Positions 1-64,000 of a stretch of DNA of 64,000 bases are shown piece after piece. The DNA comes from Tautonia plasticadhaerens (lineage in GTDB: Bacteria > Planctomycetota > Planctomycetia > Isosphaerales > Isosphaeraceae). A program made the translations under genes and the position numbers. A model generated the notes under the pieces. That model worked only from the letters and a program-made list of their open reading frames with translations, searched no databases and was not told where the DNA came from. How positions within the stretch are numbered: position 1 is the stretch's first letter; every line of letters begins with the position of its first letter. Location: assembly GCF_007752535.1 (NCBI RefSeq), contig NZ_CP036426.1:3968001-4032000 (forward strand), given 5' to 3'.

Positions 1-540
1 CTCGGGTACGCCGGCCTCGTCGAGCCGCTCCTCGTCGCCCAGCCAGCGTCCCGGCAGGTAGAGCCGCATCGCCAGCGGGCAGTGGCCCTCGGGGCTGACG
101 TAGCGGACCGAGGGGGCCACCTGGCAGTTGGCCCGCTTGCCCAACGCGCCGCAATACTGCCGCTGGACCCCGACGGAGTGCTTGCCCTGCTCGGGGAAGC
201 TGGTGTCGTCGAAGACGAAGATGCCCCTCGGCGAGGCGAAGGCCTCGGCCATGACGGCGCGATGGCGCCTCCAGACATCCCGCTCGTCCCAGGCGGCCTG
301 GTTGACGAACTGCTGCAGGGCCTGCTCGGGGTCGGCGACGTCCAGGCCGGCGGGCAGGGCGACGCGTCGGGAGAGGGGCTCGATGCTCTTGCGTTCGCCG
401 TCGATGAGCAGGCCGTGGAGATAGACGTGGGCCCAGGCGGCCTGCCGGGCGCGGGCGAAGTCGGGCCGGAACCGGGCGGCGTAGGCGTCGAGGCGTTGCA
501 GGACGTCGGGGGGAAGTTCGGGGGTGTAGGTCTTGCTCAT
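1..540 (-). CDS. IS701-family transposase, N-terminal part (cut by window edge)
   Basis: The reverse strand from the ATG at 538-540 reads 180 codons without a stop to the left edge, so the 3' part lies outside the window. Residues about 112-140 contain VFDDTSFPEQGKHSVG followed by RQYCGALGKRANCQV. This is the conserved block of the IS701/SRSO17-type DDE transposases, where the first Asp pair is catalytic. The N-terminal half is the helical domain usual for the family. The element's ends cannot be seen, so I cannot tell whether it is complete. It is the outermost of several transposons crowding the first 9 kb. Family assignment is from motif recognition. Confidence 0.85.
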   Translation of the reverse strand, partial: MSKTYTPELPPDVLQRLDAYAARFRPDFARARQAAWAHVYLHGLLIDGERKSIEPLSRRVALPAGLDVADPEQALQQFVNQAAWDERDVWRRHRAVMAEAFASPRGIFVFDDTSFPEQGKHSVGVQRQYCGALGKRANCQVAPSVRYVSPEGHCPLAMRLYLPGRWLGDEERLDEAGVPE

Positions 541-606
541 ACCTCACGGTACGAACAAACCGCCTCGATCGTTCCGTAGAACCCAACGGAGTAGTACTAT
601 GAGGCG

Positions 607-684
607 ATGCGGAAGCTGCACGAGGTTTTGGGCCTGATGCTCCGGAGCATCGAGGGGGCGAATCAGCAGAGCGAGGCGGCCTGA
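607..684 (+). pseudogene. possible remnant of an IS21-type istA start
   Basis: A 25-codon reading frame starts MRKLHEVLGLMLRSI and ends in TGA at 682-684. The opening residues resemble the N-terminus of IS21 IstA proteins (MRKLxEVLRLxxE), but the similarity stops after about a dozen residues and nothing recognisable follows. It is read divergently from the IS701 transposase. It may be a chance open frame. Confidence 0.22.
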
Positions 685-693
685 GAGTCATCT

Positions 694-725
694 ATCGGGG
701 GATCGGCGAGAGTCGATCCCCCGAT
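694..725. terminator. perfect 12-bp hairpin
   Basis: ATCGGGGGATCG at 694-705 pairs perfectly with CGATCCCCCGAT at 714-725 around an 8-base loop. It lies 9 bases after the stop of the short remnant at 607-684. No T-run follows on either strand, so intrinsic termination is uncertain. It could equally be part of an old transposon end. Confidence 0.35.
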
Positions 726-948
726 CTCCTTGTGCCCCGACGGGGGAATGGATCGGTTTCTCCGTCCGTCCGCAGGACGGCGGACAATGCATCGCCCCGG
801 CCTGATGGCCGGGGCGGTGGCGTTCATTTGCATTCGCGTGCGTGTACGCGTATGGCCCGCGTTCCCGGCAAAGGGGATCGCGGGCTTGTTCTTTTATCAA
901 ACCGCGAGTTGCCCCTGACAAATGGCCGCCATGCGGCGGGAAGAACCC

Positions 949-1194
949 ATGCCCGAGAACCATAGACCGACCTATTGGTCGGCCAAAGACTTGCCCCCGT
1001 GGACGGATGCGTATCGCTACGTCCCCGCCGACGCCGGCCCCTTCGAGCCACCCGACGACGAAGACCGCCGCTGGGCGGCGGCGAACAACGACGACTTCCA
1101 CGACGACGGCCCGGTGCCGGATCACGTCATCGACCAGGCGGCCGAGGAGGCGGAAGCCCAGGATCGATACGAGCGTGGCCTCGACCCCGGCTGA
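949..1194 (+). CDS. small acidic hypothetical protein
   Basis: An 81-residue frame opens at ATG 949, with GGGAAG about 5 bases upstream; an in-frame ATG at 922 would add nine residues with no ribosome site. The product is strongly acidic (DAGPFEPPDDEDRRW, NNDDFHDDG, AAEEAEAQ), rich in Trp and Pro near the start, and has no signal peptide or membrane segment. I do not recognise a family. It ends 8 bp before the stop of the convergent SnoaL-like gene. Codon bias matches the neighbouring genes, which favours a real protein. Confidence 0.5.
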   Translation: MPENHRPTYWSAKDLPPWTDAYRYVPADAGPFEPPDDEDRRWAAANNDDFHDDGPVPDHVIDQAAEEAEAQDRYERGLDPG

Positions 1195-1202
1195 GCCGGC
1201 CG

Positions 1203-1667
1203 CTATCCCGGCCGCACGGGGATCAACACGTAGTCCGTGACGTTCTGCCACCGGCCTTCCCGCTCGCTGGCCACGATGATCGAGCGGCCCCGCATCGGCT
1301 CGCCGGAGGGTAGGCCCGTCAATTCCCAAAATAGCTCGTAGGCCAGGGTCGCCGGTGCGACGAGCCGGGCGGACTCGACTTCGCTGTCGAGCGGGAGGGC
1401 CTCGTTTCCCTCGAACAGCCGGCGGAAGTGCCCCGCGATCGAGTCGCGGCCCTCGGATCGGTCGACGACCTCGACCCCCGCGACCACGACCCGGTCGGCG
1501 TCGGGGACGTAGAACGCGGCCACGGCCTCCGCGTCCCGCTCGTTGACGGCCTTGGCATAGCCCTCGGCGACCGAGCGTGCCGCCTCCATCGCCTCGTCAT
1601 CGGCCAAGGCCGACGACGCGGCGGAGAGGGTGATCACCGCCATGAGCAGCGGAACACAACGTCGCAT
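1203..1667 (-). CDS. secreted SnoaL-like/DUF4440 protein
   Basis: A 154-residue protein. The start at 1667 is preferred because AAGGAGA lies 7 bases upstream and translation then begins with a textbook signal peptide (MRRCVPLLMAVITLSAASSALA, cleavage after ALA). The mature part begins with a helix (EAARSVAEGYAKAVNERDAEAVAAFY) and continues with the DADRVVV and RGRSIIVASEREGRWQNVTDYV strands typical of the NTF2-like cone fold of SnoaL/DUF4440 proteins. Members range from small-molecule isomerases to ligand-binding proteins, so the role is not predictable. The product should be periplasmic or secreted. It lies between two unrelated small plus-strand genes. Confidence 0.75.
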   Translation of the reverse strand: MRRCVPLLMAVITLSAASSALADDEAMEAARSVAEGYAKAVNERDAEAVAAFYVPDADRVVVAGVEVVDRSEGRDSIAGHFRRLFEGNEALPLDSEVESARLVAPATLAYELFWELTGLPSGEPMRGRSIIVASEREGRWQNVTDYVLIPVRPG

Positions 1668-2082
1668 GGTGCATCTCCTTCGGGTTGATGCCGCGATTCT
1701 CCGGCGGGCGTATCCGCCGGGCAAGGGAACGAGCCCTTCTCTCGATCTCCAGACCCATTGTCATCGGAGTGACAGCCATGTCCAGCAAAGCTTCGCTCAT
1801 CGTCCATTGTGGCGGCATCCGTCGCACCCGAGACGGACTCGCCGGCCTGCAGACCCCGTCACCGACCCGGTCGTGGAAACCCGTCCCGCATGCCGAACTC
1901 GTCGCCGAGTTGATCGGGGGGCTCAACGCGCAAGGCGTCGAGGTCGTCCGCGACGAATACGCCACGATGGGCCGCGACGACGCCAAGCTCTTCGGCGTCA
2001 TGGACTTGAGGGTCAACGGCCTCGACACGCCGGACTTCGGCATGGCCCTCGGCCTCCGGGGGGCCAACGACAAATCCATGTC

Positions 2083-3133
2083 GGCTCATGGGGCCGAGCT
2101 GGTGCTCGGCCCCATACCGAGAAGGATTCTCAGGAACTCATCGGTGACCTGCTTGATGTTGTGGGACCACTGGAACATCGCCACGTACTGGGCCAGGTAC
2201 CACTTGCTCACGCCCCGGAACCGGCTCAGGAAGATCCGCAGGCCCGTCCACAGGCCCTCCTGCGTATTGCAATGCACTTCGCGGATGCCGTCGCCGTCGA
2301 GGTCCAACGCCCACGTCCCCTTCGGGCCCGAGTGGTCGACCGTCACATGGACCCGCCCGTGGTGGCCCCCCACGCGGCTGTAGCCCCGCCACTCGTCGGT
2401 GTTGACCGTCGCCCCCTCCAGGCAGCTGTCGTCGACGACCTCCTCCAGCTCCGCCCCGCCGGACGGCCCGAGGACCTCCAGGCGCACCTCACCCGACTCC
2501 CTGCCGACGATGCCGGCCACTGGCGGCCGGTCGTTGGCGAAGGTTCCGTGGCCGCGGCGGCGATTGGCCCGCCGCCGCGGCGGGTCGGCCGGGTCGGGGT
2601 GCCGGATCCCTTTTTTCCCCCGCGTTGACGTACGCCTCGTCGGCCTCGACCACCGCGTCGCCCAGCGGGTTGCGGTCCATGCGGAGCAGGGCGTTGCCCT
2701 GCAGCCGGTGCCGCAGCTCGAGCAGGTGCTTGCGGTCGCAGCCCAGCTCGCGCGCCATCTGGGCCGCGGGGGCCGCGTCGGCGATGCCCCGGAGGATCAG
2801 CAGCAGCTGGGCCGGCGGCCGGCGGATGCCCTGCAAGGGCGTGCCGGTGAAGGCGTTGAAGACGCGGCGGCAGTGGCCGCACTGGTAATCGATCACCGGG
2901 TCGCGATGCCGGCGGTGGATGCCGAGGCGGTCGGCAGCGCCGCAGCGGGGGCAGGCCAGCCCGTCGGGGTGAAGCAGGGCGACGAGCCGCTCGTAGCAGG
3001 CGTGCGCGTCCATCAGGTCGATCAGGGGGAAGTCCATCGGCGGTCCTCCCGGTCAACTTGGGCCCTCTCCTCGAAGGAACCACCGCCGGGGACGATCGTC
3101 AAGAGGCCGAGCACCGCCTCGGCCCCTTGAGCC
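2083..3133 (-). mobile_element. IS1595-family insertion sequence, 1051 bp
   Basis: The ends are inverted repeats of about 29 bp: GGCTCATGGGGCCGAG at 2083 and GGCTCAAGGGGCCGAG read inward from 3133, both continuing to GGTGCTCGGCC. They are flanked by a perfect direct repeat ATCCATGTC at 2074-2082 and 3134-3142. The family usually makes 8-bp duplications; nine identical bases may be eight plus one chance match. One transposase gene fills the element on the minus strand. Insertion is in the DUF932 gene. Confidence 0.92.
2086..3037 (-). pseudogene. IS1595-family transposase, frame broken at an A6 run
   Basis: Starts at ATG 3037 with GGAGG 8-9 bases upstream. The first part has the zinc ribbon CPRCGAADRLG, then QCGHCRRVF, a helical domain and VVEADEAYVNAGEK, the first catalytic DDE/DDN Asp region. 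The frame is then wrong: the minus strand reads GAAAAAAGGGATCC at 2605-2617, six A where five would keep the frame (EKGIRHPDPADPPRRR). The correct frame continues through VAGIVGRESGEV, TVNTDEWRGYSR and WSHNIKQVTDEFLR and ends in TGA inside the left terminal repeat. Either a one-base insertion inactivated it, or slippage on the A6-G3 run restores the full protein of about 315 residues. Confidence 0.85.
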
Positions 3134-3688
3134 ATCCATGTCCATCCAGGCCGTCGCCGCCGCGAGGGTCTTCGTCTGCGACAACATGGCCTTCAGCGGG
3201 TCGTCCGGCTCGGTCGTCCTGAAGAAGAAACACACGTCCCGCCTCGACCTGGCCGCTGTCGTCCCCGAGGCGATCGACCAGTTCCTCGAACGGGCCGGGA
3301 CATTCCGTCTCGACCTCGACCGGATGAGGGACTTCTCCCTGACCGATGGGCGGGCGAAGGAACTGCTCTTCGACGCCTTCGCCGGCCGGTCTCCCGTGAT
3401 GCCGCTGCGTCTGCTCCCGACCGTGGGAAGGCTCTACTTCGACGATGACGGGCAGCGAGAGAAGTTCCCTGATCGGTCGCTCTGGGCGTTGAACAACGCC
3501 TTCACGGAGGCGGTCAAGGTGTTGAAGCCGGTTCCCCAGCACAACGCCGGGCTGCGGATCGGCCGGTATTGCGGCCGGCTCCTCCATCGAGGCTCACCGA
3601 GCGTCAACTGACCCGACTCGGGTTGAGTTCGTGAGTCCGGCTCGTGTCGGGGAATTCCGACGGGACGAGCAATCGTGACCATCCTCCG

Positions 3689-3728
3689 GACTCGCGGACT
3701 CGCGGACTCGCGGACTCGCGGACTCGCC
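3689..3728. repeat. tandem repeat, 8-bp unit GACTCGCG x5
   Basis: Five head-to-tail copies of GACTCGCG, the last ending in C. They lie in the 205-bp gap between the DUF932 gene and the next small gene. The unit is not a multiple of three and no gene crosses it. Slipped-strand expansion is the simple explanation. Confidence 0.85.
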
Positions 3729-3816
3729 GCGAGCCGGAGGGCGGAGCAGGGGGCGGGCAAGTGCTCGCCTCCGTTTCGTTTCAGGCCCATCAACTTCGAT
3801 CAACAGGAGCGTATCC

Positions 3817-4404
3817 GTGGCCAAGACCATCCGCACCATCGCCGACCTCAAACCCTTCGGCATCCAGTTCCTCACCGGCGAAGCCTGCCGGCTCGGCCTC
3901 CGCGTCCTCTGCGACATCAACGAGGACGGACGCCGCCTCATTTGCGAGACGCTCGGCCTCGCGGACATGAGCTTCCCGGAACCCTGGTACGGCGGCACCA
4001 TCGGCGGCAAGGAGAAGGTCGGGAGCGTGCTCGTGCCATACGACCTCGTCCCGATCTTGGCCGTCGTCGGTCTGATACGGAATTGCCTGGATCGCTATCC
4101 TTCATGCGGGGATCGCCCGCATGGAGGGCAGCACCATGGCCCGCGACCGACTGCCGATCGCCCCGCTCCTGGACCCCGGCGAGATCGCCCGCCGCTACCG
4201 CGCCTGCCGTTCCGGCGTCGAGAAGACCCACGGGCAGGTCCTCCGGCTGCTGACCCGCACCGCCGACCCGCCCGCCCCCGCCGCGGTGGCCGCCCGGGTC
4301 GGCCTCACCCCCGCCTGGGTCCGGGCCATCCTGAAGCGGTGGGACGCCCAGGGGCCCGCCGGCCGGGCCGACCGCCGGGCCGCCCGCGACGGCGGCCGGC
4401 ATAA
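3817..4404 (+). CDS. hypothetical protein whose stop codon was removed by an IS630 insertion
   Basis: Starts ATG 3817 and reads AKTIRTIADLKPFGIQFLTG, then LRVLCDINEDGRRLICETLG and VLVPYDLVPILAVVGLI, a compact soluble-looking protein I do not recognise. At TA 4076-4077 an IS630-family element begins. Without it the frame would read CTG ATA TGA, giving an 87-residue protein whose TGA overlaps the ATG of the gene now at 5232. With the element present, the frame runs on to 4404 through transposon sequence, adding 108 unrelated residues (195 in total). The native part is convincing; the tail is an artefact of the insertion. Confidence 0.7.
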   Translation: MAKTIRTIADLKPFGIQFLTGEACRLGLRVLCDINEDGRRLICETLGLADMSFPEPWYGGTIGGKEKVGSVLVPYDLVPILAVVGLIRNCLDRYPSCGDRPHGGQHHGPRPTADRPAPGPRRDRPPLPRLPFRRREDPRAGPPAADPHRRPARPRRGGRPGRPHPRLGPGHPEAVGRPGARRPGRPPGRPRRRPA

Positions 4405-5230
4405 GCCCCCGGACGAGCAGCAGGCCGTCCTGTTCGAGGCGTTGCAGGGCCGCCCCGACGACGGCGGGCTGTGGGCCGGGCCGAAGGTGGCCGCCTACGT
4501 CCGCGACCGGTGGGGCGTGGCCGTCCGCGTCGAGGCCGGCTGGCGCCGGCTGCGGCGCCTGGGCCTGAGCCTCCAGGTCCCCCGGCCCCGCGACCCGGGG
4601 GCGGCGACGGCCGACGAGCAGCGGAGGTGGCAAAGGCGACCTGGCCGACCGGCTGGCCGGGCTGAGGCCCGAGCACCCGGGCAAGGCCGCCGAGCTGTGG
4701 GCCGAGGACGAGGCCCGGCCGGGGCTCAAGCCCGTCGCCCGGCGGGTCTGGGCCGTCAAGGGGCGACGACCGACGGCCAACGGCCGCACCGGGTGTCAGT
4801 GGCTCTACGTCTACGGCTTCGTCCACCCGGCCAGCGGCCGCGACCTGGAGCCGATCCTGCCGGCGGCGGATACCGACCGGATGGCCGCAGCGCTCGGCGA
4901 GTTCGCCCGGTGGGCGGGCCCCGCGGGCGAGAGGCTGCTGGTGGTGCCGGTCGACAACGCCGGCTGGCACGTGGCCAGGCGCCTGGCGGTGCCGCCGGAC
5001 GTGGTGCGGCACCGGCTGCCGCCCCGCACGCCGGACTTGCAGCCGGCCGAGCCGCTCTGGCCGCCGCTGCGCGCGGTGGTGGCCAACGAGGGCTTCGACG
5101 ACCTGGAAGCGTTGGAGCGCCCCTTGATCGGTCGATGCCGCTGGCTGATCGACCACCCCGAGGTCGTCCGCGGGGCGGTCGGCTTCCACTGGGCGGTCGC
5201 CCTCAATGGTTAGTTATCCAGGCAATCCCG
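4078..5230 (+). mobile_element. IS630-family element A, 1153 bp
   Basis: The left end CGGAATTGCCTGGATCGCTA (4078) and the right end read inward, CGGGATTGCCTGGATAACTA (5230), form an imperfect inverted repeat. Both are bordered by the dinucleotide TA (4076-4077 and 5231-5232), the target duplication expected of IS630/Tc1-type elements. It encodes one transposase on the plus strand. It landed on the stop/start overlap of two small genes. Confidence 0.9.
4136..5213 (+). pseudogene. IS630-family transposase (element A), frameshifted
   Basis: ATG 4136 has GGAGGG 7-8 bases upstream; ATG 4121 is possible but lies within that site. The first 165 codons carry the winged-helix DNA-binding part (VAARVGLTPAWVRAILKRW, then KPPDEQQAVLFEAL). 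At 4631-4636 (CAAAGGCGAC) the frame shifts by one base. The downstream frame then reads GDLADRLAGLRPEHPG, AELWAEDEARPGLKP (first catalytic Asp region), GFVHPASGRDLEPI, VPVDNAGWHVARRL (second Asp) and LPPRTPDLQPAEPLW, where the third acidic residue is E in PAE. It stops at 5213. One base out of place makes the copy probably dead. Length and motifs are otherwise normal for the family (about 360 residues). Confidence 0.87.
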
Positions 5231-5231
5231 T

Positions 5232-5435
5232 ATGATCGGAGGAGGTGCCCGCGAGGTATTGATCACGCATACGAGCGGCGTGGTCAGCGTCTTCGGGGAC
5301 TACGGCGACGACGAAGCCGATCTCTATGCCCGCTTCGACGAGGAACGGGGCCATTCGCCGCGTCGCATCCGCCTGATGGATGTTCCAGGCCAGGGAACGC
5401 GAGCGACCCATCAGGTCAGCGGCAGGACGGCGTGA
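5232..5435 (+). CDS. small hypothetical protein of the island operon
   Basis: A 67-residue frame opens MIGGGAREVLITHTSGVVSVF and continues GDYGDDEADLYARFDEERGH. I do not recognise it. Its ATG is built from the A of the TA duplicated by IS630 element A, so insertion left the start intact but cut it off from its upstream partner. Before insertion, the TGA of the 87-residue gene overlapped this ATG as ATGA, the same coupling seen further downstream at 9116 and 9283. A GGAGGAGGTG string lies just inside the frame, so a start a few codons later is possible. It stops 3 bp before the end of the convergent reductase-like gene. Confidence 0.6.
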   Translation: MIGGGAREVLITHTSGVVSVFGDYGDDEADLYARFDEERGHSPRRIRLMDVPGQGTRATHQVSGRTA

Positions 5436-5438
5436 GCC

Positions 5439-5963
5439 TCAGTCCTTGACCCGGTACGTGACGTAGACGCACCCGTTCTTGAACGCCCGGCACTCGCGTA
5501 GCTCCAGGTCGATCTGACGGCTCATCGGTTGGAAGAGCGGGATGCCCGAGCCGAGGAGCACCGGGTGGATGTTGAAGCCGATCTCGTCAATCAGTCTCGC
5601 CTCGAAGAGCGATCGGGCCAGTTCCCCGCCACCCATCAGGCAGATATCCCCGCCGTCCCGGCCCTTCAGAATGCGGACGAACTCGGCCGCGTCCTGTCTG
5701 ATGACGGTGATGCCCCCGTGCGAGCCCTCCGGGAGCGTCCGCGAGAACACATACGTCGCCACGTTCGGGTGTCCGGCCCCCTGGCCACTCCTGGCGGCCA
5801 CCTCGTACGTCTTCCGCCCCATCAGGACGGTATCGATCGTCTTCCAGTAGTCGGCCATGACCGCCGCCACCTCCTCGCCCCAGAGCAGCCAATCCACGGA
5901 GTGGTCGGGGCGGGCGAGGAAGTTGTCCAGGCTGTTGGCCCCGCCGAAGGTAACCTTCCGCAT
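5439..5963 (-). CDS. dihydrofolate reductase-fold (RibD C-terminal domain) protein
   Basis: A 174-residue protein with GGAGGGCGAG upstream of ATG 5963. It follows the YwjB/YyaP type of the RibD-C/DHFR fold: MRKVTFGGANSLDNFLARPD at the start, WKTIDTVLMGRKTYEV in the middle, YVFSRTL, GGDICLMGGGELARSLFEARLIDEI and HPVLLGSGIPLF. The GGGELA loop is the expected nucleotide-binding segment. These proteins are presumed NAD(P)H-dependent reductases of unknown substrate; they are not the housekeeping DHFR. The gene lies within the plus-strand small-gene array but on the opposite strand, with an unrelated function, so it looks like cargo. Confidence 0.85.
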   Translation of the reverse strand: MRKVTFGGANSLDNFLARPDHSVDWLLWGEEVAAVMADYWKTIDTVLMGRKTYEVAARSGQGAGHPNVATYVFSRTLPEGSHGGITVIRQDAAEFVRILKGRDGGDICLMGGGELARSLFEARLIDEIGFNIHPVLLGSGIPLFQPMSRQIDLELRECRAFKNGCVYVTYRVKD

Positions 5964-6801
5964 CGCTCGCCCTCCCTCTGTTCTGCCTCGACCTCGGAGC
6001 CGGCCGAGCGGGACAACCGGCTTCTACGCCCGGACGGGGGAGAAAGCGAGAGGAAGGGCGGTTAGCCAATGCCCGCCGCCCCTGCTCCGCATCCTTCCGA
6101 CATCACCGATTCGACGACGAGGAGCACTCCGATGAGACGCTTCCCGGAGAAGATACGCACCTGGCGACGCCTAGTGCAGGACCAAGGATGATCCTTTGCG
6201 GGCCGATCGTCGTAGGAGTGGTATAGACCCACCTCTCTTCGTCCGACCGCTGACCCCCGACGAGCATCAGGCGATCCGGGCCGGCCTCCGCTCGCCCTCG
6301 GCCTTCACCCTGCGCCGCTGCCGGATCCTGGCGGCCAGCGCCGAGGGCCTCAAGCCCTCGCAGATCGCCCCCCGGTGTGGCCGCCCGTCCCAGACCGCCC
6401 GCAACGCCCTGCGGGCCTTCGCCGCCGAGGGCACCGACTGCCTGCGCGAGAAGTCCCACCGCCCCGCGTCGGCCCGCCCCGGGATCGACGACGCCGGGTG
6501 CGAGCGGCCGCGGGCCCTGCTGCACCGCAGCCCCCGCGACTTCGGCGAGCCGACCTCGTTGTGGACCCCGGAGCCGGCCGCCGGGGCGGCCTTCGCCGAG
6601 GGCCTCACCGCCCGGCTCGTCAGCGGGGAGGCGATCCGCCAGGCCCTGGAGCGCCTCGGCGTCGGCTGGAGACGGGCCGAGGACTGGATCACCAGCCCCG
6701 GCCCCTCATATCTGCGCAAGGAGAGAGCATGAAGGCCGGAGCCGTTCGGGAGGCAGGCTTGAGCGAGTGACACGCTCGTCCCCTTCCCGGAGACCTCGGC
6801 C

Positions 6802-8025
6802 ATGACCACCACCACCAAGAAGAAGGTCCGCTTCGTCCGCCCGAACTCCTCGACGTCCTCGACGCCCCGCCTCGACTCCGGCGAGACGGCCCACGTCGGC
6901 GTCGACGTCCACAAGGCCAGCCACCACGTCGCCGTCGTCACCGACCTGCGGGGCCTCGTCGCCTCCCGGACCCCGCCCGCCGACCCCGAGTCGCTCAGCG
7001 AGCGGCCCAAGCCCATCGGCTCGCAAGTCGCCCGGGTCGTCTACGAGGCCGGTCCGACCGGCTTCACGCTGGCCCGACGGCTCAGGTCCTCCGGGCTGCG
7101 AGCCGGGGTGATCGCCCCGCCGAAGACCCCCACCATGCCGGGCCCCGAGGCCGAGAGCGACCGGCTCGACCGCCGCAAGCTGGCCGTCTTCGCCCGGAAG
7201 GGGCCGCTCCAACCCGTGCGCGTCCCCGAGGAGCGGGAGGGAGCCGACCGCCGGGTCCTGCGGCTGCGTGAGCAGCTGGCCCGCAAGCTCCGCGCGGCCC
7301 AGCAACAGGTCAAGGCGTTCCTCCTCCAGCATGGCATCGCCGAGCCGGCGGGGCTGACCCGCTGGACGGCCGCGTCGGTCGACGCCCCTCGCCGGCTGGA
7401 GCTGACCCCCGAGCCGCGGCTCCGCCCGGACGTGATGCTCGACGAGCGGCAGCATGATCGGGAGCGGGTGGCCCGCGCCCCCCGACGCCTGGAGGAGTCG
7501 GCCGGGGCGGGCCGCCATCGCGAGGCGGTCGCGACGCCGCGGACGGCGCCCGGGGTGGGGCCGATCACGGCGATGACCTCCCGCGTCGAGCTGCACGACC
7601 CGGCCCGGTTCCGCGACGGCGGCCAGGTGGCGCGGGTGATCGGGCTGGCGCCGCAGGTCTCGCAGGGCGGCCCGACGCGCCGCGAGGGGCGGCGGCTGAA
7701 GTCGGGCAACGCCCGGCTGCGGACGGCGCTCGTCGAGGCGGCCCGGAGGTGGGTCGCCGGCGATGAGGCGGCGAAGGCGCGATACCGCCGGCTGGTCGCC
7801 ACGACCGGCAACGGCAAGAAGGCCATCGCGGGGATGGCCCGACGTCTGGCGATCCTGCTGTGGCGGCTGAGCCTCAGCGGTGAGCCCTACCGGGCGGCCG
7901 CCTGGCGGCCCGGCCCGGCCCCGGCAACCCCGGAGCGGCCCGGTTCGCGGCCGCGACCCCTGCCCGAGCGACCGTCGAGTGGGGCAGGACGACCCCGAGC
8001 CAGTGAGGATCTGCGAGTGAGGTGA
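6802..8025 (+). CDS. IS110-family transposase (DEDD/serine recombinase)
   Basis: A 407-residue protein starting ATG 6802. The N-terminal RuvC-like domain shows HVGVDVHKASHHVAVV (first Asp), VVYEAGPTGFTLARRL (Glu) and ESDRLDRRKLA (Asp pair). A coiled linker follows (VLRLREQLARKLRAAQQQVKAFL). The C-terminal Tnp2 domain shows PGVGPITAMTSRVE, then IGLAPQVSQGGPTR, where the Ser in SQGG is the family's nucleophile. All the expected catalytic residues are visible and the frame is intact, so this is the one transposase in the left part of the window that may still be active. The last about 40 residues are Pro/Arg-rich and are not part of the conserved domain. Confidence 0.92.
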   Translation: MTTTTKKKVRFVRPNSSTSSTPRLDSGETAHVGVDVHKASHHVAVVTDLRGLVASRTPPADPESLSERPKPIGSQVARVVYEAGPTGFTLARRLRSSGLRAGVIAPPKTPTMPGPEAESDRLDRRKLAVFARKGPLQPVRVPEEREGADRRVLRLREQLARKLRAAQQQVKAFLLQHGIAEPAGLTRWTAASVDAPRRLELTPEPRLRPDVMLDERQHDRERVARAPRRLEESAGAGRHREAVATPRTAPGVGPITAMTSRVELHDPARFRDGGQVARVIGLAPQVSQGGPTRREGRRLKSGNARLRTALVEAARRWVAGDEAAKARYRRLVATTGNGKKAIAGMARRLAILLWRLSLSGEPYRAAAWRPGPAPATPERPGSRPRPLPERPSSGAGRPRASEDLRVR

Positions 8026-8188
8026 CCGCGTCGCGCCCCCGGCGGGCTGAGGCCCGCGGAAGAAGAGGGCGGCCCTCGTTCGCGATCGCAGACCCTAACC
8101 CGTGCCCCGAGCACGAAGAGCAGGCCGATCCTCCCACGCCTCGGGCTCCGCATCTCGCCCCTTGACAACCGGCCTCATAGCAGGGGCA
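8026..8188 (+). ncRNA. candidate bridge (seek) RNA region of the IS110 element
   Basis: IS110-family recombinases use a bridge RNA made from a non-coding end of the element; in IS1111-type members it lies downstream of the transposase. Here the left non-coding end is only 72 bp and the right one is 163 bp, which fits the downstream position. I could not demonstrate target- and donor-pairing loops by eye. The call rests on family knowledge and position only. Confidence 0.3.
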
Positions 8189-9115
8189 CGCGACCGCCTG
8201 ATCCGCCTGGCGGAGGCCCATCCGGGCTGGGTGCTCGGCTTCCAGGGCGAGGTCTGGTGGAGCCGCCTGGCCCGGCCGGGCCTGCACGCCTGGGCCGGCG
8301 GCGAGCCGCTGCGGCTGCACGAGCCGGCCGCCGACGCCGCCGACACCGACACCGACCCCGAGGCGCCGGCCTGCTACGGCCTGCTGCGCGGCGAGACCGG
8401 GGGGATGCTGCTGCGGTTCGTCCGGGGCCGGCCGGTCAGCCAGGTGACCGAGGACTTCCTCGCGTGGGCCCGCGAGCGGCTGGCCGCCGAGGGCAAGACG
8501 GCCCTGCTGCCGGTCTGGGACAACGCCGCCTGGCACGTCGGCAAGCGGGCCCGGTCCCGGATCAAGGCGCACGACCGCCGGGCGAAGGCCGAGGGGGGCG
8601 TAAGGACCGTCGCCTGCCGGCTGCCGGTGAAGGCCCCGTGGCTCAACGCCATCGAGCCGAAGCGGGTCCACGGCAAGCGGGCCCTCGTCGAGCCGCAGCG
8701 GAAGCTGACGGCGGCCGAGGTCGTGGAGCGGGTCTGCGACTACTACGGCTGCGAGCCATCGGACCCGATCACACAACAAGTCGCTTGAGACCGCACTAGG
8801 CTTCACCCTGGAACTCTGGGACACACACGAGCCGACGGGCACGGGACGGCTCGCCCACACCCTGCTCGCCTATCGCTTCAGCGACCAGGGCCGGGTGATC
8901 TTCCAGGCGGCGGATTTCATTCCGCCGCTCGGGGCGGTGATCGACGGCGATGAGTGCGTCGCCGCCGTGCTGTTCTGGCTATGCCTCCAGCCGGGCGATG
9001 TCGAAGAGGGCTACTTCGCGGGCTACACCCCGACGCAGTCGGAGTGGTTGGAGTCCGGCCGGGCCGAGGAACTCGCGGTCATCCTTGCCGAGCTTGAGCA
9101 GCACGAGAGGAACGC

Positions 9116-9286
9116 ATGAGGGGCATCGCACGCATCATCGAACTCGGGGGCGGCTTCGCCGCCCTCCGGGACAATCCGATCCGCATCGACCTGCAAGGCT
9201 TCGGCCGCATGTCGGGCGAGAACATCGTGGCCCAGGGCTATGTCGAGCGATTCCAGCGGCAGTGTGCCGACCGGGATCGAGCATGA
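9116..9286 (+). CDS. 56-residue hypothetical protein, translationally coupled
   Basis: ATG 9116 overlaps the TGA of the interrupted 120-residue gene as ATGA, with AGAGGA 4-5 bases upstream. The product begins MRGIARIIELGGGFAALRDN and continues PIRIDLQGFGRMSGENIVAQ, ending RFQRQCADRDRA. It is soluble in appearance with no family I recognise. Its own stop overlaps the next start as ATGA (9283-9286), so three consecutive small genes were read as one coupled string. Confidence 0.6.
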   Translation: MRGIARIIELGGGFAALRDNPIRIDLQGFGRMSGENIVAQGYVERFQRQCADRDRA

Positions 9287-9366
9287 GCGAGGACACCTAC
9301 ATGGCCATTTACGCCATCCTGTTCTTCGCGGGACTCCTCAAGAGCTTCATGGAAGAAGACTCCTGA
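9283..9366 (+). CDS. 27-residue single-span membrane peptide
   Basis: ATG 9283 overlaps the previous stop. The product is MSEDTYMAIYAILFFAGLL followed by KSFMEEDS. Residues 7-19 are a continuous hydrophobic stretch flanked by acidic residues at both ends, with one Lys after the stretch. It is too short to classify. The ATGA overlap and the same arrangement upstream are the main support. It is the last gene before the integrase, which is read towards it. Confidence 0.45.
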   Translation: MSEDTYMAIYAILFFAGLLKSFMEEDS

Positions 9367-9439
9367 TCAACATGGCCTTGCACCGCTGCCGCTCCGTGAT
9401 GGTTTAGCCCATCCGAGTCGAGTCTCGGTGCAAGGGCCA

Positions 9440-10869
9440 TCATTTGATCCCGTAGCACTCGGCAAGCCAGGTCACGCACACATCGAAACGGCCTTGATCG
9501 ATTGCCGAATAATGCTCGTCGGCGATCGTCGGTGGTGCATGCCCGAGGAAATGGAACCTCAGGTCGGCATAGTGGGGGTTCGACCGGATGAGCGTAGCGG
9601 AACGCTTCCGGATCGCCTTGGGCGGATGCGAGACACCAATCAGGTCGCGTGTACGCTTGATCGCCAGGGCGACGTTGTCCTTCTTCTTGGTCTTGTTGCC
9701 ATCCATCCACCGGTCGACCAGAACAGTGCCCTTCGATGAGAGGAGGACGTGCTCCGGGGACGATGAGCGAAATCTCCCGAGCAGTTCGAGCGTCCTCGGC
9801 CAGAGCGGGTAGTCGACACGGGGCGGCCGCTTCTCGCGCTTGGTCTTGGATCGGCGTCGGACGATCCGTCCCGCATCCCAGCGTACTTCTCCCGGCTTCA
9901 AGTCGGCGATGTCCTGGGGATAGAACCCGCAGTTCGCCATGAGCAGGAGATAGAGTTCCGTCGGCGTGTCCTTCGTGTGCTCAATCAGCCTTCGAAAGTC
10001 GTCGATCGGCATCGGGTCGATGTCAGCCTCATCGTCCGGCCGGTTGTCCTGGAATCGGTGCCGGCGATCGTTGAGGTTCGGGAGGGGATCGATGACCCCC
10101 TTGCCGACGAGCCAGTCGAGGAAAGTCCGGGCGCTCCGGTGGATTGATTTCTTGTACTCACTCGACCATTTCTTGCCGATGAGGTATCGCCAGTAGGACT
10201 CCCACCTGTCTGCATTGATCGAGTCGATCGGAGTCCGTTCGCCGATCCATTGCCGAAAGTGCTTGAGTCGTCCCTGGGTGTTGGCGTAGCCGCCGGCGGA
10301 ATGCTCGGGCCGCCAACCCGGTCTCGCTCCATGTCGAGGTAAGCATCGATCAGCGACCCGACTCGCCGCTCCTCCGGCCACGTCCCCTGCTCAGCGGCGT
10401 CGAGCCGGAAGCGTTCCATCCAGATTCGCCCGTCCCCGATCATCGAATCGAGGATGGGCATCGGGATGTTGCCGAGGTCTGCATCGAACTCTCGCTCGAT
10501 CCAAGTTCGGAGAAGCCTGAGTTCATCGGCGTCCTCGCCAGGGGGTGGCATGCCCGGCTCGGTCGCTTCGTGACGACGAATCCGATCGGCCCAGCGTTCC
10601 GCCTCTGGATCGCCATGCCTCAAGCACCGCTCCCGACGCCGCGTCATCTCCTCGACCACAGGGTCGATATAAGGGCGATCGGCGATCTCGACATCCTTCT
10701 CTCGCCACCACTCGTTCGCGACTTGGTAGGACCCCTCCTTGGTCTCGGGCACGTGTTCGCCCTTCCATTCGGCAAGTTGCTTGCACGAAATCGTGTAGCG
10801 ATGCTTTCGGACGTTCTTGTACCACCTCCGGAGGTCGGCATCCCATCGCATGAGTGGTTTCGCGGGCAT
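9440..10869 (-). pseudogene. tyrosine-recombinase integrase, one frameshift
   Basis: ATG 10869 opens PAKPLMRWDADLRRWYKNVR and an N-terminal part that runs in one frame to LIDAYLDMERDR near 10320. There the conserved sequence continues one base back: EHSAGGYANTQGRLKHFRQW (SAM-like core-binding domain), RTFLDWLVGKGVI, MANCGFYPQDIADLKPGEV and RFHFLGHAPPTIADEHYSA, ending 9440. A one-base deletion near 10320 explains it; the intact protein would be about 476 residues. In the catalytic half the usual first Arg is not evident (NCGFYPQD) and the HxxR box is not clear, though FLGHxPxTIADxHY with the Tyr nucleophile is kept. It was probably the integrase of the island. Confidence 0.85.
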
Positions 10870-10906
10870 CGCACACCTCAGCCCGGAATGATTGGCGTCC
10901 GCCGAT

Positions 10907-10929
10907 CTATGACATTTCCTATGACATTT
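10907..10929. repeat. direct repeat CTATGACATTT x2, 12-bp period
   Basis: CTATGACATTT occurs at 10907-10917 and again at 10919-10929, 38 to 60 bp upstream of the integrase start. A 12-bp spacing places both on nearly the same helix face. Candidate integrase arm-type or operator site, or an att-proximal sequence. Confidence 0.5.
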
Positions 10930-11204
10930 TGGCCGGTAAGACGGTCGGGTGTCATGGGGGAAACCGGGGAAAACACTGGAAACTCGGCGTCGAGTGCCAT
11001 CGGGAACCGGTGCCAGTCGGGCAGGGGCAGGGCGAAGTGGTCGCTGGAGTAGATCGCCACGGGAGGGCCTCGGGCTCCGGATCGGGGGGCGTCCCCCTGG
11101 CCGGTGAGCCGTCGTCCCGGGGGGGGGCGGCGGCTATTGTAGTCGTCCGATCCTCGACGATCCTCCCCGCCCGACCCGATCCCGATCCCGGAGGCCCGAT
11201 CCCC
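10930..11204. other. intergenic region at the right border of the island
   Basis: No gene is supported between the integrase start and the CBM9-like gene. The stretch holds a G-run (GGGGGGGG near 11120) and a moderately AT-richer spot CTATTGTAGTC near 11132 that could be a -10 region for the plus-strand gene. No tRNA or obvious attachment duplication was found. Confidence 0.4.
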
Positions 11205-12272
11205 ATGCTGATCGCACCGCTGCTGCTGCTGCTCCCCGGTTCGTCCCCGCCCCCGCCTCCCCCGCAGTACCGCACCGAGGAGGCCCGGGGGTATGTCTGC
11301 TTCCGGGCGCCCGGCCCGATCGTCGTCGACGGGCGGCTCGACGAGGAGGGCTGGCGGGCGATCCCCTGGACCGAGCCCTTCGTCGACATCGAGGGGGACG
11401 CCCGCCCCCGCCCCCGGTTCCGGACCCGGGCGAAGATGGCCTGGGACGACGACTTCTTCTACGTGGCCGCCGACCTGGAGGAGCCCCACGTCTGGGGCAC
11501 CCTCACCCGGCACGACTCGGTGATCTTCCGGGACAACGACTTCGAGGTCTTCCTCGACCCCGACGGCGACCACCACCTCTACGGCGAGTTCGAGATCAAC
11601 GCCCTGAACACCGGCTGGGACCTCCTGCTGGTCAAGCCCTACCGGGACGGCGGCCCGGCCGTGGACTCCTGGGAGATCCCCGGCCTGGTGACGGCGGTCC
11701 ACGTCCGGGGGACGCTCAACGACCCCGGCGACGAGGACGAGGGCTGGTCGCTCGAACTCGCCTTCCCCTGGGGCGTGCTGGAGGAGATCGCCCGGACGCC
11801 CTGCCCCCCCCCCGACGGCGACCGCTGGCGGGTGAACTTCTCCCGGGTCGAGTGGCAGCACCAGGTCGTCGACGGCCGATACCGCAAGGTGCCCGACACC
11901 CGGGAGGACAACTGGGTCTGGTCCCCCCAGGGGGTGGTCGACATGCACCGGCCCGGCTACTGGGGGGACGTCGTGTTCTCGGCCGCCGCCCCCGACACCG
12001 TCGCCTTCGAGCCCGACCCGAGCCGACCGGCCCGGGACTTCCTCGTCCGCGTCTCCGAGGCCCAGCGGGTGCACCGCCAGGAGAACGGCCGGTGGGCCGC
12101 CTCGGCCGAGGATCTGGGGATCGACCCGGCGGCCTTCCCGACCTTCCGGATCGAGGCGACGACCGACGGCTACGCCGCCTCGGTCGAGGCCCCCGAGGCC
12201 GGGGGCGGCGAGCCCCGGCGCTGGACGATCCGGCAGGATTCCCGGATCAGCCCCGAGCCCGTCTCCCCCTGA
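11205..12272 (+). CDS. secreted carbohydrate-binding (CBM9-like) protein
   Basis: A 355-residue protein. ATG 11205 is chosen because GGAGG lies about 10 bases upstream and it gives a signal peptide (MLIAPLLLLLPGSSP). The mature part begins YVCFRAPGPIVVDGRLDEEG and continues WTEPFVDIEG, KMAWDDDFFYVAADLEEP, RDNDFEVFLDPDGDHH, YGEFEINALNT and VNFSRVEWQHQV. This is the CBM9-like domain (family 9 carbohydrate-binding fold) found in many planctomycete secreted proteins. No attached catalytic domain is present, so it is likely a binding or accessory protein outside the cell. The C-terminal 90 residues (LVRVSEAQRVHRQENGRWAA) resemble no domain I know. Confidence 0.82.
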   Translation: MLIAPLLLLLPGSSPPPPPPQYRTEEARGYVCFRAPGPIVVDGRLDEEGWRAIPWTEPFVDIEGDARPRPRFRTRAKMAWDDDFFYVAADLEEPHVWGTLTRHDSVIFRDNDFEVFLDPDGDHHLYGEFEINALNTGWDLLLVKPYRDGGPAVDSWEIPGLVTAVHVRGTLNDPGDEDEGWSLELAFPWGVLEEIARTPCPPPDGDRWRVNFSRVEWQHQVVDGRYRKVPDTREDNWVWSPQGVVDMHRPGYWGDVVFSAAAPDTVAFEPDPSRPARDFLVRVSEAQRVHRQENGRWAASAEDLGIDPAAFPTFRIEATTDGYAASVEAPEAGGGEPRRWTIRQDSRISPEPVSP

Positions 12273-12280
12273 TCGACGCC

Positions 12281-12308
12281 CCCCGGCCCCGGTGCGATCG
12301 GGCCGGGG
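12281..12308. terminator. GC-rich hairpin after the CBM9-like gene
   Basis: CCCCGGCC at 12281-12288 pairs with GGCCGGGG at 12301-12308 around a 12-base loop, beginning 9 bases after the TGA at 12272. No T-run follows, so it may instead protect the 3' end or act with Rho. Confidence 0.4.
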
Positions 12309-12558
12309 CCGGGGCCCTCGCGGGAGACGCCCCGTCCCGGCCCCCGGCGACCCTCCGAGCGGGCAGGAAATGTGAATCTCGGAGGGCTCGGGACGGATGA
12401 TTATGGGAGACGGGCGTGGCCGAGAGGACCTCCAGGCCCGGGAGCGGGACTCCCGGGGCCGTCGGCGAGGACGGGGGGCCCTGCCGGCGCGTCCCCGTCC
12501 CCGTCCGATGCATCGGTCGCGGACGGGGACGGGGGGGCGACTCACCGGGCGGTGCCGG

Positions 12559-13329
12559 TCACTCGGCATCCTCGGCGGGGGAGGCGTCGGCGGGGGCCGC
12601 GTCCCGGGAGGCGTTGATGTCGAGGCGGATGACCACGTCCTTGTTGATGATCCGGTCCCGGACGTCCGACTCGGCGCCGTAGACGATGCCCCAGATGGTG
12701 CGGTCGATCTTGAACTCGGAGTCGAGCGTCACGGCGGAGTCGGAGACGGCCACGGTGGCCGGGAAGGTGACGGACTTGGTCACGCCGTGCAGGGTGAGGT
12801 TGCCGGTGACCTCGTGGGTCGCCCCCTCGGCCCCGCCGGCGGCGGCGGCGATGGCGGTGGAGACGAACTCCGCCTCGGGGTAGGTGGGGACCTCGAAGAA
12901 ATCCTCGTTCTTGAGGTGGCCGGTGAGCTTCTCGTTGTCCGACCAGATCGAGTCCATGTCGATGGTGGTGGAGACCGACTTGACCTCGCCGGTCTCGGGC
13001 GCCAGGACGAACTGTCCGGTGAAGGCCTTGAAGCCGCCGTCGTGGCCGCCGCCGACGAGCTTCGAGCCGACGAAGTCGATCGTCGAGTCCGAGCCGTCGA
13101 AGGCCACGACCTCGCCGGCATCGGGGGCGGCGTCGTCGGCGGGGGCGGAATCGGGGGACTCCGAGCCGGCGATTTCCCGGGGCTGTTCCAGGCCCTCGGC
13201 CGGGTCGGCCTCGGCGACGGGTTGGGCGTCGCCGACCCTGGCGGCGGTCACGTCGGCGGCGGGGTTGGAGCAGCCGGCCATCAGGCCGGCCAGGGCGATC
13301 AGGGAGGACCAGCGGGCGATCACGTTCAT
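12559..13329 (-). CDS. YceI-family lipoprotein
   Basis: A 256-residue protein. ATG 13329 gives a lipoprotein signal (MNVIARWSSLIALAGLMAGC) with the lipidated Cys at residue 20; the longer frame upstream lacks any signal. An acidic low-complexity linker of about 70 residues leads into the YceI lipocalin-like domain: DSTIDFVGSKLVGGGHDGGF, TIDMDSIWSDNEKLTGHLKN, EDFFEVPTYPEAEF, TGNLTLHGVTKSVTFP and SEFKIDRTIWGIVYG. YceI proteins bind isoprenoid-type lipids. Being membrane-tethered rather than freely periplasmic is a variation. It lies 94 bp behind the MarR gene on the same strand and is probably controlled by it. Confidence 0.9.
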   Translation of the reverse strand: MNVIARWSSLIALAGLMAGCSNPAADVTAARVGDAQPVAEADPAEGLEQPREIAGSESPDSAPADDAAPDAGEVVAFDGSDSTIDFVGSKLVGGGHDGGFKAFTGQFVLAPETGEVKSVSTTIDMDSIWSDNEKLTGHLKNEDFFEVPTYPEAEFVSTAIAAAAGGAEGATHEVTGNLTLHGVTKSVTFPATVAVSDSAVTLDSEFKIDRTIWGIVYGAESDVRDRIINKDVVIRLDINASRDAAPADASPAEDAE

Positions 13330-13423
13330 CGGGTCGGGGCTCCGGGGTGCGGGTTGCCTGGGGGAGAGGCCTTCCAACGGGGATCCGACCCCGGGCGACG
13401 TGCCCGGGGCCGGGTTGGCTCGG

Positions 13424-13924
13424 TCACGCATCGGCCGGCACTCCGGCGCCCTCGTCGGGGGGGCGCCGGGCCTTGACCAGCAGGTCGTTCAGGGTGCCCA
13501 GTTCGTAGGCGTCGAGGTGCCCGAGCAGCCGGCGGTGCAGCGCGACCACCGGGCCGTCGAGCCGGGAGAGCAGGTCGACCCCGCGGGGGGTGACCCGGAC
13601 CCGGACCACCCGGCGATCCCGGGCCGAGCGGTCCCGGAGGACCAAGCCGGCGGCCTCCAGCCGGTCGACCAGCCGGGTGATGTCGGGGACCGAGGTGATC
13701 ATCCTCCCGGCGATCTCCAGGCTGGGCAGCCCCTCGCCCCCCTCCCCACGGAGGATCCGGAGGACGTTGTACTGGGCGGGGCTCAGGCCGTGTTCGCGGA
13801 ACAGGCGGACGAACTCCAGGTGCAGGCGGTCGGCGGTCCGCAGCAGGTTGAGCATCGCCTCCTGCTCGGCGACCTCGAACGGCGACCGCTTCTTCAACTC
13901 CTGCTGGAGCCCCTCGCCGGCCAT
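13424..13924 (-). CDS. MarR-family transcriptional regulator
   Basis: A 166-residue winged-helix protein: LLRTADRLHLEFVRLFREHG (dimer helix), LSPAQYNVLRILRGEG, LPSLEIAGRMITSVPDITRL (recognition helix region), VDRLEAAGLVLRDRSARDRR (wing) and a C-terminal dimer helix. Pairing of MarR with a downstream YceI gene recurs in bacteria, where the regulator often senses small aromatic or oxidising compounds. A near-consensus promoter with an inverted repeat over its -35 box lies directly upstream, suggesting autorepression. The divergent neighbour is nhaA. Confidence 0.92.
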   Translation of the reverse strand: MAGEGLQQELKKRSPFEVAEQEAMLNLLRTADRLHLEFVRLFREHGLSPAQYNVLRILRGEGGEGLPSLEIAGRMITSVPDITRLVDRLEAAGLVLRDRSARDRRVVRVRVTPRGVDLLSRLDGPVVALHRRLLGHLDAYELGTLNDLLVKARRPPDEGAGVPADA

Positions 13925-14271
13925 CGCGCCTCCCGGTCGGGTCGCCTCGACTCCTCTCGATTTGACGGCCGGATTCTATGCGTCCGCGACGGTTGTGTCA
14001 ACAAGTATCGGGGGTCGGGCCGGGGAGGATCCCTTGGCGATCGGGCGCCGAAGTGGTCTAATTTCCTGGCGATCGGACCGGGGCCGGGCGGCCCCGAGAC
14101 CCTCCCCTGGTCGTCGCTCCCGGGCAGAAGAAGGCCCGGGAGGTATCTGGAGACATTCGCCGTCAGGGAGCCCGACCGGCCTCCCCCCGCCGTCCGCCGC
14201 CCCCCGGGGTCGATCGCGGATCGGTCTCGGGGGATCGGCCGGCGATCGGGCCCGGGGATCGAGACAGTCGC
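13925..14271. other. divergent intergenic region, marR / nhaA
   Basis: 347 bp without a gene. The minus-strand half carries the marR promoter at 13973-14001. No equally clear promoter could be picked for nhaA on the plus strand. Confidence 0.5.
13973..14001 (-). promoter_or_regulatory. sigma70-type promoter with overlapping palindrome, upstream of the MarR gene
   Basis: On the minus strand TTGACA (13996-14001) and TAGAAT (13973-13978) are separated by exactly 17 bases, about 49 bp before the start codon. The inverted repeat GTTG-ACA-CAAC spans the -35 box. MarR proteins bind such short palindromes over promoters, so this is a plausible self-operator. Confidence 0.7.
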
Positions 14272-15837
14272 ATGCACTTACCTCCGCGCAGCATGGGGAA
14301 GATCGAGGTCCATTCGGAGCGGTCGCCGCTGGCCCGATCGGTCGGGACCCGGGCCCTGCGGTTCATCCACACCGCGGAGTCCAGCGGGATCGCGCTGTTC
14401 GCGGCCGGGCTGATCGCGCTGGTCTGGGCCAACTCCCCCTGGGGAGGGTCGTACTTCGGCCTCTTCCACACGCCGATCGAGATCAGCCTGGGCGAGTTCG
14501 AGCTGGCCCCGCCCTCCGAGCAGGGCGGCGGGGGCGGGGCCGAGGCCCCCGGGGAGCCGGCCGTGCTCGCCCCGGTGGCCGGGCCGGACGCGGCGACGGG
14601 GTCGGGAGACGTCGGCGACGCCGAAGCCGAGGCCTCGCATGCCGGGGGGGGGGCGGGGCACGGCCCGCGCGGGATGACGCTGCACCACTGGATCAACGAC
14701 GGCCTGATGGTGCTGTTCTTCTTCGTCGTGGGGCTGGAGATCAAGCGGGAGCTGGTGCTCGGCGAGCTGGCCGGCCTGCGGCGGGCGGCGCTGCCGGCGG
14801 CGGTCGCCCTGGGGGGGATGGTCGTCCCGGCGGCGATCTACGCGGCGATCAACGGAGTCGTCCCCGGCGGCGCGGTCCACGGCTGGGGGGTGCCGATGGC
14901 CACGGACATCGCCTTCGCCGTCGGCGTGCTGGCGCTGCTGGGGGACCGGGTGCCCAACGCGGTGCGGGTCCTGCTGCTGGCCTTCGCCATCGTGGACGAC
15001 ATCGGCGCCATCCTCGTCATCGCAATCTTCTACACCGCGGAGCTGTCGATGACCGCCCTGGCCGTGGCGGGGGTGCTGGTGGCGGTCGTCTACGTGATGC
15101 GGCTGATCGGCGTGCTGGACGTGACGCCGTACATCTTCGTGGGGGCGCTGGTCTGGGCCTTCCTGCTCAGCTCGGGGGTGCACGCGACGATCGCCGGCGT
15201 GCTGCTGGGGCTGATGACCCCCTCGGCCCCCTGGTTCGACATGAAGCGGTTCTCCGAGGCGCTCGACGCGTTGCAGTCCGACTACAACGAGGCGATGCTC
15301 CGGGGGGACGAGGAGGCGGCCAGCTACGTCCTCAGCAAGATCGAGCACCTGACGCAGGGGACCGAGTCGATCCTCGACCGGCTGATCCGGGTGCTCCACC
15401 CGTGGACCGCGTTCGTGGTGCTGCCGACCTTCGCACTGGCCAACGCCGGGGTCGCCCTGAACGCCGAGAGCCTGGCGGCGGCCTTCTCCAGCCCGGTGCT
15501 CTGGGGCGTGATGCTGGGCCTGCTGGTCGGCAAGCCGGTGGGCACGACCCTGATGGCCTGGGTCGCGGTGAAGCTGGGCCTGGTGACGCTGCCCGAGGGG
15601 ACGGACTTCCGCCAACTCTTCGGCATCGGCCTGCTCGGGGCGATCGGCTTCACGGTGGCGCTGTTCATCACCGACCTGGCCTTCGACGACCCGATCCAGG
15701 TCGACGCCTCGAAGATCGGCATCCTGCTGGGCTCGATCGTGGCCGGGATCGCCGGGATCGCCTACCTCCGTTCGGTGCTCCCGCCGTCGGCCACCGGCCG
15801 GCTGGCCGAGGCCCCCGCCGAGGCCGGCCGCACCTGA
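14272..15837 (+). CDS. nhaA: Na+/H+ antiporter NhaA, with a low-complexity insert
   Basis: A 521-residue inner-membrane antiporter exchanging protons for Na+ or Li+. ATG 14272 or 14293 are both possible; neither has a strong ribosome site. TM1 is SGIALFAAGLIALVWANSPW and the next helix is WINDGLMVLFFFVVGLEIKRE. Hallmarks present are PMATDIAFAVGVLALL, FAIVDDIGAILVIAIFY (the Asp pair that binds Na+/H+) and LLVGKPVGTTLMAW (the TM10 Lys). Residues about 79-133 form an insert of Gly, Ala, Glu and Pro between the beta-hairpin and TM2 that ordinary NhaA lacks. It is transcribed divergently from the MarR gene. Confidence 0.95.
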   Translation: MHLPPRSMGKIEVHSERSPLARSVGTRALRFIHTAESSGIALFAAGLIALVWANSPWGGSYFGLFHTPIEISLGEFELAPPSEQGGGGGAEAPGEPAVLAPVAGPDAATGSGDVGDAEAEASHAGGGAGHGPRGMTLHHWINDGLMVLFFFVVGLEIKRELVLGELAGLRRAALPAAVALGGMVVPAAIYAAINGVVPGGAVHGWGVPMATDIAFAVGVLALLGDRVPNAVRVLLLAFAIVDDIGAILVIAIFYTAELSMTALAVAGVLVAVVYVMRLIGVLDVTPYIFVGALVWAFLLSSGVHATIAGVLLGLMTPSAPWFDMKRFSEALDALQSDYNEAMLRGDEEAASYVLSKIEHLTQGTESILDRLIRVLHPWTAFVVLPTFALANAGVALNAESLAAAFSSPVLWGVMLGLLVGKPVGTTLMAWVAVKLGLVTLPEGTDFRQLFGIGLLGAIGFTVALFITDLAFDDPIQVDASKIGILLGSIVAGIAGIAYLRSVLPPSATGRLAEAPAEAGRT

Positions 15838-16089
15838 GCCCGCCGCGGGCGTCGGCCCCCGCCCGCCGGGGGCCGGTGCCGCGGCGGCCGGGCGATGTTG
15901 CGGCGGGGCATCGCCGACGACGCCGGGCGACTTGTCCGGTTCGAGGGCGTCATCCTATGCTGGGATGGCCTACCGATGCCCACGCCGCCGCGTCTTTCCC
16001 CGCGGGCGTCGTCGTGGGGCGATCGGGGTCTCGTGACCCCGATCGCTGCCCGGACCCGACGCCCCGGGGGACCCTCCAGGTTAACTTCC

Positions 16090-16758
16090 ATGAGATTGCA
16101 CCGATCCCTCTCGATCGCCGCCCTCGCCGTCGGCGTCGGGCTGGCCGGCTCGATGCCGGCCCATGGCGCATTCGCGCTCGTCAGGCCCCGCTTCGAGGAG
16201 CTCTTCGACCCGATCTATGAATATTCCTTCGACATCTACCTGACCGGCGTCCCCGGCGAGACCTTCGTCTCGGGGAACAGCGTCCCGGGCTCCTCCGGCC
16301 CGGATTTCTTCACGATCTACGACGTCCGCGACCTGCTCTCCCCGACCGGGCTGGAGGCCGGATTTCTGCCGACGATCCAGCCCGAGGGCATCGACCCCTT
16401 CGGCCAGGCGCCGCCGTTCTTCGACGACCCGAACATCCCCAACATCACCTTCACCTTCTTCCCCCCCAACTCGACGATCGAGCTCCCGACGGGCATGACC
16501 GAGCTCTTCATCGGCGTCTTCTCGGTGCAGACCGAGGACATCCCGCCCCCGCCGCAGCTGGTGTTCAACTACGGCTGGCAGACCTCGAGGCGGGTGGGCG
16601 GCGAGATCGAGAAGGAGTGGGGGTTCAACACGGCGACGATCGTCATCCCCGAGCCCGCCTCCTGGGCGATGCTCGGCCTCGGCCTGGCCTGCCCGGCGGC
16701 GCTGATCCGGCTCCGGTGGAGGGCCAGGCCGACGGCCGGGGCCGACAGCCGATCCTGA
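16090..16758 (+). CDS. PEP-CTERM anchored secreted protein
   Basis: A 222-residue protein starting ATG 16090 with a signal peptide (MRLHRSLSIAALAVGVGLAG to AHG). The C-terminus is the PEP-CTERM signal: VIPEPASWAMLGLGLACPA, a hydrophobic stretch and the basic RLRWRARP. Such proteins are exported and processed by exosortase, usually in exopolysaccharide-producing bacteria. The middle (FDIYLTGVPGETFVSGNSVP, TFTFFPPNSTIELP, LFIGVFSVQTED) is beta-rich with no family I recognise. It sits alone between nhaA and the kinase. Confidence 0.88.
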   Translation: MRLHRSLSIAALAVGVGLAGSMPAHGAFALVRPRFEELFDPIYEYSFDIYLTGVPGETFVSGNSVPGSSGPDFFTIYDVRDLLSPTGLEAGFLPTIQPEGIDPFGQAPPFFDDPNIPNITFTFFPPNSTIELPTGMTELFIGVFSVQTEDIPPPPQLVFNYGWQTSRRVGGEIEKEWGFNTATIVIPEPASWAMLGLGLACPAALIRLRWRARPTAGADSRS

Positions 16759-17041
16759 TCGGGGCCCCGATCGGCGAACTCGCGTCTCGGTGCGCGGGGC
16801 GGGCCTTGTCAGGCTCATGTGCACCCCGCGGCACCCGCCTTTCGGGGGTCCCCGGCCATCTGCCCCCGCGATGGGGCGGGCCGCCCGGGACCACTGCGGT
16901 CCGGAGGGCCTCCACTCGGCGGTGGATCCGATCGCGGCGGGCCGATCCCCCCGCCCCCGACATCGGCCCGGGGCCGAGAACGACCGCCCGCCCGGCGGCC
17001 GGGCCCGCCCGGCGGGCGACGGCCCGGCGGGCGTCTCGGCC

Positions 17042-20000
17042 TCACCCGCCGGCCCCCGACTCGGACTCGGATCCCCCGCCGGGGGAGAGCAGGGCGTTGA
17101 AGTCGTCTCGGTCGAGGAGCGGGCCGAGCTGGTCGGCGAGCTTGCGGAGGGAATCGGGGTTGTAGCCGGCATCCAGGGCGACGCGGACCTGGGCGACGGC
17201 CCGGTCGCCCGCCTCCCGGGCCAGGCGGTCGGCCTCGGCCGGGGCGAGGCCCGTGTCGCCCCGGATCGCCTCGACGCAGCGGGCCAGCAGCACCGCCGAC
17301 CTCGACCGCAGGGCGAGCTGGCCGGGGACCGATTCCGCCAGGCGGGTCGCCACCCGGGCCGCCTCCATGTACTGGCCGGAGGCGAGGTGGGCGGCGACCA
17401 GGGCGGAGCTCGCGTCGAACAGGGCGATCAGGTTCGGGGCGATCGGCGACTCGGTCGCGGCGTCCCTCGCCAGGGGGATCGCCCCCTGGAGGACGGGGAT
17501 CGCCTCGTCGATCGCCCCCCGAGCGACGAGCAATCCGGCGTAGTCGGTGGCGGCGACGGCGGCCATGGACCTCGTCTCGGCCGAGCCGCCCGGCCCGGCC
17601 GCCGCCTCGGCCAGCAGCCGGGCTCCCTCGGCGTATTCGGGCTCGCCGGCCTCGGGGTCGCCGGCCTCGGCCAGGTGCTCGCCGAGGTTGTAGTGCACCA
17701 CGCCGAGGTCCCGGGCGAGCTTCGGCCCCGGGGCGTCCCGGCCCCCGGCCAGCTCCTCGAACAGCCCCAGGGCCCTCCGGAGCGACGGCCCGGCCGAGGC
17801 GAGCTTCAGGTTGGCCCGGTTGTTCAGGCAGGTGGCCAGGTCGGTCTTCAGGTCCCGGTCTTCGGGGAACTGCCGGAGCAGGGCCTCGAAGCGGTCGGCG
17901 GCGGAGGCGTACGACGCCTCGGCGGCCTCCGGCTGGCCGCCGTGGGCCAGGGCCAGGCCGGTCGCGGCCTCGCAGGCGGCCAGCTCCCGGAGGTAGGACG
18001 GCCGGCCCGGCACCTCGGCGACGAGCCGTCCGAGCTGCTCGGCGGCCCGGGCGAGATCCGCCTCCGACGCCTCGACCTCGCCGAGCAGGTCGCGGAGCGA
18101 TCCCCGGTTCACCAGCGCCGTGGCCAGGCCGGCCCGGAGGTCGGGCACGTCGGGGAACTCACCCGCCAGCGCGTCCGCCAGCAGGACGGCGTCGTCGAGC
18201 GACCCGACCGCCTCCTCGGGGCGGCCGAGCAACTGGAGCGAGCCGCCGAGGTTGGACCGGGCGGTGACGAGGTCGCGGCGGACCTTGACCGCCTCGGGGG
18301 CGTCGGCCTGGAGGGTTTCATAGTGCCCGACGGCGCGCCTGAATGCGGCCTCGGCGTCGGCGACCTTCCCCTCGGACTGGAGCAGGACGCCCAGGTTCAG
18401 GTGCCCCCGGGCGAGGGCCCGGCGGTACTCGACGCGGCCGGGGAAGTCGTCGGCGAGGCGGTCATAGTGGCCGATCGCCGAGCGGAGCATCTCCTCGGCC
18501 TCCCCGGGCCGGCCGTCCCGGCGGAGGAACAGGCCGAGGCTGTTGCTGGTCTTGGCGAGCCCCTCGCGGATCCGGGGGACCGTCGGCAGCTCGACGAGCA
18601 GCCCCCGCTGACCGTCCAGGGCGAGGCGGAGCATCGGCTCGGCCTCGGCGTCGCGGCCGAGCATCAGCAGCAGCACGCCGAGGCCGTCGGCGGCGGCGGC
18701 CAGCTCCCGGCGTTCCGAGACCTCGGCGTCGGGGGCGTCGGCCATCGGGCGGAGCCGGCTGATCGCGTGTCGATAGGCGTCCTCGGCCTCCTCCACCCGT
18801 CCGGAGAGCTTCAGCAGTTCGGCCAGCTCGACCTCGGCCTCCACCAGGCCCAGCTCGTCCTCCGGAAGGGGAGGGGGGGTGTCGAGCAAGGTTTGTCGGC
18901 CGCCGATCGCGTCCCGGAGCATCGGCTCGGCCTCCCCGGGGCGGCCGAGCACGGCGAGCAAGGCGCCGAGGCGGGCCTGGGCCTCGGCCAGCCGGCGACG
19001 GGGCTCGGCCTCGGAGCCCCGCCTCGCGGCGATCGGCCGGAGGATCTCCAGGGCGAGGCGGTAGGACGCCTCGGCCTCGTCGAAGCGGCCGAGCCGGGCG
19101 GTGATGTCGCCGATCCGGGTGCGGGCCCGGGCCGACTCGACTGCGGCGGAGGGGCCGATCCCGCCGCCCCGGGCGAAGCCCTCGTAGTAGTCGAGGGCCT
19201 CCCGGAGCGGGCCTCGGAGGGCGTCGTCGATCGGGGGGGCCTCCGGGGCCTCGGGGGCGGCCTCGGGGGCGTTGCCGTCGAACCCGGCCGGGGCCATCGG
19301 GCCGTCGAGCCGGGCGAGGGCGCGATTCAGATACGCCTCCTCCCTGGGGTCGGAGATGTCGCCCAGGACGGCCTCGGCCACGTCGAGGTACATGTCCTCG
19401 ACGGCCGACCGGGCGAGCCCTTCCATCGACTCGGCCCGGTCGCGCTCCCGGCCGATGAGCAGGGCGGAGGCGGCCAGCACCGGCACGAGGACGGCCACCA
19501 GGGCGGCGGCCGCCGTGACCGCGGTGCGGTGCCTCCTGGCCCAGCGGAAGGCCCGGGCGGCCAGGGGCTCGCGGTAGACCGAGACGGGCTCGTCGGCGAG
19601 CCAGTGCTCCAGGTCGTCGGCCAGGGCGAGGCAGGAGGGGTATCGGTCGGCCCCCGACCGGGCCATCGCCTTCAGGCAGATCGCCTCCAGGGCGGGGGGG
19701 ACCTCGGCCTTGAGCCGCCTCGGCGGCGGGAACTCCCCCTTGCGGACCTTGTGCAGGATCGCGATCAGCTTGCGGTCGGTGAAGGGGGGGGCGCCGGCGA
19801 GGAGCTGGTAGAGGGTGGCCCCGAGGCTGTAGACGTCGCTGGTCGGGCCCATCCGGGCGTGGTTCCCCTCGGCCTGCTCGGGGCTCATGAAGGCCGGGGT
19901 GCCGACGGCCGAGCCGTCGATCGTGGGCGTCGAGACGGCGACCGAGGTCGGCCGGAGCGGCAGCTCGGCCGTCGGGGGGTTCGAGGGGGAGTCGACCCGG

Positions 20001-21067
20001 TCGACCGGCTTGGCCAGGCCCCAGTCGACGAGCAGCGTCTCGCCGTAGGGGCCGAGCATGATGTTGTCGGGCTTGATGTCGCGGTGGATCACCCCCCGGC
20101 TGTGGGCGTACTCCAGCGCGTTGCAGACGTCGACGAACCGCCGCAGCAGCCCCCGGAGCTGGAGGGTGCGCCCGACGGGATCCTTCGGGCCCCGTTCGGG
20201 GTCGTGGAAGCGTTCGATCGCCTTGCGGAGGCTCTCGCCGCGGATGAACCGCATGGCGTAGAAGGGGCGGCCGTCGGGGTTGCGGCCCAGGGAGTAGACC
20301 GGGACGACGCCGGGGTGCTCCAGGCCGCCGGTGATCTCGGCCTCGACGAGGAACCGGGAGCGGCTGTCGGGGTCGTCGGCGTGGCGTTCCTGGATCTCCT
20401 TGAGGGCGACCTCGCGGCGCAGCTCCTCGTCGAAGGCGACCAGGACCGAGCCGAGCCCCCCCTTGGCGTGCTCGCGGACGACCCGGAAGCGGCTGCCCGA
20501 GCCCCCCCAGCCGACCCCGCCGGAGGACCCGACCGACGGCGATCCGGGGGGCTGCGCCTCGACGGTGGGCGCGCTGCCCATCGGCGAGGTCGCCTCCGGG
20601 TCGACCCGCAGGGCCTCCCGGGACGACCCGGCCTCGGCGTCGCCCCGCCCGGTGCCGGGGGCGGTGGCGAGGCTCGGCCCCGAGCCGGAGGTCGCCTCGG
20701 GGTCGAATCCGGCCGGGGGGTCGGGCCGGGCCCGGGCGGAGACGGTCGGCTCGAACCGGGGCAGGCTCGGCTCGGACGGGGGGGGCGAGGCCCCGGCCCC
20801 GCCCGCGAGGTCGAGGGTGTCGAACGTGCCCGAGGCGGCGTCCCAGGGCGCCTCGGGGTCGTCGGCGTGTTCCAGGACCACCGCCTCGACGCGGAGGAGC
20901 AACGCGTCCCGATCCTCGGGGCTGAGGTCGCCCAGGCGGACGAGCACCTCGTCGAGCGGCTCGCCCGTCTCCTTCCGCTGCTCGGACGCCGAGGACAGCC
21001 GGGCCGGGTCGATCAGCCCGGAGCGCCGGGCCAGGTCGGTGAACACGGTGTTGCGGTCGATGTCCAT
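17042..21067 (-). CDS. Ser/Thr protein kinase with TM segment and long TPR region
   Basis: A 1341-residue protein starting ATG 21067. Residues 1-75 are helical (FTDLARRSGLIDPARLSSAS), followed by a Pro/Ser/Gly linker to about 190. The kinase spans about 193-490: Gly-loop HAKGGLGSV, REVALKEI with Lys223, IHRDIKPDNIML at 327-338, LLVDWGLAK with DWG at 348-350, and GTPAFMSPEQAEG. A membrane helix follows at 516-537. The remaining about 800 residues are TPR-like helical repeats with recurrent motifs such as RRALARGHLNLGVLLQSEGK and EAEPMLRDAIGGR. This eukaryotic-type architecture is greatly expanded in planctomycetes; partners are unknown. DWG replaces DFG, a variation seen in related kinases. 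Confidence 0.93.
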   Translation of the reverse strand: MDIDRNTVFTDLARRSGLIDPARLSSASEQRKETGEPLDEVLVRLGDLSPEDRDALLLRVEAVVLEHADDPEAPWDAASGTFDTLDLAGGAGASPPPSEPSLPRFEPTVSARARPDPPAGFDPEATSGSGPSLATAPGTGRGDAEAGSSREALRVDPEATSPMGSAPTVEAQPPGSPSVGSSGGVGWGGSGSRFRVVREHAKGGLGSVLVAFDEELRREVALKEIQERHADDPDSRSRFLVEAEITGGLEHPGVVPVYSLGRNPDGRPFYAMRFIRGESLRKAIERFHDPERGPKDPVGRTLQLRGLLRRFVDVCNALEYAHSRGVIHRDIKPDNIMLGPYGETLLVDWGLAKPVDRVDSPSNPPTAELPLRPTSVAVSTPTIDGSAVGTPAFMSPEQAEGNHARMGPTSDVYSLGATLYQLLAGAPPFTDRKLIAILHKVRKGEFPPPRRLKAEVPPALEAICLKAMARSGADRYPSCLALADDLEHWLADEPVSVYREPLAARAFRWARRHRTAVTAAAALVAVLVPVLAASALLIGRERDRAESMEGLARSAVEDMYLDVAEAVLGDISDPREEAYLNRALARLDGPMAPAGFDGNAPEAAPEAPEAPPIDDALRGPLREALDYYEGFARGGGIGPSAAVESARARTRIGDITARLGRFDEAEASYRLALEILRPIAARRGSEAEPRRRLAEAQARLGALLAVLGRPGEAEPMLRDAIGGRQTLLDTPPPLPEDELGLVEAEVELAELLKLSGRVEEAEDAYRHAISRLRPMADAPDAEVSERRELAAAADGLGVLLLMLGRDAEAEPMLRLALDGQRGLLVELPTVPRIREGLAKTSNSLGLFLRRDGRPGEAEEMLRSAIGHYDRLADDFPGRVEYRRALARGHLNLGVLLQSEGKVADAEAAFRRAVGHYETLQADAPEAVKVRRDLVTARSNLGGSLQLLGRPEEAVGSLDDAVLLADALAGEFPDVPDLRAGLATALVNRGSLRDLLGEVEASEADLARAAEQLGRLVAEVPGRPSYLRELAACEAATGLALAHGGQPEAAEASYASAADRFEALLRQFPEDRDLKTDLATCLNNRANLKLASAGPSLRRALGLFEELAGGRDAPGPKLARDLGVVHYNLGEHLAEAGDPEAGEPEYAEGARLLAEAAAGPGGSAETRSMAAVAATDYAGLLVARGAIDEAIPVLQGAIPLARDAATESPIAPNLIALFDASSALVAAHLASGQYMEAARVATRLAESVPGQLALRSRSAVLLARCVEAIRGDTGLAPAEADRLAREAGDRAVAQVRVALDAGYNPDSLRKLADQLGPLLDRDDFNALLSPGGGSESESGAGG

Positions 21068-21461
21068 CGCAGGTGGCCTCGACACAAATCCGATCCCACA
21101 CCCGCCCGAGCTTCTAGGGGGGTCGTCCCTCCCCCCGGCGGGCACCCTGATGATGGTACCATCGCCGGAGGCGTCCCGGGTGATCAATCCGCCCGGGTCG
21201 CGAGCCCGGGCGGCCCGGCCTCGCGGTCCCGGTCGGGGTGGGTCGGCGGCGGGAGTCGTCCCCGGGTGGCGTGCCCGATCCGTCGGGGATGGTCCCGGGG
21301 GGCCCGGGATGACCACGCCGCCCCGCCCCGCCCGGTCCCGGGCGAGGGCGAGGGCGGCCGCCCGATTGAGCCCCGGGGCCCCACCCGCCCGGGGGATCGG
21401 TCGGGGGACGGGGATCCCCCGCGGCTCCCCCGCCTCCGGGCCGGGGCGGGCGGGGGGCCGC
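21068..21461. other. intergenic region upstream of the kinase gene
   Basis: 394 bp without a supported gene. A perfect 12-bp palindrome GATGGTACCATC lies at 21152-21163, 85 bp before the kinase start, and could be an operator. The rest is GC-rich without clear signals. Confidence 0.4.
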
Positions 21462-22103
21462 TCACTCGATCGGCCGGATCTCCAGGGATCGGAAGCGGAT
21501 CGGCCGGCCCTCGGACTGGAAGCCGATGGGGCCGGACTCGGGCGAGGCGGCGGTGCCGGTGTCGATCAAGGTCCCGTTGAGCGAGCACGCGACGGCGCCG
21601 TCCCGGCAGACGACCTCCATCGCGTTCCACTGGCCGACGGGCTTGATCGCCTCGGCCCGGGACTGGGCGACGGCCTGGGCCGGCCGGTCGCCCTGGATCT
21701 TGCCGCCGGAGACGCCGAGCAGCCGGCCGGCGTCGGAGTTCTTCAGCTGGACCTCGATGCACCTCGGCCAGACCTTCGCCTCGCCCTCGATGTGGATGAG
21801 CAGGCCGCTGTTGCCGTCGAAGGCGGCGTCGTCCCGGAGGTCGTCGGGGCGCTCGTACATCCACTCGAATCGGAGGGTGTAGTCGTCGAAGCCCTCCTTG
21901 GTGGCGAAGTAGCCGTTGGGCGTGCCGCTCAGGGCGACCTCCCCCTCGGGACTGATGGTGATGGTGTCCGCGTCGATGCCGACGAGGTCGAACTGCCCGG
22001 CGTCGGTCCCCTCGACCAGCGGCGTGAAGCCGCCGTCGTCCTGGGCGGAGGCCAGGGCCGTCGGGAGCAGCAGCAGGGCGGTCAGGGCGGTGAGGCGTCT
22101 CAT
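21462..22103 (-). CDS. secreted DUF1080 (3-keto-disaccharide hydrolase-like) protein
   Basis: A 213-residue protein with GGGAGAAA upstream of ATG 22103 and a signal peptide (MRRLTALTALLLLPTALASA). The mature part is the DUF1080 concanavalin-like sandwich: EVALSGTPNGYFATKEGFDD, YTLRFEWMYERP, FDGNSGLLIHIEGEAKVWPR, CIEVQLKNSDAG, GQWNAMEVVCRDGAVACSLN and GPIGFQSEGRPIRFRSLEIR. Some members hydrolyse 3-keto-glycosides; most are uncharacterised. Planctomycetes have many paralogues. The product acts outside the cytoplasm. It is divergent from the SUMF1-domain gene. Confidence 0.88.
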   Translation of the reverse strand: MRRLTALTALLLLPTALASAQDDGGFTPLVEGTDAGQFDLVGIDADTITISPEGEVALSGTPNGYFATKEGFDDYTLRFEWMYERPDDLRDDAAFDGNSGLLIHIEGEAKVWPRCIEVQLKNSDAGRLLGVSGGKIQGDRPAQAVAQSRAEAIKPVGQWNAMEVVCRDGAVACSLNGTLIDTGTAASPESGPIGFQSEGRPIRFRSLEIRPIE

Positions 22104-22432
22104 GGCGGGTTTCTCCCTGGATCCGAAGTCGTTGCGGTCGTGGTCGTCTCGCCGGCCGGGGGTCGGGGGGTGCCGACCGATCGATCCGGCCCGGGGACGG
22201 CCCGGGCACCTCCGGCTCGACGGGGGCGGTGCCCGGCCGGGAGTCTACCCGTCGCCCCGCGTCGACACCAGGAGACGCCCGGCCCCGAGGCGGTCGGGAC
22301 CGGGGTTGCCGACGGGGGGCCGATCCGGCTACCCTTGCATGGAGTCCCCCGGCGACGACCACGTCCTTCTCGGTGCGACCGGTTGCGGGCCCTGATCCGA
22401 TCGGCCCCTCGCAACCGCGGGAGCGATCGCAC
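22104..22432. other. divergent intergenic region, DUF1080 / SUMF1 genes
   Basis: 329 bp without a gene. It must contain both promoters, but no convincing -35/-10 pair was found on either strand. Confidence 0.35.
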
Positions 22433-24163
22433 ATGGCCGAGCCCACTTCGTCCGAATACGAGCTCGCCCTACCCCCGACCGGCGAACCGAGGCCGAGGCG
22501 ACCGACGCCCCCGACCGGCGACGACGACGGGCCCCCGGCCCGGAAGGTCCCCCCCTCGCCGCCGAAGCCCCTGCCCCGGATCTCGAAGTCGGTCCCCCTC
22601 TCGGCCGAGGAGGCCGAGCAGCAGTCCGCCCCGGACGACGGGCCGCCCCGACGCTCCCGCAGGGAGCGGGCCGCCGCCCGGTCGAGGGGCAGGCAGGCCC
22701 CGAAGGACGAGGGGCAGGAGGACGGGCAGACGCTGGTCGCCCCCACGCCGACGCTCGACACCGTCGAGACCCGCCACCGGGTCCGGCTGCTCCTGGGGAT
22801 CGTCGCCGCCTCGGCCGTGGTCCTGGCGATCGCGATGGTCGTCCGGGCCGTCGGCGGCGGGTCGGCCGACGAGGAGGGGCTCTACGTGGTCGACGCCTCC
22901 CAGATGTTCCCGCCCCACCAGCGGCCGGGGGGGGCGCCTGTGGTCGTCGCGAAGGCCGACGACGAGGCCCCGGCCCGCGACCTGTACACCAGGGCCCGGG
23001 CGGCGATGTCGATCGAGCTGGCCCGATCCCAGCTCCAGCGGATCGTCGATTCCTACCCGAACACCCGGACCGCCGTCGAGGCCCGGGCCGCGCTCGGCCG
23101 GGTCGCCCAGGGCCGGCCCCCATTCCCGGACGTCCCCACCCTCTCTCCCTCCGGCTTCCCGGTCGCGGCGCCGACGCCCGACCCGGCCGGGACCGACGTC
23201 GCCTCGGCCTCGCCCGAGCCCACTCCCGCTGCCGAGCCCGAGCCCGAGCCGATACCGGAGCCCGAGCTCGTGGTCCGAGTGCTGCCGCCGGGCTTCTCGC
23301 CGCACCCCGACGCCCGGGAGCACCCTTCCGGCTGGCCCTCCCGGATCGTCTGCGAGGCGGACGGCATGACCATGGTGCTGATCCCCGGCGGCACCTACAT
23401 CGTCGGCCGGGACAGCGGCTCCCCCAACGAAGGGCCCGCACACCGGGTCGAGCTGCCCTCCTATTACCTCGACGAGCACGAGGTCACCGTCGGCCAGTTC
23501 GCCTCCTACCGGGAGGCGATGACGGACCGGGGAGAGGCCGTGCTCCCCGCCCCCGAGGAGCTGACCCGCCTCGGCCTGACCGACCGGCACCCGGTCGTCC
23601 TGACCTCCGCGAAGGAGGCGCTCCGCTATGCCGGATGGGCCGGCCGGTCGCTGCCCACCGAGGCCCAGTGGGAGGCCGCCGCCCGGGGGCCCGAGGGCCT
23701 GATCCGACCCTGGGGGGCAGGCGCACCGCCCTGGACCGACCGCCGGGCCCCCAGGCAGCTCGACCCGGTGATGTCCTACCCGAGCGACCGCTCCCCCTCC
23801 GGCGTCTTCGACCTCGCCGCCAACACCTGGGAGTGGACCGTCGACTGGTTCTCCGGGGACGCCTACGCCTCCCGGGCCGGCCGGATCCCGTTCAACCCCG
23901 CCGGCCCGGCGAATCCCTCGACGACCCCCGCCCGTCAGACCGTCCGGGGCTCCTCGCCCGAGCACGACCTCTCCTATCGGGAGGGGATGCGCGTCGAGAC
24001 CCGCCTGCCGTACCTGGGCTTCCGGTGCGCCCTGAATGTCGAGGGGCTCCCGCTCCCGGGCGATCCCCCTCGGACCGGCGCCATCCCGATCCCCGGCCCG
24101 GTCCGGGCCCCGGCCCCCCCCGTCTCCCGGCCGAGGGCCGGCGGCTCGCTCGTGCCGTTCTGA
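22433..24163 (+). CDS. membrane-anchored SUMF1/formylglycine-enzyme-fold protein
   Basis: A 576-residue protein from ATG 22433 (GGGAG upstream). A basic, Pro-rich cytoplasmic part (1-116) precedes one membrane helix at about 117-138 (LLLGIVAASAVVLAIAMVV). A helical segment (RAAMSIELARSQLQRIVDSY) and a Pro/Glu linker lead to the SUMF1 domain from about 311: MTMVLIPGGTYIVGRDSGSP, YYLDEHEVTVGQFASYRE, RSLPTEAQWEAAARGPEG and SGVFDLAANTWEWTVDWF. The paired Cys of true formylglycine-generating enzymes are not visible near the C-terminus (LPYLGFRCALN has only one), so sulfatase activation is unlikely. It is more likely a binding or regulatory member of the fold. Confidence 0.85.
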   Translation: MAEPTSSEYELALPPTGEPRPRRPTPPTGDDDGPPARKVPPSPPKPLPRISKSVPLSAEEAEQQSAPDDGPPRRSRRERAAARSRGRQAPKDEGQEDGQTLVAPTPTLDTVETRHRVRLLLGIVAASAVVLAIAMVVRAVGGGSADEEGLYVVDASQMFPPHQRPGGAPVVVAKADDEAPARDLYTRARAAMSIELARSQLQRIVDSYPNTRTAVEARAALGRVAQGRPPFPDVPTLSPSGFPVAAPTPDPAGTDVASASPEPTPAAEPEPEPIPEPELVVRVLPPGFSPHPDAREHPSGWPSRIVCEADGMTMVLIPGGTYIVGRDSGSPNEGPAHRVELPSYYLDEHEVTVGQFASYREAMTDRGEAVLPAPEELTRLGLTDRHPVVLTSAKEALRYAGWAGRSLPTEAQWEAAARGPEGLIRPWGAGAPPWTDRRAPRQLDPVMSYPSDRSPSGVFDLAANTWEWTVDWFSGDAYASRAGRIPFNPAGPANPSTTPARQTVRGSSPEHDLSYREGMRVETRLPYLGFRCALNVEGLPLPGDPPRTGAIPIPGPVRAPAPPVSRPRAGGSLVPF

Positions 24164-24165
24164 TC

Positions 24166-24191
24166 CCCGACGCCGTCTCGGAGGCGTCGGG
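24166..24191. terminator. hairpin between convergent genes
   Basis: CCCGACGCC at 24166-24174 pairs perfectly with GGCGTCGGG at 24183-24191 around an 8-base loop. It lies in the 42-bp gap between two converging stop codons and can serve both transcripts. No T-run is present. Confidence 0.55.
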
Positions 24192-24205
24192 CCGGGGCCG
24201 GCCGC

Positions 24206-26212
24206 TCAGGGAGCCCCCGCCTCCCCCGGCTCGATGAACCAGACGGCGTGCCGGTCGTCCTCATAGAGCAGCGTGCCGGGCCCGTCCGCCCGGAGCCAGT
24301 CGAGGGCAGGGGGGGGGCCGCCCGGGGCGGCCGGGCCGCCTCCGGGCTCGTACCTCGGCCCCCGGCGGTCGAAGTGGATCGCCAGCGGCCGGCCCAGGGC
24401 GAGCAGCTCGTCGAGGACGAGGCGGAGGGCCTCCGGATCCGACTCGGTCGCCAGGCGGTCGATCAGCCCGAGCCGGCGGTCGAACTCCCCGGCCGGGTAG
24501 GCGCGGAGGTCGACCAGGTTGTACCGGCCCGCCTCCTCGTACCCGGCCCGGGTGGTCATCTCGCCCCGGTCGGCCGGCACGAGCAGCGATCGGGCCGCGA
24601 AGGGGAACGGATGGTGCCGGGTCCGGTCGGTCACCAGGATGGTCGAGGGCGGGGTCCGTTCCCGGACGGCCCTCGTCCAGCCGGCGTCCGATTCGGAGGG
24701 ATCCAGGTCCAGCCAGAAGGACCGCTCGACCATCCGGGGTCCGGACCCCGCGTGGGGGGCCTGGTGCGCCCCGAGGCGGAAGCCGTGGTGGATCGCGATC
24801 GCCTGCGTCCCGAGCAGCAGGGCGGCGACCGCGGCCCAGCTCGCCCTCGGGGCGCGGCGGGTCAGGCCGTCGAAGGCCAGGCCGGCCAAAACTCCCAGGG
24901 GGATGATCGCGCAGAAGAGGAACTTGTACTCGACCGGGTTGGAGACCCCCAGCCGGAGGACGGCATAGAGCGCGGCGGAGCCGATCGCCGTCCCGGCCAG
25001 CACCAGCATCGGCGCCCGACGCTGCCGGGCCGTCCGGAGCAGGAGGAGCGCCGCCGGCGCCGCGGGCACCGCGAGGGCGAGCGTGCCCCTTATGAGCTTG
25101 GAGAGGAGCGGGCGGGGTGAGAGCACCACCTGGGCGGACGGCGCCGTCAGCTCCCGGGTGATCCACTCCAGGAATCCGAGCGAGGCCAGGCCGGCCGCCG
25201 CCAGGGCGAGGGTCAGCCGGAGCGCATCCCCCTTGCCGTATCCGGGCAGGTCCTTGGACAGGGGGAGGAGCATCAGCAGTAGCAGGACCCCGCCGGGCAG
25301 GGCCGCCGCCGGGAGGATCGTGGTGTAGGTCAGCCCCACGGTGAGCACCAGGGCCCCGATCAGCAGCGGGAGGGACCGGAGCCGCTCGATCGACGCCCGG
25401 ACGGCCACGAAGACCAGGCCGCTGTAGGCCGCCAGCCCGAAGGGCATCACCTGGAGCTGGTAGAACTTGTCCAGGAACGGCCCCGTCCGCTTCTCGCCGA
25501 ATCGGTTGGCGATCTGGCTCGCCCGGGACCGATCCCCCTCCAGCACCCCCCAGGAGGTGGCGAGGAGGTTGCCGCCCAGGCCGATCAGGCCCACCGCCAG
25601 CACGGCCGACGCCCGGGACCCCCCGAGCCCCCGGACCGCCAGGTACCACAGGGCGACGCAGGCCAGCAGCAACGCCGGCTGGATTGCGCAGAACAGCAGC
25701 GTCGGCGGCACGTCGGAGACCCACCCCACGACCGCGAAGTACAGGTGCCCGAGCCACGGGTAGGCCAGCGGCAGCCCGGCCATCTGGGCCTCCTCCGGGG
25801 CGATCGGGCCGGGCCGGGCCAGGGTGTAGATGACGTCCACCTGCATCAGGTTGTGCCAGGCGAGCGTCCGCATGGGCGTCCACCGCCAGGGGAAGACGAG
25901 GTAGGCCATCAGCACCGCCATCACGCCTAAGATCGCCGGCCACTCTCCCCGATCGGCCGCCAGGACTGGCCGGGAGGACCTCCGCCAGATCAGGACCAAC
26001 GCCGGCAGGTTCAGCACCAGGGCGGCCCAGGACGCCGGGGAGAACCCCACGCCCAGCAGCTCCAGCCCGATCACCTGCGCGGGCAGGACCAGCGGCGAGA
26101 GGACCACGGCCAAGGCCAGCCGGGCCGACCACGGGATCTCCAGCCGCCTCGGGCCGAAGGCGACCCAGGCCCCGGGCAGGACCATCAGGAGCGGGATGGC
26201 GAGCAGTCTCAT
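24206..26212 (-). CDS. polytopic membrane protein, glycosyltransferase-like (unassigned)
   Basis: A 668-residue protein. ATG 26212 has GAGGA 8-9 bases upstream; a start at 26245 would add 11 residues. About a dozen hydrophobic segments fill the first 450 residues (MRLLAIPLLMVLPGAWVAFG, LALAVVLSPLVLPAQVIGLE, ILGVMAVLMAYLVFPW and others). A luminal loop has MRTLAWHNLMQVDVIYTLAR and LPLAYPWLGHLYFAV. The C-terminal 200 residues are soluble (RSFWLDLDPSESDAGWTRAV, PPSTILVTDRTRHHPFPFAA). The layout resembles GT-C-type or DUF2298-like membrane glycosyltransferases that use lipid-linked sugars, but no catalytic Asp-Asp motif could be confirmed. It follows a GT2 gene on the same strand, so both may act on the same cell-surface glycan. 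Confidence 0.7.
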   Translation of the reverse strand: MRLLAIPLLMVLPGAWVAFGPRRLEIPWSARLALAVVLSPLVLPAQVIGLELLGVGFSPASWAALVLNLPALVLIWRRSSRPVLAADRGEWPAILGVMAVLMAYLVFPWRWTPMRTLAWHNLMQVDVIYTLARPGPIAPEEAQMAGLPLAYPWLGHLYFAVVGWVSDVPPTLLFCAIQPALLLACVALWYLAVRGLGGSRASAVLAVGLIGLGGNLLATSWGVLEGDRSRASQIANRFGEKRTGPFLDKFYQLQVMPFGLAAYSGLVFVAVRASIERLRSLPLLIGALVLTVGLTYTTILPAAALPGGVLLLLMLLPLSKDLPGYGKGDALRLTLALAAAGLASLGFLEWITRELTAPSAQVVLSPRPLLSKLIRGTLALAVPAAPAALLLLRTARQRRAPMLVLAGTAIGSAALYAVLRLGVSNPVEYKFLFCAIIPLGVLAGLAFDGLTRRAPRASWAAVAALLLGTQAIAIHHGFRLGAHQAPHAGSGPRMVERSFWLDLDPSESDAGWTRAVRERTPPSTILVTDRTRHHPFPFAARSLLVPADRGEMTTRAGYEEAGRYNLVDLRAYPAGEFDRRLGLIDRLATESDPEALRLVLDELLALGRPLAIHFDRRGPRYEPGGGPAAPGGPPPALDWLRADGPGTLLYEDDRHAVWFIEPGEAGAP

Positions 26213-26293
26213 CCGGGCGGGTCCTCGACGAGGGGGGCGGTGCACGCCCGGGGGTTCGGCGGGAGGCAGTCGGGTGCGAGTCCCGCGGCGGAT

Positions 26294-27301
26294 TCACGCG
26301 GTGTAGATCAACTCGAGCATCTTCAGGGCGACCCGGGTCGCCTTGACCTTGTTCGACCCGACCCCCTTCGACTCCCCCAGCCGGGCCCGGAAGTAGACCG
26401 GGATCTCGATGACCCGCATGTCCCGCTTCAACGCCTCGATGAACATGTGGGGGGAGAAGTGGTTCCCCTTGACCCGGAGGTGCCCGGCCAGCCGGCGGTA
26501 GGACTCGACCCGGATCGCCCGGTAGGTGCAGCCCATGTCGGTGAGCCGGGTGCCCCAGAAGCGGGTCTGCACCAGCTTGGCGACGATCTGGTTGCCCGGG
26601 TTCAGCAGCCAGTCCATCTGCGTCACCGAGTCGCGCAGCTCCTGGGTGGCCCGGGTGCCCAGCACGAGGTCGCAGTTCTCCAGGTAGGCGAGGAACTTCT
26701 TCACGTCGTGGGCCGAGAAGGTCATGTCCCCCTCGCAGAGGACGACGACGTCGGCCCCCTCGGCCGCCTCGGCCAGCGCCCTCATGCAGCAGGAGCCGTA
26801 GCCGGGGACGGTCTCGATGACCACCGCGTCGGCGCCGGCCTCGGCGGCGACCCGGGCCGTGTCGTCGGTCGAGTTGTTGTCGACCACGACGACCTTGTGG
26901 ACCTCGGGGCACGCCTTGAACTCCCGGACCGCCGGCCCGATCGCCTCCCGGTCGTTCCAGGCCGTCAGGCCGACGTGGACCCTGGCCCCCCCGAGCGAAC
27001 GGTAGGAGGCGTCCCGGGGGGGCAACAGCCGCCGGTGCATGACGAACAACTGCCAGAACGCGACGCCGCCGAACAACGCCGCGCCGATCAGGATTCCCCG
27101 GTGCACGGCCAGGAACCCGGGATCCTCCCCCAGCGGCGTGAGCAGCCAGAGCATCGAGGTGGCGGCGTACAGGCCGGCCGTCGCGAGGGCGCCGGTCACG
27201 CTCCAGAGGGTGAAGCGGCCGATCCATGGGGCCCATCCCCTCGAGACGCCCGCCGGGCGGGATGCCTCGCGAGGCAGGGTGATCTCTTTGCGTCGTGTCA
27301 T
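26294..27301 (-). CDS. family 2 glycosyltransferase with N-terminal membrane helices
   Basis: A 335-residue protein from ATG 27301. Two hydrophobic segments come first (WSVTGALATAGLYAATSMLW and GILIGAALFGGVAFWQLFVM), then a GT-A domain: VHVGLTAWNDREAIGPAVRE, HKVVVVDNNSTDDTARVAAE, EGADVVVLCEGDMTFSAHDV (metal-binding EGD in place of DxD), GNHFSPHMFIEALKRDMRVI and PVYFRARLGESKGVGSNKVK. The pattern is that of dolichol-phosphate-mannose-synthase-type GT2 enzymes, which put a sugar on a polyprenyl phosphate or a glycan. It is 81 bp upstream of the polytopic protein and probably cotranscribed. Confidence 0.88.
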   Translation of the reverse strand: MTRRKEITLPREASRPAGVSRGWAPWIGRFTLWSVTGALATAGLYAATSMLWLLTPLGEDPGFLAVHRGILIGAALFGGVAFWQLFVMHRRLLPPRDASYRSLGGARVHVGLTAWNDREAIGPAVREFKACPEVHKVVVVDNNSTDDTARVAAEAGADAVVIETVPGYGSCCMRALAEAAEGADVVVLCEGDMTFSAHDVKKFLAYLENCDLVLGTRATQELRDSVTQMDWLLNPGNQIVAKLVQTRFWGTRLTDMGCTYRAIRVESYRRLAGHLRVKGNHFSPHMFIEALKRDMRVIEIPVYFRARLGESKGVGSNKVKATRVALKMLELIYTA

Positions 27302-27626
27302 GGGACGTCGGGCGGTACTCTGGCGGGTGACGGATCGAGGGCACTTCTTCGGGCGGGCCGAGATGGAGCCTACGATATCGAGCGGCGTGGCCGAACCGCA
27401 ACTAGAGCCAAACAAGGCCGATGGCGATGTCGGCCGTCGCGAGCGCCCCCCGCAGTTGGTGATCGCCTCGTCCCGGCGGGCCTGCTCGATCGGGGTCGCC
27501 GGGACGGAGTCCCCGGACGAGGGCCGGTCGGCACGGGGCGTGCTCCCGATTCTGCCCCCCGGCGAGCCCGAGGGGCCGACCGGCCCCGATCGCCGTCCCC
27601 CCGATCCCCGAACCGATCGAGTGCCG
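27302..27626. other. divergent intergenic region upstream of the GT2 gene
   Basis: 325 bp without a supported gene. On the minus strand TTGCGG and TATCGT, 18 bases apart near 27370-27400, could be a weak promoter for the GT2 gene. Nothing else stands out. Confidence 0.35.
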
Positions 27627-27854
27627 ATGTCCCTCGGATTGCAAGTGGCGGCGCCGGTGTTCGCCATCCTGGGAGTGACCCTGATCGCCCTGCGGTGGAG
27701 CGTCGCCCGGGGATGCCTCCTGGCTTCGAACCGGGCGTTCGGGACGCGGTTCTCCCTCGACGGCAAGGACGCGAGCCGGGGGAGGACGGTCGTCCTGACG
27801 GCGGCGGCGGCCCTGATCGTCGCGTCGATCTCCATCCTTTACGGCCTGTTCTGA
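27627..27854 (+). CDS. small two-helix membrane protein
   Basis: A 75-residue frame from ATG 27627: MSLGLQVAAPVFAILGVTLI, a basic middle (NRAFGTRFSLDGKDASRGRT) and VVLTAAAALIVASISILYGL at the end. Two membrane helices with a positive loop point to an inner-membrane protein. No family is recognised. The hydrophobic pattern is unlikely by chance, but no ribosome site is obvious, so certainty is moderate. Confidence 0.5.
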   Translation: MSLGLQVAAPVFAILGVTLIALRWSVARGCLLASNRAFGTRFSLDGKDASRGRTVVLTAAAALIVASISILYGLF

Positions 27855-27908
27855 GCCGAGCCGGGCCGGTCGGGATCGTGCCCCGGGCCCGGGAGGCCGG
27901 CCGGCCGA

Positions 27909-28979
27909 TCAGCCGCCGAGCCAGGCGTCCCGGTGCTCGGCGACGAAGGCGTCGTCGTTCAGCTCGGGGTAGCTGCGGTAGACGCGGTCGATCTCGTCGA
28001 GCTGGCCGGGGCTGGGCCCTTCGTCCGGATCCAGGCACCAGAGCCCTTCGAGCAGCCCCTGGCGCCGGAGGACCTCGTGCAGCCCGGCGATGCAGCCCTT
28101 GAAGCCGTTGGCGGCGTCGAAGAAGGCGGCGTTGGCGTCGGTCACGGGGGCGGACAGGCGGATCAGGTCGGTCGGGATCCGATCGGCCCCGGCGGCGGCG
28201 TGGCAGGCGTCGAGCAGCTCCACCGCCTTGCTCGTCCAGACGGCCCAGTGCCCGAGCAGGCCCCCCACGAATCGGCGCTCGACCCAACCCCCGCCGACCC
28301 GGACGCGGAAGGGCGTGACCAGATCCAGGACGATCTGGTCGTCATTGCCCGTATACAGGGCCAGATCGTCCCTCCCCGACTCGGCCACCGCCCGGACCAC
28401 GTCCAGGGTCCGGTAGCGGTCGAACGGGGCGACCTTGATGGCGACGGCCGCCTCCAGCCCGGCGAATTCCCTCCAGAAGCGGTGCGAGAGGTCCGGCCCG
28501 CCGACGGCCCGCTGCAGGTAGAAGCCGACGATCGGGAGCACCTCCCCCACCGCCCGGCAGTGGTCGAGCCGGGCCCGGTCGTCGTCCCGGGCCAGGGCCG
28601 CCAGGCTGAGCAGGCCCGCGTGGTAGCCGAGCGACCGGAGCATCTCGGCCTCGGCCACCGCCTGCCCGGTCCCCCCGCAGACGCCGCCGACCCGGATCAT
28701 CGGGCGGCCCCTCCGCTCGTCGGCCCGGTCCAGTTCCTCTGCCGCCAGTTCCAGGACGGGCCGGAACAGCCCGTGACGCGGCTCCCGGATGGCGAACTGC
28801 GTGGTGTGCACCCCCACCGCCAGCCCACCGGCCCCGGCGTCGGCGTAGTACCGGCAGAGCGCCCGCTGCCGACGCTCGTCCAGCGTCCGGTCGGCGGTCA
28901 GCGCCAGCGGCATCGCCGGGATGACGGCCCCCCGTCGGAGGGCCTCTCGGATCTCGGGGGGGGGCAGGGGGGCGGGCAT
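27909..28979 (-). CDS. dihydrodipicolinate synthase/N-acetylneuraminate lyase family protein
   Basis: A 356-residue TIM-barrel protein: RRGAVIPAMPLALTADRTLD, YADAGAGGLAVGVHTTQFAI, VLPIVGFYLQRAVGG (Tyr of the family) and AVAIKVAPFDRY with the presumed Schiff-base Lys. It is longer than DapA (about 290) because of a C-terminal extension with NAAFFDAANGFKGCIAGLHE. The family makes or cleaves C-C bonds next to a pyruvate unit. The lysine-pathway enzyme itself is unlikely: the substrate loop differs and the neighbour is an epimerase-fold protein, a pairing seen in planctomycete sugar-acid gene sets. The substrate is not predictable. Confidence 0.83.
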   Translation of the reverse strand: MPAPLPPPEIREALRRGAVIPAMPLALTADRTLDERRQRALCRYYADAGAGGLAVGVHTTQFAIREPRHGLFRPVLELAAEELDRADERRGRPMIRVGGVCGGTGQAVAEAEMLRSLGYHAGLLSLAALARDDDRARLDHCRAVGEVLPIVGFYLQRAVGGPDLSHRFWREFAGLEAAVAIKVAPFDRYRTLDVVRAVAESGRDDLALYTGNDDQIVLDLVTPFRVRVGGGWVERRFVGGLLGHWAVWTSKAVELLDACHAAAGADRIPTDLIRLSAPVTDANAAFFDAANGFKGCIAGLHEVLRRQGLLEGLWCLDPDEGPSPGQLDEIDRVYRSYPELNDDAFVAEHRDAWLGG

Positions 28980-29069
28980 GGGAGGGCCGTGGGTGGGGCG
29001 AGGGGGGAAGTCGGATGACGGATGTCGGAGTTCCGGTCAATCCTCGGCGAACGCGGGCCTCGGGGCGAG

Positions 29070-30239
29070 TCAGAACTGCCCGTCCCGGACCTCGAACCGG
29101 GTCGGCTTGTCGAGCAGCGTGCCACCCCGCCGGAGCCAGTCGGCCACGAGCGCGATCAGGTGGTCGGCGTCGATCCGGGGGGGGCCCATCAGGCGTCCGG
29201 CGAGCGATGCGTCGCTCAGGAGGGCGTCCGGCGCCTCGGTGCCGGTGATCGAGGGCGGCCGGCCGAGCAGCTCGCCGAATCGCTCGGCCACGTCGCGGAC
29301 GCGCAGGACCTCCGGCCCGGTGACGTTGAGCGCGAACGGGGGGCTGGAGGCGTGGTCGAAGGCGTGCAGGGTTATCGCGTTGGCGTCGGCCTGCCAGATG
29401 GCGTTCAGGTGGCCCATCGACACGTCGATCGGCTCCCCCGCCAGCACCTTCCGCCCGATGTCGATGAGCACGCCGTACCGCATCTCGACGGCGTAATTCA
29501 GGCGGATGACGGCGATCGGGATCCCCAGGGTCCGGCTGAAGTGCTCCATGATCCGCTCCCGGCCCACGCAGCTCATGCCGTAGTCGCCCACCGGGCGGAG
29601 CGGGTCCGTCTCGACCGAGCCGCCCCCCGAGACGGGCACCAGCGGATAGACGTTGCCGGTCGAGAAGGCGACGATCCGGCTGCGGCGATACTTCCGGCAG
29701 ACCAGGCCGGGCAGGAAGCAGTTGACGGCCCAGGCGGTCGCCTGGTCCCCCGAGGCGCCGAACTTGAAGGCGGGCATGTGCACCACGTTCGGCGCGTCCG
29801 GCAGCCGGTCGATCTGGTCGGGATCGAGCAGGTCGCACCGGATCGGCTCGATCCCCCGGTCTCGGAGCCAGCCCTCCCGGGAGGGGTCGGAGAAGCGGGC
29901 CACCCCGTACACCGTGCGGTCGACCCCGGCGAGTTCCGACGCCCGCCGGGCCATCCACGCCAAAGTCGGCCCCATCTTGCCCGAGACGCCGAGGACGACC
30001 AGGTCCCCTTCGAGCCGCCCCATCGCCTCGACCACGCCGGGCGTCGGCTCGGAGAGCAGCGAATCGAGGTGGTCCTCGTCTCGGACCGAGTCGAACGAGC
30101 GATGCGAGTCTGGGATCACGGGAGGGCGCCCCTGGCCGTTGGGATCTCGACCGATCGAGCCGTGCGAATCCGACGCGTCGCGACCCGGAGGCCGCCCGGG
30201 GCCGATCGCAGGACGATCCCCTAAACTGATCCGGGGCAT
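29070..30239 (-). CDS. atypical NAD-dependent epimerase/dehydratase
   Basis: A 389-residue protein if started at ATG 30239; no ribosome site is seen there, and a GTG at 30119 would begin nearer the conserved part (HRSFDSVRDEDHLDSLLSEP). The Rossmann core reads LEGDLVVLGVSGKMGPTLAW (dinucleotide site), PIRCDLLDPDQIDRLPDAPN, VVHMPAFKFGASG, FSTGNVYPLVPVSGG and DYGMSCVGRERIMEHF. In the last, Tyr is kept but the catalytic Lys of the YxxxK pair is replaced by Cys. The family is extended SDR; chemistry may differ from ordinary sugar epimerases. It lies 90 bp upstream of the DapA-family gene on the same strand. Confidence 0.8.
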   Translation of the reverse strand: MPRISLGDRPAIGPGRPPGRDASDSHGSIGRDPNGQGRPPVIPDSHRSFDSVRDEDHLDSLLSEPTPGVVEAMGRLEGDLVVLGVSGKMGPTLAWMARRASELAGVDRTVYGVARFSDPSREGWLRDRGIEPIRCDLLDPDQIDRLPDAPNVVHMPAFKFGASGDQATAWAVNCFLPGLVCRKYRRSRIVAFSTGNVYPLVPVSGGGSVETDPLRPVGDYGMSCVGRERIMEHFSRTLGIPIAVIRLNYAVEMRYGVLIDIGRKVLAGEPIDVSMGHLNAIWQADANAITLHAFDHASSPPFALNVTGPEVLRVRDVAERFGELLGRPPSITGTEAPDALLSDASLAGRLMGPPRIDADHLIALVADWLRRGGTLLDKPTRFEVRDGQF

Positions 30240-30315
30240 CGGCCGAGTCAAGGGAGCGGGCCGGTCGCCGTCGGGATCGACGCCAGTCGCCCGGCCCCGG
30301 CGAGCCCGGCGAGGC

Positions 30316-31359
30316 CTATCCCCCAGATTCGGCCCCGAACAGGTCGTCCGGGGTGCGGATCCGCCCGGCCCGGGCCTCGTCGAGGAAGCGGGAGAGCGGC
30401 CGGGCGATCGTGGTCGAGCTGTCGCCGAGCACTCGCTCGGGGTGGTCGATCTCCCGGGTGCTGGTGCGGACGATCAGGGCCCCCTCGGCCCGGGGGAGGC
30501 GTTCGAGGTTGGCGAGGTAGGCGTCGAATCGGCCGGCCCGGAGCAGGAAGAACTCGACGTCGGAGACGTAGAGCACCGACACGGGCAGCCCCCTTTCGCG
30601 GAGCCACTCGGCCAGCCGGGGCAGGGCGCCGTCCCCGGCGAGGTCGGCGACGAGGGGGAGGACGCGGTCGAGCCGCTGGGCGTCCCGGACGGCCCGGTAG
30701 GCCTCCTCGGTCGCTAGCAGGTGGGCGGGGCGCCCGTCGCGGTCGGGCGTGCGGATCAATTCGCCGAAGGTCGGGTAGATCGGCAGGGCGAGGAATCGGG
30801 CGCCCATCCCCGGGCCGGCGACCCGCGCCTGGATCGTCGCCAGGTCGTCCCACTCCCGCTCGCCGAGCACCCCGAGCGGCCGGAGCAGGGCGGTCACCTC
30901 GGCCCTCGTCCGCCCCAGCAGGGGTTCGTCGAACGGCGAGGCCTCGAACGCCCCGACGAGCTGATCGGCCGTCGGGTCGGCGGCCATCGGCCCCGGCCGA
31001 CGGCAGGTGAGCCGGGTGAGGTAGGACACCCGGTCGTCCGAGAGCATGAACAACGCCTTGTGCAGCAGGTGCAGCCTCAGGTTGCGCCGGCGGTAGTCGA
31101 GCACGAAGGCGAGGGAGGGGTCGCAGTGGGCGACGTAGGTGAAGTTCTGGTCCGGCCCGACGCCGAGGTAGACTCCCCCCGGGGCGGCCCGGCGTCCCAG
31201 CTCGCCGCAGGGCCGGGGGAAGGAGTCCTCGTTGGTCAGGAAGTTGTCGCCATGCGGGCCCTGCTCGGGTTCCGACAGCGTCCGGATGACCTCGGCGAAG
31301 GTCGCGTCGCGGCCGGGGAATCCGATCTCCTGCAATCGGCCGGGGTGGTTCACGCTCAT
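30316..31359 (-). CDS. conserved protein of unknown function, last gene of the hyp set
   Basis: A 347-residue soluble protein: FLTNEDSFPRPCGELGRR, GGVYLGVGPDQNFTYVAHCD, LAFVLDYRRRNLRLHLLHKA, LFMLSDDRVSYLTRLTCRRP and VSVLYVSDVEFFLLRAGRFD. It resembles a widespread bacterial family without an assigned role; GxGPDQNF followed by FVLDYRRRN recalls a Rossmann-type nucleotide or SAM site, but this is conjecture. It starts 44 bp after the hypB stop on the same strand and so is probably cotranscribed with the hydrogenase maturation genes. I know of no established link between the family and hydrogenases. Confidence 0.7.
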   Translation of the reverse strand: MSVNHPGRLQEIGFPGRDATFAEVIRTLSEPEQGPHGDNFLTNEDSFPRPCGELGRRAAPGGVYLGVGPDQNFTYVAHCDPSLAFVLDYRRRNLRLHLLHKALFMLSDDRVSYLTRLTCRRPGPMAADPTADQLVGAFEASPFDEPLLGRTRAEVTALLRPLGVLGEREWDDLATIQARVAGPGMGARFLALPIYPTFGELIRTPDRDGRPAHLLATEEAYRAVRDAQRLDRVLPLVADLAGDGALPRLAEWLRERGLPVSVLYVSDVEFFLLRAGRFDAYLANLERLPRAEGALIVRTSTREIDHPERVLGDSSTTIARPLSRFLDEARAGRIRTPDDLFGAESGG

Positions 31360-31402
31360 GGCTCCGTACGGCCCGGGGGTCCGGTGGCCACCGGCAGGCG
31401 CA

Positions 31403-32080
31403 TCATCCGAGTGCCCCGGAGCGCCGGGCCGAGAGGGCGTCCAGCCAGCGGTCCAGTCCCTCGCCGGTCTTGGCCGAGACCTCGAAGATCGCCATGCCGG
31501 GCCTCACGGACTCGACGCCCCGATGCGCGGCCTCGGCGTCGAACTCCACGGCCGGGGCGAGGTCCGTCTTGGTGATGATCGCCTCGTCCGCGGTGTGGAA
31601 GATCGTGGGATACTTCAGGGGCTTGTCCTCCCCCTCGGTCACGGAGAAGAGCACCAGGCGGAGATCCTCGCCGAGGTCGAAGGTCGAGGGGCAGACGAGG
31701 TTGCCGACGTTCTCGATGAACAGGTAATCCAGCTCCTCCAGCCTCCAGCCGTCGAGGGCGGCCGAGACCATCGCCGCGTCCAGGTGGCAGACCGTCCCGG
31801 TGGTGATCTGCCGGACGGGTGCCCGGCTGCGGGCCAGGCGGCGGGCGTCGTTGTCGGTGGCCAGGTCGCCCACGAGCGCGGCGACCCGGAGGCCGTCGCG
31901 GACGCGGAGCGTCGTCAGGACCCGCTCCAGGAACGCCGTCTTGCCCGAGCCCGGGCCGGAGACGAGGCTGACCACGTACACCCCCGCCTCCCGGAAGCGG
32001 GAGCGGAGCCCTCGGGCGACGAGGTCGTTCTGCTTGAGCACCCGATGCCGGACCTGGACCAGGCGGGGCGGTGTCGTCAT
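31403..32080 (-). CDS. hypB: hydrogenase nickel-insertion GTPase HypB
   Basis: A 225-residue GTPase that with HypA delivers Ni to the hydrogenase large subunit. LVSGPGSGKTAFLERVL is the P-loop, VGDLATDNDARRL the switch region with the metal-binding loop, FIENVGNLVCPSTFDLG the Walker-B/Cys segment and AIITKTDLAPAV the base-specificity motif (usually NKxD, here TKTD). The N-terminal His-rich tail of some HypBs is absent, so it should not store Ni. Its start overlaps the hypA stop by 4 bp (ATGA). Confidence 0.95.
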   Translation of the reverse strand: MTTPPRLVQVRHRVLKQNDLVARGLRSRFREAGVYVVSLVSGPGSGKTAFLERVLTTLRVRDGLRVAALVGDLATDNDARRLARSRAPVRQITTGTVCHLDAAMVSAALDGWRLEELDYLFIENVGNLVCPSTFDLGEDLRLVLFSVTEGEDKPLKYPTIFHTADEAIITKTDLAPAVEFDAEAAHRGVESVRPGMAIFEVSAKTGEGLDRWLDALSARRSGALG

Positions 32081-32424
32081 GGCTCCACCTCGAGGGCGAC
32101 GACCTCGAGTTCCCGGCCGCGGACGACGTGCGAGGCCGGGCCCCCGCACTCGGCGCAGCGGAGATGCCTGATCGACGCCACCGGGCGTTCGGCGTCGCAG
32201 GACGGGCAGAAGGCGACGAGCGGGACCGCCTCGAAGACCAGGCTGGTCTCCCCGAAGGGGGTCCCCTCGCGGGCCAGCTCGAAGGCCGATCGCAAGGCCT
32301 CCTCGACGACGCCCGAGAGCGGGCCGAACCTAAGATGGATGGCGAGGACCCGGGCGCCGTCGAGGCGGGCGGCCTCCTCCGAGGCGGCGTCGAGGATGGC
32401 CAGGGCGATGGAGAGCTCGTGCAT
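32077..32424 (-). CDS. hypA: hydrogenase maturation nickel chaperone HypA
   Basis: A 115-residue protein. MHELSIALAILDAASEEA carries the N-terminal Met-His-Glu nickel site; RFGPLSGVVEEALRSAFELA is the family core; CPSC at 82-ish and CAEC further on are the zinc hairpin. Length is normal. It is separated from hypE by 226 bp with no gene, the only sizeable gap among the hyp genes, so a second promoter for hypAB is possible. Confidence 0.95.
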   Translation of the reverse strand: MHELSIALAILDAASEEAARLDGARVLAIHLRFGPLSGVVEEALRSAFELAREGTPFGETSLVFEAVPLVAFCPSCDAERPVASIRHLRCAECGGPASHVVRGRELEVVALEVEP

Positions 32425-32650
32425 GTCCCGACTCCGGTCATGGCCGACGCGGCCCGGCCCGACGCCGACGCGGCCCCCGCGTCCTCGGGCGGCCCGGCGA
32501 CGCGGGAACGGACGACGACGCCGGCGGGAGTCCCGGGAGGGTGAGCACCTCCAGGGCGGTTCGTTCGGTCTTGCCATCCCTCCCCCCCTCCCTCGCCCCC
32601 GGTCGGGCCCGCGCCCCCCGTACCCGGGGCGACCGGTCCCCCGGGCCCGA

Positions 32651-33739
32651 TCAGCAGATCCGGGGCAGTTGCTCCCCGGAGAGCATGGACACGATGCGCT
32701 CCCCGCCTACGACCGATCGGAGCGTCACCATGCCGGGGTGCTCGGCCACCACCCGGCCGATGATCGCCGCGTCGCGCCCCAGCGGGTGCGATCGCATGGC
32801 CGCCAGCAGCGCATCGGCGTCCTCCGGCGGCGAGACGGCGAGCAGCTTCCCCTCGTTGGCGACGTCGAGCGGGTCGAGGCCGAGCATCTCGCAGGCCCCC
32901 CGGACCTCGGGGCGGACGGGGATCGACCCCTCGAGGAGCGTCACGCCCACCCGGGAGGCGGCCGCGAGCTCGTTCAGGGCGGCCGACACGCCGCCCCGCG
33001 TCGGGTCGCGCATGGCCCGGATGCCGGGGCAGGCCCCCAGCATCGCCCGGACGAGGCCGCCGAGCGGGGCGGTGTCGCTCTCCAGCGCCGTCTCGAACTC
33101 GATCCCCTCGCGCACCGACATGATGGCGATCCCGTGATCGCCGATGGTGCCGGAGACGAGGATGCGATCGCCGGGCCTCGCGTCGCGGATCGACAACGAT
33201 CGCCCCTCGGGGGCCAGGCCGACCCCGGTGGTCGTGATGTAGACCCCGTCCCCCTTGCCCCGATCCACCACCTTGGTGTCCCCGGCGACCAGGATCACGC
33301 CCGCCTCGGCGCAGGAGTCGCGCATCGAGGCGACGATCCGCCCCAGGTCGTCCAGGGCCAGGCCCTCCTCGAGGATGAACGCCGCCGCCAGGTACAGCGG
33401 CTCGGCCCCGCCGACCACCAGGTCGTTGATCGTGCCGTGGACCGCCAGCCGGCCGATGTCGCCGCCCGGGAAGAACAGCGGGCGGACCACGAAGGCGTCG
33501 GTGGAGATGGCGATCCGGGGGGCCGGGACGCCGTCCCCCCCCGGCAGGCGGACGGTCGCCTGGTCCTCCAGCGCGGCCAGCACCTCGTTGCCGAAGGCCG
33601 GCACGAAGAGGCGCCCGATCAGGTCGGCCGTCGCCCTCCCGCCGCCGCCGTGCCCGAGCAGGACCCGATCGGCATCGGCACGGGGCATCGGACAGGTCCC
33701 GAACGGCCCGGGGAGGGTCGCCTCGATCGGCTCGTCCAT
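32651..33739 (-). CDS. hypE: carbamoyl phosphate-linked maturation protein HypE
   Basis: A 362-residue protein that dehydrates the carbamoyl group to the cyanide ligand of the NiFe site. LLGHGGGGRATADLIGRLF begins the PurM-like ATP-binding domain; AISTDAFVVRPLFFPGGDIG, VHGTINDLVVGGAEPLYL and VAGDTKVVDRGKGDGVYITT follow. The chain ends in PRIC, the C-terminal Cys that is carbamoylated. The start codon shares one base with the hypD stop (TGATG), indicating coupled translation. Confidence 0.97.
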   Translation of the reverse strand: MDEPIEATLPGPFGTCPMPRADADRVLLGHGGGGRATADLIGRLFVPAFGNEVLAALEDQATVRLPGGDGVPAPRIAISTDAFVVRPLFFPGGDIGRLAVHGTINDLVVGGAEPLYLAAAFILEEGLALDDLGRIVASMRDSCAEAGVILVAGDTKVVDRGKGDGVYITTTGVGLAPEGRSLSIRDARPGDRILVSGTIGDHGIAIMSVREGIEFETALESDTAPLGGLVRAMLGACPGIRAMRDPTRGGVSAALNELAAASRVGVTLLEGSIPVRPEVRGACEMLGLDPLDVANEGKLLAVSPPEDADALLAAMRSHPLGRDAAIIGRVVAEHPGMVTLRSVVGGERIVSMLSGEQLPRIC

Positions 33740-34869
33740 CAGCGGCCCCCCCCGATCGGGACCGCGACGGGGACCCGGCCCTCCCGGTGCCGCCGGGAGT
33801 CGTGGTAGGCCGCGCACGCCCCCTCGGACGAGACCATCGTCGCCCCCAGCGGCGTCTCCGGGGTGCACTCCCGGCCGAACGCGGGGCAGTCGGGCGGCTT
33901 CCTCAAGCCCCGGAGGATCTGCCCGCTGATGCAGGCCGACGACTCCCGGGTCGCGATCGCCTCGACCTCGAACCGCCGCTCGGCGTCCTGGTCGCGATAG
34001 GCGTCGCGCAGCCGGTAGCCGCTCCGGGGGATCGGGCCGATCCCCCGCCAGGTGCGGTCGCAGACCTCGAAGACCTCCTCGATCAGCCCCCTCGCCGCGG
34101 GGTTCCCCCCGGGCCGGACGGCGCGGGCGTAGGGGTTCTCGACCCCCGCGCGGCCCGATTCGAGCTGCCGGGCCGCCCGGAGCACGCCCTCGAGCAGGTC
34201 GATCGGTTCGAAGCCGGTGATCACGATCGGCACCCGGTGGCGGCGGGCCAGCGGCTCGTATTCGGCCGTCCCCATCACGGCGCAGACGTGGCCCGGGCCC
34301 AGTACGGCCTGGACCCGGTTGCCCGGCGCCCCCAGGATCGCGGAGATCGCCGGCGGCACCAGGACGTGCGAGACGAGCACGCTGAAGTTGGCCAGCCCGC
34401 GCCGCCTCGCCATCCGGACGGCCATCGCGTTGGCCGGGGCCGTGGTCTCGAAGCCGATCGCGAAGAAGACGACCTGGCGGTCGGGGTGCGCCGCGGCGAG
34501 ATTCACGGCGTCGAGCGGCGAATAGACGACCCGGACGTCGCCGCCCTGGGCCTTGATCCGGAACAGGTCGCCGCGGGAGCCCGGCACGCGGAGCATGTCG
34601 CCGAAGGAGCAGAAGATGACCCCCGGCCTCGCGGCGATCGCGTGAGCCCGGTCGATCACCTCCAGGGCGGTGACGCAGACCGGGCAGCCGGGCCCGTGGA
34701 CCAGCTCGATCCCCGGCGGCAGGATCGCGTCGATCCCGTACCTGACGATCGAACGGGTCTGGCCGCCGCAGACCTCCATGATCACCCAGGGCCGGGTCAC
34801 GGCCCTGGAGATCGCGTCGGCCAGCTTCGCGGCGGCCGCCCCGTCGCGGTATTCGTCGAGGAACTTCAT
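33739..34869 (-). CDS. hypD: hydrogenase maturation iron-sulfur protein HypD
   Basis: A 376-residue [4Fe-4S] protein that with HypC assembles the Fe(CN)2CO unit. Seen are [93 protein letters not shown] and the C-terminal cluster residues around [20 protein letters not shown] and [20 protein letters not shown]. All family landmarks are in place. It lies 85 bp behind hypC. Confidence 0.97.
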
Positions 34870-34954
34870 GGCGAGGTGTCCCGGTCGGCCCCGGGGGGTG
34901 CGGGGGCCCTCTCGTCTCGGGGGCATGGGCGCGGGATCGTCGCCCGGCCTCCCC

Positions 34955-35245
34955 TCACGGGGCGGGGGCCGTCGGCGGGGGACGCTCGCCGGCCCTCGGG
35001 GCGCCGTCCTCGAGCTCGCCGAGCTGGTCCATCTGCTCCAGGAACTCGAAGACGCGCCTGGCCTCGTCCTCGTCGATGCGGGACAGGGCGAAGCCGACGT
35101 GGACCAGCACGTAATCCCCCGGGCGGGCGTCGGGGACGTGCTCCAGGCAGACCCGCCTGGCGACCCCAGCGAAGGAGACCTTGCCCATGAGCACGTCGTG
35201 CTCGCGGTACGTCTCGACCACCTTCCCGGGGATCCCGAGGCACAT
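34955..35245 (-). CDS. hypC: hydrogenase maturation chaperone HypC
   Basis: A 96-residue OB-fold chaperone. [20 protein letters not shown] has the essential N-terminal Cys2; [20 protein letters not shown] and [20 protein letters not shown] follow. It shuttles the Fe ligand unit from HypD to the large subunit precursor. ATG 35245 is chosen so that Cys follows Met. The last 20 residues are Pro/Ala-rich and not conserved. It starts 15 bp after the hypF stop. Confidence 0.97.
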
Positions 35246-35259
35246 CGGCAGGCCCCCGC

Positions 35260-37617
35260 TCAGGATCGGCCGGGGCCGCCCCACTCGACGGCCGGACCGG
35301 TAATCGGCCAGGCGTCCGGCCCCGGGCCGTGCGATCGATCCCGGGCCGCCCCGATCGCGAGCTGGCCCAGGCTCAGGCCGCCGTCATTCGGCGGGACCTT
35401 CCGATGACGGTAAACCCGGAACTCCTCCCGAGTCAACCGGCCGGTGATTTCGCGGGCCAGCAGGGCGTTCAGGAAGACGCCGCCGCTGAGGACGACCTTG
35501 GCCGGGCCGGACTCGCCCCTCAGGCGGAGGCAGACCTCCGCGACCATCTCCACGAGCGTCGAGTGGAACCGCCTCGCGATGACCGCCGGGGCCCGGCCTC
35601 GGCCCGCCTCGGCGGCCACCTCGGCGATCAGGGGCCGGTGGTCGATTTGCAGGGGCGCCCCCGGGGGGCCGTCCCCCTGCACCTGCTGGATTTCGAAGGG
35701 ATAGGCGGCGTCGGCGGCGACCCCCGTGGCCAGCCATTCGAGCTCCATCGCCGCCTGGCCCTCGTAGCTGACGCGCGGCCGGAGTCCGGCCAGCGCCGCC
35801 ACGGCATCGAACAGCCGCCCGACGCTCGACGTCGGCGGCGAGCGGAACCGCCGCTCGATCATCGTCCGGACGACGGCCAGCTCCGCCGGGGAGGCCCGCA
35901 GCCGGATCGCCGAGGAGCCCACCCCCGCGTCGGCCAGGTACGACGCCGCCATCCGCCAGGGTTCGAGGGTCGCCCGGTCGCCCCCTGGCATGGCGACGTA
36001 ACGCAGGTGCGCCGCCCGGCGGAAGCCCAGATAACCCCCCACCAAGATCTCGCCCCCCCAGGTCGCGCCGTCGAGCCCGTAGCCGCTGCCGTCGAACGTC
36101 ACGCCGAGGACCGGCTCGTCGAGGCCGTGCTCGGCCATGCAGCTCGCCATGTGCGCGTGGTGGTGCTGGACGGCGAGCCGCGGGAGCTCGGCCGGCCGTC
36201 CCCTGGCGTAGCCCGTCGAGGCGTAGTCGGGGTGCAGGTCGTGCACGATCAGCGCCGGGCGGATCGCCAGGAGCCGCTCGTAGTGCCCGATGGCCTCGGC
36301 GTAGGCCCGATACGCCTCGTAGCGGTCGAGGTCGCCGAGGTGATGGCTCAGGAACGCGTGGCGACCCCGGCCGAGGGCGAAGGTCGCCTTCAACTGGCCC
36401 CCCAGCGCCAGAGTCGGCCGGGGACAGGGGACGGGCAGGTCGATCGGGAGCGGCGTGGAGCCCCGGGAGCGTCGGATCGGCGACTCCGCGCCGTCGACCA
36501 CCCGAGACACCGAGTCGTCGCAGCGGAGGTGGATCGGCCGGTCGTGCGTCAGGATCAGGTCGGCGATGCCTGCCAGCCGCCTCGCCGCGTCGAGGTCGTC
36601 GTAGGCGATCGGCTCGTCGGACGGGTTGCCGCTGGTCATGACCAGGGGCGCCCCGGCCACCTCCAGCATGAGGAGGTGGTGTAGGGGCGTGTAGGGCAGC
36701 ATCACGCCGAGGCGGGGATTGCCGCCCGGCGACACCCCGACGGCGACCGGCGCCCCCGGCCTCCGGCGGAGCAGGACGATCGGCCGGCACGGCGAGGCGA
36801 GCAGCGCCCGCTCCTCCTCGTCGAATTCCCCGAGCGCCCGGGCCCACCGCAGGTCTCGCACCATGACCGCGAGCGGCTTCTCGTCCCGATGCTTGCGGCG
36901 CCGCAGCTCGGCCACCGCCCCCTCGTCGCCCGCGAGGCAGCAGAGGTGGTAGCCCCCCAGGCCCTTGACGGCGACGATCCGCCCCCTCCCCAGCGCCGAG
37001 GCCGCGTCCGAGAGCGGATCCCCCGACTCGATCGCCCGCCCGTCACCGCCCAAGAGCCGGAGCCGGGGGCCGCACGCCGGGCAGGCGATGGGCTGGGCGT
37101 GGAATCGGCGGTCGCGGGGATCCTCATATTCCGATCGGCAATCCAGGCACATGGCGAAGGCCGCCATGGTCGTGCGCTCGCGGTCGTACGGGGTCTCCCG
37201 GATGATGGTCAGCCGGGGGCCGCAGTGGGCGCAGTTGAGGAACGGATACCGATGCCGACGGTCCCGGGGATCGAATAATTCCCGGAGGCAGTCGTCGCAG
37301 GTCGCGACGTCGGGGGCGAGGAAGATCGGGCCGGCGGCGTCGCCCGCGCTCGGCTCGATCCGGAACCCGGGCTCGCCCCGGGGTGGTCGACGGGCCCAGC
37401 GCACCCCCTCGATCCGTGCCGGCGACGGGGGCCGGGACGTCAGCTCGGCCAGGAATCGGTCCAGCGACCGGGGGTCACCCTCCACCTCGATCCGGACGCC
37501 GCCGGCCCGGTTCTTCACGAAGCCGGAGAGGCCGAGGCCGGTCGCGAGTTCGTGGACGAAGGGGCGGAATCCGACCCCCTGGACGATCCCGATGATCTCG
37601 ATCGCGCGACGGTCCAT
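35260..37617 (-). CDS. hypF: carbamoyltransferase HypF
   Basis: A 785-residue four-domain enzyme that activates carbamoyl phosphate and carbamoylates HypE. Domains in order: acylphosphatase (IVQGVGFRPFVHELATGL, residues 10-28), two zinc fingers (CDDCLRELFD with NCAHCGPRLT; CLDCRSEYED with CPACGPRL, about 110-190), YrdC-like (IVAVKGLGGYHLCCLAGDE and KPLAVMVRDLR) and Kae1-like kinase/ATPase (AVQHHHAHMASCMAEHGL, GVTFDGSGYGLDGATWGGEI, VVLSGGVFLNALLA). Full length for the family. First gene of the maturation set; 190 bp separate it from the thiolase gene upstream. Confidence 0.97.
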   Translation of the reverse strand: MDRRAIEIIGIVQGVGFRPFVHELATGLGLSGFVKNRAGGVRIEVEGDPRSLDRFLAELTSRPPSPARIEGVRWARRPPRGEPGFRIEPSAGDAAGPIFLAPDVATCDDCLRELFDPRDRRHRYPFLNCAHCGPRLTIIRETPYDRERTTMAAFAMCLDCRSEYEDPRDRRFHAQPIACPACGPRLRLLGGDGRAIESGDPLSDAASALGRGRIVAVKGLGGYHLCCLAGDEGAVAELRRRKHRDEKPLAVMVRDLRWARALGEFDEEERALLASPCRPIVLLRRRPGAPVAVGVSPGGNPRLGVMLPYTPLHHLLMLEVAGAPLVMTSGNPSDEPIAYDDLDAARRLAGIADLILTHDRPIHLRCDDSVSRVVDGAESPIRRSRGSTPLPIDLPVPCPRPTLALGGQLKATFALGRGRHAFLSHHLGDLDRYEAYRAYAEAIGHYERLLAIRPALIVHDLHPDYASTGYARGRPAELPRLAVQHHHAHMASCMAEHGLDEPVLGVTFDGSGYGLDGATWGGEILVGGYLGFRRAAHLRYVAMPGGDRATLEPWRMAASYLADAGVGSSAIRLRASPAELAVVRTMIERRFRSPPTSSVGRLFDAVAALAGLRPRVSYEGQAAMELEWLATGVAADAAYPFEIQQVQGDGPPGAPLQIDHRPLIAEVAAEAGRGRAPAVIARRFHSTLVEMVAEVCLRLRGESGPAKVVLSGGVFLNALLAREITGRLTREEFRVYRHRKVPPNDGGLSLGQLAIGAARDRSHGPGPDAWPITGPAVEWGGPGRS

Positions 37618-37766
37618 GGGGGTGGGGCCTCGAGGGGGACGCATCCCCCCGCCCCGGCCGACGGGGCGGCGGCCGGGCCATGCCGGGCGGGGCCATGGCG
37701 GGGAGGTGGGGCGTCCCATCATCCCCCGCCCGGCCCCCGGAGGTCACCGTCCCGATCCCCCGGCCC

Positions 37767-37807
37767 GGCGATCACGGCGATCACGGCGATCACGGCGATC
37801 GCGGCGA
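37767..37807. repeat. tandem repeat, 9-bp unit GGCGATCAC
   Basis: Three perfect copies of GGCGATCAC followed by GGCGATCGC and the start of a fifth copy, ending at the thiolase stop codon. It lies in the 190-bp gap between the thiolase and hypF genes, which holds no gene. Confidence 0.85.
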
Positions 37808-38983
37808 TCAGGAATCGGCGCCCTTAGTGCACGCCTCGAAGACGGTCGCGACGCCCTGGCCCAGGCCGACGCAGAGCGTCGCCAGGCCGAACATGGCCCC
37901 CTCGCCGCGCATCCGATGCAGGAGCGTGGTCGCGATGCGGGCCCCGCTCGCGCCGAGGGGATGGCCCAGGGCGATCGCCCCGCCCCGGAGGTTCACGCGC
38001 CGCTCGTCGATGCCGAGCGACTGCAACACGGCGAGCACCTGGACGGCGAACGCCTCGTTCACCTCGATGCAGCCGACCTGCCCCAGGGCGAGGCCGGCCC
38101 TCGCCAGCGCCTTGCCGACGGCCGGGACCGGGCCGATGCCCATCTCCTCCGGCTCGACGCCGGCGACCGCCATGGAACGGATCCGGGCCATCGGCTCCAG
38201 GCCGAGTTCGGCCGCCTTCTCCTCCGACATGACCAGCAGGGCGGCCGCCCCCACGCTGACCTGGGAGCTGTTCCCCGCCGTCACCGTGCCGCCGTCGGGG
38301 TGGAAGGCGGGTGGGAGGGCCGCCAGGGACTCGGGCGAGGTGTCGCGGCGGATCCCCTGGTCCTCGGCGAGCAGGGACTTCCTGCCGGCCTCGTCGCGCC
38401 CCCAGGTCGGGACGACCTCGCCGAGGAACGCCCCGCCGTCGGTCGCCTCGGCGGAGAGGAGGTGGCTCCTCAGGGCGAAGGCGTCCTGCCGTGCCCGGGA
38501 AATGTGGTACTTCGCCGCCAGGTATTCGGCCGTCAGGCCCATGTGCATGATCGCCTCGCTGTGGCGGCGGAAGAGGCTCGGGCAGGGGTCGTAGCCGCGG
38601 TCCATCGGCACGTGGCCCATGTGCTCGACCCCGCCGACGACCTGGACGTCCTCGCAGCCGGCGGCGATGCTCATGGCGGCGTCGTTGATCGCCTGGAGGC
38701 CCGAGGCGCAGTTGCGGTTGACCGTCACCCCCCCCGCCTCGACCGGCAGGTCGGCCGCGAGCGCGGCGATCCGGGCGATGTCGAACCCCTGCTCACCCTG
38801 CTGCTGGACGCATCCCCATCGGACGTCCTCGACGAGTCGGGGGTCGATCCCCGTCCGGTCGACCAGCGCCCGGATGACGTGGGCCGAGAGGTCCTCGGCA
38901 CGGACGTCCCGGTAGCATCCCCGATCCGCCGACGCCCGCCCGACGGGGGTGCGCACGGCGTCGATCACCACGGCTCGTCTCAT
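37808..38983 (-). CDS. fadA: thiolase (acetyl-CoA C-acyltransferase)
   Basis: A 391-residue thiolase that cleaves 3-ketoacyl-CoA to acetyl-CoA and a shortened acyl-CoA, the last step of beta-oxidation. VTVNRNCASGLQAINDAAMS holds the nucleophile Cys; CIEVNEAFAVQVLAVLQSLG, GGAIALGHPLGASGARIATT (His) and ATLCVGLGQGVATVFE (second Cys) are the other active-site blocks. Its start lies 4 bp after the stop of the fused hydratase/dehydrogenase, so the two form the usual trifunctional pair. A biosynthetic thiolase is possible but less likely in this setting. Confidence 0.93.
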   Translation of the reverse strand: MRRAVVIDAVRTPVGRASADRGCYRDVRAEDLSAHVIRALVDRTGIDPRLVEDVRWGCVQQQGEQGFDIARIAALAADLPVEAGGVTVNRNCASGLQAINDAAMSIAAGCEDVQVVGGVEHMGHVPMDRGYDPCPSLFRRHSEAIMHMGLTAEYLAAKYHISRARQDAFALRSHLLSAEATDGGAFLGEVVPTWGRDEAGRKSLLAEDQGIRRDTSPESLAALPPAFHPDGGTVTAGNSSQVSVGAAALLVMSEEKAAELGLEPMARIRSMAVAGVEPEEMGIGPVPAVGKALARAGLALGQVGCIEVNEAFAVQVLAVLQSLGIDERRVNLRGGAIALGHPLGASGARIATTLLHRMRGEGAMFGLATLCVGLGQGVATVFEACTKGADS

Positions 38984-38987
38984 CGGT

Positions 38988-41150
38988 TCACCCCTCCGGC
39001 GACGCGGCCATCTCGGCCCTGGGATAGAACGACCCGCCGCTCGATGCCAGGAGCGAGAGCGATCCGGTCGGCTCGAACCGGGCCCCCAGGTCGCGGTACG
39101 GCTCCAACTGGTCGAGGACCCCGGCCGCGCCCTCGGCGTCGGCCCACCGGAGCAGCCCCCCCCGGAACGGGGGGAAGCCGACGCCGAGGATCAATCCCAG
39201 GTCGACCTCCGACGGCTCCCGGACGACCCCCTCCTCCAGGACACGGGTCGCTTCCAGGAGCATGGGCAGGAACAGGCGATCGGAGATCTCCTTGTCGGTC
39301 GGCGGGCGATCGCCGATCCGGCGGCGTTCCAGCAGGGCGAGGGCGGCGGGGTCGGCCGCCGGCTTGCCCTCCCGGGCGTGCGATCGGAACCCCGCGCCCG
39401 CCTTCTCGCCCAGGCGGCCGGCGGCGACGAGATCCCCGATGATGGGGGTCGGGGCCGCCCGGTCGGGGAAGGCGGCGGCCAGGACCGCTCCCGCCCCGGC
39501 GACCGTGTCGAGGCCGATGAAGTCGGCCAGGGCGATCGGCCCCATCGGCATCCCGAACCGCTCGGCCGCCGCGTCGACCCGGTCCATCGGGGCCCCCTCC
39601 TGCACCAGCCGGAACGCCTCGTTGAGGTACGGGAAGAGGACCCGGTTGATCAGGAAGCCGGGGGCGTCGCGCACGACGATCGGCGTCTTCCGGAGCCGCC
39701 TGGCCAGCGCGACGACCGTCGTCACGGCCTCCTCGCCGGTCCGATCGCCCCGGACGACCTCGACCAGCTCCATCCGGTCGACCGGGTGGAAGAAGTGCAG
39801 GCCGACGAACCGCTCGGGGTCCGGGGCCGAGGCGGCCATCCGGGAGATCGAGATCGTCGAGGTGTTGCTGGCCAGGATCGCGTCGTCGCGCAATTCGCCG
39901 CCGATCTCCCGGAACAGGGCCGTCTTGGCCGCCTCGTCCTCGGTGATCGCCTCGACGACCACGTCGCAATCGGCGAAAATCCGGGGGGACGTGGACGTGC
40001 TCAATCGACCGAGCATCTCGGCCAGGTCCTCGGGCGAGGCGCGGCCGATCTTGATCCGGCTGGCGACGACGCCCCGGGCCTTCGCCAGGCCGGCGGCGAG
40101 CCGGGATTCGTCGAGGTCGACCATCGCCGCCCGGAGGCCGGACCGGGCGGCCGCCGTGGCGATCCCGGCCCCCATCTGGCCGGCCCCCGCGACGCCGACA
40201 CGCCGCACCGGCCGGGCCACGGCCCCGGGGGCGGCCGCGACCGGGTCGCGATCGAGGCGGTGTTTCATGAAGTAGACGGCGATCAGGTTCGCCGAGGTGG
40301 GCGACCCGATCAGCCCCAGGGCCGCCTCCCGCTCGACCGCGAGCCCTCCCTCCAGGGGGCGATTGCACCCGTCCCGAATCGCGCCGAGCGCGGCCAGCGG
40401 GGCGGGATATCGGCCGCGGGTCCTGGCCCGGATCGCCCCTTCCGCGACGGTGACGGCGAAGCGAAGCTGGTCGTCGCCGAGGCCGAGCGGCCCCCGGAGC
40501 CGCCGCCGTCGCTCGGGCCAATCGCCGACGCCCTGGAGGTGCTCGACGAGGCGGACGCCCTCCTCCACCAGCCGGTCGCTCGGGACCGCGTCGAAGGCGA
40601 GTCCCAGCGCCGCCGCCTGCTCGGCGGCGACGACGGTCGAGGAGCAAATCATGTCGATTGCGTGATGAATGCCGATCAGCCGGGGGAGCCGCTGGGTGCC
40701 CCCCCAGGCCGGCAGCAGCCCGAGCGAGACCTCGGGCAGTCCGATCCTCGTCCCGGGCGACGCGGAGGCGATGCGGTCGTCCATCGCCAGGATCAGCTCG
40801 GTCCCGCCTCCCATGCAATTGCCGTCGATCAGCGCCACCGTCGGGAAGGGCAGCCGGGCGATCCGGTCGAGGAGCCGGTGGCCGAAGTCGATCACCTCGG
40901 CCACCCGGTCGCCCGTGGCCGAGGCGAGGGCGGCCAGCTCCTTGAGGTCGGCGCCGGCGATGAACTGGCCGGGCTTGCCGCTCCGGAAGAGCAGCCCGCG
41001 GAGGTCGGACCGACCTTCCAGGTGCTCGACGAGCCCGGCGAGCTCCAGGAGCGCCGCCCGGCCCAGCGTGTTGACCTTCTTGCCCGGCAGGTCGAACGTC
41101 AGCAGGGCGATCGACCCGTCGACCTGATCCAGTCGGAATGCGTTTCCCAT
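38988..41150 (-). CDS. fadJ: enoyl-CoA hydratase / 3-hydroxyacyl-CoA dehydrogenase fusion
   Basis: A 720-residue bifunctional beta-oxidation enzyme from ATG 41150. The crotonase half (1-190) has GQFIAGADLKELAALA, VALIDGNCMGGGTELILAMD (oxyanion hole) and IGLPEVSLGLLPAWGGTQRL (catalytic Glu). The NAD-binding half starts about residue 318 with RRVGVAGAGQMGAGIATAAA, then AILASNTSTISISRMA, GLHFFHPVDRMELVEVVRGD, and the two C-terminal 3HCDH domains. FadB and FadJ cannot be told apart by eye; the symbol is by architecture only. It starts 2 bp after the acyl-CoA dehydrogenase stop. Confidence 0.93.
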   Translation of the reverse strand: MGNAFRLDQVDGSIALLTFDLPGKKVNTLGRAALLELAGLVEHLEGRSDLRGLLFRSGKPGQFIAGADLKELAALASATGDRVAEVIDFGHRLLDRIARLPFPTVALIDGNCMGGGTELILAMDDRIASASPGTRIGLPEVSLGLLPAWGGTQRLPRLIGIHHAIDMICSSTVVAAEQAAALGLAFDAVPSDRLVEEGVRLVEHLQGVGDWPERRRRLRGPLGLGDDQLRFAVTVAEGAIRARTRGRYPAPLAALGAIRDGCNRPLEGGLAVEREAALGLIGSPTSANLIAVYFMKHRLDRDPVAAAPGAVARPVRRVGVAGAGQMGAGIATAAARSGLRAAMVDLDESRLAAGLAKARGVVASRIKIGRASPEDLAEMLGRLSTSTSPRIFADCDVVVEAITEDEAAKTALFREIGGELRDDAILASNTSTISISRMAASAPDPERFVGLHFFHPVDRMELVEVVRGDRTGEEAVTTVVALARRLRKTPIVVRDAPGFLINRVLFPYLNEAFRLVQEGAPMDRVDAAAERFGMPMGPIALADFIGLDTVAGAGAVLAAAFPDRAAPTPIIGDLVAAGRLGEKAGAGFRSHAREGKPAADPAALALLERRRIGDRPPTDKEISDRLFLPMLLEATRVLEEGVVREPSEVDLGLILGVGFPPFRGGLLRWADAEGAAGVLDQLEPYRDLGARFEPTGSLSLLASSGGSFYPRAEMAASPEG

Positions 41151-41152
41151 GA

Positions 41153-43114
41153 TCACTCCGAGGCTGAGGGTGCCGGGCCCCCGGTCGGCCGGGTGCCGCC
41201 GTCCTGCGGGTAGGGCATGCGGATCTCGTCCGCCTCGATGCCGTCGAGGGGCGCGTAGCCGCCTCGGGCGATCGCCTCGCCCAGCGTCGTGACGGCCCGA
41301 TAGTCGTCGTCGCTCGGGCGGCGGCCGGTGTGGGCCCGCCTGAGTTCGCGGCAGAGCACGTCGGCCGCCGCCCGGACGAGCACGTCCTGCTGCCTCCCCG
41401 CCCAGAGGCTCGTGGCGAGGATCACCACCAGGCCCTGGACGCGACGCGACAGCTCCGCCATGCGGCACTGGCGGTCGGCCAGCCGGAGCTGGTGCCGGGC
41501 CATCGTCGCGCTGATCTCGAGGCGACTCCGGTGCAGCTCGTCCAGGGCGAACCGGGCGTGGGCGGCCAGGTTCGCCGGGAGGTCGGGGAGCGCCGTGCGG
41601 CGGCGGCGTCCGAGGTGCTGGCCGGCCCACCAGCCCGCGTAGGGGGCCAGGGCCCGTCGCATGGCCCAGGCGTGGGCCGGGTTCATCGGGTCCGGTGAGC
41701 GGATGCCGGCCTCCCGGACGGCCCGCCCGATGGGTTCGAAATAGGCCTTGCCGTGCTCCTTGATCAGCGACTTGAAGAAGGCGAGGCCGAGCATCTCCCC
41801 CTCGCCCTCGTAGATGCAGGGGGCGAGGTAGTCGTGGACGTTCTCGCCGAACCGGTGGCCGCGCAGGAAGGCCCGGCCGCCGTGGGTCTTCATGTCGAGC
41901 TCGATGGCGGCGTCCTTCTGGGCCTCGCTGCCGAAGATCTTGGCGACGATGCATTCCATCTCGCCGCGATATCCCTCGTCGAGCAGGCGGGCGCACCAGT
42001 CCACCAGCGCGTCGCAGCCGGCGATCAGGGCCGCCAACCGGCCGATCCGGCGGCGGACCAGCTCCCGGCCGGCGATCGGCTCGCCGTAGGTCCGGCGGAA
42101 TCGCGCCCAGGGAACGAGGTCGGCCAGCATCTTGCGCATCGTGCCGGCGGCGGTGGCGCAGAGGGCCACCCGGCCGCGGTTCAGGCCGTGGTAGGCGATC
42201 GTCAGGCCGTCCCCCCGGGTCGGCCGGAGCAGGTTCTCCCCGGGGACCCGGAACGCGCGGAAGCGCAGGCCGTTATTGTGGGCCTGCCGGAGGGCGAAGA
42301 TGCCGTACCGGACCAGTTGGAAATGCTCGTCCTCGCGGTCGGGCAGGTCGGCGATCATGACCGCCGGGCGGTCGTCGATCCGGCAGACGAGCCCGATCGT
42401 CCGCCCGGGGACCGCGTTGGTGATGAATAGCTTCTCGCCGTCGACGACGTAGTCGTCTCCGTCGGGCTCGGCCCGGGTCCGCAGCGCGGTGAGATCCGAG
42501 CCGGCGCCGGGCTCGGTCAGGGCGAACCCCGAGAGCCGGTCGCCCCGCGCCAGGGGGGGGAGGAGTCGTCGCCGCTGTTCGGGCGTGCCGAAGGCCCGGA
42601 GCGGGTCGACCGCCCCGATGCAGCCGTGGACCGAGGCCAGGCCGGCGATCATCGGCTCGAGGGTGCTCATGCGCGTCAAGAACCGGGCAAACGCGGCGAA
42701 CGGCGCCCCGGTGCCGCCGTACTCGGGATCGATCAGCAGGCCCCAGTAGCCGACGGCGGCGAGGTCGTCCAATACGGCCCCGGCGATCTTCCCGTCCGGC
42801 CCCAGCAGGGTGCCGCCGCCCTTGTGGCGGCGGACCACCTCCAGCGATCGGTCCATCACCCGTTCGCATCGGGGCGACGCCCCCGGCTCCCCGGGGAGGA
42901 ACAGGTCGATCGGCACGCCCCGATCCCAGACGACCCGGTGGATCGGGCTGTCGGCCGTGCGGTGGCCGGGCTCGAAGAGATCCTCGACCTGATCGTCGGC
43001 CCGGTCGATCGAGGCCGTCGATCGCGCCTCCTGGTCGCTCTTCCCGCCGAGCCGCAACGCCGATTCGACGAAGTTCGGGGCGTCGGGCCCGCTCTGCTCG
43101 GTCTCGGTCTTCAT
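41153..43114 (-). CDS. acyl-CoA dehydrogenase with C-terminal helical extension
   Basis: A 653-residue flavoprotein for the first step of beta-oxidation. LIDPEYGGTGAPFAAFARFL, LSGFALTEPGAGSDLTALRT and LFITNAVPGRTIGLVCRI are the N-terminal and beta-domain FAD/substrate blocks; AYHGLNRGRVALCATAAGTM, YGEPIAGRELVRRRIGRLAA, DMKTHGGRAFLRGHRFGENV and APCIYEGEGEMLGLAFFKS (region of the catalytic Glu) complete the fold by about residue 470. A further 180 helical residues follow, as in ACAD9/VLCAD-type enzymes of long chains, which bind membranes. It is first of the three tightly packed beta-oxidation genes. Confidence 0.92.
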   Translation of the reverse strand: MKTETEQSGPDAPNFVESALRLGGKSDQEARSTASIDRADDQVEDLFEPGHRTADSPIHRVVWDRGVPIDLFLPGEPGASPRCERVMDRSLEVVRRHKGGGTLLGPDGKIAGAVLDDLAAVGYWGLLIDPEYGGTGAPFAAFARFLTRMSTLEPMIAGLASVHGCIGAVDPLRAFGTPEQRRRLLPPLARGDRLSGFALTEPGAGSDLTALRTRAEPDGDDYVVDGEKLFITNAVPGRTIGLVCRIDDRPAVMIADLPDREDEHFQLVRYGIFALRQAHNNGLRFRAFRVPGENLLRPTRGDGLTIAYHGLNRGRVALCATAAGTMRKMLADLVPWARFRRTYGEPIAGRELVRRRIGRLAALIAGCDALVDWCARLLDEGYRGEMECIVAKIFGSEAQKDAAIELDMKTHGGRAFLRGHRFGENVHDYLAPCIYEGEGEMLGLAFFKSLIKEHGKAYFEPIGRAVREAGIRSPDPMNPAHAWAMRRALAPYAGWWAGQHLGRRRRTALPDLPANLAAHARFALDELHRSRLEISATMARHQLRLADRQCRMAELSRRVQGLVVILATSLWAGRQQDVLVRAAADVLCRELRRAHTGRRPSDDDYRAVTTLGEAIARGGYAPLDGIEADEIRMPYPQDGGTRPTGGPAPSASE

Positions 43115-43133
43115 GGGGGGACTCCAGGCCGGA

Positions 43134-44411
43134 TCAGGGGACGTCCCGCTCGAGCAACCAGTCCTCCAGGATGAGGTGGTGGACGAACGGCGCCCGCAGC
43201 ACGGACGCCCCGGCGGGCAGCATCCGGGTCAGCCAGGTGTGCCGGCCCAGGCCGGGGATGACGGTGCGGCCCAGGCGTTCGAGCCGCCGGGCCCTCATGT
43301 GCTCGATGACGTTGTCGCCCAGCCGCTTGAACGTCGCCGGGATCAGCGTGGGATCCGGCCCGACGTGGACGACGAGCCGGATCCCCGAGGACAGCGTGTG
43401 ATCGATCACGTCCCAGAGCCGCTGGGGGTGGTCGGTCCACTCCACCAGCAACTGGCGGCTGTTCCAGTGGGTATAGCTCGCCTCGCCGGTCACGCAGGAG
43501 ACCAGCGGCAGCGAGGGCTCCCGGGTCCCCCCGGCGACGGAGTGCAGCGCGACGGCGGCCCGGTTCGGGATGCTCCGACGCCAGACCAGCGGGGTGTGCA
43601 GCGGGGGCCAGCGGTTCGGACGGCACCGGAGCGAGGCCTCGACCGACAGTTCGCCCGCCATCGCCCGGCCGAACCGCCCGACCGTGTCCCCCTGGCCGAT
43701 CAGCAGCGCCGCGTTCGGCGACAGGAAGGCCGAGGGGCCGATCAGGCCACCGCCCTCGCCGCTGATCATCCGGCAGGTTCGCTCGACCTCCTCGAAGGGG
43801 AGGTCGGGCCCCCGGGTGAAGAGGATGCCCATGGTCGTCTCGGCGACCAGCGCCGCGGAGTCCTCGGCGAATCCGAGCAGGACCGGCAGGAGTTGATCCA
43901 TCCGGTAGACCCCCGCCCCGATCAGCGCCGAGACCTCGCCGACGCTATAGCCGAAGCCGAGGCCGGCCCGGGCGAGGGGGACGCCGAAGAACTCCTCGAG
44001 CAGGCGGAGCTGGGCCACCTCGACGGCGACGATCGTCGCGGCGTCCTGGGCGTAGGTCGCCAGTGTCGAGGGCTCGCGGTCCCGGACCCGGCCGACGAGG
44101 TCGAGCTTCACCCCGAGCGCCTCGGAGCCGATCGCCGACGCCTCCTCCAGCACGGCCCGGAAGACCGGCCCGTAGGCGCGGTGCCCCAGCAGTTCGTGGC
44201 TCCGGCCCTGGTTCGACACGTCGTAGCCCCGGAAGGCGAACGCGGCGGTGGCGATCCGGTCCGCCGACAGGTCGCCCGCGTCTCCCCGGGGGATGAGCCG
44301 ATGCCCCTCCGGCCCGGTCGGTCGCTCCGCCGGGAGCTCGCTCGGCCGGGTGCGGCGAATGATGCCGGCGAGCGCATCACGCCGGATGCCGTTCGATGGC
44401 CGGACACGCAT
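43134..44411 (-). CDS. stand-alone acyltransferase (FabD-like) domain protein
   Basis: A 425-residue protein with the fold of malonyl-CoA:ACP transacylase. AAFAFRGYDVSNQGRSHELL is the N-terminal motif; QDAATIVAVEVAQLRLLEEF then LARAGLGFGYSVGEVSALIG contains the nucleophile elbow GYSVGE in place of the usual GHSLGE. The His partner region is near the end (RLVVHVGPDPTLIPATFKRL). About 60 extra residues precede the domain. The usual discriminating GxSxGE His is Tyr, so its acyl donor may not be malonyl-CoA. It starts the run of lipid genes, 19 bp before the acyl-CoA dehydrogenase, and 476 bp after hoxW. Its role, perhaps loading acyl groups onto a carrier, is inference. Confidence 0.78.
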   Translation of the reverse strand: MRVRPSNGIRRDALAGIIRRTRPSELPAERPTGPEGHRLIPRGDAGDLSADRIATAAFAFRGYDVSNQGRSHELLGHRAYGPVFRAVLEEASAIGSEALGVKLDLVGRVRDREPSTLATYAQDAATIVAVEVAQLRLLEEFFGVPLARAGLGFGYSVGEVSALIGAGVYRMDQLLPVLLGFAEDSAALVAETTMGILFTRGPDLPFEEVERTCRMISGEGGGLIGPSAFLSPNAALLIGQGDTVGRFGRAMAGELSVEASLRCRPNRWPPLHTPLVWRRSIPNRAAVALHSVAGGTREPSLPLVSCVTGEASYTHWNSRQLLVEWTDHPQRLWDVIDHTLSSGIRLVVHVGPDPTLIPATFKRLGDNVIEHMRARRLERLGRTVIPGLGRHTWLTRMLPAGASVLRAPFVHHLILEDWLLERDVP

Positions 44412-44887
44412 TGTTATCCCGCCTTGTCAGGGCCCTTGGGATCACCCCGACGGATCGATCTGCGTCGCTCGGTCAGGACAGGACAGGACAGACGGAGAGC
44501 CGGGCCGGCAGGGCGGCCCGCGGCGAAGGGGATCGGGATTCCGTCGTCCGGCTCGGTTGCGGCGGATGGTGCTGCGACCGGGGACCGTCGGGCAGTCCCG
44601 ATCGCAACAGGACGCGGGGAGAGCCCGGCAGGGCCCCCGACCTTATCGCGGGGACCGCCGATCCGCCCGGCTTCGATTCGAGTGCCCCCGGCCGCCGGTC
44701 ATGACCCGTCCGGCGCTCGGCCAGCAATCTCGATGTCTGGATTATTCGCATCCATCCCGTCGAAGGAAAGGCGCAATCGCGTCGATCGCCGCGGGCGTCC
44801 CCGCCGCCCGATCGGGTGCCCGGCGTCGCCGTCCACCCCGGGCGGGGGCCCGCGATCGGGCCGTCCCGCCGGCGATCGGTTGCCCGA
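44412..44887. other. intergenic region between hoxW and the acyltransferase gene
   Basis: 476 bp without a supported gene. A short tandem repeat (CAGGACAGGACAGGACAG) lies near 44474-44491, about 65 bp before the acyltransferase start, and an AT-richer patch GATTATTCGCATCC near 44742. This gap may contain the promoter of the lipid-gene half of the cluster. No terminator hairpin with a T-run was found after hoxW. Confidence 0.45.
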
Positions 44888-45382
44888 TCACGGCCGATGA
44901 CGCCGGGCTGACGGCGCGAGTCCCTCGGCGTCGAGGAGCCCGTCGATCCGTCCCAGGGCCTCGCGGAGCCCGGACGCCGCCGCCGGGGAGAGCCCCTCGC
45001 CTGTCGAGAGGTCGGTGGCCGGGACGGTGACCAGCCAGGCCCTCGGGGACGTGCCGAAGACCTCCCTGGCGAGCGCGAGCAGCCTCCGGGGGTCCCCCAT
45101 GTGGCCGATCGGCAACGGGGATTCCGACGGGCGGATCGGGACGACCCGGATGCCGGCCCGGCCGTCGGCGAGCCGGGCGTCGACGAAGATCGCGACTCGG
45201 GCCGACGCGACCTGCTCGGCGAGTTCCGGGAGCAACTGGTGCGACGAGACGGCGACCACGCCCGGGACGCCCCGACGGGCGACCTCCTCGGCCGCCATCG
45301 GGCCGACGGCGTCGTCCCGCCGGAGGCGGTTGCCATAGCCGACGACGAGGATCGGGCCGGTCGCCGACGAAGGGGTCGCCAT
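44888..45382 (-). CDS. hoxW: hydrogenase large-subunit maturation protease HoxW
   Basis: A 164-residue endopeptidase that trims the HoxH C-terminus after nickel is in place. ILVVGYGNRLRRDDAVGPMA contains the family GxGNxLxxDD motif, whose Asp probes the Ni; VAIFVDARLADGRAGI carries the second acidic ligand and GHMGDPRRLLALA the His. Length is as expected for the HycI/HoxW peptidases (family M52). Its start shares one base region with the hoxH stop at 45382, so the substrate and its protease are translated together. Confidence 0.93.
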   Translation of the reverse strand: MATPSSATGPILVVGYGNRLRRDDAVGPMAAEEVARRGVPGVVAVSSHQLLPELAEQVASARVAIFVDARLADGRAGIRVVPIRPSESPLPIGHMGDPRRLLALAREVFGTSPRAWLVTVPATDLSTGEGLSPAAASGLREALGRIDGLLDAEGLAPSARRHRP

Positions 45383-46806
45383 CAGTCTCGCCTCGCCTCG
45401 TCGAGGATCGAACCGTCCGGGCCGACGAGCCGGACGACCATCGGCATCTGGCCGAGGGCGTGGGTCGAGCAGCTGAGGCAGGGGTCGAAGGCGCGGATTC
45501 CCGCCTCCAGGCGGTTGAGCACCCCCTCGGGGATCGCCGGGCCCGAGATGTAGCGCCGGGCGATCTGGGCCACCGTCGCGTTCATCGCCAGGTTGTTCTG
45601 GCCGGTGGCGATGATCAGGTTCACCGACCGGACCAGGCCGTCCTCGTCCACCTCGTAGTGGTGGAACAGCGTCCCCCGCGGGGCCTCGCCCACGCCCACG
45701 CCCCCCGGGGCGTTGATGCCCGCCTCGGCCCTGAGGCGGCCGGCGCCGAGCCCGGGGTCGTCGATCAGCCGCTCGATGAGTTCGACGCCCGCCATGATTT
45801 CGATGAGCCGGGCATAGTGGTACCAGAACGACGACGAGACGATCCGGCCCCCTCGCTGTCGGTACTCGACCAGTTCCGCGTCGGCCAGGGGCGTGCCCAT
45901 GCGCTCGCAGAGGTTCAGCCGGGCGAGCGGCCCCACGCGGTACATGCCGCCGGGATGCCCCAGGGGCCGGAAGTAGGGCGATTTCAGGTACGAATCGGGC
46001 TGCACCGCCTCGCCGATGAACTCCCGATACGCCCCGGCCTCGAATCCGTCGACCAGGACGGCCCCGTCGGCGTCGAGGACGCGGACCCGGCCGCCGTAAT
46101 GTTCCCAGGCCCCGTCGGCGGCGACCAGGCCGAGGTACAGCGTGGGGAAATTCCCGAACGATGCCGTCTCATCCGAGAACGTGTCGATCAAACCCTTCAT
46201 CCGGTCCAGCGCGTATCGGGCGGCCTCCTTCGCCTCGGGGAGCCTCGCCTTGATGTGCGCCCGCCCTTCGGACGACAGGGCGGAGCGGACCCCGCCGGGC
46301 ACGCACCAGGAGGGATGGATCCGCTTCCCGCCGAGCAGCTCGATGATCTCCTGGCCGAACTGCCGCAGGCGGATGCCCCGCAGCGCGGCCTCCCGGTCGG
46401 CGACCGCCAAGCCGAGGAGGTTCCGACGCGACGGGTCGGCGTCGAAGCCGAGCAGGAGGTCGGGCCCGCTCAGGTGGAAGAAGCTCAGGGCGTGCGACTG
46501 CACGATCTGGGCGAGGTTCATGAGCCTTCGCAATTGCTCGGCCGCGGGGGGGACGGTGGCGGCGAGGATCGCGTCCCCCGCCCTGGCCGAGGCGATGAGG
46601 TGGCTCACCGGGCAGATCCCGCAGATCCGGGCCGTCAGCCCGGGCATCTCCCAGAGCGGCCTCCCCTCGCAGAATTTCTCGAAGCCCCGGAACTCGCCGA
46701 CGTGGAACCGGGCGTCGGCGACCGAATGGTCATCGTTCAGGTGGATGCTGATCTTGGCGTGGCCCTCGATCCGGGTCACCGGGTCGATCAGGATTCGCTC
46801 GCCCAT
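45382..46806 (-). CDS. hoxH: NAD-linked [NiFe]-hydrogenase large subunit HoxH
   Basis: A 474-residue catalytic subunit of the group 3d bidirectional hydrogenase. [14 protein letters not shown] opens the family; [14 protein letters not shown] is the N-terminal CxxC pair and [13 protein letters not shown] the C-terminal pair, together binding Ni and Fe. After the His of the second motif about 22 residues remain ([20 protein letters not shown] and EARRD), the peptide expected to be removed by HoxW. It interconverts H2 with protons and electrons that pass via HoxY to the diaphorase. ATG 46806 lies inside the end of hoxY. Confidence 0.97.
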
Positions 46807-47440
46807 CGTCCCTCCCCTTCCTCGTCGGGCGATCGCGTGACGGCCACTCCGGCCTGGTCGGGCCGCCGTCGAGTTCGAGCGACCGCCGGCCGTAGCCGCC
46901 GAAGTGGAGGCCAAGCGTCCCCGGGTCGACCGGTTCCCCGGCGATCACCTTCTCCAGCACCGCCCGGATCGTCGGCCCCGAGGGCGGGCAACCCGGCAGG
47001 AACAGGTCGACGTCGACCACCGCGTGCACCGGCACGACCCGGTCGAGGAGCGTCGGCACGAGGTCGGGGTCCGACGGGATCGGTCCCGGCGGGTCGCAGT
47101 TCTCCAGGTAGGATCGCCCCAGCACCGCCGACGCCCCCCCCAGGACGTTCCGGATCGCCGACACGTTCCCCGTGACGGCACAGTCGCCGAGGGCGACGAC
47201 CAGGCGGGTCCGACGCCGGATCGTCCGGATCAGCGCCAGGTGCTCCGCGTTGCAGACGGCCCCCTCGACCAGCACGAGGTCGACCCCCTCGGGATACACC
47301 TTGGTGTCGACCAGCGGGGGCGAGAAGACCAGGTCGGCGAGGTCGGCCAGATCCAGCAGGAATTCGTCCATGTCGAGGAATGACATGTGACACCCCGAGC
47401 AGCCGCCGAGCCAGGCCGTCGCCAGCCTCAGACGCCCCAT
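46730..47440 (-). CDS. hoxY: hydrogenase small subunit HoxY
   Basis: A 236-residue protein with the proximal [4Fe-4S] ligands: [40 protein letters not shown] and [20 protein letters not shown]. It relays electrons between the NiFe site and HoxU. Family members are mostly 170-210 residues; here a basic, low-complexity tail ([20 protein letters not shown]) runs 77 bp into hoxH in another frame. Such a long overlap is unusual: the tail may be real, or a stop codon may have been lost. ATG 47440 overlaps the end of hoxU by 13 bp. Confidence 0.95.
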
Positions 47441-48138
47441 CGCCCCTCCTCCCGGGCCGTGACCAGGTCGTGCAGCCTCTCGCGGTCGTGGATATTCTCG
47501 GCGACCGACGACCCCCGGTGGAACAGGGCGCCGGTCGGGCAGGCCATCACGCACTTGCCGCAGGAGGTGCAGGTGCCCGACTCCCCCCACGGCTGGTGCA
47601 GGTCCGTGATGACCCGGGACCTCGTCCCGCGCCCGGCGACGTCCCAGGTGTGGGCCCCCTCGATCTCGTCACAGACCCGGACGCATCGGGTGCAGAGGAT
47701 GCAGCGGTTGTGGTCCAGGCCGTAGCGGTCGTGCGAGGCATCCACCTCGCAGGGCGGGTCGAGGTACTCGTAGCGGACGTGGTCCACCCCCAGCTCCATC
47801 GCCAGGTCCTGCAACTCGCAATCGCCGTTGGCCACGCAGACCGAACAGACGTGGTTCCGCTCGGCGAACAGCAGCTCCAGGATCATCCGGCGGTACTCCC
47901 GGAGGCGGTCGGTGGCCGTGCTGACCTCCATCCCCTCGGCGGCCCGGGTGACGCACGAGGGCACCAGGCGGCCGTCCACCTCCACCAGGCAGAGGCGGCA
48001 GGCGCCGACGGGGGTCAGTCCGTCGAGGTCGCAGAGCGTCGGGATCCGGACCCCGGCATCCCGGGCCGCATGGAGGATGGTCTGCCCCTCCCGGGCACTG
48101 ATCAACGCGCCGTCGAGCGTCAGGGTCGTGACGGCCAT
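47428..48138 (-). CDS. hoxU: diaphorase/hydrogenase bridging subunit HoxU
   Basis: A 236-residue iron-sulfur protein equivalent to the N-terminal part of complex I NuoG. Clusters in order: [2Fe-2S] from [20 protein letters not shown] with a later Cys, the His-Cys3 [4Fe-4S] in [14 protein letters not shown], and two further [4Fe-4S] in [16 protein letters not shown] and [16 protein letters not shown]. It carries electrons between HoxF and HoxY. Four bp separate it from the upstream hoxF. Confidence 0.96.
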
Positions 48139-48142
48139 GGGG

Positions 48143-49780
48143 TCACCTCGGGGTCGGTGCCCGGGCCCCGTCGCCATCCGGGCTGACGAGGCGAGACTCG
48201 TATTCGTGACGGAAGAACCGCAAGGTACTGAGCACCGGGTTCGGCGCCGCCTGGCCGAGCCCGCAGAGGCTGGCGTGCTTGACCAGGTCGCAGAGCGCCT
48301 CCAGCCGCCCCAGCTCCCCGGCCGGGGCGACCCCGCGTTCGATCCGGTCGAGCATCCGGTAGAGCTGCACGGTCCCGGCCCGGCAGGGGACGCACTTGCC
48401 GCACGACTCGTCCATGCAGAATTTCATGAAGAAGCGGGCGATGCCCACCATGTCGTCGTCCTGGTCCATCACGATCATGCCGCCGGAGCCCATGATCGAG
48501 CCGAGGGCCTTGAGCGCCTCGTATTCGACCGGCGTGTCGAACAACCCGCTCGGGATGCAGCCGCCCGAAGGCCCCCCGGTCTGCACCGCCTTCGTCGTCG
48601 ACCCCTCGGGCGCACCCCCGCCGATCTGATCGACGATCGTCCGCAGCGGGAGGCCCATCGGCACCTCGACGAGCCCCGAGTTCCTCACCTTCCCCGCCAG
48701 GGCGAAGACCTTCGTCCCCTTGCTCCCCTCGGTCCCGATGGCGGAGAACCAATCGCTCCCCTCCCGGATGATGGCGGGGATGTTGGCGAACGTCTCGACG
48801 TTATTGATCAAGGTCGGGCACCCCCAGAGGCCCGACTCGGCCGGGTACGGCGGCCGGGGGCGGGGCTGGCCGCGACGGCCCTCGATGGACTGCATCAGCG
48901 CCGTCTCCTCGCCGCAGACGAAGGCGCCGGCACCGATCCTCAGGTCGACCCGGAAGTTGAACGGCGAGTCGAAGATCATGCTCCCCAGCAGGCCGAGCCG
49001 CCGGGCCTGGCGGATCGCCGTGTCGAGCCGGGCGATGGCGAGGGGGTACTCCCCCCGGACGTAGATGTAGCCCCGGTCGGCGCCCACGGCGAGGGCGGCG
49101 ATCGCCATCCCTTCCAGCACCCGGTGCGGGTCGCTCTCCATGACGCTCCGGTCCATGAAGGCGCCGGGGTCCCCCTCGTCGGCGTTGCAGACGACATACT
49201 TCGGCCCCGGCGGCATCTTGGCGACGGTCGCCCACTTCAAGCCCGTCGGGTAGCCGGCGCCTCCCCGACCCCGGAGCCCGCTGCGGGTGACCTCGGCGAT
49301 CATCCCCTCGGGCCCCAGTTCGTGCAAGGCGTGGTGCAGCGAGCGGTAGGCCCCGGCGGCGAGGGACGACTCGATCCGCTCGGGCTCGACGACGCCGGTG
49401 TTCTCCAGCACGATCGGTCGCTGCAGGGCGAAGAACGGCGAGCCAAGGTCGACGAGACGGATGCCTTCCGCCGGGTCACCAGATGCGGCCGACGCGATCA
49501 CCGGGGCCAGTCGCGCGTCGACCTTCGCATAGAGAGCCGGGTCGGCCCCCTCCGAGTCGACCTGGACGAGCGGCCCCTCGCTGCAGAGCCTCAGGCAGCC
49601 GACCTCCCGGAGCCGGACCCGGCCGGCCAGGCCCCGGTCGGCGATGGCCCCCGCGATCGCGTCCCGGACGCCCCCGGCCCCCGAGCCGAGGCAGCTCGCG
49701 GCGAGGCAGACCCTCACCTCGACGGGGAGCCGGCCGGCTCGCTCCGATTCGGCCAGTGCGATCAGTTCCTCAAGGTCCAT
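48143..49780 (-). CDS. hoxF: NADH-binding diaphorase subunit HoxF
   Basis: A 545-residue FMN and NAD-binding subunit, the NuoF counterpart. The N-terminal thioredoxin-like [2Fe-2S] domain has [10 protein letters not shown] and [15 protein letters not shown]. The SLBB/FMN part shows [18 protein letters not shown] (NADH loop), [20 protein letters not shown] (FMN) and [19 protein letters not shown]. The C-terminal [4Fe-4S] is in [13 protein letters not shown] with a distal Cys. It oxidises NADH or reduces NAD+, so the complex can both make and consume H2. ATG 49780 overlaps hoxE by 11 bp. Confidence 0.97.
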
Positions 49781-50303
49781 GGCCCACCCATCCCTTCAGG
49801 CGATCGGCGACCTCCTCGGCCGAGACGTGGCCCGCCACCTCCCCGTCGAATACAACGAGCGGCGCCAGGCCGCAGGAGCCGATGCAGCGGGCCGTCTCCA
49901 GGGTGATCCGGCCGTCCGGCGTCGTCTCGCCCGCCCGGGCCCCGGCCGACTGCTCGGCGACCGCCAGCACCCGCTCCGCCCCCTTCACGTAGCAGGCGGT
50001 GCCGGTGCAGACGGTGCACGTGTGATCGCCCCGGGGGGTCAGCCGGAAGAGGTGGTAGAACGTCGCCACGCCGTAGACCCGGCTCGGCGGCAGCCCCAGT
50101 CCCCGGGAGACGTAGCGGAGCACGTCGTCATCGAGGACGCCGAAGACCTGCTGCGACCGGTGCAGGACCTCGATCAGCGAATCCTGCCGGAACCGCTGCC
50201 GCTTCAGCTCCTCGTCGACGAGGCGGAAGCGCCCGTCTCCGCCCGGGTGCCCGGTCTCGGCCGAGCAGGCCGGCCTCGTCTGCCGCCGGACCGGCTTGTC
50301 CAC
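49770..50303 (-). CDS. hoxE: hydrogenase diaphorase subunit HoxE
   Basis: A 177-residue NuoE-like [2Fe-2S] protein: LRYVSRGLGLPPSRVYGVAT, FYHLFRLTPRGDHTCTVCTG, TACYVKGAERVL and ARCIGSCGLAPLVVFDGEV supply the four Cys. Presence of HoxE as a separate subunit marks the five-subunit HoxEFUYH type known from cyanobacteria and some other phyla, in contrast to four-subunit soluble hydrogenases. It starts 30 bp after the dihydroorotate dehydrogenase-like gene, so read-through from nifJ is likely. Confidence 0.95.
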   Translation of the reverse strand: MDKPVRRQTRPACSAETGHPGGDGRFRLVDEELKRQRFRQDSLIEVLHRSQQVFGVLDDDVLRYVSRGLGLPPSRVYGVATFYHLFRLTPRGDHTCTVCTGTACYVKGAERVLAVAEQSAGARAGETTPDGRITLETARCIGSCGLAPLVVFDGEVAGHVSAEEVADRLKGWVGHGP

Positions 50304-50333
50304 GGTGACGCCCCCCCGTGCGCCGAGGACGAC

Positions 50334-51343
50334 TCAGGTCGTCGCCTCGGTGCCCGTGTAATCGACCAGTGTCTTGATGTAATTCGCCCGCTCGAACGCC
50401 TCGGGGTCGGGGGCATTGATCTGGCTGATGCTGCCCTTCATCTGCGCCACGGAGGTATAGTCCCGCTCCTCCAGCCAGGACCGGGTGCCGTCGATCATCG
50501 CCCGGAGGTGGCCGATCCCCCGCGTGTACAGGGCCGAGGCGACCATGGTCACGTCGGCCCCGGCCAGGAGCAGCTTGAGCACGTCTTCATGGGTGTGGAC
50601 GCCGGTGGTCGCGGCGAGCGAGGCGCGGACCCTCCCGTACAGGACGGCGATCCAGCGCATCGGCAGGCGGACCTCGTCGCTGGTGCTCAGCACGAGCCGG
50701 GGGGCGACGCGGAGGGTCTCCAGGTCGATGTCCGGCTGGTAGAAGCGGTTGAACATCACCAGGCCGCTCGCCCCGGCCCCGGCCAGGCGGACCGCCAGGT
50801 TCGGCAGGGCGCTGAAGTAGGGGCCGATCTTCACCGCGACCGGGATCGTGACCGACTTGCAGACCTCGGAGACCAGCTCAAGGTCCCTGGCCTCGACGGC
50901 CGGGCCGTCCTCGTGGGAATCGGTGACGACCCGGTAGACGTTCAGTTCCAGCGCGTCGGCGCCGGCGTCCTGGATAAGCTTCGCATAGCGGATCCAGCCG
51001 CCGGAGGAGGTCCCGTTAAGGCTGCCGATCACGGGGACCGCGAGCGACCGCTTGGCGGACTCGACGAGCCGGAGGTACGCCTCCGGGCCGGAGTTGGAGT
51101 CGTCCATGTCGGGGAAGACGGAGAGGGCCTCCGGGAACTTGTCCGAGGTGAACTCGTAGAACTCGTGGACGGCCATCTGGTCGTGGACGATCTGCTCCTC
51201 GAACAGCGAGGGGAGGACGACGGCCGAGGCGCCGGCGTCCTCCATCCGCCGGAGGTTGTCTCGGTCGAAGCCCAGCGAGCAGGCCGAGACGACGACCGGA
51301 TGGGCGAGATCCAGGCCCAGGTACCGGGTGCTGAGGTCGACGC

Positions 51344-51347
<4 letters not shown>
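50334..51347 (-). CDS. dihydroorotate dehydrogenase-like protein
   Basis: A 337-residue TIM-barrel flavoprotein: RYLGLDLAHPVVVSACSLGF, AVVLPSLFEEQIVHDQMAVH, VIGSLNGTSSGGWIRYAKLI, DAGADALELNVYRVV, IPVAVKIGPYFSALPNLAVR and GVHTHEDVLKLLLAGADVTM (phosphate-binding). It resembles DHOD and the PreA part of dihydropyrimidine dehydrogenase, but this subgroup regularly follows pyruvate:ferredoxin oxidoreductase genes and its reaction is not established. The N-terminus overlaps the nifJ stop by 4 bp. A ferredoxin-linked oxidoreductase role is inference from the context. Confidence 0.85.
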
Positions 51348-54928
<3,581 letters not shown>

Positions 54929-55064
54929 GTCCGACCTCCTCCGAGGGGTGGCCGGGGCGGACCCTCCGCCTCGCCCCCCCGATGGTCGTCCCGGCCGCCC
55001 CGGGCCGATCGCCTGCCTCCCCGAGGCCCGTCGCCGAGATCGAGGGCGGGCGTCGGGGGAAACG

Positions 55065-55104
55065 AAAAAAACCCCGCGCAAGCGATCGTGATCGCCTGCC
55101 GGGG
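55065..55104 (-). terminator. strong intrinsic terminator upstream of nifJ
   Basis: On the minus strand CCCCGGCAGGCGATC pairs with GATCGCTTGCGCGGGG (one G-U pair, one bulged G) around a 2-base AC loop and is followed at once by seven T. It lies 137 bp before the nifJ start and is the only classic hairpin-plus-T-run in the window. Confidence 0.8.
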
Positions 55105-55151
55105 CTCCCTTAGCCGGGTTATCGCCACCTCTCGTAAGTGACGACGTTACA
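55065..55151 (-). ncRNA. candidate structured leader RNA upstream of nifJ
   Basis: Between a predicted promoter (55158-55186) and a T7 tract, the minus strand encodes about 87 nt with three helices. P1 is GUCGUCAC with GUGGCGAU around UUACGAGAG; P2 is GGCU-AAGGG-AGCC; P3 is the terminator stem. The 3' side of P2 can extend with CCGG and so compete with the terminator's CCCCG arm, which is the logic of an attenuator. I compared it by eye with the SAM, c-di-GMP, cobalamin, glycine, ZTP, fluoride and guanidine consensus cores and saw no convincing match. It could be a riboswitch, attenuator or free small RNA. Confidence 0.5.
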
Positions 55152-55157
55152 TCTGGA

Positions 55158-55186
55158 AGTCTAGCGGCTCCGACGCCGGCATGCAA
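55158..55186 (-). promoter_or_regulatory. predicted sigma70-type promoter of the nifJ leader
   Basis: TTGCAT (55181-55186) and TAGACT (55158-55163) lie exactly 17 bases apart on the minus strand. Start of transcription would be near 55151. The -35 match is only moderate; spacing and the following RNA structure support it. Confidence 0.5.
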
Positions 55187-55587
55187 GCGGACCCTCGACT
55201 CCAATTTCCTCCCCGGCGGCCGATCGGAGGGGATCGAGGCGGTCGTCCATCCCGGCCCCCGTCCCGGACGGTACGGGAATGGCCGGCATCCCCGGCCGGG
55301 ACGCCTCGATTGGTGGGTCTCCCCTAAGGCGGCTTTCCCCGATCCAGCGTCGGAATCGAGGCTGACGGAGAAGTCGCCCGCCTCCCGGAATCGCTCGCAC
55401 AAGGCCCCGCGCAGGGGGGGCGCCGCCGGCCGGATCGTCGGCGATGCCGGACCCGGTCGGTGGGGACCCCTCGCCCCGGCGGGGGAAGCTTGATGACCGG
55501 GGCTCGCCGATGTGGTACGGACCTTCCCTGCGAACTCGGCCGCATCCGGCCCGACTCCCCGGCCCGTCCTCCCTTCGGGAGCCCTCG

Positions 55588-56565
55588 ATGAAACGTCTCG
55601 TGATGCGCTCGCGCACGCCTTCGGTGGTGGTGATCCTGGCGATCGTGGCGGTCCTGGACCCCGGCCGTCTCCCGGCCGGGGACGTCTCGGCCGGGCCCGA
55701 TCCGGCCGCCCTGGAGGCGCAGGTCCTCGCCCTGATCGACGAGCACGCCGAGGGCGCCGTCGCGAGTGTCTGGGTCGGCGGGCCCGACGGGACGGCCCTC
55801 TTCGCCCTCGACCCCGACGCCGCCCGGCCGTCGGCCAGCGCGATCAAGACGGCCTACCTCGTCGTCCTGTTCTCCCGGTATGCCGACGACCTCGACGCCA
55901 GCCCTCCCGGGCTCGACGAGGCCCTGGCCGACGACCACCCGGCGATGGCCCCCTACACCCCGGCCCAGCGGGACGAGATCCGGGGGGCCCTGCGAGGGGC
56001 CTCGGCCCGGTCGCTGGGCGGCATCATGATGGGGTCGATCGACGCGCCGAACCACGTCTACAACGCCGCGGCCAGCGCCGTGACCGCCCTCTTCGGCGGC
56101 CCCGAGGCGCTGACGGAGGCGATCCACGCCCTCGACCCGACGCTCGCCCCCATCGCCTCCCGACGCTACATGCTCGCCCCCCGGGACGTGACCGGCGACA
56201 ACGAGGCCTCGGCCGCGGCGCTGGCCTCGGTGATGCGGATGCTGGCCGTCGGCGAGGTGCCAGGGGCCGGTCCGGGGACGGTCGAGGCCATCCGGGGGGC
56301 GATCCTCGCCGAGGACGAGCACCTCGGGCTCGACGGCCAACACCAGTTCAAGGGGGGCAGCCTCAACACCGACCCGATGGCCCGGGTCCGATCCGGCTGG
56401 TGGGAGGCCCCCGGGGCCGGGCCGATTGCCTATGCCGTGATACTCTCCCGACCCGGGCCGGGCGACCTCCCCCGCGCCGAGGCCGGCGATCGGCTGGAGG
56501 AGGCCGCGGCGAAGGTCACCGCGATGGTCCTGGAGGCCGCCCGGGGGGGAGGCCCCGGAGGCTGA
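55588..56565 (+). CDS. secreted beta-lactamase-fold serine hydrolase with altered motifs
   Basis: A 325-residue protein; GGGAG precedes ATG 55588 and a hydrophobic N-terminus (SVVVILAIVAVL) suggests export. ARPSASAIKTAYLVVLFSRY holds the SxxK nucleophile motif of class A beta-lactamases. The SDN loop position reads VYNAAASAVTALFGGPEALT, so only Asn is kept. The KTG motif is KGG in QHQFKGGSLNTDP, and no clear omega-loop Glu is visible in RRYMLAPRDVTGDNEASAAA. Antibiotic hydrolysis therefore looks doubtful; an esterase or peptidase-type activity is as likely. It is read away from nifJ. Confidence 0.82.
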   Translation: MKRLVMRSRTPSVVVILAIVAVLDPGRLPAGDVSAGPDPAALEAQVLALIDEHAEGAVASVWVGGPDGTALFALDPDAARPSASAIKTAYLVVLFSRYADDLDASPPGLDEALADDHPAMAPYTPAQRDEIRGALRGASARSLGGIMMGSIDAPNHVYNAAASAVTALFGGPEALTEAIHALDPTLAPIASRRYMLAPRDVTGDNEASAAALASVMRMLAVGEVPGAGPGTVEAIRGAILAEDEHLGLDGQHQFKGGSLNTDPMARVRSGWWEAPGAGPIAYAVILSRPGPGDLPRAEAGDRLEEAAAKVTAMVLEAARGGGPGG

Positions 56566-56580
56566 CGGGCGATCCTCCGA

Positions 56581-57678
56581 TCAGAACAGCATGAGCTGCC
56601 CCGAGGCCGGGCCGGGGGGCCGGAACCGGGAGCGGTCCGGCGGGGGCAGGCCGCCGTCGAGCCCGTGCCTGGCGCGGAAGAGGCGGAAGACGGAGGAGAT
56701 CCGGTCGGCCGTCGGCCCCGAACCGGTCATGCGGCGGCCGAACGTGGAGTCGTTGTCCTTGCCCCCCCGGGCCGATCGGACCTGGGACCGGACGCGGTCG
56801 AAGCGGTCGGGCCGGGCGCGTCGGAGCCAGTCCCAGAAGATCGGGCCGACGGTCATCGGCAGGCGGAGCAGGACGTATCCGGCCGACCGGGCGCCCGCCC
56901 CGGCGGCGGCGGCGAGGAGGCCCGGGATCTCGTGGTCGTTCAGGCCCGGGATCACCGGGGCGACGAGCACCCCGACCGGCACCCCGGCGTTGGCCAGCCC
57001 CCGGATCGCCCGCAGCCGGGCGGCCGGCGTGCTTGTGCGGGGCTCCATCGACCGGGCGAGCCCGGCGTCGAGGGTGGTCAGGCTGACGTGGGCGTGGACG
57101 AGGCCCTCGGCGGCCATCGGGCCGATCACGTCCAGATCCCTGAGGATGAGCGCATTCTTGGTGATCAACCCCATCGGCTGCCGGGCCTCGGCCGCGACCT
57201 CCAGGCATCCCCGGGTGAGGCGGAACTCGCGCTCGCCGGGCTGGTAGGCGTCGGTGTTCGGCGACAGGGCGATCGTCTCGGCCGCCCAGCCGGGCCGGGC
57301 GAGGAAGGCGCGGAAGAGGGCCGGGGCGTCGTGCTTGACGAGGATCTTCGACTCGAAATCGAGGCCGGCGTCGAGGCCGAGGTACTCGTGGCTCGGCCGG
57401 GCGAAGCAGTAGGAGCAGCCGTGCTGGCAGCCCCGGTAGGGGTTCAGGCTGTAGCGGAAGCCGACGTCGGGGCTGTCGTTCTCGGCGATGATCGTCCGGG
57501 ACCGGTCGGGGATGTACTCGGTCCGGAGGTTCTCCAGCGATTCCAGGTGTTCGAGCAGCCCCTCGGGGTCGGATTCCAGGTCCTCGAAGTCGTCCTCGTA
57601 GGAGAGGCCCCCGAAGCGGTTCGGGGGCCGGACCTGCGAGCCTCGGCCCTTCGCGGTCGGTCGATTCGGCTCGGACAT
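56581..57678 (-). CDS. PA0069-family radical SAM protein
   Basis: A 365-residue protein of the spore-photoproduct-lyase-like radical SAM group. NPYRGCQHGCSYCFARPSHE contains the CxxxCxxC that holds the [4Fe-4S] cluster; GLDFESKILVKHDAPALFRA, LSPNTDAYQPGEREFRLTRG and HVSLTTLDAGLARSMEPRTS are family blocks. It ends QLMLF. The function of this subgroup is not known; Elp3- or SPL-like DNA repair has been suggested for relatives. The frame converges with the serine hydrolase gene, 15 bp apart. Confidence 0.9.
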   Translation of the reverse strand: MSEPNRPTAKGRGSQVRPPNRFGGLSYEDDFEDLESDPEGLLEHLESLENLRTEYIPDRSRTIIAENDSPDVGFRYSLNPYRGCQHGCSYCFARPSHEYLGLDAGLDFESKILVKHDAPALFRAFLARPGWAAETIALSPNTDAYQPGEREFRLTRGCLEVAAEARQPMGLITKNALILRDLDVIGPMAAEGLVHAHVSLTTLDAGLARSMEPRTSTPAARLRAIRGLANAGVPVGVLVAPVIPGLNDHEIPGLLAAAAGAGARSAGYVLLRLPMTVGPIFWDWLRRARPDRFDRVRSQVRSARGGKDNDSTFGRRMTGSGPTADRISSVFRLFRARHGLDGGLPPPDRSRFRPPGPASGQLMLF

Positions 57679-57750
57679 GGTTCGCTCCCCGGCGGCGCCT
57701 CGTGTTCGTTTGTATCTTAACACGGACGCGAGGGCCGGGGGAGATCCGGG

Positions 57751-59241
57751 TCAGGGATTGGTGAGGTTCGGGGCCCAGGGGCCGTCTCGCAGCTCGGGAG
57801 TCTCGCCGGAGGGGGGGAAGGTGGAGCCGACGGCCTCCCGGAGCAGGGCGGACAGCTCGGCGACGGCGTCGGCGTGCCCGTGGTCGTCGGCGAGGTTGGT
57901 CAGCTCCCGGGGGTCGGCGTCGTGGTCGTAGAGTTCCCGGCCCCGGTCGCCGCCGTCCCACTCGGTGTAGCGCCAGCGGGGGGTGCGGAGGGAGTAGCCG
58001 AGGAACCCGCCCTGGCCGCCGCCGCGACGGACCTGGCTGAGGGCCCAGCCCCGGCCGGGGGCCTCGGGGTCCTTCAGCAGGGGGACGAGGCTCTGCCCTT
58101 GCAGGCCGTCCGGGGCGTCGACCCCGCACAGCTCCGCCAGGGTCGGATACAGGTCGACCAGGCCGACGGGGGCCTCGGAGACGGTGCCGCCCCGGGAGAC
58201 GCCCGGCGCGGCGATGATCAGGGGCACCCGGGCGCTTTCCTCGAACAGGCTCATCTTCTGCCAGAGGCCGTGCTCCCCGGTGTGGTAGCCGTGGTCGCTG
58301 GTCATGACGATGATCGTGTCCTCGGCCAGGCCGAGGCGGTCCAGCGCGTCGAGCACCTTGCCGACCTGGGCGTCCATGAAGCTGATGCTGGCGTAGTAGG
58401 CCTGGAGGGCCTCCCGGCGGAGGTCGTCGGTCAGCGCGTCCTGCTCCTTCTTGGAACTCATCAGGCCGGGGGGCGGGATGTCCCGCTGGTCCTCCTCGAC
58501 CCCCTCGACCACCGGCATCCGCTCCTTCGGATACCGGCCGAAGTAGGACTCGGGGGCGACGTACGGCGTGTGGGGCCGGAAGAAGCCGACGGCGAGGAAG
58601 AAGGGGCGGTCCGGCCGGCGGGCGCAGCGTTCGAGGACCCACTCGGCGTCGACGGCCTGGAGGGCGTCGGTGTGCTGCTCCTCGGGCCGGGGGGAGGCGT
58701 ACCAGCTCAGGGTGCCGCCGAACTGGCCGGGGACGAGCGAGAAGATCTCGTCGGGTTGCTCCACCAGCCGGTCGACGCCCGCCGGGTTCAGCTCCAGCTC
58801 CCAGGAGCCGGGGTCGTCGTGGCCGTTGGTGCCGATCGAGTTGGGCACGTTGTAGTGGTAGAGCTTGCCGATCCGGCCGGCGAAGTAGCCGTCGAGCCGG
58901 AACGCCTGCGGCAGGCTGACGGCCGAGGGGATCGTCTGGCGGAAGATCTGGCTGTTGGCGAGGATGCCCGTGCTGTTGGGGTACAGGCCGGTGAGCATCG
59001 AGTTGCGGCTCGGGCCGCAGAGCGGGTACTGGCAGTAGGCCCGGTCGAACCGGACCCCCCGGGCGGCCAGGCGGTCGATGTTCGGCGTCTCCATCAGCGG
59101 GTTGCCGTAGCAGCCCAGGGCGTTGTTCAGGTCGTCGGAGATGAGGAACAGGACGTTCGGCCGGTCGGCGGCCCCGGCCCGGTCGGCGGCGACGCCGAGC
59201 AGGGCCAGGAGCAGGAAGCCGGGGGTGATCGATCGGTTCAC
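57751..59241 (-). CDS. sulfatase (iduronate-2-sulfatase-like)
   Basis: A 496-residue protein with a signal peptide (MNRSITPGFLLLALLGVAAD to AGA). DRPNVLFLISDDLNNALGCY gives the metal-binding Asp pair; AYCQYPLCGPSRNSMLTGLY contains the CGPSR active site whose Cys is oxidised to formylglycine; VMTSDHGYHTGEHGLWQKMS supplies the second metal site. The layout and FFLAVGFFRPHTPYVAPESY are of the iduronate-2-sulfatase type (S1 family). It should remove sulfate from polysaccharides outside the cytoplasm, a common trait of planctomycetes. It is 57 bp downstream of the PhoD-like gene. Confidence 0.93.
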   Translation of the reverse strand: MNRSITPGFLLLALLGVAADRAGAADRPNVLFLISDDLNNALGCYGNPLMETPNIDRLAARGVRFDRAYCQYPLCGPSRNSMLTGLYPNSTGILANSQIFRQTIPSAVSLPQAFRLDGYFAGRIGKLYHYNVPNSIGTNGHDDPGSWELELNPAGVDRLVEQPDEIFSLVPGQFGGTLSWYASPRPEEQHTDALQAVDAEWVLERCARRPDRPFFLAVGFFRPHTPYVAPESYFGRYPKERMPVVEGVEEDQRDIPPPGLMSSKKEQDALTDDLRREALQAYYASISFMDAQVGKVLDALDRLGLAEDTIIVMTSDHGYHTGEHGLWQKMSLFEESARVPLIIAAPGVSRGGTVSEAPVGLVDLYPTLAELCGVDAPDGLQGQSLVPLLKDPEAPGRGWALSQVRRGGGQGGFLGYSLRTPRWRYTEWDGGDRGRELYDHDADPRELTNLADDHGHADAVAELSALLREAVGSTFPPSGETPELRDGPWAPNLTNP

Positions 59242-59298
59242 GGGGCGTTCTCCCTGGGGAGGATCGGGATCAGTTCGTGAATCGCGGGGATTGGAGGC

Positions 59299-61866
59299 TC
59301 ACAGGATGATCTCCAGCTCCTCCTCGTTCCCCTCGGTCGCGGCGACGCCGGTCCGCTCCTCGATCCTCCCCGATTCGGGGTCGCTGACCCGGATCGTGTG
59401 CGGCCCGGCGGCGAAGGCGAAGGGACGCCATCGGGGGGAGGGTAGGCGGAGGGTGGAGACCGTCTCGCCGCTGGCCTCGTCGAAGACCTGGACGACGGGG
59501 GAGTCGCAGCCCCGGATGACCAGCTCGGGGAGCCGGAAGTCGGCGGCCCGGACGCCTCCGCAGTCGAGCTGGGAGACGGTGACCGGCCAGCCGGGGAACT
59601 GGGTGCCGGGCTCGGTGGGGTCGGCCAGCAGGGGCCAGGACTCGACGGTGATCGTCCGGTCCCTCGTGTTGAAGCGGACGACGCCGAAGCCGGCCGACTT
59701 GTCGGTCTCGGCCTCCAGGACGCCGGGGCGTCGCTCCAGCTCCGGGTTGGCGCAGGAGAGGACGGTGAGCGGGTGGCCGAAGCTGTCGAGGAAGTCGCCG
59801 AGCTCGCCGGGAGAGCCCGAGGGCCGGTTGTCGCCGGGCCGGTCGGGGCGGAACCAGCGGGGATAGAGGTTGTTGATGGCCGGGCTGGCGAAGGCGACGG
59901 GGCCGTCCCGATGCTCGTCGATGCCGTACTGGACGACGGCGGGCAGGTGCTGGTCGCCGGCCAGGTGGAAGGCGAACCCGCGACGGAGGGCCCGGACGGC
60001 GGCGTCCCGGGCGGCCTGGGGCCAGGCGTTGGTGTCGTAGTCGGCCACGAGGCGGTTGTCGGGCTGGCCGTGGTGGGTGGCCATGGCGGTGAAGATGGTC
60101 TGGGAGATGACGGCCTTCATCCGGGCGCCTCGCCAGTCGTCGGCCCAGGCTTCCAGGAAGCGGAGCTGGGGGTCGCCGAGCAGGTCGAGGCCGGGTCGGT
60201 CGGCGGTGGCGGGGTCGAAGTCGGGGTCGACGACGTGGTCGGCCCGGCCGCTGGTGGTGGGGGGGGCCTTGCCGTCGGGGCCGGGCTTGTACTGGCGGTC
60301 GGCCAGGATGGCGAAGGAGACGCCGCCATAGGTGAGCGGGCCGTAGTAGCCGGTGATCCCCTGCAAACCCGGCGCGGCGGGGGAGTCGGGGTGGTGCCAG
60401 GTCTGGGTCCGGTGCACCACGTTCACGAACGCGGCCATCATGGTGTAGCCGCCCTTGGTGGCGGCCACGGCGTCCCGGCCGGGGGCCCGCTTGCCGCCCT
60501 CCCCCCAGAGGTTGCCGTGATAGACGTCGTGGTCGTCCGGGATGGACACCGAGGGGCGGTCCCGCAGCAGCTCCCGCCAGGTCCAGCCGTGTTGATACCA
60601 CTTGCGGAGCACGTCGAGCAGGGCGGCCTCCAGGTCCGTCCGCTCGACCCCGAAGCCGCCGGTCGACTCGTAGTACTGGTCGCCGGTGAAGGCCAGCAGC
60701 TCGGGGTCGAGCCTGGCCATGCTGACCACGGCGGCGGTGTTGGGGAAGGCGTAGTGGGCGTTGCAGGAGATGTCGGCCACGGTCAGGACCTCGGCGTCGG
60801 CGGGGTCGCGGCGGATGAGCCCGTCGAAGGTGTCCTCGGCCGAGGAGCCGTCGGCCTTCCGGAGCGTGTAGGACAGCCGGTAGGGGGTTTCCTTCGAGCG
60901 ATCCCAATCTTCGACCCGGAAGTGGGCCGTGCGGGCCCGGGGGTGGATGGGGGACTCGGCCACCCGGGCCCAGCCGCCTCCCCGGTCGACCAGCAGGCGG
61001 ACGGTCGGCTCGTCGTCCTCGCCGAGCGGGGGCATCTGGGCGGTCAGCTTGAGGGTCCCCTCGTGGGTCGTGTACTGGGCGAAGAGGATGGGGCCGAAGG
61101 TCCGGTCGTCGTGGGCGTCGACCTTGGAGCCGGCGATCGTCCAGTCGGTGAACGCCCAGGGCCCGGGGGCCGGGCCGTCCTGCTGGCGTCGGGCGGGTCC
61201 GGGGTTGCTCGCCAGGGCGAGGTTGCCGACCAGCCGGGCCGCCGGCACCCCCGGTTTCTCGACGGTCCCCAGCACCCGGTCGTCGTCGGGGTCGACGGCG
61301 GAGAGGGCCAGGCGGTAGGAGTCGCCCTCGGGATCGGCCACGAGGCGAAGCTCCAGCGTCTCGATGCCCCCCAGGTCGATGGGGGCCGTCGTCTCGCCCT
61401 GCCCGGAGCCGAGGAACAGCGTGCCGTCGGCCCTGAGCCCGGCGTCCAGGCCGGAGCCGTGGACGAGGTTGTTCCGGTAGTCCCCCAGCGGACCCCGGAC
61501 GCCCACCGAGAACCCGGCCGAGCCGGTCGCCTCGGCCAGCGGGCCGCCGTCGAGGGCCGACAGCTTGACGCCCATCCGGAGGTCGCCGGGCCGGTCGGCC
61601 AGCTCCCGGGTGAGGACGTGGAGGCTGCGCCCCGGGGCGGGTCGGGTGCATTCGAGCCGGCCGCCCCGGACCCGCCAGTCCTGGAGCGGGTTGGACCAGT
61701 ACTCGGGCCCGGGCCAGACGCGGTCGGGGACCAGATCCCACCGGCTCCGGAAGTCGCCCGCCTGGCGGGCGGGCCGGGCGTCGGCCGTCGGCAGGGCGGA
61801 GAACGCCGACGCCGCCGCGGCGGTCCCGGCGAGGAAGGTCCGGCGGTTCACGGGGTGCTCGGTCAT
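59299..61866 (-). CDS. PhoD-like metallophosphatase with Tat signal
   Basis: An 855-residue protein. NRRTFLAGTAAAASAFSALP is a Tat signal. About 300 residues of beta-sandwich follow (LRMGVKLSALDGGPLAEATG, NLVHGSGLDAGLRADGTLFL), then the PhoD-type metal centre: VLTVADISCNAHYAFPNTAA, LLAFTGDQYYESTGGFG, VSIPDDHDVYHGNLWGEGGK, AVISQTIFTAMATHHG and FAFHLAGDQHLPAVVQYG. It probably hydrolyses phosphodiesters or phosphoesters in the periplasm using Fe/Ca-type metals. It is larger than ordinary PhoD (about 550). The sulfatase follows on the same strand, so the two may form an operon for scavenging from polymers. Confidence 0.88.
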   Translation of the reverse strand: MTEHPVNRRTFLAGTAAAASAFSALPTADARPARQAGDFRSRWDLVPDRVWPGPEYWSNPLQDWRVRGGRLECTRPAPGRSLHVLTRELADRPGDLRMGVKLSALDGGPLAEATGSAGFSVGVRGPLGDYRNNLVHGSGLDAGLRADGTLFLGSGQGETTAPIDLGGIETLELRLVADPEGDSYRLALSAVDPDDDRVLGTVEKPGVPAARLVGNLALASNPGPARRQQDGPAPGPWAFTDWTIAGSKVDAHDDRTFGPILFAQYTTHEGTLKLTAQMPPLGEDDEPTVRLLVDRGGGWARVAESPIHPRARTAHFRVEDWDRSKETPYRLSYTLRKADGSSAEDTFDGLIRRDPADAEVLTVADISCNAHYAFPNTAAVVSMARLDPELLAFTGDQYYESTGGFGVERTDLEAALLDVLRKWYQHGWTWRELLRDRPSVSIPDDHDVYHGNLWGEGGKRAPGRDAVAATKGGYTMMAAFVNVVHRTQTWHHPDSPAAPGLQGITGYYGPLTYGGVSFAILADRQYKPGPDGKAPPTTSGRADHVVDPDFDPATADRPGLDLLGDPQLRFLEAWADDWRGARMKAVISQTIFTAMATHHGQPDNRLVADYDTNAWPQAARDAAVRALRRGFAFHLAGDQHLPAVVQYGIDEHRDGPVAFASPAINNLYPRWFRPDRPGDNRPSGSPGELGDFLDSFGHPLTVLSCANPELERRPGVLEAETDKSAGFGVVRFNTRDRTITVESWPLLADPTEPGTQFPGWPVTVSQLDCGGVRAADFRLPELVIRGCDSPVVQVFDEASGETVSTLRLPSPRWRPFAFAAGPHTIRVSDPESGRIEERTGVAATEGNEEELEIIL

Positions 61867-62101
61867 GGCGAGGGCTCGGTATCCTTCGATTCGAGTGGCG
61901 TCGGCCGGCTCGAACGGGCCGGGGCCGGGCGATGGTCGCGTCGGGATCGGGGGATGCCCGATTGAGGAGAGCGCTCATGGTACCGGGCCGATCGGGGCCG
62001 GGGAACCGACCGGCCGGGACGCGGCTCGACGCCCCGGCACGGTCCTCGGTATGGTCGATCGTGCCTCCGGATCCGCGAACCTCCTGCCCGGGAATCCCGC
62101 C

Positions 62102-63487
62102 ATGACCGTCGCCCCCTCGCCCTCGGTTTCGAAGGCTGCCCGACCCCCGGGGCCGAAGGGGCACTGGCTGCACGGGAACGTCCGCCAGTTCGGGCCGGAT
62201 CGGCTCCACTTCCTCGTCGACTGCGCCCGGGACTACGGCGACGTGGTCTCCCTCCGCCTGGGACACCACCGGATCTGGGCCCTGAACCACCCGGATCTGG
62301 TGGAGGAGGTGCTGGTCCACCAGAACCGCAAGTTCCGCAAGCACTTCGCGCTGCGGGCCGCGAAGCCGACCCTCGGCGAGGGGCTGCTGACCAGCGAGGG
62401 GGAGTTCTGGCGTCGCCAGCGTCGGCTCGCCCAGCCGGCCTTCCACCGGGAGCGGATCGCCGGCTACGGCGGGGTGATGGTCGAGTCCGCCGAGCGGATG
62501 CTCCGGTCCTGGGCCGACGGCCAACGCCGGGACGCCCAGGCCGACATGATGCAGCTGACCCTGGAGATCGTCGCCAAGACCCTCTTCGACGCCGACATCG
62601 CCCACGGGGCCGGCGACGTGGCCGGGGCGATGGAGATCCTCATGGCCAACTTCACCCGGCGGGTCAACCGGATGGTCCCGCTGCCCCGGTGGCTGCCGGT
62701 GCCGGAGAACTTCCGGTTCCGCCGGGCGATGGCCGTGGTCGATCGCACCCTCGACGCCATCATCGCCGGCCGGCGCCGGGAGGAGGTCGACCGCGGGGAC
62801 CTGCTCTCGATGCTCCTGCTCGCCACCGACCCCGAGGCCGAGGAGGGCTCCGGCTCCGGCATGTCCGACGCCCAGCTCCGGGACGAGGTCGTCACCCTCT
62901 TCATGGCCGGGCACGAGACGACCGCCAACACCCTCTCCTGGATCTGGCTGCTGCTCTCCCGGCACCCCGAGGTCGAGGCGAAGCTCCACGACGAGCTGGA
63001 CGAGGTGCTCGACGGCAACCGGCCCCCGTCCGTCGCCGACCTGCCCCGCCTGCGGTACGCCGACGCCGTCGTGACCGAGGCGCTCCGGGTCCTCCCCACG
63101 GTCTGGCTGCTGGGCCGGGAGGCGGTCGAGCCGGTCGAGGTCGGCGGCTACCGGGTGCCGGTGGGCACCACCATGTGGATGTCCCAGTGGGTCATCCACC
63201 GCGACCCCCGATGGTTCGACGAGCCCGAGCGGTTCCGCCCCGACCGCTGGCTCGACGGCCTGGCCCGCCGGCTCCCCCGATACGCCTACTTCCCCTTCGG
63301 CGGCGGGCCGAGGGTCTGCATCGGCAACCACTTCGCCCAGATGGAGGCGGTGCTGCTGCTCGCCGCCATCGCCCGGCGCTTCCGGCCGATGGTCCCCGAA
63401 GGGATCTCCCCCCGGCCGATCCCGACCATGACCCTGAGGCCCGAGGGGGGCGTGCCGGTCGTCCTCCGGGAACGCCGCCCGGCCTGA
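62102..63487 (+). CDS. cytochrome P450
   Basis: A 461-residue soluble P450 from ATG 62102. FMAGHETTANTLSWIWLLLS is the I-helix oxygen-binding motif, VTEALRVLPTVWLLGREAVE carries ExxR, DEPERFRPDRWLDGLARRLP is the PERF block and FPFGGGPRVCIGNHFAQMEA holds the heme-ligand Cys. The sequence resembles the eukaryotic-like CYP102/CYP4-type branch common in bacteria with long substrates; the substrate is not predictable. No ferredoxin or reductase gene is adjacent, so electron donors must come from elsewhere. It is divergent from the PhoD-like gene. Confidence 0.95.
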   Translation: MTVAPSPSVSKAARPPGPKGHWLHGNVRQFGPDRLHFLVDCARDYGDVVSLRLGHHRIWALNHPDLVEEVLVHQNRKFRKHFALRAAKPTLGEGLLTSEGEFWRRQRRLAQPAFHRERIAGYGGVMVESAERMLRSWADGQRRDAQADMMQLTLEIVAKTLFDADIAHGAGDVAGAMEILMANFTRRVNRMVPLPRWLPVPENFRFRRAMAVVDRTLDAIIAGRRREEVDRGDLLSMLLLATDPEAEEGSGSGMSDAQLRDEVVTLFMAGHETTANTLSWIWLLLSRHPEVEAKLHDELDEVLDGNRPPSVADLPRLRYADAVVTEALRVLPTVWLLGREAVEPVEVGGYRVPVGTTMWMSQWVIHRDPRWFDEPERFRPDRWLDGLARRLPRYAYFPFGGGPRVCIGNHFAQMEAVLLLAAIARRFRPMVPEGISPRPIPTMTLRPEGGVPVVLRERRPA

Positions 63488-63521
63488 TCGGATCGGGACC
63501 CGGGCGGTGCGCCGGTCGGGA

Positions 63522-63651
63522 GGGGGTCGGTGCGCCCCGGTGCGCCCCGGTCCGTTGGGCGATTTTGCGTTGCTGGAAAGGAGTTGCGTCGATCGGAATG
63601 GGTTCGTTCCGCGCACCCGGCCCGGGGCGTTGGGTTCGTTTCGCGCGGGAA
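63522..63651 (+). repeat. intergenic repeat, copy 1
   Basis: About 125 bp beginning with GGTGCGCCCCGGTGCG, then GTTGCGTCGATCGGAATGGG, TTCGTTCCG, and ending TTGGGTTCGTTTCGCGCGG. It matches copy 2 closely in the core. The word GGGTTCGTT occurs twice inside each copy. Such repeats are scattered in intergenic DNA of related planctomycetes and are often mistaken for genes. Confidence 0.75.
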
Positions 63652-63774
63652 CCGCGACGCCCCCGGCCGAGGGGGAACCCGGTCGAGTTCCGGGGACCCT
63701 CGCCCCCGGGTTCGAGGGCGATCGCCCTGGCGCGGCAGGGGGATTCGGGGCCCGGTACGCCGGTCGGGGACGGC

Positions 63775-63900
63775 TCGGTGCGCTTCGGTGCGATCCGGGA
63801 GATCGGTTGATCTTCGTTTCTGGGAAAGGGGTTGCGTCGATCGGAATGGGTTCGTTCCGGTAAATCCGGCCACATCGATTGGGTTCGTTTCGCGCGGCGG
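63775..63900 (+). repeat. intergenic repeat, copy 2
   Basis: Same layout as copy 1, about 250 bp further right: GGTGCGCTTCGGTGCG, a less conserved stretch, GGGGTTGCGTCGATCGGAAT, TTCGTTCCG and TTGGGTTCGTTTCGCGCGG. The 29-bp centre is identical between the copies. Frames across it on both strands give peptides like NPFRSTQ but no protein family. Confidence 0.75.
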
Positions 63901-64000
63901 TCGGGCCGACCGATTCGAACCCTGAATACCGGGCTCGCCCGGCCGAGGGGCGGGGCCTTCGTCGTCCTGATTGCCAAGGAACGGGGCAAGGTTCGGCGCG

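Follow-up and report, generated by a model that had tools for sequence, protein, structure and literature searches.

The leader that precedes nifJ in Tautonia plasticadhaerens is most probably a cis-acting antiterminator (probability roughly 0.83, judged from sequence), at which one kind of REC-ANTAR protein, here called clade II, would on phosphorylation let RNA polymerase into the nifJ and hydrogenase genes, as part of an oxygen-linked relay. The sequence evidence points to a conserved RNA structure, to exclusion between the P2 hairpin and the terminator in predicted folds, to many copies of the element, to co-occurrence and linkage with clade II, and to an operon whose layout fits.

Results

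The leader and the genes behind it

A preliminary description of the window (the whole stretch of 64,000 nucleotides that was analysed) had placed on its minus strand a 17-bp spaced -35/-10 pair, helices and a hairpin followed by T7, and had read them as an attenuator ahead of a PFOR/hydrogenase cluster. All of these parts were located (Table 1), and the sequence evidence given below lends support to the attenuator. The base of the terminator and the 3' arm of P2 are the same letters, and the GTG of nifJ, at 54928, lies 137 positions from the last T of T7. The 88-nt transcript folds into P1 and the terminator at -44.1 kcal/mol (z -5.1, matched by none of 200 shuffles), whereas a longer 181-nt stretch is unremarkable (z -1.47; 18 of 200 shuffles as good); for the leaders of eight relatives, z ranges from -1.3 to -5.8. 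The promoter hexamers are weak alone, matching the consensus at 3/6 and 4/6 positions by our count, and a consensus scan of the sequence listed neither this promoter nor its terminator. Taken alone, the nifJ leader is unusual to a moderate degree only; its promoter and terminator are raised above chance because they are conserved in relatives. Among the 69 distinct elements described below, 32 have a -35/-10 pair matching at least 9/12 upstream, compared with 3.1% of letter shuffles. Beside the element, a divergent ORF (55444-56565, plus strand) has no Pfam match.

Four of the 15 window ORFs scanned gave no Pfam match at E<=1e-5, and the nearest named relative of the PFOR among the matches listed comes from a Planctomycetales MAG (69% identity). 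PFOR, the hydrogenase and an acetyl-CoA hydrolase encoded elsewhere in the genome would together plausibly ferment pyruvate to acetate and hydrogen.

Table 1. Positions of the leader parts, of the genes behind the leader and of related features elsewhere in the genome (G000).
Feature	Position	Strand	Basis or remark
Promoter	55158..55186	-	-35 TTGCAT 55186-55181, 17-nt spacer, -10 TAGACT 55163-55158; layout recurs in L039-L041
P1 hairpin, 10 pairs, loop ACGAG (55135-55131)	55121..55145	-	folding and covariation
P2 hairpin GGCT-AAGGG-AGCC, proposed antiterminator	55103..55115	-	alignment and folds
Intrinsic terminator stem-loop	55072..55106	-	folding and covariation (helices 2 and 3)
U-tract T7	55065..55071	-	read from sequence
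nifJ, pyruvate:ferredoxin (flavodoxin) oxidoreductase, first gene after leader	51344..54928	-	name from preliminary description and homology
Bidirectional-hydrogenase-like gene block	45382..50303	-	domain scan
2Fe-2S thioredoxin-like	49770-50303	-	domain scan
Nuo51/HoxF-like	48143-49780	-	domain scan
NADH-G/HoxU-like	47428-48177	-	domain scan
NiFe hydrogenase large subunit	45382-46914	-	domain scan
Acyl-CoA dehydrogenase, thiolase and hyp block, putatively same cluster	33739..43114	-	domain scan
Acyl-CoA dehydrogenase	41153-43114	-	domain scan
Thiolase	37808-38983	-	domain scan
HypF	35260-37722	-	domain scan
HypC	34955-35284	-	domain scan
HypD	33739-34926	-	domain scan
Clade II REC-ANTAR	G000:C1:5838909-5839490		last gene of four-gene operon
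Second strong copy of element	G000:C1:4870314-4870401 (L184:4315-4402)		ahead of acetyl-CoA hydrolase/transferase gene
Third copy of element	G000:C2:64694-64780 (L185:4695-4781)		contig 2, 278 kb; ahead of 1067-aa FG-GAP/Ig-like protein gene

An RNA family across genomes

The leader had not been matched to any known riboswitch class at the outset, and this was borne out in the stretches searched: at the gathering threshold Rfam gave no family in the window or in ten other loci, and at E<=10 a search of 721 bases returned CyVA-1 alone, at 14.2 bits against a threshold of 41.4, which was of no use. With blastn, the element found itself alone at low E in its own genome, with no second copy, and short stem-like pieces outside it; the element family is visible through synteny and covariance only. 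Three genomes of the same genus, with nifJ orthologues of 83-86% identity, have the whole orthologous leader in the same layout, and the leader also stands ahead of nifJ in G014, which belongs to another genus, and in four genomes of genus g14; the terminator of G016 is weak. When the nine leaders were aligned with MAFFT, pairs of P1 were seen to flip from G-C to C-G, and the C-G and U-G atop P1 were invariant.

A covariance model built from these nine nifJ leaders (R1) found many further copies across family f1, and a second model (R2) was made from 72 aligned copies, 69 of them distinct sequences; the E-values of both models are rough. At E<=1e-4, R2 placed elements in 32 of the 45 f1 genomes, with 42 copies in G017 (the highest number), 29 in G031 and 3 in the genome studied here. 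In the 69 distinct elements 93.0% of cells are paired (77.0% in shuffles), and the covariation score is 0.496 (0.191 in shuffles) and collapses when the partner is slid, these covariation figures being inflated both by the fitting of the alignment to the model and by the relatedness of its rows. P1 of the nine-sequence MAFFT alignment is the same as P1 of the fitted 69-element alignment, and judged from these alignments P1 covaries strongly. A lack of covariation or of conservation in relatives had been named beforehand as speaking against the leader; both were seen. Outside f1, R2 at E<=1e-3 found elements in 16 of 203 sampled genomes from other families of the class, and a search of the phylum, whose filters miss weak matches, gave elements in 5 of 392 genomes, every one of them from the same class. 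By these searches the element is part of a large family of RNAs for which Rfam gave no match.

Also inspected were 80 PFOR loci of various phyla, drawn from the matches listed, the terminator scan covering those in which the PFOR start motif was found. On ten of these loci R1 gave no strong match, the best being 14.0 bits (L076), and overlapping hairpins at L075, L087, L099 and L101 were rejected, being by eye without the P1 and P2 loops. A genome of family f4 has, close ahead of PFOR, a related leader with promoter, P2 and terminator (L068:1337-1451), which scores weakly with the models (19.5 and 20.3 bits) and has the P2 loop AUGGA; the same genome has a clade-II-like ANTAR gene (232 bits). 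In three genomes without clade II, the nifJ leaders (L044, L045, L051) retain a promoter-like pair and some of P1, and the terminator is poor or missing.

Competition between P2 and the terminator

That P2 might form at the expense of the terminator had been proposed from the single leader, and the folds of 69 leaders agree with it. When the leaders are cut at the end of P2, P2 is complete in the MFE fold of 54/69, whereas in full leaders any P2 pair is present in the MFE fold of 2/69; P2 and the terminator are mutually exclusive in folds. P2 is paired in 94.9% of cells and nearly invariant within f1, and since it hardly varies there, covariation within the family tells little. Outside f1, a hairpin of at least three pairs with a five-base loop and G at the third place was found in 14 of 22 matches; about ten of these look P2-like and the rest accidental, and some of the stems change on both sides (GGCG/CGCC, GAGCT/AGCTC, GACT/AGTC). 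The spacing between the modelled P1 and P2 is 2 to 8 letters, and 6 in 46 of the 69 elements.

Copies of the element and the genes that they precede

Forty-eight copies in 20 stretches, chosen for strong or clustered matches, were examined for what follows them, which bears on whether the element might be the gene of a free small RNA, with its own promoter and terminator, lying ahead of nifJ by chance and acting in trans. Termination would in any case yield a product of about 88 nt, the copies looked at are framed by a promoter-like pair and a terminator, and for some (L192, for example) the stronger downstream ORF is on the opposite strand; yet a same-strand, codon-biased ORF of at least 60 aa starts within 1.5 kb of 46 of the 48 copies, and within 150 nt of 35 of them, by a criterion that is lax and without a control. 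Both copies without such an ORF are near the end of the fetched stretch. P2, moreover, has been kept in competition with the terminator, for which a plain small RNA would have no need, and we regard a free small RNA as extremely improbable.

A Pfam scan was made of 30 downstream ORFs, which do not represent all 48 copies and are not always the first ORF. Recurrent among them were Hsp20 (3), PPDK/PEP synthase (2), protoglobin kinase (2) and sigma factors (2); found once each were Usp, HPr, BON, FBPase, PRPP synthetase, FtsH, Band 7, M50-CBS, cytochrome c, cNMP-binding, tRNA editing, erythromycin esterase, FG-GAP, PAS kinase, pyruvate:ferredoxin oxidoreductase with 4Fe-4S, and acetyl-CoA hydrolase; 5 of the 30 had no Pfam match. 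Judged by these domains, the content of the putative regulon fits low oxygen and stress. The link to PFOR and hydrogenase drawn in the preliminary description thus holds in that the leader precedes nifJ, but the element is multi-copy and not specific to PFOR. In the genome studied here, a weak fourth copy (28.1 bits) separates the ANTAR operon from a divergent ORF that has no Pfam match and is followed by a Usp gene. Divergent back-to-back pairs of elements, facing apart, were seen at L189:5543-5833, L195:5460-5778, L194:5206-5559 and L337:300-554.

Elements track one clade of REC-ANTAR proteins

ANTAR domains gave 78 matches in 40 of the 45 f1 genomes, which divide into 38 of clade I and 40 of clade II; 65 were assigned by a tree, with 100/100 support for the split and a warning about long branches (chiefly G013), and the other 13 by their highest BLAST score. 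Clade II is present in 30 of the 32 f1 genomes with elements and in none of the 13 without (Fisher 1.4e-9, a value inflated by ignoring relatedness). The same holds within genera: in g7, G009 has both the element and clade II and G026 and G035 have neither; in g14, G030, G062, G064 and G065 have both and G063 neither. The exceptions are G016, with one element and no clade II, and G012, a draft that is 81% complete, with 13 elements and a clade I ANTAR alone found. Among the R1 matches listed, an element is found no more than 12 kb from 11 ANTAR genes, all of them of clade II (11/40).

Could another RNA-binding protein, or a REC-ANTAR of clade I, act on the leader instead? Clade I, the second REC-ANTAR clade, occurs in many f1 genomes, the present one included (G000:C1:1860568-1860729; L212). 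However, it is also present in 8 of the 13 f1 genomes without elements, and none of its 38 genes has an element among the R1 matches listed at a distance of 12 kb or less; the co-occurrence scan covered ANTAR proteins and the protoglobin kinase. We consider this explanation unlikely.

An ANTAR match is present in every genome with elements, the 32 of f1 as well as the 16 outside it. Outside f1, an ANTAR protein scoring at least 145 bits against the clade II protein of our genome was found in 40 of 203 genomes, including all 16 with an element, the cut-off having been set after the clade I maximum of 138.3 bits was seen, with G169 borderline at 145.4; in the other 24 of the 40 no element was found by a search whose filters lose weak matches. 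In 20 ANTAR neighbourhoods from 18 non-f1 genomes (13 already known to hold an element and 5 not), an element was found in 15 at E<=0.05 and in 11 at E<=1e-4, and among the five genomes without a prior element G090 alone gave one. At three of the non-f1 loci (L337, L339, L340) the element stands directly ahead of the protoglobin kinase gene.

The state of the nifJ leader itself was compared with the presence of clade II. The terminator is intact in eight clade II genomes (G000, G001, G002, G003, G014, G062, G064, G065) and poor or missing in G016, G026 and G035, the three f1 genomes that have nifJ and lack clade II; the leaders of G005 and G006 have no clean terminator despite clade II. The decay of nifJ leaders without clade II supports the antiterminator model weakly.

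These distributions also bear on a riboswitch, in which P1 and P2 would bind a small molecule signalling low energy or low oxygen and the co-occurrence with ANTAR would be a by-product of a shared regulon. Small tandem-hairpin riboswitches, too, show short conserved loops and overlap with a terminator, which the element fits, and the lack of an Rfam match excludes no undescribed class. On the other hand, the elements follow a single ANTAR clade, also within g7 and g14, with linkage recurring in other families; the loops of P1 and P2 share a consensus, as expected if one protein meets each of them; and no larger conserved core was seen. A riboswitch is in our judgement very unlikely. The preliminary description had left three choices, a new riboswitch class, a protein-controlled attenuator or a free small RNA, of which the second is favoured here, with a clade of REC-ANTAR response regulators as the candidate protein.

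A putative protoglobin kinase relay

The clade II gene of the present genome closes an operon of four overlapping genes, which by Pfam encode protoglobin-HisKA-HATPase, REC-REC, REC-PAS-HisKA-HATPase and REC-ANTAR; this order is shared by other genomes, but not by every one. The protoglobin kinase matches the globin domain of AfGcHK (5ohe) with an E-value of 2.4e-21. Across f1, 29 places carry a protoglobin kinase (nearly whole at 27, the globin part only at two), spread over 25 of the 45 genomes; all 25 genomes have clade II, and at 20 of the 29 places a clade II gene is no more than 5 kb away. A protoglobin domain was also present in 8 of the 20 non-f1 ANTAR neighbourhoods. No protoglobin kinase was found in G020, G032, G062, G064 and G065, which have clade II and elements; their sensor may differ, or, in G020 and G032, may be missing from incomplete drafts.

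In domain layout the operon is of the Nmp type, with a protoglobin kinase, a double receiver and a receiver-kinase hybrid. It resembles the NmpRSTU system of Myxococcus xanthus, and AfGcHK, in encoding these three together, and NmpRSTU also in a regulon with Usp and CBS-domain proteins and in an operon under its own control, as far as the available parts of PMC11841059 and PMC6211767 describe them. In Myxococcus, the proposal is that NmpS can phosphorylate NmpR, a sigma54 regulator, when oxygen is low (PMC11841059, available part). Whereas the output there is NmpR, which is NtrC-like, the fourth gene here, looking at the operon alone, is a REC-ANTAR. Homologues of nmpSTU in Planctomycetes are mentioned in PMC6211767, the available part of which describes no RNA output for them. 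Oxygen as the signal is suggested by analogy with the Nmp layout.

Loops and residues compared with canonical ANTAR targets

According to the available part of PMC3369931, ANTAR proteins bind hairpins that come in tandem, the second of them overlapping a terminator; in the canonical case each loop is a hexaloop carrying A1 and G4, and the genes under such targets are, following Ramesh et al., mostly nitrogen genes. The element has two tandem stem-loops, a short linker and a P2 that overlaps and excludes an intrinsic terminator. It is thus like the targets of EutV (eut), NasR (nasF) and AmiR (amiE) in having two small hairpins with the second overlapping the terminator base, and like the dual hexaloop antiterminators in the conserved G of each loop, a candidate REC-ANTAR partner and several leaders per genome (available parts of PMC3369931, PMC8934654 and PMC8164766). 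Unlike the hexaloops of those sources, its loops are best drawn with five bases, RYGAN in P1 and ANGRY or AYGAA in P2, with a pyrimidine at A1, and low-oxygen, fermentation and stress genes take the place of mostly nitrogen genes.

The loop G is kept in 69/69 (P1) and 68/69 (P2) elements. Counted from the pyrimidine, G4 is found in 69/69 (P1) and 68/69 (P2), and position 1 is C or U in 69/69 and 63/69; counted from the purine, P2 has A1 in 64/69 and G4 in 40/69, and P1 has A1 in 30/69 and G4 in 7/69. The loops are thus not hexaloops with A1 and G4, and the RNA is therefore not filed as a proven member of the ANTAR targets. Three other candidates were dropped: guanidine-II-like loop kissing and a CsrA site, as the loop bases vary, and a leader peptide, as no conserved start codon was seen by eye in a few leaders.

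For the whole clade II protein of our genome, the closest solved structures are EutV (6wsh, 6ww6) and the Rv1626 type (1s8n, 1sd5), with E-values of 1.9e-31 and 8.2e-33. In EutV, G4 stacks on Tyr164, A1 is uncontacted, and Met172 is a plug that is essential for RNA binding; these roles are from the available part of PMC8934654, the structure-chain numbering is two higher, and the offset fits all residues. At the places of EutV Tyr164, Arg168, Arg175 and Arg177, the 40 clade II proteins have Phe in 37 (Tyr in 3), Gln in 34, Asn in 40 and Lys in 40, respectively. At the Met172 place 34 of them have Ser and 6 have Arg, and 37 of 38 clade I proteins have Gln, so a residue other than Met is no peculiarity of clade II. 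Our hypothesis is that the changed residue at this place goes with the changed loop.

Discussion

We infer binding, the direction of the switch, phosphorylation, dimerisation and the oxygen signal as follows. Polymerase would start at the promoter and make P1, then P2. With nothing bound, the terminator would take the 3' arm of P2, and transcription would end at the U-tract. Once phosphorylated, the clade II REC-ANTAR would dimerise, hold the loops of P1 and P2 and keep P2 formed, so that polymerase would pass into the nifJ and hydrogenase genes. By analogy with NmpU/NmpT/NmpS of Myxococcus, the relay would be on at low oxygen.

A broader reading, which we hold to be reasonably probable, is that the element is an ANTAR RNA whose two loops, each RYGAN-like and of five bases, are read by a REC-ANTAR clade of its own, one with a changed residue at the place of the EutV loop-plug Met; it would serve as the output of an Nmp-like oxygen relay and, through antitermination, control a regulon for low oxygen and stress. 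This regulon would comprise as many as about 40 leaders in a genome and take in the two arms of the fermentation of pyruvate to acetate plus hydrogen.

In the open literature, supplements and subscription papers being outside the scope of the search, no paper was found that joins protoglobin with an ANTAR domain, or an ANTAR domain with planctomycetes, and planctomycetes are unmentioned in the main text of PMC3369931 and PMC8164766. As far as the available part of PMC3369931 goes, nitrogen use is what ANTAR control has mostly been linked to so far; in the present case such control would act genome-wide as a switch linked to oxygen. If the proposed mechanism is true, antitermination would be an output for the planctomycete nmpSTU homologues mentioned in the available part of PMC6211767. 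The changed loop, together with the changed Met172 place of EutV, would make it possible to test directly how an ANTAR protein gauges the size of a loop. For the bacteria themselves, the antiterminator model, if true, would predict when they ferment and make hydrogen.
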